This document shows positions 1 through 64,000 of a stretch of 64,000 nucleotides of DNA, in pieces; position 1 is the stretch's first letter, and each line of letters begins with the position of its first letter. The stretch comes from Labia minor. Taxonomy: Eukaryota > Arthropoda > Insecta > Dermaptera > Spongiphoridae. The notes beneath the pieces are model-generated. The model searched no databases. It worked only from the letters and a program-made list of their open reading frames with translations, and had not been told where the DNA came from. The stretch lies in the NCBI GenBank assembly GCA_963082975.1, contig OY720348.1, positions 76,409,719-76,473,718 on the forward strand, given 5' to 3'. Made by a program: the position numbers and the translations under genes.

Positions 1-125
1 ATATATAAATTCGTTTAATTAATAAAATCATAAGTGCTAAACATTATAATTGGCAGTAAAATAGAACAAAACCAAAACGATTCATATAAGACTATTTTTA
101 ATTAATATTATTTTGTTTTTTGTAG

Positions 126-2817
126 CTTATCAACGATGCGTGACAAATCCATTTTGTGCTGGAAATACCGTACAAGGATACATGACTAAATATGCTAAGG
201 TGGGTAAAATAACTAATAATACAAAAAATGTTATACTTCAATTATGTGAACTTGTAATTTGTATAACAACGAATAATGAAATGTTTCGATTCATTTAGTA
301 GTTGGCAATAATATATTGAAATTAATGAAACATATCCCAATTTGTGAACCAATGAGCTTTTCTTTAAGTATCAATAAAAGGGGGGGGGGACGAAGGGAGT
401 GGCCTCTCCGGGTGACAAATTTTGAGTACCAAATACTATTCCAAAGAAACGGAAAAAAATGTTAAATAAAAATTAGTAATTGTTAACAAAACGGGAAGTT
501 TCAGGGATTTGGATGAAAATTTTTTTCCCAGTCGATTCCTTTTCTAATTCCAAAGAAACTTTCCTTATATATTACAACATTTCTCGGTCTCTTCTAGTTT
601 AGGGGATAAAAATTATTAAGGTTTGCATATAAATTCATTGATATTCAATTTAGCTACCATGTCTTATTAGATTGGCCAGCAGAGGGCTCCACTAATTTTC
701 TTGTTTTTTTTTTAGTTCGGTTTCTCTGATAAATTTAATAATTTTTATCTCCTAAACTAGAAGAGACCGAGAAATATTGCATAAGGAAAGTTTCTTGGGA
801 ATTAGAAAAGGAATTGACTGGGAAATTTCATCCAAATCCCTGAAGCTTCCCGTTTTGTAAACAATTATCTAAAAATTTAATAAGTTATTGAATTTTAATA
901 TATATTCAAATAAAATATGAATATATAATTTTATGAATCCAACAAATTATTTAATACTGAATAAATTAAATAGACAGTTATGTGCCTTACCATTCAAAAA
1001 TAGTACCAAGGCGGTTGGTTCCTTGATTTTATTTTATAATAAAACAGAAATAAACTTATTAAAACTTAGAAAGACAAAACTACTAAACATATTTATATTT
1101 ATATTTTCAAATACAAAGTAAAATAAACGATTGATTTTTGAGAATATTAATGGTCGGTTAATAATATGTAATTTTTGTAAAGATCGATTTAAGCAATTAT
1201 AGTAAAAATTCGGAGATGGGGGATGGGGTGCACTTGAACAAAGCGGATAATGATTGGGTAATGAACTGAAGATTATTGGGAACATCATCATTTAAATGTG
1301 TTGCTGCATGTGATCCCTTTTTGGAATTTAAAAAATCTTAAATAAATGGAGGCCTTTTAAGAATCCAAGGTTTGATCCCCCCACTTTAAACCTCCTTAGA
1401 TTACAATTTGATGTTTATAAATTTCTTCCTTAGAAGTTTCAAGATGGCATTTCATTCAACTAACCAGTGATTTAGTGGATCTTGGGTTTGAGTCGTTCAT
1501 GTCTCTTGGTTTCGAAAATATTTTCAATCATTAATATTTTTCATATAATATATTATAATTAAAAGAGAAGCTTTGCCGAATTAAACGATAAACTTTTAAT
1601 AGGACTAATTTTAAATTTTGGATTAGTAGATTGTTTTTGACAACTGAAAAAGTTAGTCACGTTCTGTGTGTTCTTCGATTCCAACTTTATATCATCAATC
1701 GTGGCAAAACGCTTTCCTTTTATTGGTCTCTTCAGCTTTGGGAATAGGAAAAAGTCGCAGTGAATACGGTGGTTGAGGCATGATCACGGTGTTGTTTTTG
1801 GCCAAAAAATCACGAACAAGCAATGATGTGAGCTGGTGCATTATTGTCATGCAGAATCCATGATTTGTTTTTTTCACAATTCCAATCGTATGAGCCGTAT
1901 TGCTTCGTGCAAACGTTGCATAACTTCCTTGTAGTATTACTTATTTTTTTAAAAAAGTAAAAAATCGAAGAACACACAAAACGTAACTCACTTTTTCAGT
2001 TATCAAAAACAAACTACTAATCCTAAATGGCTGATAACGTCAACATTTTAGAAACATATGTGTACCAACATAACAAAAAAAAAAATCGATAATCGAACGT
2101 ACTTTTTTGCCTTCTAATTTTAAAATATCTTTTAAACAGCAAAACCTACTTAAAATCAATAAATATGTATCTTTTTGTTAAAATGAAATATCATATTGTA
2201 AAATTTAATTTATTAATTATTTAGTAATACATTTTATTTAAATTAATTGATTAAATTGTTCTAATTGTTTTACATATGATAATTTATCTATTAGTATATT
2301 ACATTAAGGGGCAGCATGGCTGAGTGGGTAGAGTACTAGATTTCTACACAGGAAGCCTGAGTTCGAATCCCAGCATAGAACTCAAGATTATATATTTATT
2401 TAATTAATAAATAAATAATTAATAAATAAATAAATAATAAATAATAAATAAATAAATATAAAAATTTAATTCAATTTAACATCGGCTGCCCCACCGAAGA
2501 AGGCAAGGGGAAACCACTTCGGTCAAATTTTCCCATGAACACCCTATGACTCCTCTGGAGTTATTAGGGCCACGACACTTCCGCTAGGAAGTTATCGACA
2601 ACGAAGAAGATATTACATTAATTGAAGAGGATTTATCTTTAATTTGATTTTTATTATTTTATTTTTTCAGGACTGCAATGGTGATGGTGCTATCACTTGT
2701 TATGATTATGCGGCACTCCATCATTTAGGAGGATATGGATGTTCAGGGGAAATGAATCGAGAATTTAAATCCAGACTCGAAAATTGTTTATTATCCGTCT
2801 CTTCATTAAATGGATAA
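126..2817 (+). CDS. i-type (invertebrate) lysozyme, 3' part of gene
   Basis: Two exons, 126-199 and 2671-2817, join in phase 0 across a gtgggt donor and a ttttttcag acceptor. The upstream part lies before the window. The product reads CVTNPFCAGNTVQGYMTKYA, then a K, then DCNGDGAITCYDYAALHHLG, then GYGCSGE, and ends ...LENCLLSVSSLNG. This is the conserved C-terminal half of the destabilase/i-type lysozyme domain, with its Cys-rich pattern, the DCNGDG turn and the GGYGCSG motif. The family is secreted, cleaves peptidoglycan between MurNAc and GlcNAc, and some members also have isopeptidase activity. The catalytic Glu and Asp and the signal peptide would be in the missing upstream exons, so activity cannot be judged here. 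The intron (200-2670) is filled by a MITE, a mariner relic and a SINE. Identification is firm; the exact role (immunity or digestion) is not. Confidence 0.92.
477..867. mobile_element. MITE with long imperfect terminal inverted repeats
   Basis: The left arm starts TAATTGTTAACAAAACGGG and the right arm ends CCCGTTTTGTAAACAATTA. The inverted match runs roughly 120-150 bp on each side (the left arm to about 615 and the right arm from about 745), so the whole element can fold into a hairpin around a short centre. A TA at each outer edge fits a Tc1/mariner-type target duplication. No coding capacity. It lies in the lysozyme intron. Confidence 0.7.
1617..2027 (-). mobile_element. mariner relic (internally deleted)
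   Basis: Inverted ends match: left GGATTAGTAGATTGTTTTTG, right (reverse complement) GGATTAGTAGTTTGTTTTTG, and similarity continues for about 60 bp inward. On the minus strand between them are pieces of mariner transposase in more than one frame: MQRLHEAIRL, NKSWILHDN (second catalytic Asp), LLVRDFLAKNNTVIMPQPPY, CDFFLFPKLKRPIKGKRFAT. The usual PDLAP segment before CDFFLF, with the third catalytic Asp, is absent and the frame shifts there, so the transposase is dead. Only about 400 of the usual about 1,300 bp remain. It lies in the lysozyme intron. Confidence 0.9.
2308..2609 (+). mobile_element. tRNA-derived SINE with 12-bp target duplication
   Basis: The element begins GGGGCAGCATGGCTGAGTGG, giving an A box (TGGCTGAGTGGG at 2317-2328), followed by a B box (GAGTTCGAATCCC around 2359-2371), the spacing of a Pol III internal promoter. 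An AT-rich run of TAAATAAA units (about 2396-2462) follows, then a conserved body (AAGGCAAGGGGAAACCACTT) and a tail ending CGACAACGAAGAAG rather than poly-A. The repeat ATATTACATTAA flanks both sides (2296-2307 and 2610-2621), a clean target-site duplication. The head does not close into a good acceptor stem, so this is not a tRNA gene. It lies in the lysozyme intron. Confidence 0.88.
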
Positions 2818-3537
2818 ACTAACCAAAATTTAAAATGTGAAATTTTTAAAAGACAAATTTTATATAAAATTATATAAAATATTTATTTTTTAGTTATTTT
2901 TTTTAATTTTTTTAAAAAAATACAATATTTAAATTCTAATAATATTAAAAATACTTTTCAATAATCAAATTGTTAATATTTTTTATATTATAAATCCCTC
3001 TATTTTTTTACATACTTAATATTTTTTTTCATAACAATAAATATTATTATTATATTATTATTTATATAAGAAATATATTTTATATTAATTTTTATATTAT
3101 AAAATTTCATTATGAAAAAATGTATGATTCACTAATTTCATCGATATAATAATATAATATACAATTTACTTATAAGCCAAAGAACTCCTTTTCCGTACTA
3201 ATTTTCTATAAAATATTCCATCTCAATTTTATATATTAAAATATATAAATAATATAATTCCATCAATCACATTAACATGTATTATTATAATCTTGTTTGT
3301 ATTTCCTGTTCTTTCAGACTTTATAATTTTCCTTGAAATCAATTTACCTGTGACCCTCACCCCAAGGCTGGAAAGTCTGTTGCAAATTCTTTCCGTGTGA
3401 ATTCGATAAAATATGGCTTTAGAAAATAGCATATAGGAGATAAAATATAAATTATATTATATATCTTTAAATATAAACAATTTTTTTTAAATTTTATTGA
3501 AAATATATAAGATAAAAATGATAAGAGAAATTTATCT

Positions 3538-3577
<40 letters not shown>

Positions 3578-3683
3578 TTACTTTACGTAGATAAATATAA
3601 AGATAATATATATATGTATATATATAATATGACTAAAATAAAAATTTTATCTTGCAGTTCATACTATAAAATATATTTGAACA
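2818..3683. other. Intergenic spacer between lysozyme and ABC transporter
   Basis: Very AT-rich with no recognised gene. It includes an (AT)n microsatellite at about 3541-3573. It should contain the lysozyme 3' UTR and the transporter promoter, but neither a convincing poly-A site nor a core promoter can be singled out in such AT-rich DNA. Confidence 0.5.
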
Positions 3684-6600
3684 ATGTCTTATGAATTTCT
3701 TAAATTAAGGTATTCATTACATTATAAATTTATAATTAAATTTTATTATAATATATATAATTTTTTTTTATTCATATAATATATATAATCAGTGATATAC
3801 AAGAGGATATATCAGCACCAATTTCAAGACAATGGCTTAGTGGGATTATTTCATCGATTTTTAGAAAAAAAACGAATGTTGATCCAAATCTATTTTCTAA
3901 TTGGAATTTTCTAAATAAGTAAGTTAAATAAATATAATTTATAGTAAAATTATAATCAATATATATATATATATATTAGTTTTAATTATTTATTTTTCAA
4001 TTCCTCCGTACCCTCTTCGCGTTTAGCTTACATGATCTTATATGCATTTTATTTACATATACATATCCGGTAAAACTGAGGAATATGACGCGGTTAGGAA
4101 TTTGTTGTGTTTTTTATATTTAGAAAACTAACTCTTTGAGTGTGCAAAAGACAATGTGGGACAATAATAATTTAGTTATAAGCGAACCGTTGAGTAAGGA
4201 GGATTGTTTGTCTGCCATCTTGAAGATCAACACATGCACAATTTTTATTTCAAAGATTCGTAATTTCTTTTCTTTTGCAATTTTTGTAAAAAAAATGTTT
4301 TACCTTTTTGCACATTCTTTAAAACTAATATTAAAACTTATTTATTCAAAAAACACTAATTGTTAGGGATATTACAGAAAAGTTGACTTTTTTTATTTTC
4401 GTAAATTTTAGTAGTTTTTATTATAAGAATAAATTTGTAATTTTTGCTATGAATACGTAATCGTCCTAAGTACAATTAACACTATCATCATTTGAAATTT
4501 GGCAAAAACCCGAATTGTGCGTCCTATCCCTTGGTTTTACCTTATATAATTATATATTTTCATTTATATACTATACTACTTATAGTATAGTAGTATTTTA
4601 ATATATTTAGAAATAAATATCATTTTTTCACTTAAATATAGGTTTTAAAATCTAACTGTCAATCTAAATGTCAACAAATATAAAGTATAAAAAAAAATAT
4701 TTTTAAAACTTGAATTAAAATGAGTAAATTATATTATCTTGGTTTGTATTTTTAGTTTAATTACTCAATTATTAATTACTACTGTTAATTTCACTAACCT
4801 TTATTTGCTGTTTTTTTACTTTATATGTAGGCTGTAAGTTATGTTTAAATAAAGGAGGTGAAATTACATGAATTTTTTAATGAAATAACAAACATTTAAC
4901 ATCAATTATTTAGCTTATAAATTTAACAATTTTCTTAATTCTTATTTAATAATATTATTTAAAATATAACATAAATTTAAATATTATTTATAGCTTTACC
5001 ATTGAAATTAATATTAATTCAATTAATTATTTAATATATTTTAATAATAAAATTTAGTTTAATCAGTGTTTATATTGTCCACTAACCTTTATTTAATTAA
5101 CTCTATGAATATCTGGAATGTGATTAGGTTTACACGCACATCTATTACACTTGCTGGATATTTTCTTTTAATCTTGTTAATTCTTCGTTTTTCGTTACTT
5201 TTATTCTTTTTTGGGAAAGATTTTTATATATATATAACAACACATCTAAATAAAAACTGTTTATACTTGACAATAAAGACCAATATTATATAATTTTATA
5301 ATTATAATTAACAATATCAAATTTCATTTAGTTAATTAATTTTATGCCTTTTTTTTCACCAACCTTATTTAACTAAACATTTTACAACGTAAACAACTAC
5401 TATATTTTAAGTGAAATATTTTGAGACAATGAATATAAAATTAATACTTTGTAAACTTCCACTTCCGGTTTCCGGATATACACCAAAAGTTGATGAATTC
5501 ATGTTTCTGATGCATTAAGTCAGTGATTCTCAACCACTGTGCCGCGGCACTTTTGTGTACCGCGAGATTATCAAAATTATTACAAATGTAAAGAGGCTTT
5601 TAAACATTTCCGACTTTTGTTTCTAAATTTTTTCAATTTGGTACTAAAAAAAAAGGTAAAAGGTTTTTGGGACTAGGCTCTTAAACATTTCCGACTTTTT
5701 TTTATAAATTTAAACTTTTACACTTATCTTTTTCTTTGTGTGCCGCCAAATTTTTAAACCGTTAAAAGTGTGCCGCGGTAAAAAAAAGGTTGAGAATCAC
5801 TGCATTAAGTAAATATACCAAATTTTATTAAAAGCCGTTCTAGCTATACATGTGTATACAGACACACAATGGACAGACAGACAGACATCATGCTAAAAAC
5901 ACATTTTTCTGTTAAGAAAATGCATGATTCGTGGAGATATGTAAAAATCTCCAGATGTGAAATTTAGTGTTAAAACAATAAAATCCCTTCCTATCGTCGG
6001 TCGGTAAAAAATTAGAAATGTCTTCTATCTTATAATATTATGGGGAATTTAATATTCTTTATTTATTTAATATTTTTTTAAGAACTATTTTTATTATTAT
6101 CATTATTATACCCTTTTAATTTGCAAGTATATATTTAAAAGAGTTATTAATATGAATAAGGATATGATAAAGAATATCACATCCATTTTTGATACATTTA
6201 TCTTTGTTTAGAATGATTAATTGCTGGCAAGATGAAAGGGACCGTACAGGATTTTACAAAGCATCCTTGTTTATGACATTTTGGAATTTTTCAAAATGGA
6301 AATTAATTTTAGAGGTGTTCTTTCAATTTATTGGTATGTTGTTTTCAGATATCATTTTGGTATGTATGATATTTAGTAAATACTTATTATTCTTTTTTTC
6401 AATATTTAATTGAATTGTTTATTTTGGGCGTATAAATTTGAAAGCTTGGATTACTTTATGGTTTTCAACATGAAATTTATATTTTTCAATTAATACTAAT
6501 ATTATTTTCAATGAAAATTATTGAAGTGATTATTTTAAATATTAGTCACTTTTTATCCTTCAGGTAATGTAATATGTAATTTTTTAAATATTTCCAATTT

Positions 6601-9600
6601 TTTCTTATTAATTATTTTTTTAGCTTTTGTTAATTTGTAGAAATGCAATTATAAATCGTGTGGCATATCTTCAGTTCGCGATTCAACAAACAATTAATAT
6701 TTCATCGTGTAATGATCAACTTATTGTTCCAAAGGTAAGTAAAACAGTCTTTTTCTATGAAAAATTATTTAAAAAAAAATGAATTTCTATTATTGTATTC
6801 TAAATGAGATAAAATCTATACATATTTTAACCAGCCTTTGTATTTATTTTAAATTAATTATTTAATCTTCAATTAAAGAGGAATTGGAGAGGTTCGATCC
6901 TTCCAATTGGAGGTCTAGGGGAAGGCTCAGCTCTAGAAGGCGGCAAACCGGGCATTTGTCCGGGGCGGAAAATCGGAAGGGCGGCATTTTGTTTATGAAT
7001 GTAATAAATTTTACGAATATAGGGGCGCCAATTTATTCATTTGCCCGGGGCGCCGTAAATGCTAGAGCGGAGGCTGTCAAGGGTCAGAACTAAATTACAT
7101 ATGAAAATCTAAAAATGTTTCTATTTATTGGATATTAATCGGAGCTATTTTCCCAAAATGGAAATATTGTTTTAGTATAGTTTCTCTTATATTATATATT
7201 ATTAGGGAAAGGATATATCATCAGTTTTAACTATTCCATTAGTTACTCTATTCATAAGATAAAATTCACATTCGGTTCATAACCAAACTATTACTAATGA
7301 GGTAATTAATTTCATTCTGACCAAAATATCATGTCAGAGCCTATCACTCTCAGGGGATCTCATCCTTTGAAATTCCTACATTTAAACTAGGGGTCGCCAA
7401 ACTTTGATCATCGACCCCTATATTATTTTTCGAAATCTTCATCTTATTTTATCTATTAACCTTAATATTTAATAAATCAGAAACAATAATTAAATTAGGT
7501 ACATATTTTTTACTTCTTTTCACCCGAATAAATATTATTTAAATTTATTATTTTATTTTCTATAAAGAAAATGATATTAAGTCAATTATAAAAAAATTTA
7601 AAATTTTACATACGCAGTTAGGTATATGTGATTTATCTATTAAGAGCTGTCTTTCCTTCGAATCTCAATCGACCTCCATTCAACCCCTTGGTTGTTAAAT
7701 AGACCCGATAGTCTACTTTGGCGACCCTTGATTTAAACCAATAATATAAAAATAATAAAATTTAAAAAAAAATAATAAATAAATGTTGTAAGAAAGCGAA
7801 AATAATAAAAATTACAAAGAAATAAATTAATTTATTTACATTTCTACAAGTATTATACATTTTTAAAAATCAACGTAAAGAAGAAACACAATAATGAAGT
7901 TTTGAAAATTATCCAAAACAAATTTTAAAATTTATGTTGATTAATTTAAAGCGACCTTTTTGATTTTTCTAAACCTGAAAATAATACAATTATTTTTTGC
8001 ATTACTAATTATTCATAGATTTACTATTAATTGATAAGCTATTAATATATTTCTAAACCTTATATTTTTTCAGATTATTAATGTAATTTTAAAACAACCT
8101 GATTTTGTTTATGACTTTTCAATGAATATTTCAAAATATATATCTGTATTATTATTATCTGTGATTTATTTATTGCTCTTATTTTGGCTTAATAATATCT
8201 ATTTAAATATATTTCTTATAGTATCATTTGGATCTTTAATCACTTTTAAGGTAAGAAAAAATATATTCAAAATATATATAAATTTATATTAATACACATA
8301 TATATTTGTTCTATCAATGAATCTTGAATTTTAATAAAATAGTTATTTAGATAATTCCTGGGAAGATTTTCTACCTTTGCCATGAATATTTATCGAAATC
8401 ATTTATTAAAGAAGTATATTTGGAATACCATTCGTTGATCGATCCGAAGAAAAAAGAATTAATCACTGATTTAAGTAAGGACTAATTTATAATATATTTA
8501 TATATATATATATAGTAATATAGTATTTGGACAAATACGTATTAGAATGAAGAAATATCTAATGGATAATTGGATAATGGTTCAAGCAGGGTCGTGGAAA
8601 GATAAAACTACTTTTGGGACAAAAACAGAGCCTCCACCCTTCCCCCTCCTCATCTTCACAATTTTTACTAAAATTGTTTAAATTAATAATTAAAAAATTA
8701 ATCTAAATACAATCAATAAAAAATAAAAATCTAAATAGAAATAACATCTTATTACTATCTCGCCAGAGATAGTATTGCGATCAGGAAAATTTTCGATGAT
8801 TGTCGAGATTTTTATGTTTTTATACGTTTTGAAGGTCCCTGAGTCATTTACACTATGTATGTCTGTGTGCGTATGTATGCAGACAAGATTATGCAAAAAT
8901 CGGTTTGAGCTAGAATAATGAAATTTGGTACACGGGCAATATTCAAAATTCATAGTTTTCTAGCAACTTTTGAGAAATGTAGCTCTTTAGGAAGAGGGTC
9001 ATTACCTACAACGTTTTCACTTTTTTTCCTCTAAAGTGACCGTAAAAATAAAAATATATGTTTGATAGTTTTTCACATGATTAAAAATTGTATAAAACTG
9101 CTATATATAGAATTTTAGCATGATTGAATGGCTGAAAGTACCGGAATTAATTTTTTAACACTGCAAATCACGCGCCAACACGTGACGTGGTGCCATCAAC
9201 AAAGATCCAAACATGCGCTGGTTTAATAAATATTATTTATTAATTTTAATTTATAACTTATAATCAATTCAATTTAATTTAAATATAATATATATGTTAA
9301 GTAATCCAATTCAAATTTGCGAGATAGTCGACTGGAGACAATCCAGATTATTTAACTTTCCGTCACTTCGGTATAGGATTTGCCGCCCACTAAAATATGG
9401 CCGCCCGGAGTGGTCGCTATCTTCGCCTTCCCCCTTAACACGGCTCTGGGTACAAGAATTGTAAATATTTCAAATGATTACGATGAAAAATTATTATAAA
9501 GATAAAGAGGAGATTGAGGATTGGATTTGGTGTAAAAGAGAAAATTGCTTTTCATACGTGGAAGAAATATTCTTTGATGGTATCCTCATGAAAATCAGGA

Positions 9601-12600
9601 GTGTGCAGAAAAGTCCTAATTGTGTGTGTGACCTGCACTGGCTCTGGCTCACTTATATTATACTTACACTTATATTATATCTTAATTTAACAGAGGAGAA
9701 GGAAAGAGAAAGGAATATCATCCTAAAAAAACGATGACAAAACGAAAAGAGTTAGAAAAAACAATTGGAAGAAGTAAAGGTTTATTTACTTGAAAATGTG
9801 TTAGAACAAAAATTAATTTTGAAAATAATAAGAATAATTTTTAATTAAAAACACTCGGTGAAGTTTCAAGTTGATAATTAAAACTTTGGGGGTAATTCTA
9901 AATCTTCTATATCTATAAAAAATAACCATTACTTTATTTAATATTTTAGATGAATCCGATAAAATAATACAAAAAATCAATAATATTGATATCATCGTTG
10001 AGACGCTAATAAATATTTTTCAGTTAATCTTAATTACGACAATCTTTAATTTAGAAGAGACAATTTTATGGAGTTCTTTTCAGTATAAGGTAAAAAAACA
10101 AAAACTTCTTTCTCTACTTTGAAATTAAAATACACATTCTTGTCTTCATGAATCAACAACCACTTTACACAGAGATTAGGGCAAATAAAATGAGGGAATT
10201 AAAATTAGGGATATGTGGAATGTACGTAACTTATATAAGCCAGGTGCTTTCCAAAACTTAGTAAGGGAAATTAAAAAATAGGTTTTATGATTTTTTCTAA
10301 ATTAAATTACCAAATAAATGTATTTTGAGAATTGAAGACCTTAGGGCTAAACAATGGTAAGCCACAAAATCAAAATATTGAGATATTGCAGTTTAAAGTT
10401 TAGAGAAAAGATATAAAACATTGGGTTTACTACATATATTTCAAATTTGCTCAATATGTAATATCAGTAAAGGGAAAAAGCCAGCAACTATTATCTCTTA
10501 GATATATAATTAAGAATAAAACAATTTTCTGCAAAAGTGGCTTACCACTGTATTGCTCTAAGGTCTTCAATTGAATATTCCATTAAATTCTCTTTTTTTT
10601 AAATAGTTTCTCTTTTTTTCTCCACTATTTAATAACTTTTATATTAAATTCATGTTTTTTTAGGCTTTACCATTAACAATTATTCTTTGTTTTCGTCTTA
10701 AAAGTTATTTGCTGATTATTTGGAGCGGTTTCAAAGATTTCAAACGATTACAGGTGTCATTGAATTTTTTAAAAGTAATTAATATTTATTTATTTGTTTA
10801 TATGTATAAATATATATAGATGGATATTTATAATCTAAGGATATATGTTTGTTATTAGGAAATAGTAATGTATAAAAAAATTATTAAATATGACATTATC
10901 AAACCAAGAAACGATCAAGATATTTATATTCAAATGTCCAATTCATGTTTTAATTGGAATAATAAAAAAATAATTCAACCAAATAATTATTACAGGTATA
11001 AGGTGTATGAAAATCCTTATTTATACATTTCACTAAAATTCTAAAATATTAAATTTTTTTTAGTCAAATACGCCTTCAAAGTGAATGTATGATGTTAAAA
11101 GAAATTTCTTTTACAGTAATAAAGGTAATTCTTAGGAAATCAATTAATTTGTAAAATTGTGTCATTTTAACCCTCACCACACCTTCCTATTTTTTGCTTT
11201 TCAATATTTTCGACCCAATGTATATTATTTGTAAAAATTTAAAATTTTTCACATTTTATTTTAAAGATCTACATTATTAAATAACTAACTCAAACATTTC
11301 TAATACTTGATTAATAAAAATTATATTTTACAAATTTTTTTTTAAACATTCATCACATATTTTATTAATATGTAAATTTTTCCATATATTTTTGGAACAT
11401 ACACACTGTGGGGTGCAGGAGAAAGCGTGGATTGTTGAAGTGAGAAAGATGCGATTTTTTATATATAGTACATTTTATTTACAATGAATATATACAGAGA
11501 ATATAGAGAGATAGAAACGACCCAGGCGCGGAGCTTCTCATATGATGGTGGCACAGACTATGGTGGTAAAGTGGGACGTCTCGTGACTTCGTTTTTACCT
11601 TCGGGAATCCCTCTGTTTTGGGAAGGGGTTCCCTATCTCCTCCCGAGCGCGCCTCCAGGGATACAGATGTGTAGCGCAAGTTACAACAGCCACACACACT
11701 AATTGAGACTTATTATCATTATTACATAAATTACATCTTCCTCTTTTTTATTTTACATTGTAAATTTTCCTGGTGTATTCCGAAACTTCATAAGTATTTC
11801 ACGAGAAGCCTCATTTCTTTCCATATTTTTTCTTCGACTCATGTATATACATTTCTGCTAATTCTAATTCCAATTTTTTAAAAAAGTTCAATCCTCTATT
11901 TCAACTTAAAGTTGAATCAACTTAAGACAATAAAGTATAGGCATTTAAATGATTTTATTCTATGTTTATTAGTTTTATATATAATTAACTTCATAAAATT
12001 TGTGTTAAGGAGTCATAGATAATTTAATCATTATAATATTTATGTATATTTCATTTTTTTTAGAACCATCATTTAGGCATTTATGGAAGATCTGGATCTG
12101 GCAAATCATCCTTTCTTTATGCAATAATGGGGCATTTGGATTTATTAAATGTTGGCACTGTTCATTGCAATGGAAGGGTGGCTTATGTTGGACAAAAACC
12201 ATGGATTATGAAAACCGATGTAAAAGAAAATATTAAATTCTATTATGAACAGGATGATTCTCGGTTGTTGATTTAATTTTTCATAATTAAAACATATTTA
12301 TTGATTTATTCCTTATTTTTTATTATTCAGATATGAAGAAATTATACAATGTTTAGACCTTGAACTTATTGAGCTTATTAATAGTTCTGATATTAAAAGA
12401 CAATCACTATATGCTGTGAAAAATCAACTAATAGAATTAGCAAGAGCTATCTATGCAAATTGGTATACCAAAAGCAAAAATTAAGATTTTACATGATTTT
12501 AGAAATGTTTTATTTTTTAATTTTTTCAGCGATATTTACTTACTAGATGATCCTTTAAATATAATGGACTGTTTAGAAAGAAAACAATTACTTGAAAAAT

Positions 12601-12690
12601 GTTTTAACAAATTTTTATCTAATAAAATTGTAATAATGACTACAGAAAGAAGAGAGGTATACGATTTATGAATTATTATACTATATATAC

Positions 12691-12728
<38 letters not shown>

Positions 12729-15206
12729 AAAACACTAAGAACATTTAAGATTCTTTTCAGTTATTATTATTTTAAATTCATAGGATAAGAAATAAATATT
12801 TATATATATAAATTTCATTTATTTAAATTTAACTATCAAAAATAAATAAGTATTTTAAAAAACAATTAAACAAAGAAAGAAAATTATTAAATTAGTTTTT
12901 TTAAAAATAATAGTTTATTTATTTATGCTTTTATAATTATATAGGAAGTATTTAAAAAATAATAATTTTTACCCTCAGCTTATGGATATATGTAATAAAA
13001 AATATTTATTAAAAGAACAATATTTAGTACAATATTTTGAAAATGATAGTGAAGAAGTGGAACAAGAAGATGAACATGAGTAAATATTTTTTATTATTAT
13101 ATCTAGGAATGAGAAATTCTAATAATTTTATTCTGTTTTTAATATTTTATATATATCGAAATAGTATTTCATTTATGTTTCAGCATGGAATCTTTACATA
13201 TGAATGATGACAATGATAAAAAAAAAAGAAATTATTTTACTCTGTATTCTAAATTAATTTATCCATTAGGAATACTTCAACTAATTTTAAGTATTGTTAT
13301 ATCTGCAATGCCTTTATATAATTTTGTAAGTAAAGAATAATAATAATTTTTTTATTAGTTATTTGTTAGTAAACAATTAAAAAAAAGATATAATATTTAA
13401 TTAAGAGTAAAATAAAATTATTTTTTTATAATTTTATAATTTAAAAATTTATAAATGTCAAATGTAAAAATTATGAAATGCTAACTAGATATTCTTTTTT
13501 AAAATTGTCATTTAAACTCAACTCTCCTTCCCAATCTACTTAAAATATTTATATAGTCTAAGTACATTTTTGAAATTCCCTTCTAATTATTACATTCACC
13601 ATTTTTTCCAACCGAATTAACACACATTTTATTATTTATTTATTCAATTTCTTTTCAGGTATTTGATTGGTTAATTGATTATTACTTAAAATCGTCAGCT
13701 TTCTCGGTATTTTCATTTCATTAAATAATTATTTCACTTTAATGAATACTTTAACAATTAATTTTATATTTTCAGACTAAAGTTTGCCTTTATCTATTTG
13801 GCACAATTATATTAATAATAACAATATTATTACATTCATTTATAAAAAATATCCTATTAACGTTTTCATTAAAGAAAAAAGAACAAAGTATTAGACAGTG
13901 CAACGAGAACAAATTCAATTCTAAAATAAATAAAAATTATTTTTTGAAAAGTATATCTCTTATACCTATATAATAAATACTGCATATAATAGAATATATC
14001 ATTTCTTTGTTTTTTTTAGATTACAATGAGAGAATAACTAGATTACTACTGTTGCAAATTTTTGAAATGTCATTATTTGTTTTGATCGAATTAACACTAA
14101 CTATATATTTATTTTGGAAATGTATTATACCACTTTCATTATTTATTTTTTTAGGAATAATAATCTTCAAGATCAGGTTTTTTTCCTTTTAATAATAAAT
14201 AATCCATATAAAGTATTATTAAAAAATAATTATAAATAATTAGGGTGTTAAAAACAAAATTATCGTTAAAAAGGGAGTAAGATAATATCATTGGACATGT
14301 AAAATGTTTCTATATTTTTCTACATTAATTGTTGCAATTAAGATTCTAAGCAAACATAAATTATATATTTCACTTTCGATAAAATTGAATAAAGTTGTTT
14401 GTTAAAATAAAAGTAAGAAATATATGTAGATTAAAAAGTGACAAATGACTTATTATGTTTAGTCACATTCTTAACAGAAAAAAAGCTTTATTAGAGAATA
14501 AACCAATAAAGTCTATAAATAAGAAACAATAAGTACAATATTTAAGATGTTTTTTTAAATATTTAAACTTCTTCATAGAATATTACAATTAAATTATTAT
14601 ATTCCATTAAAAGATAGTTAAGTTTAATTATTAAAATAATAATTAATTCAAGAGTGTGATATCTTTCTCTAGATTGAATTATAAACAAAATATGAACGAA
14701 GAAATAATTTCAAAAATTGACAATTTTTATATATTATTAAATTTAATGCAAGGAAAAACAATATTTCAAGCATTTAATAACTATGAAATATTATATCAAA
14801 GGTATACAAAAATCAATTTTTTCTTTAATCTAAATGTATAAATATTATATGTATTATAAAATATTTGTTTTCATTTTAGAATTGAATTAGCTTGCTTAAC
14901 TTTAACACGGTATTTATTTATAAACAATACAATCATTTATTCCATACATTTAATTAAAGATATATTAACAGGTAATTAAATAGTATGTATATATGTACTA
15001 TTTCTATAAATATATTTAATAAAATAAGATTCAATTTTATTTTTCTAGTGATTGGAATATTTATTTGTTTTTATTTGATTGTATATGAATTTAATAAGAA
15101 GATTTATGTTGCAATAATAATTTTATTTCAAATTCCATTTCATTTAAGTGAAATAATAAATAATTTGGAATTGATTGAACAAAATAAAAGATGGGAAAAT
15201 AATTAA
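3684..15206 (+). CDS. ABCC/MRP-like transporter lacking the second nucleotide-binding domain
   Basis: Twenty-one exons read in agreeing phase with no internal stop: 3684-3709, 3793-3918, 6212-6359, 6624-6734, 8074-8250, 8351-8474, 9950-10089, 10664-10774 (or 10753), 10859-10995, 11064-11124, 12064-12263, 12331-12462, 12530-12656, 12979-13079, 13184-13325, 13659-13706, 13776-13950, 14020-14176, 14673-14801, 14880-14971, 15049-15206. The total is 2,622 nt, 873 residues. Order: hydrophobic TMD1 (about 80-320), NBD1 (about 367-570) with Walker A GRSGSGKS (395-402), Q-loop YVGQKPWI and Walker B IYLLDD (500-505), then TMD2 (about 590-860). The ABC signature LSGGQ reads LYAVK (480-484), and the H-loop His is Thr (about 536). 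The protein ends just after TMD2, where NBD2 normally starts; full ABCC proteins have about 1,300 residues or more. AATAAA lies 16 bp after the stop. The substrate is unknown. The start MSYEFLKL is inferred from phase and is the least certain part. Confidence 0.88.
5455..6010 (-). repeat. Dispersed repeat family A, partial copy
   Basis: On the minus strand this reads like the first half of the copies at 32259-32902 and 62571-63217: it starts ACCGACCGACGATAGGAAGG (near 6005), then the segment around ATGATGTCTGTC, an accumulation of GACA/GTCT units, and ACCGGAAGTGG at the far end. It is interrupted by the hAT MITE at 5521-5802. Non-coding. Confidence 0.75.
5521..5802. mobile_element. hAT (Charlie-like) MITE
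   Basis: The ends are CAGTGATTCTCAACC and its exact inverse GGTTGAGAATCACTG; GTGCCGCGGCA and TGTGCCGCGGTA lie just inside. An 8-bp duplication CATTAAGT flanks it (5513-5520 and 5803-5810). 282 bp, no coding capacity. It split a family A repeat, so it is the younger of the two. Confidence 0.92.
6735..8073. other. Intron 4 of the ABC transporter, with a GC-richer relic
   Basis: At about 6884-7093 the DNA becomes GC-richer (CTAGAAGGCGGCAAACCGGG, then GGGGCGCCAATTT), unlike its surroundings. It looks like part of a degraded transposon but no ends or target duplication are visible. The intron also carries an hAT MITE (7388-7730). Confidence 0.45.
7388..7730. mobile_element. hAT MITE
   Basis: Left end TAGGGGTCGCCAAACTTTGA, right end (reverse complement) CAAGGGTCGCCAAAGTAGAC. 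A perfect 8-bp duplication ATTTAAAC flanks it (7380-7387 and 7731-7738). 343 bp, no transposase. It lies in intron 4 of the ABC transporter. Confidence 0.9.
8587..9448. mobile_element. hAT element carrying a nested family B repeat
   Basis: Ends are CAGGGTCGTGG and (reverse complement) CAGAGCCGTG. The flanks GGTTCAAG (8579-8586) and GGTACAAG (9449-9456) match at 7 of 8 positions, the expected hAT duplication. The interior is almost wholly a family B copy (8751-9346) in reverse orientation, so the original hAT core was only about 265 bp. It lies in intron 6 of the ABC transporter. Confidence 0.8.
8751..9346 (-). repeat. Dispersed repeat family B, copy 1
   Basis: Matches the copies at 24999-25636 and 30898-32063. 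On the minus strand it begins with the segment ending TCTCCAGTCGACTATCTCGC, contains CGCGCCAACACGTGACGTGG on the plus side, and ends in the palindrome ACTATCTC...GAGATAGT. A CAAATTTCAT...TAGCTC module followed by CA/GACA tetranucleotides lies in the second half. No coding capacity. Confidence 0.85.
9474..9737 (+). other. Open frame in intron 6, not recognised
   Basis: An 87-codon open frame (MITMKNYYKDKEEIEDWIWC...) lies between exons 6 and 7 of the transporter. It has no splice sites in compatible phase with its neighbours (exon 6 joins exon 7 at 9950 perfectly) and resembles no family I know. It is most likely chance. Confidence 0.2.
10330..10572. mobile_element. Short MITE with about 34-bp inverted ends
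   Basis: The left end AATTGAAGACCTTAGGGCTA continues to a shared GGTAAGCCAC; the right end reversed reads AATTGAAGACCTTAGAGCAA and then the same GGTAAGCCAC. The interior has no coding capacity. No certain target duplication; family not assigned. It lies in intron 7 of the ABC transporter. Confidence 0.7.
11407..11694. mobile_element. Probable solo LTR
   Basis: A 288-bp GC-richer block that starts TGTGGGGTG and ends AGCCACA (TG...CA), flanked on both sides by the 5-mer CACAC (11402-11406 and 11695-11699). A TATATATA stretch and an AATAAA (reverse strand) lie inside. This is the layout of a single LTR left after recombination. No internal sequence or second LTR is present. The low-complexity flanks make the duplication weak evidence. 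It lies in intron 10 of the ABC transporter. Confidence 0.5.
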
Positions 15207-15651
15207 AAAAAAATATAAAATAATAAATAAATAAATCAAAGAAATAAGTCATTTTGTTTTATAAAGCAAAATATATTTAAAAATTTTTAACATAATTAAA
15301 AATAATAAACAGTTTTAATTTGATGTGATAATCAATAAAAATAAATTAAACAGTGAACATATATTATTTTATTTAACTCTAAATTGGTTAATCTGTACAT
15401 ATAACAAAAAAATAAATATTATATATAGATATTCTATTTCTCTTAATCTAAAACTTTTAATTGTCACATTTTTCATTAGATAATTTTGTTTATAAATAAC
15501 AGAAAGCAATTCAAACCATTATTAATATTATATTTTTAAAATTAGTCAGGCACTCAAAAATGTTAAAATAGAAAAATAATATTTAAATCAATTTTATAAT
15601 TTTATTTTATATTCTAATATTTTCTAAACATTGTCTTAATGATTAGCATTT
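15207..15651. other. Convergent spacer between the ABC transporter and FBXO9
   Basis: 445 bp between two stop codons facing each other. AATAAA at 15222-15227 is a likely poly-A signal for the transporter; several reverse-strand AATAAA-like sites near 15600 could serve FBXO9. There is no sign of an NBD2-like exon for the transporter here on either strand. Confidence 0.6.
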
Positions 15652-18600
15652 TTATAAAGGCTTTTCTGATTCAGCTGAATAACTTTTAACCCTTGAAAAC
15701 ATCAAAGGGGGATAACGATTGATATCGTTTAAATCAAAACAAACATTTTTTTTATCACCGGATTTTAAGGTGTATTGCATCGTGTATTTTTCCCAAATGA
15801 GGGTGTGATTATGTCTTCCTTTATAATTTTGGATGCTCAAATCCTACAAAAAATTAAAAGAAAAAAAAAAATGATAATATTATTTTAAAAAATAAAAATA
15901 AATATACTTACTATATTATAAGTTTGTTCTGCGAATGTTTCAAAATTCGATTCTCTCTTACGTTGATGAAAACGATTATTCATTTTATGATGCGAATCAG
16001 ATTGTGTTAGAATCAGAGAAGCTTTATCCCCTTGTAACTTATAATGACCTATTAAAACACCTCCATTTTTAGGAACTCGAGTACGAAGTTGTGAAACAAC
16101 TAATTTAGGTTCTTCCGCAGTTGTTAACATAATTACCAAACCATCAGGAAAGAATCTATCAAAACAATTAATTTTTAAGTAAAATTAAATTAAAAGAGAA
16201 AATTTGAAATATTTATATTTATATAAATATATTTAATTTGAAAATACAATTTTATAATGTATAAAATAAAAATAATAAAAGAATTTACCTTAAATATCGG
16301 TAATAAACTATTAATTGATATAAATTATTATGAAAAACATCTTGATAATTTTGAAAGCTGTTTTCTCCCTGGCGATAATAAAGAGTTTTACCTATATAAC
16401 AACCATTATAATTTAATCTAGGCCGTTGAATGAACATTTGTCTCCAAGAATCATACGGATCCGGTGAATCACAATTAATATTCCAAATCCTTAGAAAGGA
16501 AAAAGAAAAGAAATTAATTAAATAATATATTAATTAATGTGTGAATTAGTTACTTATTGCAGACAAGACGCCATATTTCAGAATCTCTACAACATAAATA
16601 TAATCCTCTACAGACACTTGAACATATTTCCAAGGATCGCAAATCAAGTTCAGATGATACCACCCAACGCAAGATATAAATTATAATTTCAGGAGGAAGT
16701 GCAGAAATATGTAAACTCTAAAAATAGAATACAAATTTATTTTTTTAAAAATTAATATTCACTAATTTATATTAAATTTAAAAATATTATTTATTTTATA
16801 TTTTAAAAAAGAGATTTATATGTGATAGATAATATTTATAGGATTCTTTTATATTAATAATTTTTGAATTCAGTGGTTTTGTTTTAATCAATTTAAAAAT
16901 AATATTTGATACGGTTTTACGTAATAAAAAGAAAATCCTTACGTTGTACCAAATATAATTTTATTTTTATGAGAGAAAAACAAAAAATAATAGAAATGAA
17001 AAACTAAACAACGAGACAAAATAAATTTTTTCACGTGTTTAAAACAATCTAATTATTAAATCAAATGTATTTAATAAAAACAATAATAATACTAAATACA
17101 TAAGGTTGGATAATAACAATAATAATAATGATTTTAATTATTTCATTTCTAATTTAATGAATTTATTGTTCATGAAATATTGAAATACCTTCTGGTCTTC
17201 TTTAGCGAATATTAAACCGTTTGAACTATTAAAAATCAAATTTTTTTCATATTTTAGAATCGATGTTAATTCATCTAAATTGATAGAGTCAGATTCTTTA
17301 TAATTCAAATTATTTTCCTCTATAAATAAAAAAATACAATTATTCTTTAATTCAAGAACATATTACTAACTTAATATATCTAAATATTTTAAGATGTAAA
17401 ACTGGCTCAAAATTATTACTTTTTTTATCACTTAATTAAATCTCACAAGTTGTGTAAACAATTAAAAGCCATCGTCGATGTAAAAAAGTTTTTAGATAAG
17501 ACAAATTTTAAAAATTATTATTAAAATTTATTTTATTAACAATTATAATAATAAATTATCTATATCAAAATTTCTTAAAATTTATATATAATTAAACAAA
17601 AAAAAAAATTAAATAATACTCTTAACTTATAATAAATATTTAAGTGTTTTTACATATAATATCTATAAATAATATTAAATTATTGCTAAATAAAATTGGC
17701 TTAAAGAATCTTATTTGAACATGTAAAAGGAAGAGGTAGATATATACATAATAGTATTAATTACAATTTATTGAATTTTGTAATTTTTTATTCCTTTTTT
17801 TTCCTTGATATTACACAAGATAATTTATCATTTACAAAATTAATTCTCCAAGTAGTCGATAAAAATATATAATATTCTAATGTTTTCCAACCAACCTGTA
17901 ATATAGACACATTCTTTCGGTTCAGTTTTATTGCTTTGTGATATTTTTAATTCAATATCAGGAACCAATTGAACGGCTTTACGATAGCAGTTCATAGCCT
18001 CACATATTTTTCCATTTTGTTCAAGTTCTGATCCTTTTAAAAATAAACTTCGTGCCTAGAAAAATAAAAAATAGTTATTAGAAAAATAGAGTTTTACTAT
18101 TTATATAGTTTAATGTTCTTATAGACAATATATATATAACTAGTTTTTGCTTATAATAACCACCTCTTTTCAATGACCATTTATCTATTTTCCTATACTG
18201 ATTAATAAATATTGATTTATTTTATTACTTCACTATATCTATTTTACTTTAAATATCCAAACTTAACCACTCAGAAATCAATAAACTAATAACAAATTGC
18301 GAGACCATACTTACTTTAATTTCAAGTGAATATTCATTTCTTTTATCTTGGTCTTCATTTAATAAATTATTGGAATGATGTGCCGTATTAGCAAGATCTT
18401 CGTTTTTTATCATTACTATCTATTCGAATTAAATACACAATTAGAGAGAATTATTTATTATAAAGAAATAATGTTAGAAAATTATTTTTATAATTATTCA
18501 ACCTATCATTTAATTCACATAAAAATTATATTCAGTTCAGGCTTTTGTCTATTTATATATTTAATTATTTTTGAAGGGTAAATATTATAAAAATAATTTA

Positions 18601-18865
18601 TAAAATTAATTAATTTTTAAAAAAATGAACATAAAAGATAATATATTATACCTCCGATGTGGATTTGATATTTATTAGTTTGTCTTCTTGTTCTGATAAT
18701 TTATTTTCATTTAAAGTATTACAAGAATTTTCAGAAGTATATCCTTCAGCATATTCATTAGAAGTCTAATTAAAATAAAATGGACATATTTAAATAATTA
18801 TCAAATAATAGATTAGGAACATAATTAAAATGAATTTTTAAGTAGAAATAAAAATACTTTACCAT
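15652..18865 (-). CDS. FBXO9: F-box only protein 9 (SCF ubiquitin-ligase substrate receptor)
   Basis: Nine coding exons, 5' to 3' on the minus strand: 18863-18865, 18652-18765, 18315-18419, 17896-18055, 17189-17319, 16554-16717, 16289-16489, 15912-16155, 15652-15843. The total is 1,314 nt (437 residues), all phases agreeing; human FBXO9 has about 447. Residues about 75-127 form the TPR-like segment ([15 protein letters not shown]...[12 protein letters not shown]). The F-box is at about 178-222 ([20 protein letters not shown], then [17 protein letters not shown]). The C-terminal domain holds [40 protein letters not shown] and the terminal [10 protein letters not shown], matching the family's SYTAFSERPL ending. 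In other animals the F-box binds Skp1 and the protein recruits phosphorylated Tel2/Tti1. The start codon stands alone before the first intron (ATG then gtaaag). The N-terminal acidic region is the least conserved part. It is tail-to-tail with the ABC transporter. Confidence 0.95.
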
Positions 18866-21088
18866 AATTATTATATCTAGATATTTCAATTTCTATAATA
18901 TTTCAGGGTTCGAGTTCACGGTCAGAATATCTTATTACAAAGGAATAAAGAAAGCTCGAATAAATAGACAGGAAAAAGTGAATTAATTTAATGTGATCAA
19001 AGCTAAAAATAAAATAAATTAATTTAATAATTAATTTTAATTATATTATATTAATAATTATTTAGAGAGTATATGACAAGTGATTGAGATAAAGAAAGAT
19101 AATAAGTGATTTTAAAATGTGATGAAATATGATTTCATGAATGTTTTTATATGGTCTGTTTATATAGATACAATTACATTTGTTTTCAAAAAAAATAATT
19201 AAAATAAAAACTAACCTTGTTAAATTGTTATTAAACATTGCCAATAAGACGTTAATTTTGATTGTGATTATAATGTGTAGGTGTCAAAAATTGGAGACAG
19301 ATTATATGTACTTATGATAATAATATTTGTATTCTGAAATAATATGCAAAATAAACACTCTCAAACTATGTGATAAGAATTAAATTATTGATCGTGATTA
19401 TTACGAATTATATAAATAAATAATTCGATTTTCGGGATTTTTACATTGATTTTCAAAAAGATACCGCAATGTATCTTTTTTAATAAACAGTTAATTAATT
19501 ATATAACATTTAATATTGAACTGATGTTCGGTTTTTTAATTTTAATATATCAAGGTCAAAATAGGATAGCTATTTCGTATTAATTTTTGTCTGATGACCA
19601 TTTCATTCTAAGCAAAGGGTTGAAATGAATGGCAGTGCTTCTTGTGTTTAAATTAGGAACTAAAAATTTAAAGAAAGCGGGAAAGTATCAAAAAACTTTC
19701 AATTTATTCCATTTCTTTCTTTCTCTAATAGTAAAGTGATAGTTTCATTTTTTTTAATTTAAATTTTATTCTACGAATGACTGTGTGTGTGTGTGTGTAT
19801 ATGAAAGGAATTTATGTATTTATTGATGTTTTTCACGGATTGATTGATTGGATGAGTGAATATAAAATTATGTATTATATAATATCAATTCATATTTATT
19901 TAAATTTTAAACATAATCTGCTTATAAAATCATTGATAAAAAATATATTTCTATAATAATTATAGGTTTCAACTTAACAGGAAATTAAGTTTATAAGTAT
20001 TTTTAAAACAAAAAACTTTCCTTAATTATATTATCACTGTCCAAGACCTCTCCAAAACAGGAGTCAATATCGACATGCTGCGGAATTGTGAAGAGCTTTC
20101 TTCCCTTCTGTCCATCTTAATAAAACAATAACAATAAAAAAACAAAATTCTTTCACTACCGGAGGAGCCGTTTGGAGATCACACACTCAGAGGATAATAT
20201 GGAGAAGAAGAGGAACGTGGATTCGTCAGTTTTTTTCCTCATGATATCGGAGCCATTCTTTTTAATATAAAAGAAAATCTCAAAGAATTAAATAAACGAA
20301 TGGAGGAAAAATAGATGAAAGAATTTATAGGGAGAAATAGAAAAGGGATAAAAATTTAAAATAAAAAATAAAAATTAGAAGGCTATGGGAAAATAAAAAA
20401 CGTATTGTGATAAAAGGAATCAAGGAAATTGGAAGAGGGGGAGGATAAAAACAGATTTGTATGGGTACGAATGGAACAATGGAATGTTAAAATAAATATA
20501 TAAAACATAATATATATAATTTATATTTATGAAATATTTTTAATAGTTTCATAGAAATTGGGCAGTTTCATTGGTGTATCCGCTTGATACACCTAATCTC
20601 TAAGCGGCTTGAAAGGCCTAAAATTTTATTTTAAATTAAAATTTCTATTCCTGAAATGATACCGCTAATCAGCAAATCAAATCGAAAATTAAATTTTAAA
20701 TTTCGTTGTGAATGTTTACAATTCAATTCTATAGTAATATATTCCAGATATGAGTCCAGATGATATTTGCATTTTATACCAATTTAAATTGATTAGTACA
20801 TAAAAAGTACTATGATTTATTTTTTGATGATTGATTATCTAAAATCTCCAAAACCAAAAAAACCTTGAATGCTAGATTTTTTTTATTACTTAGGTTATCA
20901 TATATCATTATATATATATGTTGGTTTAGATTTCGGTGAGTTTATTATTACTATTATTATTATTATTATCATTTTCCTCAGAAATCCTCAACACTCTCTA
21001 GTGTCAGTTAATTCTTTTTTGAGAACTAGGCTCACGGTTGCGATGGAGAGGGAATTCACCCTAACCCACAACAACCTTTATATTTCCT
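18866..21088. other. Intergenic, upstream of FBXO9
   Basis: The FBXO9 promoter should lie near 18870-19400. Nothing else is recognisable apart from a (GT)n run near 19784-19798 and a piece at about 20807-20875 that recurs near 45154-45228 (AAAAAGTACTATGATTTRTT ... CTTGAATGCTAGAT), suggesting an unnamed low-copy repeat. No gene is supported. Confidence 0.5.
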
Positions 21089-21290
21089 TTAGGGCATTAG
21101 GACTTTTCTAAGAATATAACACGTTTGTAGAATAACTGCTTTCTGGATAATGATGGAAAGTTTATCCGATAGTCCTAATACCTTTAAATTATCTTTAAGT
21201 TTCACTGGAGATACTCCCTCTACCGACATCACTATTGGAACTATCTTCACACTTGTCAGCTTCCACAGAGATTTCAGCTCCATAGCAAGG
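21089..21290 (-). pseudogene. LINE reverse-transcriptase C-terminal fragment
   Basis: On the minus strand the frame reads AMELKSLWKLTSVKIVPIVM, then SVEGVSPVKLKDNLKVLGLS, then KAVILQTCYILRKVL, then stop. This is the very conserved tail found at the end of many LINE polyproteins (ELK.LWK...IVPIVIS..GV...L...L..L.L.....QKAV.L.TC.IVRKFL). Nothing of the RT core is left; a (TTA)n microsatellite (21292-21325) directly abuts it. It is a fragment, not a gene. Confidence 0.75.
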
Positions 21291-21325
<35 letters not shown>

Positions 21326-21458
21326 CAGATTTATCCGGGATATGTTCACGTATTTTGTGAGATTTTGGCGCCATCTTCAAGAGGTTATTTAGGTGGGAAT
21401 ATTTTTTGGATTCTGCTTCTTAGTCTGTGTGGCCAAGAATCGATAACGGGATTTTGGG

Positions 21459-21598
21459 TTGATAGGTTGGGTGGTTTTGTACTCACTGCGTTGCTGGCAC
21501 GTCAAGTGCAGACGTGTCAGTCTCACAGTCAGTGATAGTGCCCAGGATTCTTCGGAGCTCCACACATCGTGAGTACAAAACCACCAAACCTATCAATT
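21459..21598. repeat. Inverted repeat beside the LINE fragment
   Basis: TTGATAGGTTGGGTGGTTTT (continuing GTACTCAC) at the left is mirrored at the right by GTGAGTACAAAACCACC...CCTATCAATT, with about 80 bp between. It could fold into a 28-bp stem. It sits upstream of the LINE fragment in that element's orientation and may belong to it. Confidence 0.6.
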
Positions 21599-21599
21599 A

Positions 21600-24500
21600 A
21601 GTTTTTTTTGAATTACTTCATGTTTCATGACCTGTAGAATTCAAAATTGACTTTTCATGTCTGTCTGTCTTCCTCTGTCAAGGTGTGAAGAACGCCCAGA
21701 GAGAGAGCGGACTGAGTATATAATATTTTATATTTACGGAGGCGAAGTATGACGAAATTGATGACGTCATTTCATTTTCCAATATTGAATAAAGATAAAT
21801 CTTCTAATCGTTGCGCGCATTCACCACCAACTTTTCCCCCGATTTTCATATTTATCTTTAAAATTTCTATATTTTTCATCTAATTTCAAGCAAATTTTAC
21901 TTCTAATCATTAAATATCATTTTTTTTATCTTAATTTACTATTTCAACTCTTCATATATTTTAGTTATATTATAATTTACATATATTATTAATTTTATTA
22001 ATTTCTTTTCTGCTGGTTCTCTGTTGTCTCAGCATATCCTATGTATATTTTCTTCTTAGCATACCACTCCTATTGACATATTATTTTTTTTTCTTTTTTT
22101 TCACATCAATTAATTTTATATAATAATAAAAATGACAATCTTATCTCTTATTTTTATTATTATACTAAAACTAATATTATTTTTTATTTTTATCTTTCTC
22201 TCTATCTGATGTTCGATCTATCTATCTTTTGTCTTTTCTATTTCTTCTTATGTTATTCTTATTTTCTAGCAAGATTTATTTAGAATTCAATAGAGAATAT
22301 TCAATGATTATTGAAGATTGAAAACCGAGTGGAAGATAAGAATTAAAATTTCGATCAAAAAGTCAGCTGCTTTTATTTAATTTTATTATTAAAATAAATC
22401 ATGTACAAAAAACATGATAATACAAACATTATAGTAGTTCGATAAATAAAGAAATGCATAAATTTCGTTAATTTCTCTTGATATGTAACTTTTGTTCCTT
22501 TTTTTGCTTATTTTCTATTCCATGATAAAATTTTCATTCTGAAAATTAAAAGTTAACATGTGATTAAATTTCGTATTAATAGAAATTATTCAAATCTTCC
22601 AAAACATTCATTTACATAATTCACCTTATTTAAAATAAAAGAATTTATCAATAAAATCTTATATGGTTTCAAATAAGGATTTATAAAATTTTGAACCTTT
22701 ATATGAAACCTGCCTTTTTTCAATTTATTAAAATTTCTTTTAGAAATGATTTGAATAATTTTATTATCTATACTTTACTCTAATCCAGGTCCTTATATTA
22801 AACAATGTTTTTTTTCATTTTTTTAAAATTCCAATTCCTTCAGGGTTAATTTCAACCCTTAATTTTTTTCAATTAAGTTAAAAACATTCAATTGAAAAAA
22901 TAAAACATTCCCAATAGAATTTCTTATTTTTTTTTTAATTATTTAAAAAAATTTAAATTTTTATATTAAATTATTTCTAAATAAAAAAACATTAATTAAA
23001 GAAATATTCAATAATATTTTATTAATGAAAAGATGCTCATAAGAAAATGTAGGATGATTTTATTATTAATACAAAGGTTCATGAAAAATTTTAATTATTC
23101 ATTTCCATCCAATCCTATATATTTGCACTTTAACGTCATCTGTTGAGAATAATCTACACAAAATATATTTGTTAAATCGGGCGACCGGCATCTATTGAAA
23201 ATAATCTCCACTATATATATATATATATATATATGTAGTTTTTATTATCCTCAATAGATGACACGGTATGTACTAAATCGACAATCTTACTAGTGTTATT
23301 CATTGAGAATAATATACAGTACATTTATATTTAGTGTAGATTGATATCAATAGAAGACGCTATATATGTTAAATCGACCTAATATTTTTACAAGATACAA
23401 ATAATCTAAAAAAAAAAAAAAATAATATTCCTATTTCTAACAAAAAATGCGTGTAGGTTGTTTTTATTCTAAAATCTTACATTTTTATGATTCCTTTATG
23501 TTCTAAATTGCCTTTGTGTTTATTTTGATATCATTAAATAGTGCTTTTCATCATCTGAGTGATTCTTTTCATCAGCTAAAGCATATATGGCATTTATTGA
23601 TAAAGTTTTTAAGGAATGATTAATTAATATAAGTAGGATTAAATAAATATTTTTAAATTATAACTCTTCTTTTTCATTTAATAATATAATACAATTTATT
23701 TAAATTATTTATTTTAAAAACATAACTAATTGATTTTCATCCCTCTCTTAATTCAGCGGTCAAAAATATATAAACAACTCAAACCTACCTAACATGGAAA
23801 ATAACCCGATATATTTTTAAATTAAATCTAATTATTATCTTTTGCAATGGTTACTTTTGAAATTATTTTTTTCATTTTTTCTAAATTCGATTAAAATTAA
23901 AAATCACACGTTTCCTAAACAAGAAAATTCAAATATAGAAATATTTTTTAAAAATTTTCGTGCTTATTAGAAAATTTGATGATGATAGAATCAGAATTAA
24001 TACAGTCATCTTATTTTTAATATTCTTATTTCAAAGAAGCAATCCGTGCTCACCCTGACAATGAATACAAAAATGTTTTTATTCTATTTTAATTTTATTG
24101 TTCATTTTAATTTCTAATAATGAAATCAATCAATTTATTTGAAGAACGAATGAAATGAAACCATGACACTATGTTTAATCACAAGTTTACAATTAATTCT
24201 ATAGATTATAGAAGATGATTATAATAAAATAAAGGTTAGCATTTGAATATAATAAAAATTAAAAATAGTATAAAAAAAAGAAAAATATTTTCATTCGTTA
24301 AAAAAAAAAATCGAAAAACAGATAAATTGACTAATTTGAATAATATACTAATAATATATGCAAATAATATAAACAAGATTAAATATATCCATATTAAAAA
24401 TAATATACAATTGTAGCAAACAAATATATTTATTCCAATTTTCTCAAATCATTTAGTGCTGTTTTTAGTAGGATATACGAATTTATGTATACATACATAT

Positions 24501-24998
24501 TCCTATGTATATATGTATATATTTGTATTTTCTATTTTTTCATATTTTTTAAATCATTTTTATTGAATATAAGATGAATCATTGAATAATATTTAGATAT
24601 TCAATTAAATAATTTTTCTATTTTCATTTGGAATTACATTTATTCTAGAGATGGTCAAAAGGCAGGGTTAATTTTTTTATTATTTAAACTTATTTTACCG
24701 TTTGATTTTTCTAAAAATATTTTATAAATAATAAATTCCGATAAATATTTGTTTTTTCAATATAAATTAATTTCGGAGAATTCTACGTGGTTATCAATTG
24801 AAATATATAAAATAAAACATTTTAACACTCTATTGAAATGATAGTTAAATAGTTTTTATTTCATCTTTTAATTAATTAAATATGAATTTGTTATGTGTTT
24901 TAAAATTCAATGTATTATTATGAATAATTATCATCTGATACAAAGATGAATATATATCGTAAGTTGAAACTATTTGAAAAGTGCATAAAATTAAAATT
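21600..24998. other. Gene-poor AT-rich intergenic DNA
   Basis: No gene recognised. At about 23135-23390 there are three or four degenerate copies of a unit containing ATC(T)ATTGA.AATAATCT.CAC...TAAATCG in both orientations, with an (AT)n run at 23212-23234. These are remnants of a local tandem or inverted repeat of unknown origin. Confidence 0.45.
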
Positions 24999-25636
24999 AG
25001 CTGGAGTGTCTCCACTCGACTATCTCGCAATTTGAATTGGATTAAATAACATAATATATTATATTGAAATTAAATTAAATAACATAATATATTATATTTA
25101 AATTAAATTAAATTAATTATAAATTATAAATAATAAATATTAAACCAGCGCATGTTTGGCTTTTTGTTGATGGCACCATGTCACGTGTTGGCGCGTGAGA
25201 TTTGCAGTGTTAAAAAATTAATTCTGGTAATTTCAGCCATTCAATCAAGCTGAAATTCTATATATAGCAGTTTTATACAATTATTAATCATGTGAAAAAT
25301 TATCAAACATATATCTTTATTTTTACGGTCACTTTAGAGGAAAAAAAATCAAAACGTTGTAAGTAATGACCCTCTTCCGGTTGAGCTACATTTCTCAAAA
25401 GTTGATAGAAAACTACGAATTTTGAATAATGCTCATGTACCAAATTTCATCATTCTAGCTCAAACCGTTTTTGCGTAATCTTGGTTACATACATACATAC
25501 ATACACACACACACAGACAGACATTTTTCTCAACCTTAGTGAAAATGATTCAGGAACCTTCAAAACGTATAAAAACATCAAAATCTCAACATCGAAAATT
25601 TTCGTGATCGCAATACTATCTCTTACGAGATAGTAA
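24999..25636 (+). repeat. Dispersed repeat family B, copy 2 (uninterrupted)
   Basis: It runs from AGCTGGAGTGTCTCCACTCG to the palindrome ACTATCTCTTACGAGATAGT, about 640 bp. It is the best undisturbed copy and so defines the family. It contains GTTGGCGCGTGAGATTTGCA, the CAAATTTCATCATTCTAGCT module, and (CATA)n/(CA)n/(GACA)n runs. No coding capacity. Both ends carry CTATCTCG, which may be a terminal recognition motif. Confidence 0.85.
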
Positions 25637-26029
25637 AAATGTAAGGAACTGATTAAATGAATTGTAAGGAGGTTATTTATTAGAATGAATAGTGAATTTA
25701 CTCTCTAGCCCCTTTTAGTTAGATATCATAGACTAGGTTCAATACTAGTATTATATTGGTAGATATATTTTGAGACAACTCTCACCATATTATATATATA
25801 TTTATTTTGATTTCAAACAAGATCTAATCAACTAATATATATATTTTGATATTATTTTTTATATAATTAAAAACTAAAAACGAATGTTCAATTAGTGTAT
25901 ATAATATTTCCATTAACTCGAATATATATGCTGGAGTTATGTGTTTACCTTACCCACAGGTATAATGGATAATTAAAAGGTAAAGAATCAAAGGCAATTA
26001 TTTTAATTAAGAAAAATAAGAATTTTATT

Positions 26030-26570
26030 TGTGAGTTTAAGTTATATACAATTTATTCAGTCATACAAAGGCCGAAAAGGTAATGACAGGAAAACACTCC
26101 AGTCTGTTCTAAGTATCTCTCTAGCTTCGTTGTTTCTATTCTCCTTTTTATATTACTTGAATAAGGGAGAAGAGAAGGTAAGGGGTAGTTTCGGGGCTGC
26201 GGAACATATGTTGGAAAGATTGCTCTTCCAAGGGTCAGCGTTTGATTGACAGCAATTGCAAACAGTGGATTAATAAATTACACTGTTTTCTTAGCTAGCT
26301 CCTTTTCTTTTATAAAGAATAGTTTTAAGTCTAATTTATTATATTTAACACTTGTACTTTTATATCTATTGTGAACTCAGCAAATGTCGTCTTTTATAAC
26401 GTTCAGCTGAACGACCCTTACCAGATGTTGGGTTAGACCTTACCTGTTAATTGCTAACAGACTTGGTGAATCTTAATTCTAAGAAGGTTGATTGACATAT
26501 TGTAAATTATGTCGAACATTATAATAAATATATTCTTGGAAACACTTGGGCGTGTGAACATGACTGGTAA
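26030..26570. other. GC-richer unassigned segment
   Basis: It differs in composition from its flanks (for example AAGGTAAGGGGTAGTTTCGG and CGTTCAGCTGAACGACCCTT) and has an AATAAA-type signal near 26525. It may be a degraded LTR or other transposon piece, but I found neither a matching partner nor a target duplication. The 72-codon frame at 26031-26249 is not recognisable. Confidence 0.35.
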
Positions 26571-26866
26571 ATTTGAATAAAAGAAATAAAAAAATTCTTT
26601 TGAAAAATTAAATTTGATTTAATAATTAGGAATATTTAATATTTAAATGTAGTTTTTTTTGTCAGAATTAATGATTCTGTGTGACACAAAATCTACTTCT
26701 TATGCCTTGATAAAAAATTTTAATGAGATACATAAAACTCTTCATTGTCTTTATCTAGTTATTCTGTGATTTTCCTAATCTACAATATAGATGAATACAC
26801 AATAATATATTTAAGAAAATATTTTGAAATTGCAAGATTAATTATGAACCTCTCTCTTGTTTTTAG

Positions 26867-26956
26867 ATCTATAAAGATTGGATTGGATCGAGCAAAATAT
26901 TTCATCTACCTAATATCAAGATTACTAACATGAAAACATTACTATTCTTTTTATGG
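26867..26956 (+). CDS. Isolated candidate exon with signal-peptide-like end
   Basis: An acceptor (ctcttgtttttag) and a good donor (gtaagaa) bound a 90-nt block open for 30 codons in phase 0. It ends with ATG (26930) and MKTLLFFLW, a plausible signal-peptide start. It could be a first coding exon with 5' UTR before the ATG, or an internal exon (IYKDWIGSSKIFHLPNIKIT...). No partner exon was recognised downstream before the transposon-dense region. No homology is claimed. Confidence 0.35.
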
Positions 26957-28109
26957 GTAAGAATTTGTTTATTTATTTTTTTACTATTTAATTGAAAAAG
27001 AAATATTGTTTTAAATAATAACTCTTTTCTATATTTATAAGTACTTACTTTTCAAAATTTCAATAAATTTTTATATAATCCCATTCCTATGATATATACT
27101 GAACCTATATATATATATTTATATTTAATAACATCTTTTATTTATATAATTAACGAGCCATACGATATTCATACTCATTCATTCATTGGATTGAATTTTT
27201 ATTTTATTATTAAGGATAATTTATTATATTAATTTCTTTTAAAATGATGAGAAAATAGAAAACCTATTAAAAACAAAATTAGTTGAATATTATCTTAAAG
27301 TATTAATAGTATAGAATAATTTATATATATCATTAAATTTAATATTTATCATAGATACATCTAAATACTTTTCTATTAATATTATTACATCTATCATTTC
27401 ATAATTAATATTTTATATGAAAGTATGGTTTAAATTAAAAATAATGAATATAACAATAATAAAAATTAAGAATTCGATTGATAATATGGATACCATATTA
27501 TACCAATGTATGAATAAATATTCCTATATATATATTTAAGAGTATTTATATCTACGAGTATATTTGTATTTTTTTGAATTAAAATTTTATATCTTAATTT
27601 ATTTTTCTTCATTTAATTTTTTGTCATGGTAAAAGACAGTTTTAAAGATGATTCTTGAATTGAAATATCATTATGAACATTATTAAAAGTTAGTGTAAAA
27701 CAACGGACATATTTCTCTCTTTAGGTAAAGCAAAATATATATTATTTTCTTTTCTTTATATGAGATTTATATTATAAAATCAAATTATTAATAAAACTGG
27801 AAAAAATGAATTTAAAATTATATTTTTATGTTCAATTATTAAAAGGCTTATATAACTAAAAATTAATTATACTTTATGATTATATATCCTAAAGAAGATA
27901 GTATACCAGAAGACAGAAAATGTTTATGTCCCTTTAAAATAAAATTTTTATACAATATAATTTTAATAAAAGAAATTATAAACAATATGATTTTATGGTT
28001 TAAGGACTGGCAAAGTTTGTGTGAAAAGTGTAACCTTAACATTAGTGATATTCTTAATGGTAAAATTAGTTCAAAATTTATAGTGTATGAAATTAAAAAA
28101 TAATAGTGA

Positions 28110-28496
28110 GTGATCTAATTGGAGAGAGTGAACAAAAAAAAAAGACATGCAATTTATAAACAATTAGAAAGATTTGAATATGAAAATGGAGAAATGAGTG
28201 TAAATAATAGGAGTTGGCTGATGAAAATTCGAGGAGAATTGTTATATTTAAATAAATATACTTGCGGAGACCAAGTCCAAATATTGTCATTGTGTAATCT
28301 TTCAGAAGAGGAGGACACCTTCCCTTTCATTGCGAAATATCCCATTTTGAAAGAATTTACAATAAGGGCAGTCGGCAATGCTTACCTTTGAAGAGTTCAA
28401 AGAGCACTTTGAAGGGAAGGATTGGCAGAGCCTTGTCAAATATAGTAGGGAGGCCTGGAAATACAGGTACTCTCTAATAAGGGAATTTAATTTTTG
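28110..28496 (+). pseudogene. LINE ORF2 C-terminal fragment
   Basis: Frames in this stretch read RGELLYLNKY...VQILSLCNLSEEEDTFPF, then KYPILKEFTIRAVGNAYL, then TFEEFKEHFEGKDWQSLVKY, SREAWKYRYSLIREFNF and a stop. This is the post-RT region of an arthropod-type LINE, whose consensus runs CSLC...ED..H....CP...E.R...LG, followed by ...W..L..Y...AWKYR. A one-base frame change occurs around 28380. No RT core is present. It ends shortly before the hAT element at 28569. Confidence 0.65.
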
Positions 28497-28568
28497 ATCT
28501 TGAATTTCTAATTTTCAAATTTCTAATTGTGAATTATTAAAAGTGAAACGGTAATTGTAATATTTCAT

Positions 28569-30492
28569 CAGTGGCGCAACCAGGGAGGGGGGTTTAGGCA
28601 TTTTACCCCCCCCCCCCACAGGAGAGAAAAAAAATTCAAATTGCTATATATCATATAACATTATGTACAGTACATAATGTACAATATTACAAATAGAAAA
28701 GAAAAAATATAATATTTCTTTTTATTTGAAAAAAAAAAATTCTTAAAGTAAAACTTAGTGTAAGTTTTTATTTTAAAAAATTTTTTACAAAAATAAAAAT
28801 TGTTTATTTTTTCGTAAAGAATTTAATATAAGAAATAAAAAAATTATTTTATTATTTCTCCTAAATCATAAAAAAACAAAAGACTTAATTAATATAAGAT
28901 TAAGGGGGGGGGGGTTCTGGAGCTTCTGTTCCCCCTGGAATGTAAATTTACCGATTTTTTCATTTACCGGTAATTCGGTAAATGAAAATTGAATTGCCGG
29001 TTTACCGGTAAAATACCGGTAAAATATTTTCCTGAAATAGCAAAAAAAGATAATAAAAATGAAAGTAATTTTCAGAAAGTAAGGTTTCAACGGCTAATGT
29101 TAATTATTTTAACGTTAATATATGAAAAGTTCTATAGTTTAATTAAAATAAACATGTATAAATTAGTAAATAGTACTATTTATATAAAATATTAATTAAT
29201 AATTACTTTAAAAAATTTCATATAAAATTCAAAAATATTTTAACATTTGACGTCACACGTGTATATGTGTTTGTGATAAAAATAATTTTTTGAGAGTATT
29301 GTTGATAACTCTTGATGCCTGCTATATGTTATGTGTTATGTTATATGTTATGTAAAACGAATTGTAGCGAAAAAAGAAAACAACAAATTTTTATTATAAT
29401 TTTTGTAAGTATGTGTTTCTTCTCGTATTCAATTAAAATATTTTGAGTTGAACATTGATGAAAGAAGAAAATTGTATGAAAGAAGAAAATTGTACTAGAT
29501 GGGTTTTTTAGATGAGAAGAGTGCGAGGAGGTGAAAAATAGTTTTCGAGAAGACAAAGTGTGGAAATTCGCATTTATGGGTTAATTACAAAAATTTACTT
29601 ATCGATATTTACCGGTAAATTACAAAAATTTACCGGTAAATTTACCGGATGTTTTTTTGCAAATTTACCGGTAAATCGGTATAAACCGGTAAACAGGTTT
29701 ACATTCCCTAGTTCCCTCACATAAAATCTATTTTTTTTTAAATTTTCCTAAGTTTAATTTTTTCAAAATATCCTGCCATTACGGGCGGACGAAAAGCTTT
29801 CGAAATCTTAAAGTAGTTTTTTTTATAAATAATTCCTTTATTATTAAGTTGAGGTAAAAATGAATATAATGAAACTTTTAGTAATTTCGATTCCCTATAA
29901 ATTTAATACGATAGTATGATAATTCTCATAAAAATAGGTATTTATTGAGAAAATCAATAAAATGTGCTTTGACACCTCTTTAAACTACCCTTATTTATGG
30001 TCTGATCTTGTCCAAAAACAATTTAATCCCCCCATCATTCCCATAAAAAACATCTAAATATGAAATTTCAAGACATTATCTGATTTTGTTTAGACGTAAT
30101 CTCGGTAACGAACGGCCGGCCGGTTCAAAAAAATATTTTTACAGTTTTGGATTCAGAACCGTCTGAAAAGTGGAGATCTCAAAAAATCTCGGAGCAAAAA
30201 TTTTCAAAATTTTTCGACGATCGTATAGCTTAAGATAAGATTTACTTATAGCTGGAAAAAAATATTTTCTTTTTAAAACTGTGAATACGAGTAAATAAAA
30301 TACAAAATTAAATTTTTTACCAGATTTTGTAAAATCAGTGTTTCATTTACAAAACTTTTTTAAATATTTAATTAAAAAAAAAATTTTAATGAAAATTTAT
30401 CTTTGAGAGAACCCGGGGGGGGGGGGGACCCCGCCATAGGAAGGTGGAACGGTTAGTCAACCCCCCAGGATCAAATCCTGGTTGCGCCACTG
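28569..30492. mobile_element. hAT-like element with CAGTGGCGCAACCAGG ends
   Basis: The ends CAGTGGCGCAACCAGG and CCTGGTTGCGCCACTG are exact inverses. Runs of C (near 28606) and G (near 30415) lie just inside. No matching 8-bp duplication is visible, so it may be old or damaged at the flanks. A second hAT (28936-29710) sits within it. The remaining interior (about 1.1 kb) has no recognisable transposase. Confidence 0.7.
28936..29710. mobile_element. hAT MITE with many TTTACCGG subterminal motifs
   Basis: The left end TGGAATGTAAATTTACCG and right end (reverse complement) TAGGGAATGTAAACCTG are flanked by GTTCCCCC (28928-28935) and GTTCCCTC (29711-29718), 7 of 8 matching. Within about 110 bp of each end the palindromic motif TTTACCGGTAAA or its halves recur about four to six times. 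Such arrays are typical transposase-binding sites in hAT elements. No transposase remains. Confidence 0.8.
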
Positions 30493-30897
30493 AGTTTTGC
30501 AATTTTGTCTATTCAGTCTTTGAAAAAGATTTTGAAATGAATTTTGAATATTAATGCATGTTATATCATTTTTTTATATTTGACATAATTTAATATTATT
30601 ATAGTAAAGAACTGACTTCTTTTTAATAGTAAATTAGTGGTAAACAAAAACCCAACTATTCAAATTAACCATAAATCAGTGTTTTCCAACCTGTGGGGAT
30701 TGTTAAGATTTTAAACAAGTATCGATTTGCTTAGTAATTGAAAAAGAATTAAGAAAAGCGATATCTTCAATGAATCCAATTTGTGCTAAAAAACACGCTC
30801 AACTATCACATTGAATTACATCTGTGCCCCGTTTTACACGGTACTTTTTTACACGATTTCGATTTTACACGGTTTATAAATTAACGGATTTCAAATA

Positions 30898-31905
30898 AGC
30901 TGGAGTGTCTCCACTCGACTATCTCGTAATTTGAATTGGATTATATAACATATGTTATATTTAAATTATGTAAATTTAATTAATTAAATTATAAATTAAA
31001 ATTAATAAATAATATCTATTAAACCAGCGCGTGTTTGGCTCTTTGTCGATAGCACCACGTCACATGCTGGCGCGTGATTCGCAGTGTTAGGCCCGATTCA
31101 CACACAAGTGGCGTATGGCACTGGCGTGGTTCTGGCGTGGAACAGGTTTGTTAATGTAATTGCATTAGCTTATGACTCAATACCCACAGATATGGCGTGT
31201 TGGAGGCGTGGAAAATGGCACGAAGACCACTCCACTCCGATGCGACCGGTGGCTCGTAGGGACTTTGCACGCCACTTCTAGACCATTTCATTATTCATTT
31301 CAACTTTTTAATCAAATTTTATATTTTGCCAGCATTTAATTATAAAAACGTGTTTTTTGTGCTACTTTTTTTATGCTACTTTAAATGTTATTAATTTATT
31401 TAAAAAAAAATCAAAGTAAACAAAATAAAAATAAAATATAAAATTAGCATAACACTGAACTACTATAAAAATAATATTAAAAAATATATTATATATTAAA
31501 ATCTTACGTGAAAATCCAATTATGAGATCAAATTTTCTTAATTAAAATAATTTACTCACATAATCTTAAGAACCACGCCAGAACCACGCCAGTGCCATAC
31601 GCCACTTGTGTGTGAATCGGGCCTTAAAAAAATTAATTCCGGTACTTTCAGTCATTCAATCAAGCTGAAATTCTATATATAGCAGTTTTATACAATTTTT
31701 AATCATATGAAAAACTATCAAACATATATTTTTATTTTTACAGTCACTTTAGAGGAAAAAAAGTGAAAACGTGGTAGGCAATGACCCACTTCCGGTTGAG
31801 CTACATTTCTCAAAAGTAGATAGAAAACTACGAATTTTGAATAATGCCCGTATACCAATTTTAATGATTCTAGCTCGAACCGTTTTTGCGTAATCTTGTC
31901 TACAT

Positions 31906-31948
<43 letters not shown>

Positions 31949-32063
31949 ACTTTTTCTGAACCGTAGTGAAAATGACTCAGGAACCTTCAAAATATATAAA
32001 AACATCAAAATCTCGACATCGAAAATTTTCGTGATCGCAATACTATTTCTGGCGAGATAGTAA
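30898..32063 (+). repeat. Dispersed repeat family B, copy 3 (split by a MITE)
   Basis: The same ends and internal order as the copy at 24999-25636: GCTGGAGTGTCTCCACTCGA at the start, GCGAGATAGTAA at the end. It is split at GCAGTGTTA/TTAAAAAA by the element at 31090-31623. A (CA)n(GA)n microsatellite has expanded at about 31905-31949. Confidence 0.85.
31090..31623. mobile_element. PIF/Harbinger MITE with 51-bp perfect inverted ends
   Basis: The ends start GGCCCGATTCACACACAAGT and are identical in inverse for 51 bp. The target duplication is TTA (31087-31089 and 31624-31626), the PIF/Harbinger pattern. The interior of about 430 bp has no transposase. The empty site is visible in the family B copy at 24999-25636, where the same GCAGTGTTAAAAAATTAATT is uninterrupted. 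Perfect ends suggest a recent insertion. Confidence 0.93.
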
Positions 32064-32258
32064 CAATACCTCCCTTACTATCGTCGGTCGGTAAAAAGGT
32101 GGGCGCCAGTTCAGAAAGGTTGGAAACCACTGCCATAAATGATTGATTTATTAAATATGTATGAATTTTTTGTTTGAGATATATTTATTGCTAATATTTT
32201 ATTATTATTATTGTTTTTTCAAAATTAAAAATTTAATTTAAATATAATAATTATTTTT

Positions 32259-32902
32259 ACCGACCGACGATAGTAAGGGAGGTATTGTTTTCACACCAAA
32301 TTTCACATGTGGAGATTTTTACATATCTCCACGAATCATGCATTTTCTTAACAGAAAAAAGTATTTTTAGCATGATGTCTGTCCGTCCGTCCGTCTCTCC
32401 GTCTGTCCGTCCGTCCGTATAGATGCGTACAGCCTGAACGGCTCAACGGATTTTGATGAAATTTGGTATATTTACTTAATGCATCAGTGGGATGAATTGA
32501 TCAACTTTTGGTGCAAATCCGGAAACCGGAAGTGGTAGTATTAGCGATCGACGATAGGAAGGGAAGGGTTATTTTCACATCAAATTTCACATGAGGAGAT
32601 TTTTTACATATCACCACGAATCATGCACTTTGTGGTGGTTTTATACTCGAGAAAAATCATCTTTATTAGTTTTTTTCTTAATTTAAAATTATATGACGTC
32701 ATCCAGCCATTCATGACGTCACAGCCTGGTCTTACATATATATTATAAATAAAATAAAATTAAAAATATTTATGTTATATGCCTATCTGTTTTTTATTAC
32801 ATTAATAGATATATTAAAATTATTTGAAATTGTTTCTGCAGCTGGAAATTAATTTATTTCAAACCGTCAGTCGGTTCGGACCTGGCCACAGGTCAACTTA
32901 TT
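32259..32902 (+). repeat. Dispersed repeat family A, full copy
   Basis: It begins ACCGACCGACGATAGTAAGG and ends GGCCACAGGTCAACTTATT, with the same two ends as 62571-63217. The block GACGATAG.AAGGGA...TTTCACA...GGAGATTTTT...CACGAATCATGCA occurs twice about 270 bp apart, so the family contains an internal duplication. A (GTCC)n stretch and the module AAATTTGGTATATTTACTTA lie between. TGACGTCA-like sites lie near 32696 and 32713. No coding capacity. Confidence 0.85.
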
Positions 32903-33117
32903 TTTTAAATATAATTTTCGAAAGATTTTAATTTGATTATTTATTTAATATTTTTTCCTATATTATATGAATAATATAATAACAATAATGTCTATTAATG
33001 AATTTTTTTATTTATTAATTTATATATATAAATTATATTTATAGCTTCTTTTAACCTTAGTATATATACATAGTTTAGGATAGAGTCGATAGAGGGCTTA
33101 TTAAGTATTTATTTAGT

Positions 33118-35995
33118 ACTAGCTGCTCAGAGCGCCTTCGGCGCTCTTCACACCTAGACGGGGACTCCGCCCCCTGTACCCCTGAGTTGTACATAGTATT
33201 TGGTGGTTGAAAGTATTAAAAGGATTTCATCCATTTTGTTTCAATCAGTATATTACATAAAACATTCATTTCTTTTTGTGTTCTTATTTAAAAAATATAT
33301 TTTAATTTAATCACTATATTAATTATATATATTATTATTGTATATGTTATATCTATCTACCTATGTGGCTCAAAGATACTCTAAAGTTCTTAGCCGCAAC
33401 AACCACATTTCTCCAAGTGTCCCTATCCTGAGCCCTTGTTCCATCTCTCTTACGTCCCTTCCTACGCGTCATTGGTTTTCCAAGCGGACGTTTTCCAATC
33501 GGTCTTCCCACCAATATCTTTTTCCTCTCCCATTCTAGCCACGTGCCCTGCCTATCGCAGCTTTTTCCCTTTTATAACCCTAACTATTTCTAAAGATGCA
33601 GAGAGGCCATGCAATTTCTTGTTATACAGTCTCCCTCATACCCGGTGACCTCATCTTTCTTTGGCCAATAAATGCAGGGAAGAATCCTATTCTCAAATAC
33701 TCTGAATCTACTCTCATCTCCAAGGGTCATAGACCATGCCTCCCACCCATATAATGCAACAGGCAAAATAATCTTTTTATATATTCCCTTTGATAATAAT
33801 TTTGAAGAGATAAGCCTCTTTATTGCAGATAACAGGCGTTTCCCGATTGCAACCCCGATTTAAATTCTTCTCAAATATTATTATCCTTCGTGATTACATT
33901 CAATTTTTATACATATTCAAATTCTACATTTTGTATCTTAAGATTTTGTATGTTAATACTCTTCCTCTTTGTTACTAAATATTTTTTCTTATCACTATTA
34001 ATTTCAAACCTCCATTAAATTTTCCTCGCTATCTGTAATTGAAATTGCCGAATCTCCTATTATATTTAAGTCGTCTGAGTAACCTAATATTTTTTCAATT
34101 GATTTCCGCATCTTATTCTTTCTTTACTACCTTCAAGAGAAATTTGAAGATTGAAAATTTGAAAAAGTTTATCCGGATCTATTGAGTCATGCGGATGTTT
34201 TACTAAAGTCTACAAATAATTAGTGAACAGAAATATTGAATTCGCGGTTTTTTTCCTAATATCTGTCATAATGAAAATATCTTAATTAATGTTGGTCGAT
34301 TTGGCCTGAACCCGCAATGATATCTCCTAATATTTCCTCCGCCTATGGTTCTTAAGTATTTTCTATGTTATAATAGTGAAATAGAGTATAATATTTCTTG
34401 ATCATTACATTTTGGTATTTTATTTTCATTGCTAGATTATTATTGAATATTTTTAATTATAATGAAACTTGAGAAAATGCAAAAATAGAGACTTGAGACA
34501 ATTTATAAAAATTAATGGTATAAATGACCAATATATACATTCATTAATAGTATTAATTTAAATTAATTGATTTATTTGTTTTTTTATTATTAAGTTCATT
34601 TATTAATTTTTTTAGATCATAGTTATTTTCCTTAAAAGAAACTTAAATTCTGTGGTGCTAGGGGATTTGAAAATTATTCGTCGCAATATGAAGATTTCGC
34701 TTACAGTTTCTGTCATGTCCGACCTCCATCCAACAGTTATTTTCTGTCAAGTTTTTTGCTTCTCTTAATCATGTGATCTATATATTTAATTTTTTTTGAT
34801 TCATTATAATAAAATTTAAACAAATAAAAATTTTTACTTTGTTAATTTATATTTATTTCAATATAAACTGATTGTGAGTGATACGCTTAGCCAATACTCT
34901 GAATAATTTGTGTACAAAAATATTGAATGTTCTTAGCGAGATTTGATATAATGTTGTACGATTTGTCCTAAATCTGAATTAGAAGAAAATTATAAATTGC
35001 ATTAAAATGAGACCTTTTAGAATAAATTATTTAATTGAAATGATATTTAAATATAAGAATTTAAAAAAATATTATATTCTTTGTTTGGCAATTGTTATTT
35101 AATTATGTGCAACATGATTCGACTTGCACAGAGCATCGTTATTTTTTATTAATATCACATAATAAAAATGAATCTTTTAAACATAATAAATAAAAAAGAC
35201 ATTTTAATAAATTTAAAAAATATACCCAATTTAAAAATGTCAAAAATTTAAAACAACTTTATATCATCATATTTTAATTTTTATATAATATATATATATA
35301 TTTAGTAATTAATAATAGAGTAATTAAATTAAAATAAAAAACAAAGATAATATAATTCAGTCATTTTAATTCAGGTTAAATAATATTTTTTTATTATTCA
35401 ATGATAAAATTTATATATTATTATATATATATTATAGAAAAGAAGAAATATTCAATTAAATAAAAAATAATTTAAGATAAAAATATGATCTAATAAATAT
35501 TTTAATTAAATTGAGAACTTTTAGAATAAATTATTTAATTGAATTGATATTTGTATATTAGAATTTAAAATAAAAAGTGAAATATTTTTTATAATAATTC
35601 TTCGATTGGGAATCGCTATGATAATTCATTGTTTGAAATGATTCCGCTAGGCCGGCAGTGAGCCGCGAGCTGCTCTTGAATGAACAACACGGAGAATTAT
35701 ATAAACTTTAAAAAATTAATTTCTGCGGTTATTGTTGACATATAAATAAAATTTATAGCCTATGTTACTCTAGGGGTATATAAGAATATTGTGATGTAAT
35801 TTCAAAGAAATCGGTTCAGCCAATTCTGAGTCTATAAAATAGTAATTTTCCGGACAGACAGACCGACAGACAGACAGACGTGAAAAATTCTAAAGTCACT
35901 TTTGGATTCTAGAGGTCATGAAACGCGAAGATATGCAAAAAATTTTAAATTCTGAGCAATGTGCAGACAAAAACCTTTTTTTATATATATAGATT
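33118..35995. repeat. Dispersed repeat family E, copy 1 (about 2.9 kb)
   Basis: It starts ACTAGCTGCTCAGAGCGCCT, where GAGCGCCTTCGGCGCTC can form a hairpin, and ends after a GACAGACA run with TTTTATATATATAGAT. The copy at 54713-59902 is the same over its whole length apart from two insertions. The minus strand of the first kilobase holds RTE-like LINE coding remnants. No target duplication could be recognised. Confidence 0.85.
33330..34140 (-). pseudogene. RTE-like LINE remnant in repeat E copy 1
   Basis: Minus-strand frames give, in order, GYSDDLNIIGDSA (the YADD-type RT motif with Ser for Ala), YMGG, DSEYLRIGFFPAF, IGQRKMRSPG, then RYWWEDRLENVRLEN, VGRDVREMEQGLRIGTLGEM and a terminal segment matching RTE tails (KRPLGKP.TRR and AQDRDTWRN..VAAKNFRVS in the sister copy). 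Several frame changes and stops; only the C-terminal third of an ORF remains. Confidence 0.7.
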
Positions 35996-36640
35996 AAAGA
36001 TTAATTAATGTAAGATAAGCAGTTAGTTTAATTTTGATTCTGTATACAATATTCTATAAATAATGTGTAATTTAATTATTCTTTTAGGTATGTATTATTT
36101 AAATGTGTAAATATTCTAATAATTGTATAATAATTGTAAATATTCTTTTAGAATTAATAAAATCACAACAAAACCGAAGAAACCTTTCTCTCATTGAAAG
36201 CCACCTTACATATACATATATACTTCATACCACACTAAAACACTTCATTAACAAATAACACTATTTCTTCTAATATAATCAACTGTTTTGGATTTGATTG
36301 ATAATATGTAAATTTAATAAAACAATAATAATTCTTTTAAAATTTGTTACATACTTGATATAAGTATATTTTACAGTGATAAATAATAAAAAAATAATTT
36401 CTTAGCTCTTAATCTATCAATTTTATTGCATAATAAAAAAATTTGTCATTTTAGGTGTTTAATAAAATTTATATTATTACAAAAATTTATTTCTTAGCTC
36501 TTTTTTCGTTTTTCGTTGAATACGAAGCAATTCATCCATAAACTTTGTCAGGCTTATAGAAAAATTATTTTATTCTTTTTGGTTCATAATAAAAACGTTA
36601 TTTTATAATTTTTTTTTTATATTTATATTATTCGCATTCT

Positions 36641-36832
36641 ACGCCATTCCCCGGTGACCTCCTCTTTCTTTGGCCTATAAATGCTTCGCACAATCCTATT
36701 CTTAACTACTCTACAACCGGCAAAATAATTGATTTATATATTTTAATTTTTATCCCCTTTCATAATAATTTTGACGCGATAAGCCCCTTTACTGCATGAT
36801 AACAGGCGTTTCCCGATTGCAATCTCGCTAAT
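36641..36832 (-). pseudogene. Third, more decayed RTE-like fragment
   Basis: CCCGGTGACCTCATCTTTCT in repeat E corresponds here to CCCGGTGACCTCCTCTTTCT, and the block GATAACAGGCGTTTCCCGAT is repeated exactly. It spans the same order of segments as about 33643-33860 but with substitutions and small gaps. It is an older copy of the same LINE tail without the rest of repeat E. Confidence 0.7.
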
Positions 36833-37374
36833 TATTTTCTTTATTTTTAATGTAAATAAAAAATTTCGAATAAATAAAATTAGTTACAAGTTGTAATTGA
36901 TAAATATTAATATGTCATAAACATGAAAATAACTTTTGTTAAATGTTTTTCATTCTATGTGCTATTTAAACCCGCTGTACCCGCTGTGTATAGGGATTTA
37001 TATTTTTTTTTTTGGAAACTTTTGTATATATTTTTCTTATTCTGATTAAAAAACACATTTTAAAAAAAGTGAATAGCACGACAGTCTACCACACATAAGA
37101 CTTGAGTTCGGACCTAGAAATAAATTCAAAAATTAATAATTGTTCTTTAAAGCTCTGCGTGATCCTCAGGGTCTATCCATAAAAAAAAATAATAATATAA
37201 ATCTTTTATTTTATCTTTTTTTCCTTTTTCTAACATTTAAAACAAATATTAGCAATTAAATAAACTCTCATAGATACAAGTGGTTATTTCGAAATTCCAC
37301 CACTAATTTTTAAATAGTCTTAAAAATCTTGTAGTATACATTTAAAGTCAGTGGAGTATCTAAAATAATATTCA

Positions 37375-38830
37375 AGTACCGGGACCCCGAGCCTCGACTC
37401 GGTACTTAAGTTAAAAAAATGATTCATTATTATTTGGTTTTGGCTGGTAATATTAATACCTGGGACACACCGAGCTCTCGCTCTACCCTTTAAAAAATAT
37501 TGATATACAATTCTTTAATTATTTATTACAATTATTATGTTACACATTTACATCAATCTGATTAAAATGAATGAACTTGTGCTCCTCAATAATACATAAA
37601 TAAATAATATATACATACATATATTTTTTTTTCTATAGTGTTTTTTTGAAAAACTGTTTAGCGCCCCAAGTGGTTATAAAACAAACTAAAGACAAAAAAA
37701 CGTGCTTTGCAGCTTTTCGCAATTAAAAAATATAATATTAATATTTAGAAATATATCTGACTTAGAAATAGAAAAATATTTCTATTTAATAATATTAGAT
37801 CATATTTATTCAATAGTTTATTTTGAATAAGATATTCTTTAATTATCATTTTAAATTAATATTAATTAAAGAAAGAAATTGTTTTTATAATATCCTAAAT
37901 AATATGTAACAATTTTCAAGATAGAAATTTATTACAATTATTAAATTTTGCATCATTGCATCAATCTGATTAAAATGAATGGAACTTGGGGTCCCCAATA
38001 ATACAAACAAATAATTTTAGCTAGGATAATAAGATTAGATATTAAAAAATATATAAACTTACCTGAAAATAATTAGATATTTATTTAATAAAATTAAATT
38101 TTTAAGTAAATAAATAAATTAAATAAATATGAAAAAATAAAAAAATAATTAAATCAAAATTCAAAATTAATCAAGTAAAAAAGGCAATTAAAATGTTTTA
38201 AATTATCTAAAAAAAAAACAATTATTAATAAAAAAATGCAAATAAAATGATCAAAAAATAAATAAAATTAAATTAAATAAATAAAACGTTTTAAATAGAA
38301 ATTCAAATTAATTGATATTATGAAAAACAATTTTAAACAAATGTATTTAATTAAATTAATAAATTTAAAAAATATTAAATGATATTTAGCTTAAATATAA
38401 AAATGAAAATAAAAAGAAATTACTTAAAAAAATAAAAACTATAATAATAATATTAAAATATATATAAAATTTCCTGAAACTAATTAGATATTTATTTGAT
38501 AAAATTAAATTTTTAATTATCTTAAAAATTAATCCAAGTAATATTATCTATTTCTATTCGACACTATTATCAAAATGAGAAGGGAAGGATTCACAGTCAG
38601 TAGAGAGTAAAAAAATTGTATTTGAAGACCGCCGTTTTTTAAAATAATTAAATTATTTTATAGATTATAAAATAAAAATTATTGTATTAACATTAAAAAT
38701 ATTGAAATAAAAAATAATATTTAGTTTGATTTAATAAATAAAAATATTATAAACATTTTTAGTGGGAATTTCTCGGGGAGGTAGGGAAATCAGATAAGCG
38801 ACAACTTTTATTCCAAATGTTCTCTCCCTA
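37375..38830 (+). repeat. Repeat family C, decayed copy
   Basis: It starts AGTACCGGGACCCCGAGCCT, then CGACTCGGTACTTAAG, and follows the order of the element at 45367-46760 read from its right end inward: the CATCAATCTGATTAAAATGA segment, the ATTCGACACTATT segment near 38560, ACCGCCGTTTTT near 38626, and the GGGAATTTCTCGGGGAGGTA segment near 38763. About 300-500 bp of unrelated AT-rich sequence is inserted in places. No clear second end. Confidence 0.65.
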
Positions 38831-38969
38831 CCTGTGACGTCATCCATATATAAATTTAAATTAAGAAAAAACTAATGAAGATGTATTTTTCCTGAAATGT
38901 GATCAATAAAACTCAATTTTTTAAAATGAATGGAACTTAGGGTACTCAATAATAATAAAGAATATTAAT

Positions 38970-39162
38970 AAATATTAAATTTAATAAAAGAACAATGAAT
39001 AAATAAATATAAAATAGTAATTTATTAAAAAATAAACACGAAAATAGATAAAAAAAAATTTATTATTTTTATATATTAAATTTAATAAAAGAACAATGAA
39101 TAAATAAATATAAAATAGTAATTTATTAAAAAATAAACACGAAAATAGATAAAAAAAATAAC
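38970..39162. repeat. Tandem duplication of about 103 bp
   Basis: The block starting TATTAAATTTAATAAAAGAA and ending AAATAGATAAAAAAA occurs twice in a row (about 38970-39057 and 39074-39162), almost identical. It is a local duplication of very AT-rich DNA next to a tRNA-like SINE head. Confidence 0.8.
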
Positions 39163-39184
39163 AAATTTATTATTTTTATTTTTA

Positions 39185-39265
39185 AATATCGACTCGGCGA
39201 GATTCGATCCTTCGAAGTCCACTCGTCAAAAAAGTCATTTTAACCAGTGGACTAATATATTTAGA
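39185..39265 (-). mobile_element. tRNA-like SINE head, family D copy 1
   Basis: On the minus strand: an A-box-like TTAGTCCACTGGTTAAAATG, then a B-box-like GGATCGAATCTCGCCGAGTC about 30 bp on, the arrangement of a Pol III promoter. The same block recurs in plus orientation at about 61770-61855, in both cases followed by GATATTTAAAAATAA. No closed acceptor stem, so not a functional tRNA. Confidence 0.6.
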
Positions 39266-39388
39266 TAATAAAAATAACATTTATTTACAATCTTTCTAAG
39301 CCAGTATTTGTTTTGTTGTTGTTTTTTTTGTTTTTTTTGAGAGAGATTAATAAATATATACATTTTATTAAAAATAAATATTTTTAAT

Positions 39389-40560
39389 CAGGGCTTCGAA
39401 CCGTTATTTTTTTCGTTTCGGTTTTCGTTCCGGTTCAATAAAAAAAAAATATCAGTTCGTTTCCGGTTTTCGTTCCGGCAAAAATAACGGTTTTTTTCGG
39501 TTTTCGGTTTTCGGTTCAGCTCCGATTAATTAATTTTAAAGACCTTTTATTTGTATTAGAAATTTAGGTCGGGGTATGCCGAGTCTGCCATAAATATATA
39601 AAAATATTTCTTGCTACCACCCTAAATCATACTACATGAATTGATACAATATAATATAAATAATAATAATTAATTAAAGGTATAATAATTAGAAGTATAT
39701 AATATAAGATGTTAATATAATTTATTAAACGAAACAAATAAGTATGAATATTTTTTTACATCCTTCTACTTTCAAACACTCAACAAACGAAACAAATTCG
39801 TATATTTAATGTTAAAGTATACAGGATTCTTGGATATATTTACTTATAATTATTACTAGAATTATAAAAGATGAAAATTATACCTCTAATTATTAAAATA
39901 TCTTCTAATATATTTTCATTTAAACTATTTCTATTGTCTCGTAAAATAAACTTTAAACCAGAGAAAGCTCTTTCAACACTAACTTGTGCTGCAGTATTTC
40001 CTAAAACCACCATTGCAATTTTGTTAAAATGAGGATATGTTATTTATTTTCCTCCCAAAATTCTAAAATAAGTTTTTTACTGTCTAATCTTCGTACTTGG
40101 TCGAAGGTATTCAATATTTGTTTAAATTTATTTAATAATTTTATTTATATTTATGAATCATTTTCTTTATATCAATACATAACTCTGATGGAATAAATAA
40201 TTTAAAAAATTAATACTATCATTAAATCAAAATATCAGTATTAAACAAACGATGAAAACATTAAATTCTGTATTGCGACTACGAGACGCTGCCAACACAA
40301 CCGAAGGGAGAGTATGACTAGGACACTAATTTTTGAAACAAAGTTTTTATCGACACCATGCAGTGCGAGGCATAACTAATTGAAAAAAATTCGGGCTTGG
40401 GTGTTGCCAAAACACCTCTTGTGGCAACTCTGGATTGAACACGTACTGAACTGAAATAAACCGATATTATTTTTTTCGGTTCAGCTCCGGTTTTCGTTCC
40501 GACAAAAATACCGGTTTTTTCGGTTTTCGGTTTTCGGTTCAGTTCCGGTTCGAAGCCCTG
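39389..40560 (-). mobile_element. hAT element with transposase relic and repeated TTTTCGG motifs
   Basis: The ends CAGGGCTTCGAACCG and CGGTTCGAAGCCCTG are exact inverses. A perfect 8-bp duplication TTTTTAAT flanks it (39381-39388 and 40561-40568). Both subterminal zones are built of repeated CGGTTTTCGGTTTTCGGTTC-type units. On the minus strand near 39880-40035 the frame reads VVLGNTAAQVSVERAFSGLK, then FILRDNRNSLNENILEDILI. This is the C-terminal hAT dimerisation motif (VERAFSGLK...R..L....LE..L.IR). The rest of the transposase is gone: 1.17 kb in all. Confidence 0.9.
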
Positions 40561-40654
40561 TTTTTAATTTTATTTCGAAATTAAATAATAAATTTTAAAA
40601 TATTTTAAATAAAAAAAAATATTAATACAATTTCTGTTAAAAAAAATGGATGTC

Positions 40655-40860
40655 ATTTGTGACGTCATCCATATATAAATTTAAATTAAGAAAAAACTAA
40701 TGAAGATGTATTTTTCCTGAGATGTGATCAATAAAACTCAATTTTTCTTTATAAATTCTATATCTAGTGTGAATTTCAAAAAAATCGTTAGAGCGGTTTT
40801 TGAGAACCCATGGCCAAACATACAATTTTAGCTAGCCTAAGAAGATAAGATAAGATATAT
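40655..40860 (+). repeat. Repeat family D end segment
   Basis: It contains TGACGTCATCCATATATAAA through ATGTATTTTTCCTGAGATGT, also present at about 38834-38925, and then AATTTCAAAAAAATCGTTAG, GCGGTTTTTGAGAACCCATG and TTTTAGCTAGCCTAAGAAGA. The reverse-complement equivalent is at about 61345-61560. The hAT at 39389-40560 interrupts the same region. Non-coding. Confidence 0.6.
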
Positions 40861-41510
40861 ATATTTAGATTTAATTTACGTTTTATATTCACATTTCAAT
40901 TTTTACCTATATTCAATTCATTTTTATTAAAAGTATTTTAATAGAATTGAAATATTTTTCTATTTTTTAGTTCTACTTGAACTTAAAGGATGGCATTCAC
41001 GAATTAAGAGAGAAGATCAATGAATGAATTCCAGATGATCGATTCATTGTCTTATTGCTAGGAGTGCAACTCGATATTTATTTATAATAATATTTTCAAA
41101 TATTTTGTAATTGATTGGAAATTTGGATCGATGTCTTTTGTTTTGTTTTTATTTTCTTTTTTCATGCAACAACTTCATTGATATCCTTCGCAATCTTTCA
41201 AATCACGGATGGATCCCACTAAAAAGGTGAATACAATTCTAAGATGAATTATTCTAGTGAAAAATTACTTATATTGGATTTTTTTTCTGGTAGAGAACGC
41301 CATCATGTTGAAGAGTTTGTGGAAATTTATTGTAAGTTGTGTATCTATATCTCAAATATAAATCAATTCCAGATTTTTCCAAAGGGTGGGATACCTGGTT
41401 CTATCTTTTTTTAAGCCACGCCCCTTCCTGTATCTTTGAGGTTGTTCATCGAATTTTTTCCAGTTTGGTTAGTGATCAGGCATGGATGGTCAACTGTTTC
41501 AGATGATATT

Positions 41511-41735
41511 TGTTGTATATTTAAACTCCCGCTCACAATACTTTTCTAACTTCACTTACCTTAGCAACTCATATCATTCTCTCCGCTTATATATTCATTC
41601 ATATAATGGTTCTCTGAAATGACTTATCTTATATTTACGTTCTAATTAATAATTGTAATTCTCCAGTTAACGTTATAATAAATATTCTTTTTATCTAAAT
41701 AACTCTTTTATTATCAAACCTTAAAATACATAATA
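41511..41735 (+). repeat. 5' LTR of the Ty3/gypsy element
   Basis: Starts TGTTGTATATTTAAACTCCC and ends ATACATAATA. It contains AATAAA-type signals near its end. Practically identical to the 3' LTR. Confidence 0.95.
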
Positions 41736-41825
41736 TATTGGTGTCAGAAGTGAACAAAACTAAAAAAAAAAAAAAAAAAAAAATTCTATCATCTCGATTA
41801 ATTTGTTCAACCAACGCATTTCAAA

Positions 41826-44735
41826 ATGCCAGATGAAACAGTTACGCCTGAATTACTTCAAACCTTATCAACATTGCTGGCTGAAGCTTTAAAAAAAGCA
41901 ACAACATCAAATGTACCAGGTCAGTCTCAGCAAACTATACAGCCTCGACCACCGCCATTTGCAATAAGCGAATATCAATCAACCGATGAATCAAGTGTCG
42001 CCGATTATTTTAAAAGATTTGGTTGGGCTCTTAATTTGAGTAAAATTACTGAGGATCGACATGCTGATTATGCTCGAGTGCATATGGGTCCTGAATTAAA
42101 CACTGCTTTAAAATATTTAGTAAGTCCTAATGAACCAGAGACCATTTCTTATGATGATTTAAAAGAAACGCTTATAAAACACTTCGATAAGCCAACTAAT
42201 AAATACGTGGAAAGTATTAAATTCCGGCATATTGTTCAAAAGAAAGGAGAAAGTGTCGCCAACTTCGCCTTACGTCTAAAACAAGGTTCAACAAAATGCG
42301 AGTATGGAGATTTCGCAGATCGAATGCTGATTGAACAACTCTTACATGGACTTGAGTCAAGAGAAATTTGTGACGAAATAATTTCAAAAAATCCACAAAC
42401 TTTCGACGCAGCCTACGAAATCGCTCGAACGTTGGAAACCACACGTAAGACATCGAATGAAGTTAAGGACAAAACGCATTTGCCAACCGAATTAATGAAC
42501 AAGCTAGATTATAGAAAACCAAAATTAAAGAATTCAAATAGATATCAACCACTTTCAAGGTCAGTTTCACGTGAACGACAACAGTATTCCCAAAGCAACC
42601 TTAACTTTAATGATAAAAAATCGGTGGGCCTGAAGCCATGTTCAGGATGTGGAGGATATCATCCACGAAACAAGTGTCGCTTCATAAACGCTACCTGTCA
42701 CACATGTCGAAAAAAAGGGCATATTGCGAAAGTATGTCGCGCGAACAAAAAAGAATCTCCAAAAACAGAAGAGGAATCACCTACAGAAAAAGTTTACGTC
42801 TTATCTAAAATAAACCAAGTAAACGAATCATCTAGCAAACATATAATAGCAGTAAATATTGATGGAAAGAGCTGCTCAATGGAACTCGACACAGGAGCCC
42901 CCTGTGGAATAATGAATATAAAAAATTTTAATAAAATAAAATCCAATTTTATTCTTGAAAAATCGGATCGGAATTTCAAAAGCTATACGGGACATCCTAT
43001 AAAATGTTTAGGATTCACCACAGTTAACGTTGGAATTGGCAAAATTACCAAGAAACTAAACTTATATATCATTGAGGGAGATTTTGATTCACTTTTTGGA
43101 CGAGAGTGGATAGCTCCATTTGCCAGTGAAATAGACTTTGTCAGGTTATTTTCACAAATCAACACATTGGCAACTTCAAAACCCAAGATCTCATCAGAGC
43201 AAAAATCTCATCTTAATTCTATTTTATCAAGATATTCAGATATCTTTGGCGATGTTCCAGGGAAGTTAACTGGACCACCAGCTACACTTCATTTAAAGCC
43301 AGACTCGAAACCAGTTTTTGCACGAGCTCGCGAAGTACCATTAGCATTACGTGCTGCTTACGCTAAAGAAATTGATAAGAAAATCACAGCAGGTCTCTAC
43401 GAAAGGGTAGATCATTCCGAATGGGCATCAACCACACATATAATCGCTAAGAAGGATGGAAATTTAAGAATAACTGGCAATTATAAACCAACTCTAAATC
43501 CTCGATTGATAATAGACGAGTATCCTTCCAGTGCCAAAGACATTGCTCGAGAGACTCGTAGAGATGAGCATCTAGGAAAAATCATTCAATTGCTGGAAAA
43601 GGGTCAAGAGTTATCACGTCATAATTATAAAGCCCCAGAAAATAAATACACAGTGTCTTCAGGATGCCTTTTATTCGAACACCGTGTTGTCATTCCACCA
43701 AACCTGCGTCAAGCTATTTTAAAAGATCTTCACGCTGCACACCTTGGCATAGTGAAGATGAAGGGAATGGCGAGATCATTCATCTTTTGGCCAGGAATTG
43801 ATGCCGATATCGAAAAACTGTCTCAGTCATGCGTAGAGTGCGCGAAAAACTCGAATATCCCTACCAAATTTAAAGACCACCATTGGGACTATCCTAAAGG
43901 CCCATGGGAAAGGGTCCATTTGGATTACGCCGGACCAGTTGCCGATACCATGCTTTTGGTAGTTGTCGATGCATATAGCAAATGGTTGGAAGTCATACCG
44001 ACTAATTCAACTACAGCGGCAGCAACGATAACAATCATGGACAAACTATTTACAAACTATGGAGTTCCCATAACCGTTGTAACCGACAATGGACCTCAAT
44101 TCGTCTCAACGGAATTTCATGAATTCTTACGTAACAGTGGAGTGAAATACCACAAAAGATCTGCTCCATATCACCCCGCAACTAACGGACAAGCTGAACG
44201 TTATGTGCAAACAGTCAAGAATGCACTCAAAGCCATGTCCACCACTCGTGAATCGCTACAAAGGAATTTAAACGAAGTTTTAAGGCAATTCCGCAGAGCA
44301 CCTCACACCGCAACTGGACAATCACCATCAATATTATTCCTAGGACGTCACATACGAACACGCCTAGATTTGGTCAAACCCGAAAACATAAGTATCACCA
44401 TTGGAGAAAAACAGCGGGCAGAATTCATACCTCGATATAGAGAATTTCATGCTAACCAAGATGTTTATTTCCTATCTGGTAACCCTCGTATGGATAAATG
44501 GATTCCAGGACGTATTATAAACCGCCTAGGAGATCTACACTACGAAATAGATTTCAACAATCAACATTATAAACGACACGTCGATCAGATCAAAAAGCGT
44601 GAAACTGCCGAACCTTATCAACTCCATTCAAATCCACAGGACCAACAGCGCAGAATTCACTTCTATGACGGACAGCACCGTGACTCTACCATAATACCAT
44701 CTGCTCCTTGTGTTCCGCCGAAGCTCCACAGATAA
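41826..44735 (+). CDS. Ty3/gypsy Gag-Pol-type reading frame (fossil element, incomplete)
   Basis: A single 969-codon frame. From the N-terminus: a capsid-like Gag region, Cys-His zinc knuckles (CSGCGGYHPRNKC and CHTCRKKGHIAKVC), an aspartic protease site (LDTGAP), then an integrase with its HHCC zinc-binding region and catalytic core (HLDYAGPV and VVTDNGPQFVS recognisable), and a C-terminal chromatin-side region. Gag and Pol share one frame, as in several Ty3/gypsy lineages. The element's pol is not complete. Codon composition is less AT-biased than the host intergenic DNA. Confidence 0.9.
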   Translation: MPDETVTPELLQTLSTLLAEALKKATTSNVPGQSQQTIQPRPPPFAISEYQSTDESSVADYFKRFGWALNLSKITEDRHADYARVHMGPELNTALKYLVSPNEPETISYDDLKETLIKHFDKPTNKYVESIKFRHIVQKKGESVANFALRLKQGSTKCEYGDFADRMLIEQLLHGLESREICDEIISKNPQTFDAAYEIARTLETTRKTSNEVKDKTHLPTELMNKLDYRKPKLKNSNRYQPLSRSVSRERQQYSQSNLNFNDKKSVGLKPCSGCGGYHPRNKCRFINATCHTCRKKGHIAKVCRANKKESPKTEEESPTEKVYVLSKINQVNESSSKHIIAVNIDGKSCSMELDTGAPCGIMNIKNFNKIKSNFILEKSDRNFKSYTGHPIKCLGFTTVNVGIGKITKKLNLYIIEGDFDSLFGREWIAPFASEIDFVRLFSQINTLATSKPKISSEQKSHLNSILSRYSDIFGDVPGKLTGPPATLHLKPDSKPVFARAREVPLALRAAYAKEIDKKITAGLYERVDHSEWASTTHIIAKKDGNLRITGNYKPTLNPRLIIDEYPSSAKDIARETRRDEHLGKIIQLLEKGQELSRHNYKAPENKYTVSSGCLLFEHRVVIPPNLRQAILKDLHAAHLGIVKMKGMARSFIFWPGIDADIEKLSQSCVECAKNSNIPTKFKDHHWDYPKGPWERVHLDYAGPVADTMLLVVVDAYSKWLEVIPTNSTTAAATITIMDKLFTNYGVPITVVTDNGPQFVSTEFHEFLRNSGVKYHKRSAPYHPATNGQAERYVQTVKNALKAMSTTRESLQRNLNEVLRQFRRAPHTATGQSPSILFLGRHIRTRLDLVKPENISITIGEKQRAEFIPRYREFHANQDVYFLSGNPRMDKWIPGRIINRLGDLHYEIDFNNQHYKRHVDQIKKRETAEPYQLHSNPQDQQRRIHFYDGQHRDSTIIPSAPCVPPKLHR

Positions 44736-44880
44736 CGTCACAGACTCCAAGGCAAACACAAGACAGAGCCTCACTGCCGGGAACACCGCCTCAGATGCCT
44801 CGTCGATCACATCGGCAAACGCATCCCCCAAGACGTTTCTCACCGAGTTAGAAGAAAACAATCCTACTCGGGGGAGGAAA

Positions 44881-45105
44881 TGTTGTATATTTAAACTCCC
44901 GCTCACAATACTTTTCTAACTTCACTTACCTTAGCAACTCATATCATTCTCTCCCCTTATATATTCATTCATATAATGGTTCTCTGAAATGACTTATCTT
45001 ATATTTACGTTCTAATTAATAATTGTAATTCTCCAGTTAACGTTATAATAAATATTCTTTTTATCTAAATAACTCTTTTATTATCAAACCTTAAAATACA
45101 TAATA
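44881..45105 (+). repeat. 3' LTR of the Ty3/gypsy element
   Basis: The same 225 bp as the 5' LTR with about one difference, preceded by a purine-rich tract and followed by the target duplication ATATT. Confidence 0.95.
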
Positions 45106-45366
45106 ATATTTGCATATTCTATTTAAATTTTTACATTGAATTAATTATTATATAAAAAGTACTATGATTTGTTTTTTGCTGATTGATTATCTATCATCTC
45201 CAAAATCAAAAAACCCTTGAATGCTAGATGTATCAAATATATATATAATATTTATTTCTTGATTTTAATTTTTCTCTTATTCTTTTTTCAGAATTATCAT
45301 CATTAATGAAATTCCTATAAGAGGTGCATCTACATAATAAATAAGAACATTTCTCTCTCAATATCC

Positions 45367-46760
45367 AGTACCGGGACCCCGAGCCTCGGCTCGGTACTTA
45401 AGTTAAAAAAAAATGATTCATTATTATTGGGTTTGGCTGATAATATTAATACCTGGGACACCGAGCTGTCGCTCGACTCTTTAAGAAATATTAATATACA
45501 ATTCTTTAATTATTTATTACAATTATTATTATTAAATCAAAATTTAAAAAATCGAAAAACAGACACACAGATATATAGATTTTATAAATGAACATTTATA
45601 CAATTTATTTTAATTAATTTGAAACATTTTAGGAAACAAATTTTTAATGGGTCATTTTTAGAAATCCCATTTAACAATTTTAATAAATAATTAAAAAATT
45701 GTAAAATTTTTAAAGTATATAAAAATAAATTGTATAAATTGGTTAAAGGGTCGAGTAATAGTTCGGTGTCCCAGGTATATATTTTATATTAACACGCCTA
45801 CTTTTCTGTATAATAAAGTTATAAAGAATAATATTTTAATTTTTATATAACCAAGAAATCATTTTTTCACTTAAAATATAGTTGTAAAGCCCAAATCTCC
45901 GATCCATATAACATCATCGACTGGGCCACTACCTTAAGGAGTCTTCTCTTGCTCTGATTAGGGCCACCGGTATTTGCCATTAGTCTCGAAAAAATAATAT
46001 TAAATTATATATAAATTTAAAAATTAGAATATTTGAATTTGTTTAAATTTTAACACATGTAATCAATCATATGCATAAAGAATAGAAAATTTTGAAAATC
46101 AACTTGGTATTAAATTCAGAAAAAAAAATACTGATATATAGAATATATCGACTATTCGAATATAATTGAAACTCTTTCTCTCCCTCTATTTTAAATTTTA
46201 AAAAAGGGAGTATTAAGACATTATTTTGCCTTATGTAACATGGATGGTTAAATGAATTGAGCTCCCTACCTCCCTGAGAAATTCCCACTAAAAATGTTTA
46301 TAATATTTTAGTTTATTAAATCAAACTATTATTTTTTATTTCAATATTTTTAATGTTAATACAATAATTTTTATTTTATAATCTATAAAATAATTTAATT
46401 ATTTTATAAAACGGCGGTGTTCAATTACAATTTTTTTACTCTCTACTGACTGTTCATTTCATAACTGAAAATAGTGTCGAATAGAAATAGACGATATTAC
46501 TTGGATTAATCTTATTATGCTAGCTAAAATTGTTTGTTTGTATTATTGAGGACCCCAGTTCAATTCATTTTAATCAGATTGATGCAATGATACAACATTT
46601 AATAATTGTAATAAATAATTAAAGAATTGTATATTAATATTTTTTAAAGGGTCGAGCGACAGCTCGGTATCTCAGGTATTAATATTACCAGCCAAACCCA
46701 ATAATAATGAATCATTTTTTTTAACTTAAGTACCGAGCCGAGGCTCGGGGTCCCGGTACT
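45367..46760. mobile_element. Repeat family C: 1.4-kb element with about 165-bp inverted ends
   Basis: The left arm 45367-45533 (AGTACCGGGACCCCGAGCCT...) is nearly identical, in inverse, to 46595-46760. Each arm carries the small palindrome CCGAGCCTCGGCTCGG and, further in, CACCGAGCTGTCGCTCGA. The interior has a piece of LINE RT coding DNA on the minus strand and no transposase. No certain target duplication. Related pieces: 37375-38830, 56613-57003, 62190-62437 and 63376-64000. Confidence 0.8.
45884..45991 (-). pseudogene. LINE RT fragment inside family C
   Basis: The minus strand reads FSRLMANTGGPNQSKRRLLK, then VVAQSMMLYGSEIWAL. This is the segment after the RT catalytic core in Jockey/R1-type LINEs (RLM.N.GG....RRRLL..V..S..LYG..IW). 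The same fragment recurs at about 63715-63815, so it is a captured or co-amplified part of family C rather than an independent insertion. Confidence 0.75.
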
Positions 46761-46769
46761 ATAGATATA

Positions 46770-47225
46770 TATATATAGATATATATAGATATTTACAATT
46801 TTAGCTAGCATAATAAGATAAGATTTGATGTGGTAAGTTAGTTATTACTTTTAAATCATTTTCTCTATATATTCTCATTTTCAGACTCTTCGTCAAAGAC
46901 AGACTAGGACTCCAAATCGTTTTCAGTGTTATCATTAAGGTCATTCTTAAATAGTAATTTTACTACATTTGTCTCATTTGGAGGGGGGCTCGCATTATAT
47001 TATATAAGCTCTTATAGGGAATCCAATCTATCTAATATAATGATTAACATAAAAATATGAAAAATCGTTTAAATTTGAAATATTATTTTAAACAAATCAA
47101 ATTAATCAGTTAAATGAATTAACTTTCATTTTTTAAATTTAGTTTGCATATACCATTTTTATACGTATGGATATTTTTTCATAAATTTGATCAGAATATT
47201 TACCACTATAATTTTTAATTAAATT

Positions 47226-47261
<36 letters not shown>

Positions 47262-48943
47262 CTAAATATTAAAATAGATTTTATTTTTAATTAATTTATC
47301 GTATTTATTATGTATCATATATATGTAATATGTATTATATATATATATATATATATAGATATATTACTTATATCATTAATACATTCATTATTTTAGAAAA
47401 TACTAATTATTATTGTTTTGATATAAAATTTAATATGTAAATGAAAATTGAAATAGTATTTTAAATAAGTTTATTTTTTTATTTTTATTTTTTATAATAA
47501 TTAAATTAATAAACTTGAGTGAATTGATAATTGTACCTAACATCAGTCATTTTAAAATACCGCCATTAGGGAAAGCGATCTCGACATGAGCCAATGACGC
47601 AATTATTCCATTTTGTTTAGAATGTCAGCTTCTCAATTGTAATTTTTAATCACGTTTTTACTCAAATGATTCGTAATATTACTTTTGCTATCATGCAATT
47701 ATTAATAATTTGAAAATTTGAATTATATATTTTAAAATTTTAAAAGTGAATCAATTATTTCTATGCCATTTTGATGTAATCATAATTTTAATGTGTTCTT
47801 TATAATGTTATTTTAAAAATATTTATTTATTTAAATTAAAACTCTCTTTTTTTTATTTAATGAAAATTAATGTGTTGTAATTTTGATATAGTGAAAGTGT
47901 TATGTATATAAGTAATATTATTTTCATAAATGTATTAATATTTGTGCTTGTTTTTCTTCATGGCTTGAAATTTTCTTTGAAACTTGGTAATTTTATTTTA
48001 TTTTTTTATTTATTGGTATAATAATTCATGATTGATTCATTAAAAATATAGTTGAATATTATTATTACTAGCATCTTTTTTATATATGAGTATTAAATAA
48101 AACTATTAGTGTCATTTTTATTTGAACTAGTCAAATCTTAATTTAATTTAAATTGATTGAATCAAACAAAAGTTTACAATTTGCCTAGAGTTTAACAAAA
48201 TTAATAGAAACTTTAAAAATAATATCCTCATATTTTTTACTATTTTTGTTAATTTAGAGAGAATCTCAACTTTTCATTTTTTCCCTCTTCAATTTTGTTT
48301 ATTCAAAAAACTTAAATAACAATTAGATAATAAAGTAAAACAACTCAACAAGATTTTATTTAAGTATTTAGAATATTTTTCTTTTTTTTCGAGAATCACA
48401 AGTTTGTATAAATATATAAACAAAATTGATGAACAAATGGTAAGACAAATCTAAAGTACGGATTTAGGTATAATAATATCCAGAGAGGATTTTCTATTTA
48501 TCTACTTACTATCACTAATAATAATCCTAATGAAAAGTAAAATAAGATAAAAATTTCTTTCTATAAAATTTGTAATTTATTAATTTTCAATCCATTTCTA
48601 TTTCCTATCCTAAATCAATTCCAGATTTTTCCAACTGGTTGGATACATGGTTCTACCTTTTTTTTAAGCCACACCCCCTCCTTTAGAAATTTTTTCTAAT
48701 ACGCCAGTATATATAAATATTTTCAATAGGTATGTGTGCCTTCTCCCACCCTCTCTTGGGAAATCGCTTTTCTTAGATTTACTTTTAAATGAATTGAAAT
48801 AATATTTTGATTTAATATTTAAATAAAAGCCCCGACTTTACTAAAATATCTTCTTTTCCATTCAAATAAATTTATAATTTTATATTAAATTAACAAATGA
48901 AATAAATACATTTGTTTTTATTATTTTTCTATTACTTTTTTAG
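46770..48943. other. Gene-poor AT-rich intergenic DNA
   Basis: It holds (AT)n runs near 47229-47259 and 47337-47358 and a short block at about 48610-48690 (AATCAATTCCAGATTTTTCC, then TTAAGCCACACCCCC) that also occurs at about 41360-41440, just before the Ty3/gypsy element. No gene is supported. Confidence 0.5.
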
Positions 48944-49058
48944 ACAATGTAGCAGCATCCAAATTCATCAACTTCTTGCATTTCACTGCATCCCTGCATC
49001 TTCAATGTTAACGCTCCTTTTTGGAGCAGTCTTCTCATCAGCACCCACCTTTGAAATG
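48944..49058 (+). CDS. Isolated candidate exon with signal-peptide-like sequence
   Basis: A pyrimidine-rich acceptor (ttactttttag) and a consensus donor (gtaagt) bound 115 nt that stay open in one frame for 38 codons: CSSIQIHQLLAFHCIPASS, then MLTLLFGAVFSSAPTFEM. The ATG at 49005 starts a hydrophobic stretch that looks like a signal peptide, so this may be a first coding exon, or an internal membrane-segment exon. GC content is above that of the flanks, which favours a real exon. No family recognised; partner exons are not visible before the LINE starts at about 49.3 kb. Confidence 0.45.
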
Positions 49059-49492
49059 GTAAGTAATCCTCCATTCATTTTATGATATTCAAGATAGAAT
49101 TTATAGAAATATATTAGTTGTTTACCTATAGAATGTGTCTGTATTTCAAAACATATCAAATTCTCCCCAAAAATTATATCATGTCTTAATAAAAAAGCAA
49201 TCTTAAATTTTAAAATATTTGAATTCTTTTTTTTTTATTTCATTCTTCATAAAATAATTGAATTTTATTTTTCAAAGTAATATTTTTTTTTATTTATTTA
49301 ATAATTTATTTAATAACAAGAACAAGAGAAGGAAAAAAAAACAAACAAGAGAAGTGAGGAAAAAAAACAACAAATGAAAAATATTGACCTCGGGAACTAA
49401 CCCATTTGGTCATTACATTACATGATGCTTAAATACTTAAATACATAACAATATAAAGTATCATTAAATTATTAAATAAAATACACATTATA

Positions 49493-52400
49493 TTATATAA
49501 ATATATTAGATTTAATAATGAATTTATAAAACATTTTTTTAAACGACTCAAAATTATTTTGTAAATAAGATAGAATACAAGTAATGTTTATAGGAAATTG
49601 AATTATACTTTTAATATCAACATAAAGGGAGTCAATTGCTTTTTTATTTTTTTTATACCCCAAAAATAAATGATTTATATCTGCCACTATTTCATTATTA
49701 CAATCACAAAATGGATATTCTCTTAAATTAAATAGATAAAGTTTATGCGGGGTGGTAGCATGATTGAATCTTAATCTTAGAATTAATGTAATAATTTTCC
49801 TATAAATGTTTGTATTGTGGAACCATTGTCTTCTATATATAAATGGCATCAATGAATGAAAATGACTACACTTCGTCTTTGATGATTGATTCCAATCAAG
49901 TTGCCATTTTTTATATATTTCTTCTCTAATAAAGGGCATAATGTCCGAGACAGGGAAAGCTAAATTAAGATTATCACCAGTTAATCTCGCCTGATTAGCA
50001 TAACTATCAACGATGACATTTCCAGTGATACCGACATGACCAGGACACCAAAGAAATTGAATCCTACATTTTAATTGATACATTTTTTCCTTAATTAAAT
50101 ATATAATATAATTACAAGTTAATTTTTTAACATTTGTTTTTAGGGCTAATAGCAGGCTCTGAGAGTCAGACACAATAACTATATTATCACTGATTTGATG
50201 ATTTTCTAAAAAGGATAACACCTGTAAAAGAGTAACAGCTTCTGCACTAAAAATGGATAGATCACTGTTTAATTTAAAAAGTTTTTTTATATTTAGTTTA
50301 TCACTGTAGAATGCACAACCAACACTTTCACTATCTTTAGAACCATCGGTATAAAATATAGTATGGTTTTTATATCTGTCTGTCTATTAGATGATTGAAT
50401 TGAATATTAATGCATTTGTTATTAAATGTATTGGTAATCCATTTAGGAATAATAATCTCCGGTTCAAACAAGATTGTCTCAAATTTGTAATTATAGATCA
50501 AATGACCTTTAGATTTAAATATTTTATTAATATACTTATCGACTCTCTTGAACGAGTTTGTCACCTGGATATATTTAGTCCATTTATATGTGTGTTTATC
50601 AATTTTATTTATTAAATACTGTGAATAGAATTCATAACTAATCTATCTTTAATAGCACACTTATTTATTATGTATCTGTCAATAAGCATTGATCTCCTCA
50701 GGTAAAGAGGCATTTCGCATGATTCAACTAAAAGAGCATTTGTCGGTCTTAATTTAATAGCACCCAAGCAACATCTTAGGGCCCTGTATTGCATGCGATC
50801 CAACTTTATTAGCGTCGATTGAGGGGCATTACCGAATAGAAAGCTGCCATGATCTAGAATAGGTCTTATTAGGCTTCTATATAATAATAAAGATATATCC
50901 TGATGAGCTCCCCACCATGTCTTGGAACAATAGCGGATGATATTTAAACTCATTTCACATTTTCTTATTACTTCATTAATCTGTAATTTCCAATTTAACT
51001 TTGGATCAAAAATAACCCCTAAGAACTTTGTATTATTAACTATTTGGATATTTATATTATTGGCTGATATAGCATTTAAATTTGGAAGCTTGTATCTTCT
51101 AGAAAATATCATAGCTTTAGATTTATTTAATTCAAATTCAAGTCCGTGATCATCCAACCATTTGTTCATCGATCCAATGGAATTAATTAAATTTTCAGAA
51201 TTTTATAGAATATTTTTGGATGAAGTAAATATACATATATCACACACATCAGCAAATTGTAATATCTTCGTATGAGGATCTATAACTTTGCTAATGTTTG
51301 ACATAAACAAATTGAATAGTAATGGGGAAAGAACTGACCCTTGGGCTAAACCTTTATATAATAATCGTGGACCAAATAATTTATTGTTAAATTTTATGTA
51401 GATTGTTCTAGAATAATTTAAATTAATAATACAATTAATCATTTGACTAGGGATATTAATAGATTTTAATTTTACACTGAGAGTTTCTAATAGGACATTA
51501 TCATAAGCCGATTTTATATCTAGGAAGATACTTGTGAGATATTCTTGGTTGGCAAAAGCATTATATATTTCATTGGACAATATTATTAAGTTATCCATAG
51601 TGCTTCTTTTAGTCCTGAATCCATACTGTTCCTCACCAAAAATATTATTTGATTCACACCACCATTCTAAACGATTTTTAATTAAAATTTCAAATATTTT
51701 AACCATTATTGACGATAGAGCTATCGGTCTATAAGAACTTGCTAATTGGGGATCTTTGTTTTGTTTGTGGATTGGAATTATCAATTGAGAATTCCAAGAT
51801 TCAGGAAACAAATTAAAATGGAAAAACTTATTATATAATTTCAATAGATGAATTTTAGCGGATTTCGGTAGATGTTTTATCATTGAGTAACTAACTTGAT
51901 CGATACCAGTATCATTATCCTTTTTAGAATCAATTGCAATTTGGAATTCCTTAAGCGAAAATGGATTGGTCAACCAATTTGAATCCATTCCCACAGGGTC
52001 AGAAAAAAAAGACAGTTTATTCGGAACAAATGGTGGAGCTATCAGTTGAGAGAAATTTTCTATAGTTTCATCATCCAAATTAGATTTCTGATTAGGAAAG
52101 GCCACATTCTTTAAAATTTTTACTTTATTCCAAATCGTTTCTATTGGAGTGTCTTTACGAAGCGAAGAGCAAAATTTTTTCCAATGTGTCCTTTTTTTTT
52201 CTTTTAAAATTCTTTTGGTTTTTGCATCAAACATTTTGTACGACATAAAGTTTTCAAGTTTTTTTAAATTTAGCTTTCCTTTCTTTAATTATGCTGGTAG
52301 ACTCTTTATCCCACCAGGGGGGGGGGGGCTCTTAAAAATTGATGTTTTATTAATCTTAGATTTTGTATTACAAGCCAAATTAGCTGTCCATTTAATTGAA

Positions 52401-53256
52401 TTTACAAAATTTTCATATGCTTTAATGGGATATTCACTATCCGTATGAACATGTATATTAGTATTTTGTTCCAACAAATGATGATACAAATTCCAATCGA
52501 TATTGTTCAAGTTCAAGTAACATTTATTTACTTGTTCTTTTATCCAGGGACCGTTTGACCTTATACATAATTCCATATTAATGATAAAATGGTCCGAACC
52601 TAGGGATTCATCTGAAACGTCCCATTGGATGAAAGGAGCAATTTCAGGAGTGGTAATAGTAAAATCAATTGGGTAGGAGTTACGATCTAGTCTTGGAACT
52701 GTGGTCTTTTTCCCATTGTTTAGTATGACTAAACCTTCATCATTTATATGATCATTTAACATTTCGCCTGCACGGTCCTGGAAGTCCGAGCCCCACGAAG
52801 CGAAGGGAGCATTGAAATCTCCTCCGATAATAATAGGATCATTTATTTGTTTTAGCATATTCTTCCAATTATTGTATTCAATAACTGTAGCAGGAGGAAC
52901 ATAAATGGATAGGAGAGCAATTTTGAGTGTCTTGGATATAGATACCTGTACTCCACATATTTCAAAGTTCAGAGAATTTTTATTTCGATGTAATTCTTTA
53001 AATTTGTGAAAGACTTTTTAATTAGAATACAAACTCCGCCTTTAGAGTCAGAGCGGTCACTTCTGATAATATTATAATTCTTAAATTTGTAGGTAAAGGT
53101 TGGTCTAAACCAAGTCTCTGAGATTAATATAATATCAGTTGTGTTAGAATTGATTTCATATTCAAATAATTCTTTTTTGCCATGTAGTGATCTAGCGTTC
53201 CACTGTTTAATAGATATACTTTGAAAATCATCAAATTGATTAGCATTACTCGCCAT
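49493..53256 (-). pseudogene. I-like LINE ORF2: endonuclease, RT, RNase H
   Basis: It starts at ATG 53254-53256 (MASNANQFDDFQSISIKQWN). Endonuclease: ARSLHGKKELFEYE, ISETWF, IIGGDFNAPFASWGS and LGSDHFIINME. RT (about 52246-50612): SSYRPIALSSIMVKIFE, YGFRTKRSTMDNL, DIKSAYDNV, QGSVLSPLLFNLFM, then FADVCDICIF where FADDICIF is expected, and KFLGVIFDPKLNW. RNase H (about 50360-49950): YTDGSKDSES, FSAEAVTLL, VSDSQSLLLAL, WCPGHVGITGN. A CDCN...H motif near the C-terminus resembles the zinc-binding tail of I elements. The RT active-site Asp pair is split by two extra codons (gtgtgt), and there are several frameshifts, so it is inactive. Confidence 0.88.
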
Positions 53257-53390
53257 TAATATATTTGTTAAAATAAAAATTCTATATTATATAATATATG
53301 TATATTTTCTTAATTCTTAAAATTATCATTCATTTATAGTATAAACTATTTAAATGGAAGATTTTTATCTTTTTTTTTCTTTTAATCAGA

Positions 53391-54543
53391 TTAATAAAAG
53401 ATTGATATATCCTTTAGATTTTTTTTAATAATAATAATTGGATTATAACTTAAATTCTCTCTTTGGGAACCACTGTTTTCAAACAGGCTCTCCTCTGAGA
53501 TTTCCATATCATTATTGGTATTATTATTTTTAATGTCCTTATTATAGTTAGGTTGAAGAGGAGATGTACAAGAATCAAATTGAGAATTAGGTAGAACGAA
53601 ATGGGGAGTAGGTGTAGATTGAAATAGGTTTTTCCTTTCTCTGTTTAATAATTTTAAAATGTTTTCTTTGATTTTCACCATTATTTATAAGGGTTGGTTT
53701 AGGTCTTTTAGACTTGTTTAAACTAAAATTATTTTTGTTAATTTGAGGAAAGTTAATATCGTCAAATAGAATTGGTTTAGTTGGAATATATGAGGCTGCA
53801 TCCAAAAAAGGTTTCTATGCAACAGCAACCGATGCCTCCCTGTAAGAGTAACACCTCATGGTCATTAATTCTTTTATTTTTTTTTTTGTTTATTAAATTC
53901 AGGACACTTTTTATGATCATCACTAAAATGAGAATCTTTACAGTTGACACACTTAGGTGAATCTTTCATCTTACATTCCGTAATGAGATGATCTTTAGCT
54001 TCGCCACAAGCTGGACATCTCCCTTTTTTATCTTATCATTCTTTCAGCCTTGATAATTTTATATGGTGATGTACAAAAATCAGGTGACAAAAGATCGTTA
54101 GTATCTAATTCTCTTGGGAATTGTTTTATAATACCTATTTTTTTGGTGGTTAGAAACAGTGGTATATAGGCAATATAATTATATTTAGTAAGTAAAGATT
54201 CCTTGATGAAATTGTTTGCCGCTGAGGCTGAATGAAATTCGATTCGAATTTTGAATTTATTAATTTTTTTATTGCCTATTATTTGTTTGTTATAATCATT
54301 CATTTTTATAAAAATAAATTTACCAAATAGCATTGGATGAATATTTTTTTGGATATTGTTGAATTCGATGTCATTTTTATTATCGGTAGTTTCGTGTATT
54401 AATATTTCAACTCCCTTATCGTCAATAACGTAGTTGGATTTGACTTGTTCGATATGGACCACTGTCCTCCATTCGATATTCATTCTTAATTGGAATAGAA
54501 TATGCCCCTGAGGGGGGGGGGGGGACCTCCCAGGGAACTGCAT
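53391..54543 (-). pseudogene. I-like LINE ORF1 with zinc knuckles
   Basis: It begins near 54543 (MQFPGRSPPPPQGHI...) with a basic, RNA-binding-like region (FKIRIEFHSASAANNFIKES). Then, in another frame at about 53890-54025, come two Cys-His knuckles: CPACGEAKDHLITEC and CVNCKDSHFSDDHKKC. A low-complexity, Asn/Lys-rich C-terminal part follows (to about 53391). A G-tract near the start has shifted the frame. ORF1 proteins of this type coat the LINE RNA. Confidence 0.8.
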
Positions 54544-54939
54544 TATGTAGGCGAAATATATCCAGTAAAGATTTATAAAATTACCTTTTTAAGAAAAAAA
54601 TAAAAGATAATATAAAAATAATAATAAAAAATAATAGCTTATCTGCTTTTAGGAAAGATGGTCCGTCCTGACCAACTCAAAATAAATGAATTCAGTGTAA
54701 TTTTTATAATATACTAGCTGCTCAGAGCGCCTTCGGCGCTCTTCACACCTAGACGGGGACTCCGCCCCCTGTACCCCCGAGTTGTACATAGTATTTGGTG
54801 GTTGAAAGTATTAAAAGGTTTTCATCCATTTTGTTTCAATCAGTATATTACATAAAACATTCATTTCTTTTTGTGTTCTTATTTAAAAAATATATTTTAA
54901 TTTAATCACTATATTAATTATATATATTATTATTGTATA

Positions 54940-55730
54940 TGTTATATCTATCTACCTATGTGGCTCAAAGATACTCTAAAGTTCTTAGCCGCAACAACCA
55001 CATTTCTCCAAGTGTCCCTATCCTGAGCCCTTATTCCATCTCTCTTACGTCCCTTCCTACGCGTCATTGGTTTTCCAAGCGGACGTTTTCCAATCGGTCT
55101 TCCCACCAATATCTTTTTCCTCTCCCATTCTTGCCACGTGCCCTGCCTATCGCAGCTTTTCCCTTTTATAACCCTAACTATTTCTGAAGATGCAGAGAGG
55201 CCATGCAATTTCTTGTTATACAGTCTCCCTCATACCCGGTGACCTCATCTTTCTTTGGCCAATAAATGCAGGGAAGAATCCTATTCTCAAATACTCTGAA
55301 TCTACTCTCATCTCCAAGGGTCATAGACCATGTCTCCCACCCATATAATGCAACAGGCAAAATAATCTTTTTATATATTCCCTTTGATAATAATTTTGAA
55401 GAGATAAGCCTCTTTATTGCAGATAACTGGCGTTTCCCGATTGCAACCCCGATTTAAATTCTTCTCAAATATTATTATCCTTCGTGATTACATTCAATTT
55501 TTCTACATATTCAAATTCTACATTTTGTATCTTAAGATTTTGTATGTTAATACTCTTCCTCTTTGTTACTAAATATTTTTTCTTATCACTATTAATTTCA
55601 AACCTCCATTAAATTTTCCTCGCTATCTGTAATTGCAATTGCCGAATCTCCTATTATATTTAAGTCGTCTGAGTAACCTAATATTTTACAATTGATTTCC
55701 GCATCTTATTCTTTCTTTACTACCTTCAAG
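54940..55730 (-). pseudogene. RTE-like LINE remnant in repeat E copy 2
   Basis: Minus strand: GYSDDLNIIGDSA (RT YADD-type motif), then WSMTLGDESRFRVFENRILP, CIYWPKKDEVTGYEGDCITR, then IVRVIKGKSCDRQGTW, ILVGRPIGKRPLGKPMTRRK, and AQDRDTWRNVVVAAKNFRVS. This is the characteristic end of RTE-type ORF2 (...ENRILR.I.GPK.DE..G, LVGRP.GKRPLGRP..RW, AQDRD.WR.LV.AA.N.RV). Two or three frame changes. It helps identify the decayed sister copy at 33330-34140. Confidence 0.82.
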
Positions 55731-56612
55731 AGAAATTTGAAGATTGAAAATTTGAAAAAGTTTATCCGGATCTATTGAGTTATGCGTATGTTTTACTAAA
55801 GTCTACAAATAATTAGTGAACAGAAATATTGAATTCGCGGTTTAGTTCCTAATATCTGTCATAATGAAAATATCTTAATTAATGTTGGTCGATTTGGCCT
55901 GAACCCGCAATGATATCTCCTAATATTTCCTCCGCCTATAGTTTATAAGTATTGTATATGTTATTATAGTGAAATAAAGTATAATATTTCTTGATCATTA
56001 CATTTTGATATTTTATTTTCATTGCTAGATTATTATTGAATATTTTTAATTATAATGAAACTTGGGAAAATGCAAAAATAGAGACTTGAGACAATTTATA
56101 AAAATTAACGGTATAAAACTATAGATAAATTACCAATATATACATTCATTAATAGTATTAATTTAAATTAATTGATTTATTTGTTTTTTTATTATTAAGT
56201 TCATTTATTAATTTTTTTAGATCATAGTTATTTTCCTCCCTTAAAATAAACTTATCTAATTCTGTGGTGCTAGGGGATTTGAAAATTATTCGTCGCAATA
56301 TGAAGATTTCGCTTACAGTTTCTGTCATGTCCGACCTCCATCCAACAGTTATTTTCTGTCAAGTTTTTTGCTTCTCTTAATCATGTGATCTATATATTTA
56401 ATTTTTTTTGATTCATTATAATAAAATTTAAACAAATAAAAATTTTTACTTTGTTAATTTAATTAAATTTCAATATAAACTGATTGTGAGTGATACGCTT
56501 ATCCAATACTCTGAATAATTTGTGTACAAAAATATTGAATGTTCTTAGCGAGATTTGATATAATGTTGTACGATTTGTCCTAAATCTGAATTAGAAGAAA
56601 ATTATAAATTGC

Positions 56613-57003
56613 CTCCTTTTCCAGCTCAATTCATTTACCCACCCATGTTGCATATGGCATCTAAATTTCTTAAAACTCCGTTTTTTTAAATTTAAAATAG
56701 AAGGAGAGAAAGAGTTTTAAATTATATTCGAATAGTCTATATATTCTATATATCAGTATTTTTTTCTGAATTTAATACCAAGTTGATTTTCAAAATTTTC
56801 CATTCTTAATGCATATGATCGATTACATGTGTTAAAATTTAAAAAAATTCAAATACTCTAATTTTTATATTTATATACAATTTAATATTATTTTTTATTA
56901 ATATCATATCAAAAAAAAGAGAATTTATTAAAATTAAAAATAAAAAAAGAAGCCTATTAATAAAAAATTGAATGGTGATTTAAATATTTTATTAAATTAA
57001 TTA
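56613..57003 (-). repeat. Family C fragment inserted in repeat E copy 2
   Basis: The block from CTCCTTTTCCAGCTCAATTC to TAATTAAAATGAGACC has no counterpart in repeat E copy 1, where ATAAATTGCATTAAAATGAG is continuous. Its middle (AGTATTTTTTTCTGAATTTA, CCAAGTTGATTTTCAAAATT) is the reverse complement of about 46030-46260 in the family C element. Confidence 0.75.
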
Positions 57004-57159
57004 AAATGAGACCTTTTAGAATAAATTATTTAATTGAAATGATATTTAAATATAAGAATTTAAAAAAATATTATATTCTTTGTTTGGCAATTGTTATTTA
57101 ATTATGTGCAACATGATTCGACTTGCACAGAGCATCGTTATTTTTTATTAATATCACAT

Positions 57160-57614
57160 TATAACGGGGATTTTAGGTTATAAATAAAAGATCGGGGTTC
57201 TCGAGTGAAAAATCTTTATTTTTATCCAAGTAATACAAAGGATGGACTAGTTTAGGGGGAAGGGGGCACAGGTTAGTTCCAATCGATGGATGCAGTAACC
57301 TGCGAGGGATAATCCAGGTTAGTTCCAATGGGATGGATGCAGTAACCTGGGTGGGCAGGAGAGGCTGGTGATACCTTCTAGGTCTCCTGTCGCTCTCTCT
57401 TTTTGTGTTTCGGGCGAGCCCTTATATAGAGGTAGTTTGTGGAGGGGCGCCGGCCGGGTGGTGAGGCGAGGTGCGCGCGCAGTTTGGCGGAGCGGACCGG
57501 GCGCGCGCAGCTGGGCGGAGCTGATCGGGCGCGCGAGACAGTGGAGGGGCGAGCGAGACCACTAGCGCTCCGGAGAGCCTATTAGCGGGGCGCTTCGGAA
57601 TTATTTTCGCTACA
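57160..57614 (-). repeat. LTR (3' LTR in element orientation)
   Basis: 455 bp, strikingly GC-rich against the AT-rich genome (CGCGCGCAGCTGGGCGGAGC in the middle). Its pair is at 58599-59053. Confidence 0.9.
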
Positions 57615-58101
57615 ATCTCCCCCTCAGGATCATGAAATCGTCCCGATCATGATCATGTATGGGTGACTGTCTGTTTCCTAGGGCGTCCTCGTCGTCGAAG
57701 GGGTTGGACCGGCGCTTCCTCAGCGGGCGTTGTTGACTGGAAGGGTCTCAGTTGCGATGAGTGGTAGACCCCCTATTGGTTCGGTGGGAAGTAATAGACG
57801 GCTGGCGTACTCGATGCACCGTTCTTCTGCTCCCTCCCCCTGGAGGAGAGCTGCACCTAGAGCGTAGGCACTAACATCGGTACGTTGTCGATGCGGTGAC
57901 ACCGGGTGCTCGTGGTCGTGGCGATGATGACATCCAGGACAGTGGCGGCGGCCGCAGCACGTGTTGTCGCGCAGGAGACGATGGCGCGGATGGAAGTGAC
58001 GGCAGTGATGGCCAACATGTACGGCCTAGGTGGTGTTGACGACCCGTATGATGGCGATTATGTCCGAGGCGACTGCGATGACGGCGACGACCTCGGCGGC
58101 A

Positions 58102-58246
58102 GCCGTAGCGATGCAGGACCGGAGGCAGCCGTGGCGATGCAGGACCGGGGGCAGCCGTGGCGATGCTGGACCGGAGACAGCCGTGACGATGCAGGACCGG
58201 AGGCAGCCGTGGCGATGCAGGACCGGGGGCAGCCGTGGCGATGCAG
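58102..58246. repeat. 26-bp minisatellite inside the LTR fossil
   Basis: The unit GCCGTGGCGATGCAGGACCG plus GAGGCA repeats about 5.6 times with scattered substitutions. The long open frames seen on both strands here (for example 57906-58442) are products of this repeat and the GC-rich composition, not genes. Confidence 0.9.
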
Positions 58247-58536
58247 GTCCCTGATCTCGAGTGCGGCAAGCTGGACTTTCCTGAGGGGCTGGAACAGTCC
58301 AGGCGTGTATTCTGGCGAGAAGGGGGCGTCGACGGCATACCCAGCGTCACGCCACAGGAAATCGAGGTGCTCATCTGTGGGGGCTCGGTGTGGCGATGGT
58401 CCGTACGCGTTATCTTGGGTTTTAACCTTGGGCTTCTTCTAGGTAGAATTGTGACGGGTTCTTCTTTTCGAACACGCACTCACCGGAAATCTTCGGGGGG
58501 AAACGAGACCGGAAATCTTCGGGGGAAACGGAAGAA

Positions 58537-58569
<33 letters not shown>

Positions 58570-58598
58570 TCACTCGAGCCTCTAGTTGGGCGCCAATT

Positions 58599-59053
58599 TA
58601 TAACGGGGATTTTAGGTTATAAATGAAAGATCGGGGTTCTCGAGTGAAAAATCTTTATTTCTATCCAAGTAATACAAAGGATGGACTAGTTTAGGGGGAA
58701 GGGGGCACAGGTTAGTTCCAATCGATGGATGCAGTAACCTGCGAGGGATAATCCAGGTTAGTTCCAATGGGATGGATGCAGTAACCTGGGTGGGCAGGAG
58801 AGGCTGGTGATACCTTCTAGGTCTCCTGTCGCTCTCGCTTTTTGTGTTTCGGGCGAGCCCTTATATAGAGGTAGTTTGTGGAGGGGCGCCGGCCGGGTGG
58901 TGAGGCGAGGTGCGCGCGCAGTTTGGCGGAGCGGACCGGGCGCGCGCAGCTGGGCGGAGCTGATCGGGCGCGCGAGACAGTGGAGGGGCGAGCGAGACCA
59001 CTAGCGCTCCGGAGAGCCTATTAGCGGGGCGCTTCGGAATTATTTTCGCTACA
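58599..59053 (-). repeat. LTR (5' LTR in element orientation)
   Basis: 455 bp, more than 99 percent the same as 57160-57614. It abuts the primer-binding-like site on its left. Confidence 0.9.
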
Positions 59054-59178
59054 ACATAATAAAAATGAATCTTTTAAACATAATAAATAAAAAAGACATT
59101 TTAATAAATTTAAAAAATATACCCAATTTAAAAATGTCAAAAATTTAAAACAACTTTATATCATCATATTTTAATTTT

Positions 59179-59215
<37 letters not shown>

Positions 59216-60340
59216 ATTAATAATAGAGTAATTAAATTAAAATAAAAAACAAAGATAATATAATTCAGTCATTTTAATTCAGGTTAAATAATATTTTTTT
59301 TTATTACTCAATGATAAAATTTATATATTATTATATATATATATTATAGAAAAGAAGAAATATTCAATTAAATAAAAAATAATTTAAGATAAAAATATGA
59401 TCTAATAAATATTTTAATTAAATTGAGAACTTTTAGAATAAATTATTTAATTGAATTGATATTTGTATATTAGAATTTAAAATAAAAAGGGAAATATTAT
59501 AATAATTCTTCGATTGGGAATCTCTATGATAATTCATTGTTTGAAATGATTCCGCTAGGCCGACAGTGAGCCGCGAGCTGCTCTTGAATGAACAACACGG
59601 AGAATTATATAAACTTTAAAAAATTAATTTCTGCGGTTATTGATAAGATATTAATAAAATTTATAGCCTATGTTACTCTAGAGGTATATAAGAATATTGT
59701 GATGTAATTTCAAAGAAATCGGTTCAGCCAATTCTGAGTCTATAAAATAGTAATTTTCCGGACAGACAGACAGACAGACAGACAGACGTGAAAAATTCTA
59801 AAGTCACTTTTGGATTCTAGAGGTCATGAAACGCGAAGATATGCAAAAATTTTTAAATTCTGAGCAATGTGCAGACAAAAACCTTTTTTTATATATATAG
59901 ATATATATTTTTAATTATATCTAAAAACATATATCTATTATACACTTTTTAAAATAGCTTCGACTCTGAACTCGGAGATTATCCTATACGATGTGCACAG
60001 TATGAAGGTTCAAGTTAAACTGCAAAGTAATATTAAAATACATAAAATATCCAGATAAATATTATACATTCTTTATTCTTACTTTAATCTATCATGGATT
60101 TAATAAAAAATATTTTTCTATAAATTATTTTTTTTTTAATTTGTAGAAAGCAGAATAGAATAGAATCGAATAAAAAAAAATAAAATATTTTCTGCATGTT
60201 TCGTTTAGGTTAACATTATTTTCTGACTTTTTAGTGCATTTATTAATTTATTTGAATAAAACACTTTTAAATAATTTATTAATCCTATGTATAGAATTGG
60301 AAAATCGAATTGAAAATGAATTTTTATTTATAACATAGAT

Positions 60341-60647
60341 CAGAGGTTCTTAAACTGGTCCGCAAAGCCATCGTTCAGGTGCACGAGAAAATGATGAGTC
60401 AGTTCAAACTTTATTTAATAGAAAAGGAGCGATGGCATGGCTTTGTGAGGAAACAGACATCAAATACCCAAATTCAACGAAATGTGCAAGAAAACTATTG
60501 CTACCGTTTCCATCTTCATATTTAGCTGAATTTTCTTTCTTCAATATTATAATTTCTAATAAAATGTGTTCTACAATAGGCAAAATAATCGTTATTCAAA
60601 TTTTTTCAAGTAGAGGTTCGCGGAGTACATAAGTTTAAGAACCTCTG
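60341..60647 (+). mobile_element. hAT MITE keeping a transposase scrap
   Basis: The ends CAGAGGTTCTTAAACT and AGTTTAAGAACCTCTG are exact inverses. The flanks ACATAGAT (60333-60340) and TCATAGAT (60648-60655) match at 7 of 8. The interior frame at 60432-60632 reads YPNSTKCARKLLLPFPSSYL, then AEFSFFNIIISNKMC. This is the dimerisation region of Charlie/ZBED-type hAT transposases (YP.LS..AL..LLPF.STYLCE.GFS....IK.K.R). So this MITE is a deletion derivative of a coding hAT. Confidence 0.88.
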
Positions 60648-60655
60648 TCATAGAT

Positions 60656-61344
60656 TGCATAATTTTTAATTTCCATATTACATGTTGATTTAATTTTATT
60701 TAATACTAATACTAGAATCAGACAACTGATTATTATTTGAACTAGAGCTTATACAGATTATTATTTTCATAAAACCATAAAGAAAATATTTTTGAATTTG
60801 AAATAGCAAATAGGATAGATATTGATTAATTCGATGTAGGTATACTAAAAATAAAATAATAAAATAGTAAATAACCTAGAAATTTATAAAAAAATGAATT
60901 AATTTAATTATAATTGGACTGGTCAAATTATAGGATACAGTTTATACTGTATAAATGGAACATTTGTTTAATGTTTATTATTGACATATAAAATATTTTT
61001 TATAACTGAAGAATAATAGGAGAAGGATTACACATACTTGAATAAGTTCCTTCCTGTTTCTTTTTCTTTACCCAGGGTTCTGGGACTTCTTCAATGATTA
61101 TAATATATCATAGATTTTTATATTTTTTATAATATTATCAATTAACAATTTTAGAGTGTAGTAACTAAGCTCTCTAAATAATATTAATAATAAATTTTAA
61201 TTTATATTATTAATCTTTTGTTTTATCTTAATAATAATTTCAAATAGTTTATTCAGAATCAAAACAAAATTTATTAGTCAAATTGAATAAAAGTAAGTCA
61301 CTTAGGAGATTTCGTCCTAAATGTTTGAATAAAATTACTTACCT
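60656..61344. other. Intergenic AT-rich DNA
   Basis: No gene or recognisable element seen. Confidence 0.5.
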
Positions 61345-62030
61345 ATCTATTATCTTATCTTATTATGCTAGCTAAAATTGTATCTATATATAGCCATTGG
61401 TTCTCAAAAACCGCTCTAACGATTTTTTTCAAATTCACACTAGATATAGTATTTATAAAGAAAAATTAAGTTTTATTGATCATATCTCTGGAAAAATACA
61501 TTTTCATTATTTATTTCTTAATTTAAAATTATATATGGAAAACGTCAAAATTGGCATCCATTTTTATTTTTTAACTGAAATTGTATTAATATTTTTTTTA
61601 TTTAAAATATTTTAAAATTTATTATTTAATTTCGAAATAAAATTAAAAATATTTATTTTTAATAAAATATATATATATATTTATTAATCTCTCTCAAAAA
61701 AAAAAATAACAACAAAATAAAATATAGTTTGGTATTTGGTTTCGGAAGATGAAAAAAAATTATCTAAATATCTTAGACCAGTGGGTAGAGAGACTGTTTT
61801 GACTGAGTGCGAGTGGAGTTGAGGGGTCGAGGCTTGTCTCGAGCATCGATATTTAAAAATAATAAATTTGTTTTTTTTTTTGTTTTTTAATCTATTTTCA
61901 TGTTTATTTTTTAATAAATTACTATTTTATATTTATTTATTCATTGTTCTTTTATTAAATTTAATATTTATTAATATTATTTATTATTAATTTATATATG
62001 ACGTCACAAATTACATTCATATTGAAATTT
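61345..62030 (+). repeat. Repeat family D with tRNA-like segment, copy 2
   Basis: It begins with TATCTTATTATGCTAGCTAA and the reverse complement of the D segment at 40655-40860 (CGCTCTAACGATTTTTTTCA). At about 61770-61855 is the tRNA-like block with A-box-like TAGACCAGTGGGTAGAGAGA and B-box-like GGGGTCGAGGCTTGTC. It ends near a TGACGTCA site (about 61999). The arrangement suggests a SINE-bearing composite repeat. Confidence 0.55.
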
Positions 62031-62189
62031 GACTCCCGCTTTTTTTTTTAAAGGATATTGTATTAATATTTTTTTTATATTTAAAATATTTTAAAATTTT
62101 TTATTTAATTTCGAAATAAAATTAAAAATATATATTTTAATAATATTTTATAATGATAAATTACGATATATATTTATCATTCTTCCAAT

Positions 62190-62437
62190 AAAAAAAAATA
62201 TTCATGCACTTAGAAACATACCTAATAATACATATTTATGTATTATTGAGGACCCCAAGTTCCATTCATTTTAATCAGATTGATTCAATGATGCAACATT
62301 TAATAATTGTAATAAATAATTAAAGAATTGTATATCAGCTCGGTGTCCCAAGTATTAATATTACCAGGCAAACCCAATAATAATGAATTATTTTTTTTTT
62401 ACTTAATTACCGAGCCGAGGCTCGGGGTCCCGGTATG
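62190..62437. repeat. Family C terminal arm
   Basis: It matches the right arm of the element at 45367-46760: ATTTTAATCAGATTGATTCA, then GCTCGGTGTCCCAAGTATTA, ending CCGAGCCGAGGCTCGGGGTC plus CCGGTA. No opposing arm is nearby, so it is a fragment. Confidence 0.75.
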
Positions 62438-62570
62438 ATCTTAATATATTGTGATAATTAGATAAATAATGTAGAGAGAAAAAAATATTTAAAAATAGAT
62501 ATTTATTTAAATGAAATAAAACTATTTAATTTACAGAATGAAAATGTCTATAATAATGTCTAAACATTTT

Positions 62571-63217
62571 TACCGACCGACGATAGTAAGGGAGGTATTG
62601 TTTTCACACCAAATTTCACATGTGGAGATTTTTACATATCTCCACGAATCATGCATTTTCTAAACAGAAAAAAGTATTTTTAGCATGATGTCTGTCCGTC
62701 CGTCTGTCCGTCCGTCTGAACGTCCGCCCGTATAGATGTGTACAGCCTGAACGGCTCAACCGATTTTGATGAAATTTGGTATATTTACTTAATGCATCAG
62801 TGGGATGAATTGATCAACTTTTGGTGCAATTCCGGAAACCGGAAGTGGTAGTATTAGCGATCGACGATAGGAAGGAAAGGGTTATTTTCACACCAAAGGA
62901 GATTTTTTTATATATCACCACGAATCATGCACTTTGTATTGGTTTTATCCTCGAGAAAAATAATATTTATTAGTTTTTTCTTGATTTAAAATTATATGAC
63001 GTCATCCAGCCATTCATGACGTCACAGCCTGGTCTTGCATATATATTATAAATAAAATAAAATTAAAAATGTTTATATTTATTATTTATGTTCTATGCTT
63101 ATCTGTTTTTTATTACATTAATAGATATATTAAAATTATTTGAAATTGTTTCTGTAGCTGGAAATTAATTTATTTCAAACAGTCGGTCGGTTCGGACCTG
63201 GCCACAGGTCAACTTAT
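62571..63217 (+). repeat. Dispersed repeat family A, full copy 2
   Basis: Very close to 32259-32902 from ACCGACCGACGATAGTAAGG to GGCCACAGGTCAACTTATT, including the internal duplication and the two TGACGTCA-like sites. The GTCC/GTCT run differs in length, as expected for microsatellite slippage. Confidence 0.87.
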
Positions 63218-63375
63218 TTCTTTATAATTTTACATTATAATAATACTAATTACAGTAGTTATAATATATGGGGAATTTTCAACTTTGACTGCCGATTTGA
63301 CCATGTTCCCAAACGAATTTTAAAAAACCAAGACCACTTTATATTTACACATTTTAAGCTCTAATCGAATCCAAA

Positions 63376-64000
63376 ATCAAAATTTAAAAAATCGAAAAAC
63401 AGACACACAGATATATAAATTTTATAAATGAACATTTATACAATTTATTTTAATTAATTTGAAACATTTTAGGAATCAAATTTTGAATGGGTCATTTTTA
63501 GAAATCCCATTTAACAATTATAATAAATAATTAAAAAATTGTAAAATTTTTAAAGTATATAAAAATAAATTGTATAAATTGGTTAAAGGGTCGAGTGATA
63601 GTTCGGTGTCCCAGGTATATATTTTATATTAACACGCCTACTTTTCTGTATAATAAAGATATAAAGAATCATATTTTAATTTTTATATAACCAAGAAATC
63701 ATTTTTTCACTTATCCAAATCTCCGATCCATATAACATCATCGACTGGGCCGCTACCTTAAGGAGTCTTCTCTTGCTCTGATTAGGGCCACCGGTATTTG
63801 CCATTAGTCTCGAAAAAATAATATTAAATTATATATAAATTTAAAAATTAGAATATTTGAATTTGTTTAAATTTTAACACATGTAATCAATCATATGCAT
63901 AAAGAATAGAAAATTTTGAAAATCAACTTGGTATTAAATTCAGAAAAAAAATACTGATATATAGAATAAATATATCGACTATTCGAATATAATTGAAACT
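63376..64000 (+). repeat. Family C interior, continuing past the window edge
   Basis: Near-identical to about 45535-46165, including the LINE RT fragment (63715-63815, minus strand, ...GPNQSKRRLLKV...). The left inverted arm is missing, and the window ends before the right arm would be reached. Confidence 0.8.

What the first reader, a model, noticed from the sequence alone, without database searches (positions are those of the whole stretch)
3684..15206. ABCC-type transporter that ends before the second ATPase domain
Seen: 21 exons with agreeing phases give one 873-residue frame with TMD1-NBD1-TMD2 order and a stop at the TMD2/NBD2 linker (…LELIEQNKRWENN). Known: full ABCC proteins need two NBDs to form the ATP sandwich. 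Inference: either a three-domain protein that works non-canonically or partners another NBD, or a degenerating gene that kept its frame. The conserved frame over 21 exons argues against a simple pseudogene.
Basis: partly seen in the sequence, partly recalled or inferred. Interest (0 to 1): 0.8.

Follow-up and report, generated by a model that had tools for sequence, protein, structure and literature searches.

The report
Transporter-like gene missing its second engine
A gene for a membrane protein of the ABCC pump family has lost one of its two ATP-burning units and kept only the ATP-holding half of the other, so it probably cannot pump; whether it does a new job or is slowly dying cannot be settled without RNA data and related species.

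Summary
The finding holds in outline. On the + strand of an unnamed (by gene content animal) genome, positions 3684-15206 encode one open frame with hydrophobic helices around one ABCC-type NBD1; it stops at the TMD2/NBD2 boundary. My preferred model has 22 exons, 900 aa and 6+6 helices. No NBD2 was found in the 64 kb or in four sampled 10-kb stretches, and a convergent FBXO9-like gene follows closely. A search of the same genome found no close second copy. Four of four fully fetched ABCC genes there keep NBD2. New here: NBD1 is altered in a pattern. Of positions invariant in six other NBD1s, the ATP pocket keeps 14 of 15, but the parts facing the missing NBD2 (X-loop, LSGGQ, D-loop, H-loop) keep 3 of 16. 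The NBD2-facing loop CL2 is 25 residues short; CL1, CL3 and CL4 are near normal. Best reading: an ABCC4-derived, ATP-binding, non-pumping protein reduced to the "minimal folding unit" known from CFTR. Caveats: TMD homology is not significant by sequence, the added exon has a weak acceptor, and there is no expression or orthologue evidence. Decay is the main rival.

The parts
3684..3709 (+). exon 1 (start codon ATG 3684)
3793..3918 (+). exon 2, N-terminal lasso-like region; following intron (phase 2) resembles an intron of same-genome ABCC4-type gene B, by eye
6212..6359 (+). exon 3, TM1; weak collinear similarity to ABCC5 (E 0.27)
   Evidence: for; against:
8074..8250 (+). exon 6, TM3-TM4
8351..8474 (+). 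exon 7, CL2 (about 25 residues shorter than in ABCC4)
9950..10089 (+). exon 8, TM5
10664..10753 (+). exon 9, TM6; flanking introns (both phase 0) at gene B positions by eye
10859..10995 (+). exon 10, linker to NBD1
11064..11124 (+). exon 11, start of NBD1
12064..12263 (+). exon 12, NBD1 with Walker A GRSGSGKSS (12085-12111) and Q-loop Gln (12193-12195)
12331..12462 (+). exon 13, NBD1; X-loop shortened, signature LSGGQ replaced by LYAVK (12407-12421)
12530..12656 (+). exon 14, NBD1; Walker B DIYLLDDP (12531-12554) kept; D-loop SA lost; H-loop His position is Glu (12645-12647)
12979..13079 (+). exon 15, end of NBD1 and acidic linker
13184..13325 (+). exon 16, linker and TM7
13659..13706 (+). exon 17, after TM7 (DWL..Y, like DWWLSYW of ABCC4, by eye)
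13776..13950 (+). exon 18, TM8 and CL3 (alternative donor at 13887 shortens it by 21 aa)
14020..14176 (+). exon 19, TM9-TM10
14673..14801 (+). exon 20, CL4 (LMQGKTIFQAF, like SLQGLWTIRAY of ABCC4, by eye)
14880..14971 (+). exon 21, start of TM11
15049..15206 (+). exon 22, TM11-TM12 and stop codon TAA at the TMD2/NBD2 boundary
15222..15235 (+). overlapping AATAAA polyadenylation-signal-like words 16 bases after the stop (common by chance in this AT-rich DNA)
15652..18890 (-). convergent FBXO9-like gene (approximate extent, by eye) whose 3' end closes the space where NBD2 exons would lie

Best explanation
A gene derived from the ABCC4-type branch, without a close second copy in its genome, encodes a membrane protein TMD1-NBD1-TMD2 of about 900 aa (shown: the frame, NBD1 and no NBD2 found nearby; inferred: exact splicing and descent). 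With no NBD2 and no NBD1 signature, X-loop or H-loop it cannot form the ATP sandwich, so it is very probably not an ATP-driven pump (inferred from established ABC mechanism). It keeps an apparently intact nucleotide pocket and NBD1-facing cytoplasmic loops CL1 and CL4 of normal length. My most likely mechanism is that ATP bound to lone NBD1 acts as a structural or sensing ligand that folds and holds the 12-helix bundle, as in the CFTR minimal folding unit, and the bundle works without transport cycles, as a receptor, scaffold or leak/gated pore (inferred).
For: NBD1 is strongly ABCC. Pocket positions kept 14/15, partner-facing positions 3/16, Fisher p 3.9e-5; 0.0013 if the conserved helix after the signature is counted as partner-facing. 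6+6 hydrophobic helices in the 22-exon model; 6 of 500 shuffles reach 6 in TMD1, 0 of 500 in TMD2. Spacing follows ABCC4, r 0.94 over the 8 gaps that could be compared. CL2 is 73 residues against 98-101 in human ABCC4 and four same-genome genes; CL1 77 (74-77), CL4 89 (91-92 in the four that cover it). Introns flanking the TM6 exon match gene B in place and phase (by eye). One stop (terminal) in the coding frame against 98 and 94 in the other frames of the exons. No close paralogue among 28 own-genome matches. Genes B, C, D and F, 4 of 4 fully fetched, keep NBD2. CFTR lacking NBD2 is called a minimal folding unit (PMC10611759, passages); insect ABCC2 lacking NBD2 still mediated Cry toxin action in Sf9 cells, with Cry1F potency reduced 15-fold and Cry1Ab not significantly (PMC8878193, passages).
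Against: TMD sequence homology is not significant: no Pfam or NCBIfam match; shuffled sequences often score as well against a TMD profile (TMD1 376 of 500 block and 479 of 500 full shuffles; TMD2 63 and 447 of 500). Codon-position composition of the TMD exons lies within control noise. The hydropathy method finds only 9-10 peaks in ABCC4 and in genes B, C and D, so a count of 12 is not itself a hallmark. Exon 4 has a poor acceptor, and the stronger acceptor at 6624 would drop TM2 and leave 11 peaks. Classes pocket/partner were assigned by me after seeing the alignment. Loop lengths were measured from hydropathy peaks in the window but from alignment anchors in the paralogues. Exons were chosen to be open. 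No RNA, protein or orthologue evidence. The NBD1 branch is very long, 1.20 against 0.15-0.44, which also fits relaxed selection.
Confidence: 0.55

Rival explanations
1. A gene in decay: after loss of NBD2 the copy is under relaxed selection, still open by recency or by the choice of exons, and makes no useful protein.
For: TMDs have drifted beyond sequence recognition; very long NBD1 branch; weak acceptor of exon 4, whose skipping leaves 11 helices; intact ABCC genes exist elsewhere in the genome.
Against: Drift that deep without selection should leave stops: about 68 expected in 900 codons at saturation and P(0) about 1e-6 at one fifth of saturation (Poisson, with exons chosen to be open). 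Loss inside NBD1 is patterned, not random. Helices at ABCC spacing survive.
Confidence: 0.28
2. NBD2 is supplied from elsewhere: splicing to a distant NBD2 exon, or pairing with a separate NBD protein.
For: The genome has further ABC_tran matches not examined one by one (20 matches listed, 19 of 157 candidates scored, a lower bound).
Against: No NBD2 found in the window or in four 10-kb stretches around it; a convergent gene follows within about 450 bases; NBD1 has lost most of the signature, X-loop, D-loop and H-loop positions that would meet a partner; NBD2-facing CL2 is short.
Confidence: 0.07
3. Assembly or modelling artefact: the true gene has an NBD2 that was lost in assembly, or the TMD exons are false.
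For: AT-rich DNA makes exon chains easy to draw; the TMD1 region is only partly recovered ab initio and by a small margin over controls.
Against: The window sits inside a 76.9-Mb contig; the gene has a proper end and a close convergent neighbour; 4 of 6 TMD2 exons are recovered exactly ab initio with splice models trained on NBD introns only; NBD1 itself is degenerate where NBD2 would bind.
Confidence: 0.06

Closest known systems
ABCC4/MRP4-type full transporters (human ABCC4; same-genome gene B, C10:1.35 Mb, L024+L015+L016)
   Same: NBD1 sequence, no TMD0 seen, helix spacing, CL1 and CL4 length, TM6-exon intron positions
   Different: No NBD2 found; most of signature, X-loop, D-loop and H-loop of NBD1 lost; CL2 25 residues shorter; TMD sequence unrecognisable
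CFTR-deltaNBD2 (engineered; residues 1-1197), the CFTR minimal folding unit
   Same: Same domain set TMD1-NBD1-linker-TMD2; called the minimal folding unit, and reported to open rarely without ATP (PMC10611759, PMC4956468 and PMC4645605, passages)
   Different: Made in the laboratory; NBD1 there keeps its motifs (recalled); channel activity here unknown
Insect ABCC2 lacking NBD2 (engineered Spodoptera frugiperda variant; Bombyx and beet armyworm precedents cited there)
   Same: ABCC protein without NBD2 that still served as toxin receptor in Sf9 cells (PMC8878193, passages)
   Different: Otherwise normal ABCC2; receptor role here untested
Salmon louse ABCC entries listed with topology TMD1-NBD1-TMD2 (Lsa.22810, 979 aa; Lsa.3521, 926 aa)
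   Same: Same predicted domain set in an arthropod survey (PMC4587908, passages of Table 2)
   Different: Drosophila best hits at E 0.0, so well conserved; Lsa.3521 has a longer genome model (1597 aa) and may be partial
SUR1/SUR2 (ABCC8/9)
   Same: Non-pumping ABCC proteins that sense nucleotide (recalled)
   Different: They keep both NBDs and partner a K channel (recalled)

Membership tests
ABCC subfamily (by descent) | ABCC-type NBD1 sequence | tested here: met
   Best PDB hits ABCC5, ABCC4, CFTR, 1e-32 to 1e-31; TIGR01271 6.7e-31, TIGR00957 1.6e-23, both far below their curated cut-offs
ABCC subfamily (by descent) | ABC exporter TMDs detectable by profile (PF00664 or NCBIfam) | tested here: not met
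   No PF00664 match listed at E<=10; none in NCBIfam for either TMD alone
ABCC subfamily (by descent) | 12 helices, 6 before and 6 after NBD1, at ABCC spacing | tested here: inconclusive
   6+6 in the 22-exon model; 5+6 in the 21-exon model; which is spliced is unknown
Functional ABCC transporter (full) | Second nucleotide-binding domain | tested here: not met
   (window and four 10-kb stretches)
Functional ABCC transporter (full) | NBD1 signature LSGGQ | tested here: not met
   LYAVK; S, G, G and Q positions all changed
Functional ABCC transporter (full) | Walker A, Q-loop and Walker B of NBD1 | tested here: met
   14 of 15 invariant pocket positions kept
Functional ABCC transporter (full) | ATP hydrolysis and transport | not testable with these tools
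   needs biochemistry
Pseudogene | Stops or frameshifts in the frame | tested here: not met
   none before 15204-15206 in the chosen exons; exons were chosen to be open
Pseudogene | Neutral evolution (dN/dS near 1) | not testable with these tools
   no orthologue held; own-genome search shows no close paralogue

The most novel reading that the evidence does not exclude
A naturally occurring, selected ABCC protein that gave up pumping by discarding NBD2 and nearly every NBD1 surface that would face it, while keeping the ATP pocket: a lone-NBD ATP-sensing membrane protein built on the ABCC minimal folding unit.
Probability: 0.35. Interest if true: 0.7.

Novelty: new variant of a known kind. Interest (0 to 1): 0.5.

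Why it matters
If the gene is selected, it is a natural version of a construct that I otherwise found only as laboratory-made (CFTR or ABCC2 without NBD2). It would show what an ABCC protein keeps when pumping is no longer needed: the ATP pocket and the loops that touch NBD1, not the dimer face. That makes a testable case for ATP as a folding or sensing ligand rather than fuel. If it is decaying, it is an ordinary dying gene.

Tried and rejected
Sequence proof of TMD homology was tried and failed: phmmer, Pfam and NCBIfam, pairwise shuffles (TMD1 semiglobal reached by 9 of 300 full and 16 of 300 block shuffles, but that best alignment was an end overlap of 46 positions and says nothing; TMD2 74 and 94 of 300), four- and five-sequence profiles (one search failed on an option clash and its zeros mean nothing).

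Codon-position composition gave a clear signal for NBD1 only. The spliced alignments to human ABCC4 and to gene B wander outside the NBD region and were used only for single splice sites. One search used splice models trained on all of my sites (circular), and some controls overlapped a retroelement frame; both were replaced.

A missing exon in intron 7 was sought, because CL2 is short. With both splice scores at or above zero the only candidates there were 8767-8856 and 8767-8874; they lie in what looks like a dispersed repeat, since a similar reading (MFLYxLKVPESF) appears at 31721-32074 (by eye). Rejected. One more candidate (4756-4833, intron 2) was not followed. An exon with a site as weak as that of exon 4 would have escaped this filter.

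Descent from the nearest ABCC gene (D, 77 kb upstream) was rejected: it is MRP1-like (by eye) and no closer to the window gene than the others. The NBD tree has the window on a long branch and was not used for placement. A scan of viral contigs confirmed no relative.

Full report
What was checked. I rebuilt the gene from the DNA. Twenty-one exons on the + strand join in phase to one frame of 845 or 866 aa, depending on the exon-17 donor, with 11 hydropathy peaks. Comparing this with ABCC4 by eye showed a gap where TM2 should be. An exon at 6445-6563, with the next acceptor moved from 6624 to 6641, fills it and keeps the frame: 22 exons, 900 aa, 12 peaks. Spliced alignments to human ABCC4 and, in one of two runs, to a same-genome ABCC4-type gene chose the 6563|6641 pair, but they used only the 3' end of the exon. 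The other run and the ab initio chain chose 6624. The added exon has a poor acceptor (-7.7, -1.4), and 6624 scores higher than 6641 (5.4 against 1.7). Skipping exon 4 keeps the frame but leaves 11 peaks. This is the weakest point of the model.

Is it a gene? NBD1 is beyond doubt (ABC_tran 9.5e-14; ABCC5, ABCC4 and CFTR at 1e-32 to 1e-31). For the rest, a search for open exon chains with splice models trained only on the NBD introns found a chain in the TMD2 region scoring 34.4; 0 of 200 dinucleotide shuffles and 0 of 20 control stretches reached it (best control 18.8), and 4 of its 6 exons are identical to mine. In the TMD1 region the best chain (39.2) also beat 40 of 40 shuffles and 14 of 14 overlapping control stretches, but the best control scored 35.2, and the chain shares only two exons exactly with my model (penalty 6). 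Over the chosen exons the coding frame holds one stop (the last), the other frames 98 and 94.

Are the flanking parts TMDs? By sequence, not shown. Pfam gives nothing for TMD1 and only an unrelated family at E 9 for TMD2; NCBIfam gives nothing for either. TMD1 alone hits only ABCC5 chains in the PDB, six rows, at the right place but with E 0.27-0.35. TMD2 alone hits only adipogenin at E 0.68. Small ABCC profiles do not separate them from shuffles. Codon-position composition of the TMD exons is within control noise. By topology, the 22-exon model shows 6 peaks before and 6 after NBD1. Six of 500 shuffles reach 6 for TMD1 and 0 of 500 for TMD2, and there are 1.5 and 1.9 peaks per 100 aa against 0.41 in 314 non-coding open frames. 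The same method finds only 10 peaks in ABCC4 and 9, 10 and 9 in genes B, C and D, so it undercounts real ABCC helices and the number alone proves little. Spacing correlates with ABCC4 over the 8 gaps where both have peaks (r 0.94). The introns on both sides of the TM6 exon sit at the same places and phase as in gene B, though that exon is 90 bases here and about 111 in gene B (by eye); most other introns do not match.

Where is NBD2? Not found in the 64 kb, nor in four further 10-kb stretches around it (L004, L021, L022, L023). The stop falls where TM12 ends. An FBXO9-like gene on the other strand (named from recall; FBO_C E 4e-4, below its cut-off) ends about 450 bases on. The window is C10:76409719-76473718 of a 604-Mb assembly in 71 contigs, about 415 kb from the contig end. 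That the organism is an animal is my inference from gene content. A protein search of that genome gave 28 matches at E<=0.1: 19 lie in the window gene itself, and the other 9 are NBD1-level matches at E 1.2e-11 or weaker. I modelled five other ABCC genes: B (ABCC4-type) and C, D, E and F (MRP1-type; types judged by eye). The four that were fetched whole (B, C, D, F) have NBD2; E was fetched only in part. The ABC_tran family search listed 20 matches, with 19 of 157 candidates scored, and did not list the split exons of the window gene, so orphan NBDs are not excluded.

What happened to NBD1? Against six other NBD1s (human ABCC4, part of ABCC5, genes B-E) there are 60 invariant positions, and the window keeps 33. 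In Walker A, Q-loop and Walker B it keeps 14 of 15. In the X-loop, signature, D-loop and H-loop it keeps 3 of 16. Elsewhere it keeps 16 of 29. The contrast of the first two has Fisher p 3.9e-5. I assigned the classes from recalled structure after seeing the alignment; counting the fully kept helix after the signature as partner-facing (8 of 21) gives p 0.0013, and pocket against all else (19 of 45) gives 0.0006. The signature is LYAVK and the X-loop glycines are gone. Loss of the H-loop His alone would not be unusual (CFTR NBD1 lacks it; recalled).

Loops. In CFTR CL1 and CL4 touch NBD1, CL2 and CL3 touch NBD2 (PMC10611759, Fig. 1 legend). In the window CL1 is 77 residues (74-77 in the five others) and CL4 89 (91-92 in four; E was not fetched that far). 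CL2 is 73 against 98-101 in five. CL3 is 62 against 67 in four and 63 in E, so it is not clearly short (41 with the other donor, 13887). So one of the two loops whose partner is missing is clearly shortened, and neither of the NBD1-facing loops is. This rests on one gene and on the model of exons 6-8; window lengths come from hydropathy peaks, the others from alignment anchors.

Mechanism. A canonical ATP site needs the Walker motifs of one NBD and the signature of the other (established). This protein has neither a second NBD nor a signature, so no sandwich is possible with itself or, most likely, with a helper. What is kept is what lets lone NBD1 bind nucleotide and dock on CL1 and CL4. CFTR without NBD2 is called its minimal folding unit (PMC10611759, passages) and reportedly opens rarely without ATP (PMC4956468, passage; constructs lacking NBD2 also named in PMC4645605, passage). 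Spodoptera ABCC2 without NBD2 still conferred Cry1Ab and Cry1F sensitivity on Sf9 cells, Cry1F 15-fold weaker by EC50 (PMC8878193, passages). I therefore favour a folded, ATP-liganded, non-pumping membrane protein. Receptor, scaffold and pore cannot be told apart here.

Against this. The long NBD1 branch, unrecognisable TMDs and the weak exon-4 acceptor all fit relaxed selection. Without orthologues or RNA I cannot exclude a gene on its way out, and I give that 0.28.

In print. Eight searches of the open-access library showed no natural ABCC protein with this combination in their listings; I read passages of six of the listed papers and listings of the rest. A salmon louse survey lists two ABCC entries as TMD1-NBD1-TMD2 (PMC4587908, passages), so the bare architecture has been recorded before. 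Most subscription papers are not in that library.

Noticed in passing
window 120-2817 (+): 3' exons of an invertebrate-type lysozyme (Pfam Destabilase E 2.5e-20 on two pieces joined by eye) just upstream of the ABCC-like gene.
   Followed up: partly
window 15652-18890 (-): FBXO9-like gene (F-box and TPR-like pieces by eye; FBO_C E 4e-4, below its cut-off), convergent with the ABCC-like gene.
   Followed up: partly
window 41802-44732 (+): 977-codon open frame of a gag-pol retroelement (Retrotrans_gag E 2e-7 on its first 575 residues) that looks internally shortened in the reverse transcriptase by eye.
   Followed up: no
window 49496-53286 (-): Pieces of a non-LTR element with endonuclease-like, reverse-transcriptase-like and RNase-H-like frames in separate reading frames (assigned by eye; one 196-residue piece had no Pfam match).
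   Followed up: no
window 57473-58974: GC-rich island with a 26-base minisatellite (5.9 copies at 58094-58247) and a 28-base repeat present twice about 1.4 kb apart (57473-57535 and 58912-58974), so probably a duplicated segment.
   Followed up: no
window 38972-39158: Perfect tandem repeat of a 101-base AT-rich unit, 1.9 copies, perhaps very recent or an assembly effect.
   Followed up: no
window 2308-2600 (+): tRNA-like head followed by a tail, like a SINE (by eye; ARAGORN found no tRNA gene in the window).
   Followed up: no
window 8745-8918 and 31721-32074: Similar translated stretches on opposite strands (MFLYxLKVPESF...), probably copies of a dispersed repeat; one lies in intron 7 of the ABCC-like gene (by eye).
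   Followed up: no
L002+L003 (C10:76330001-76350000, reverse strand): MRP1-like ABCC gene 77 kb upstream of the window; the first part of TMD1 aligns poorly in the model and the NBD2 signature reads LSDGE.
   Followed up: partly
G000 C4:75701785 and C4:75719005: Two ABC_tran matches with identical scores and 412-codon open frames 17 kb apart, possibly a recent duplicate.
   Followed up: no
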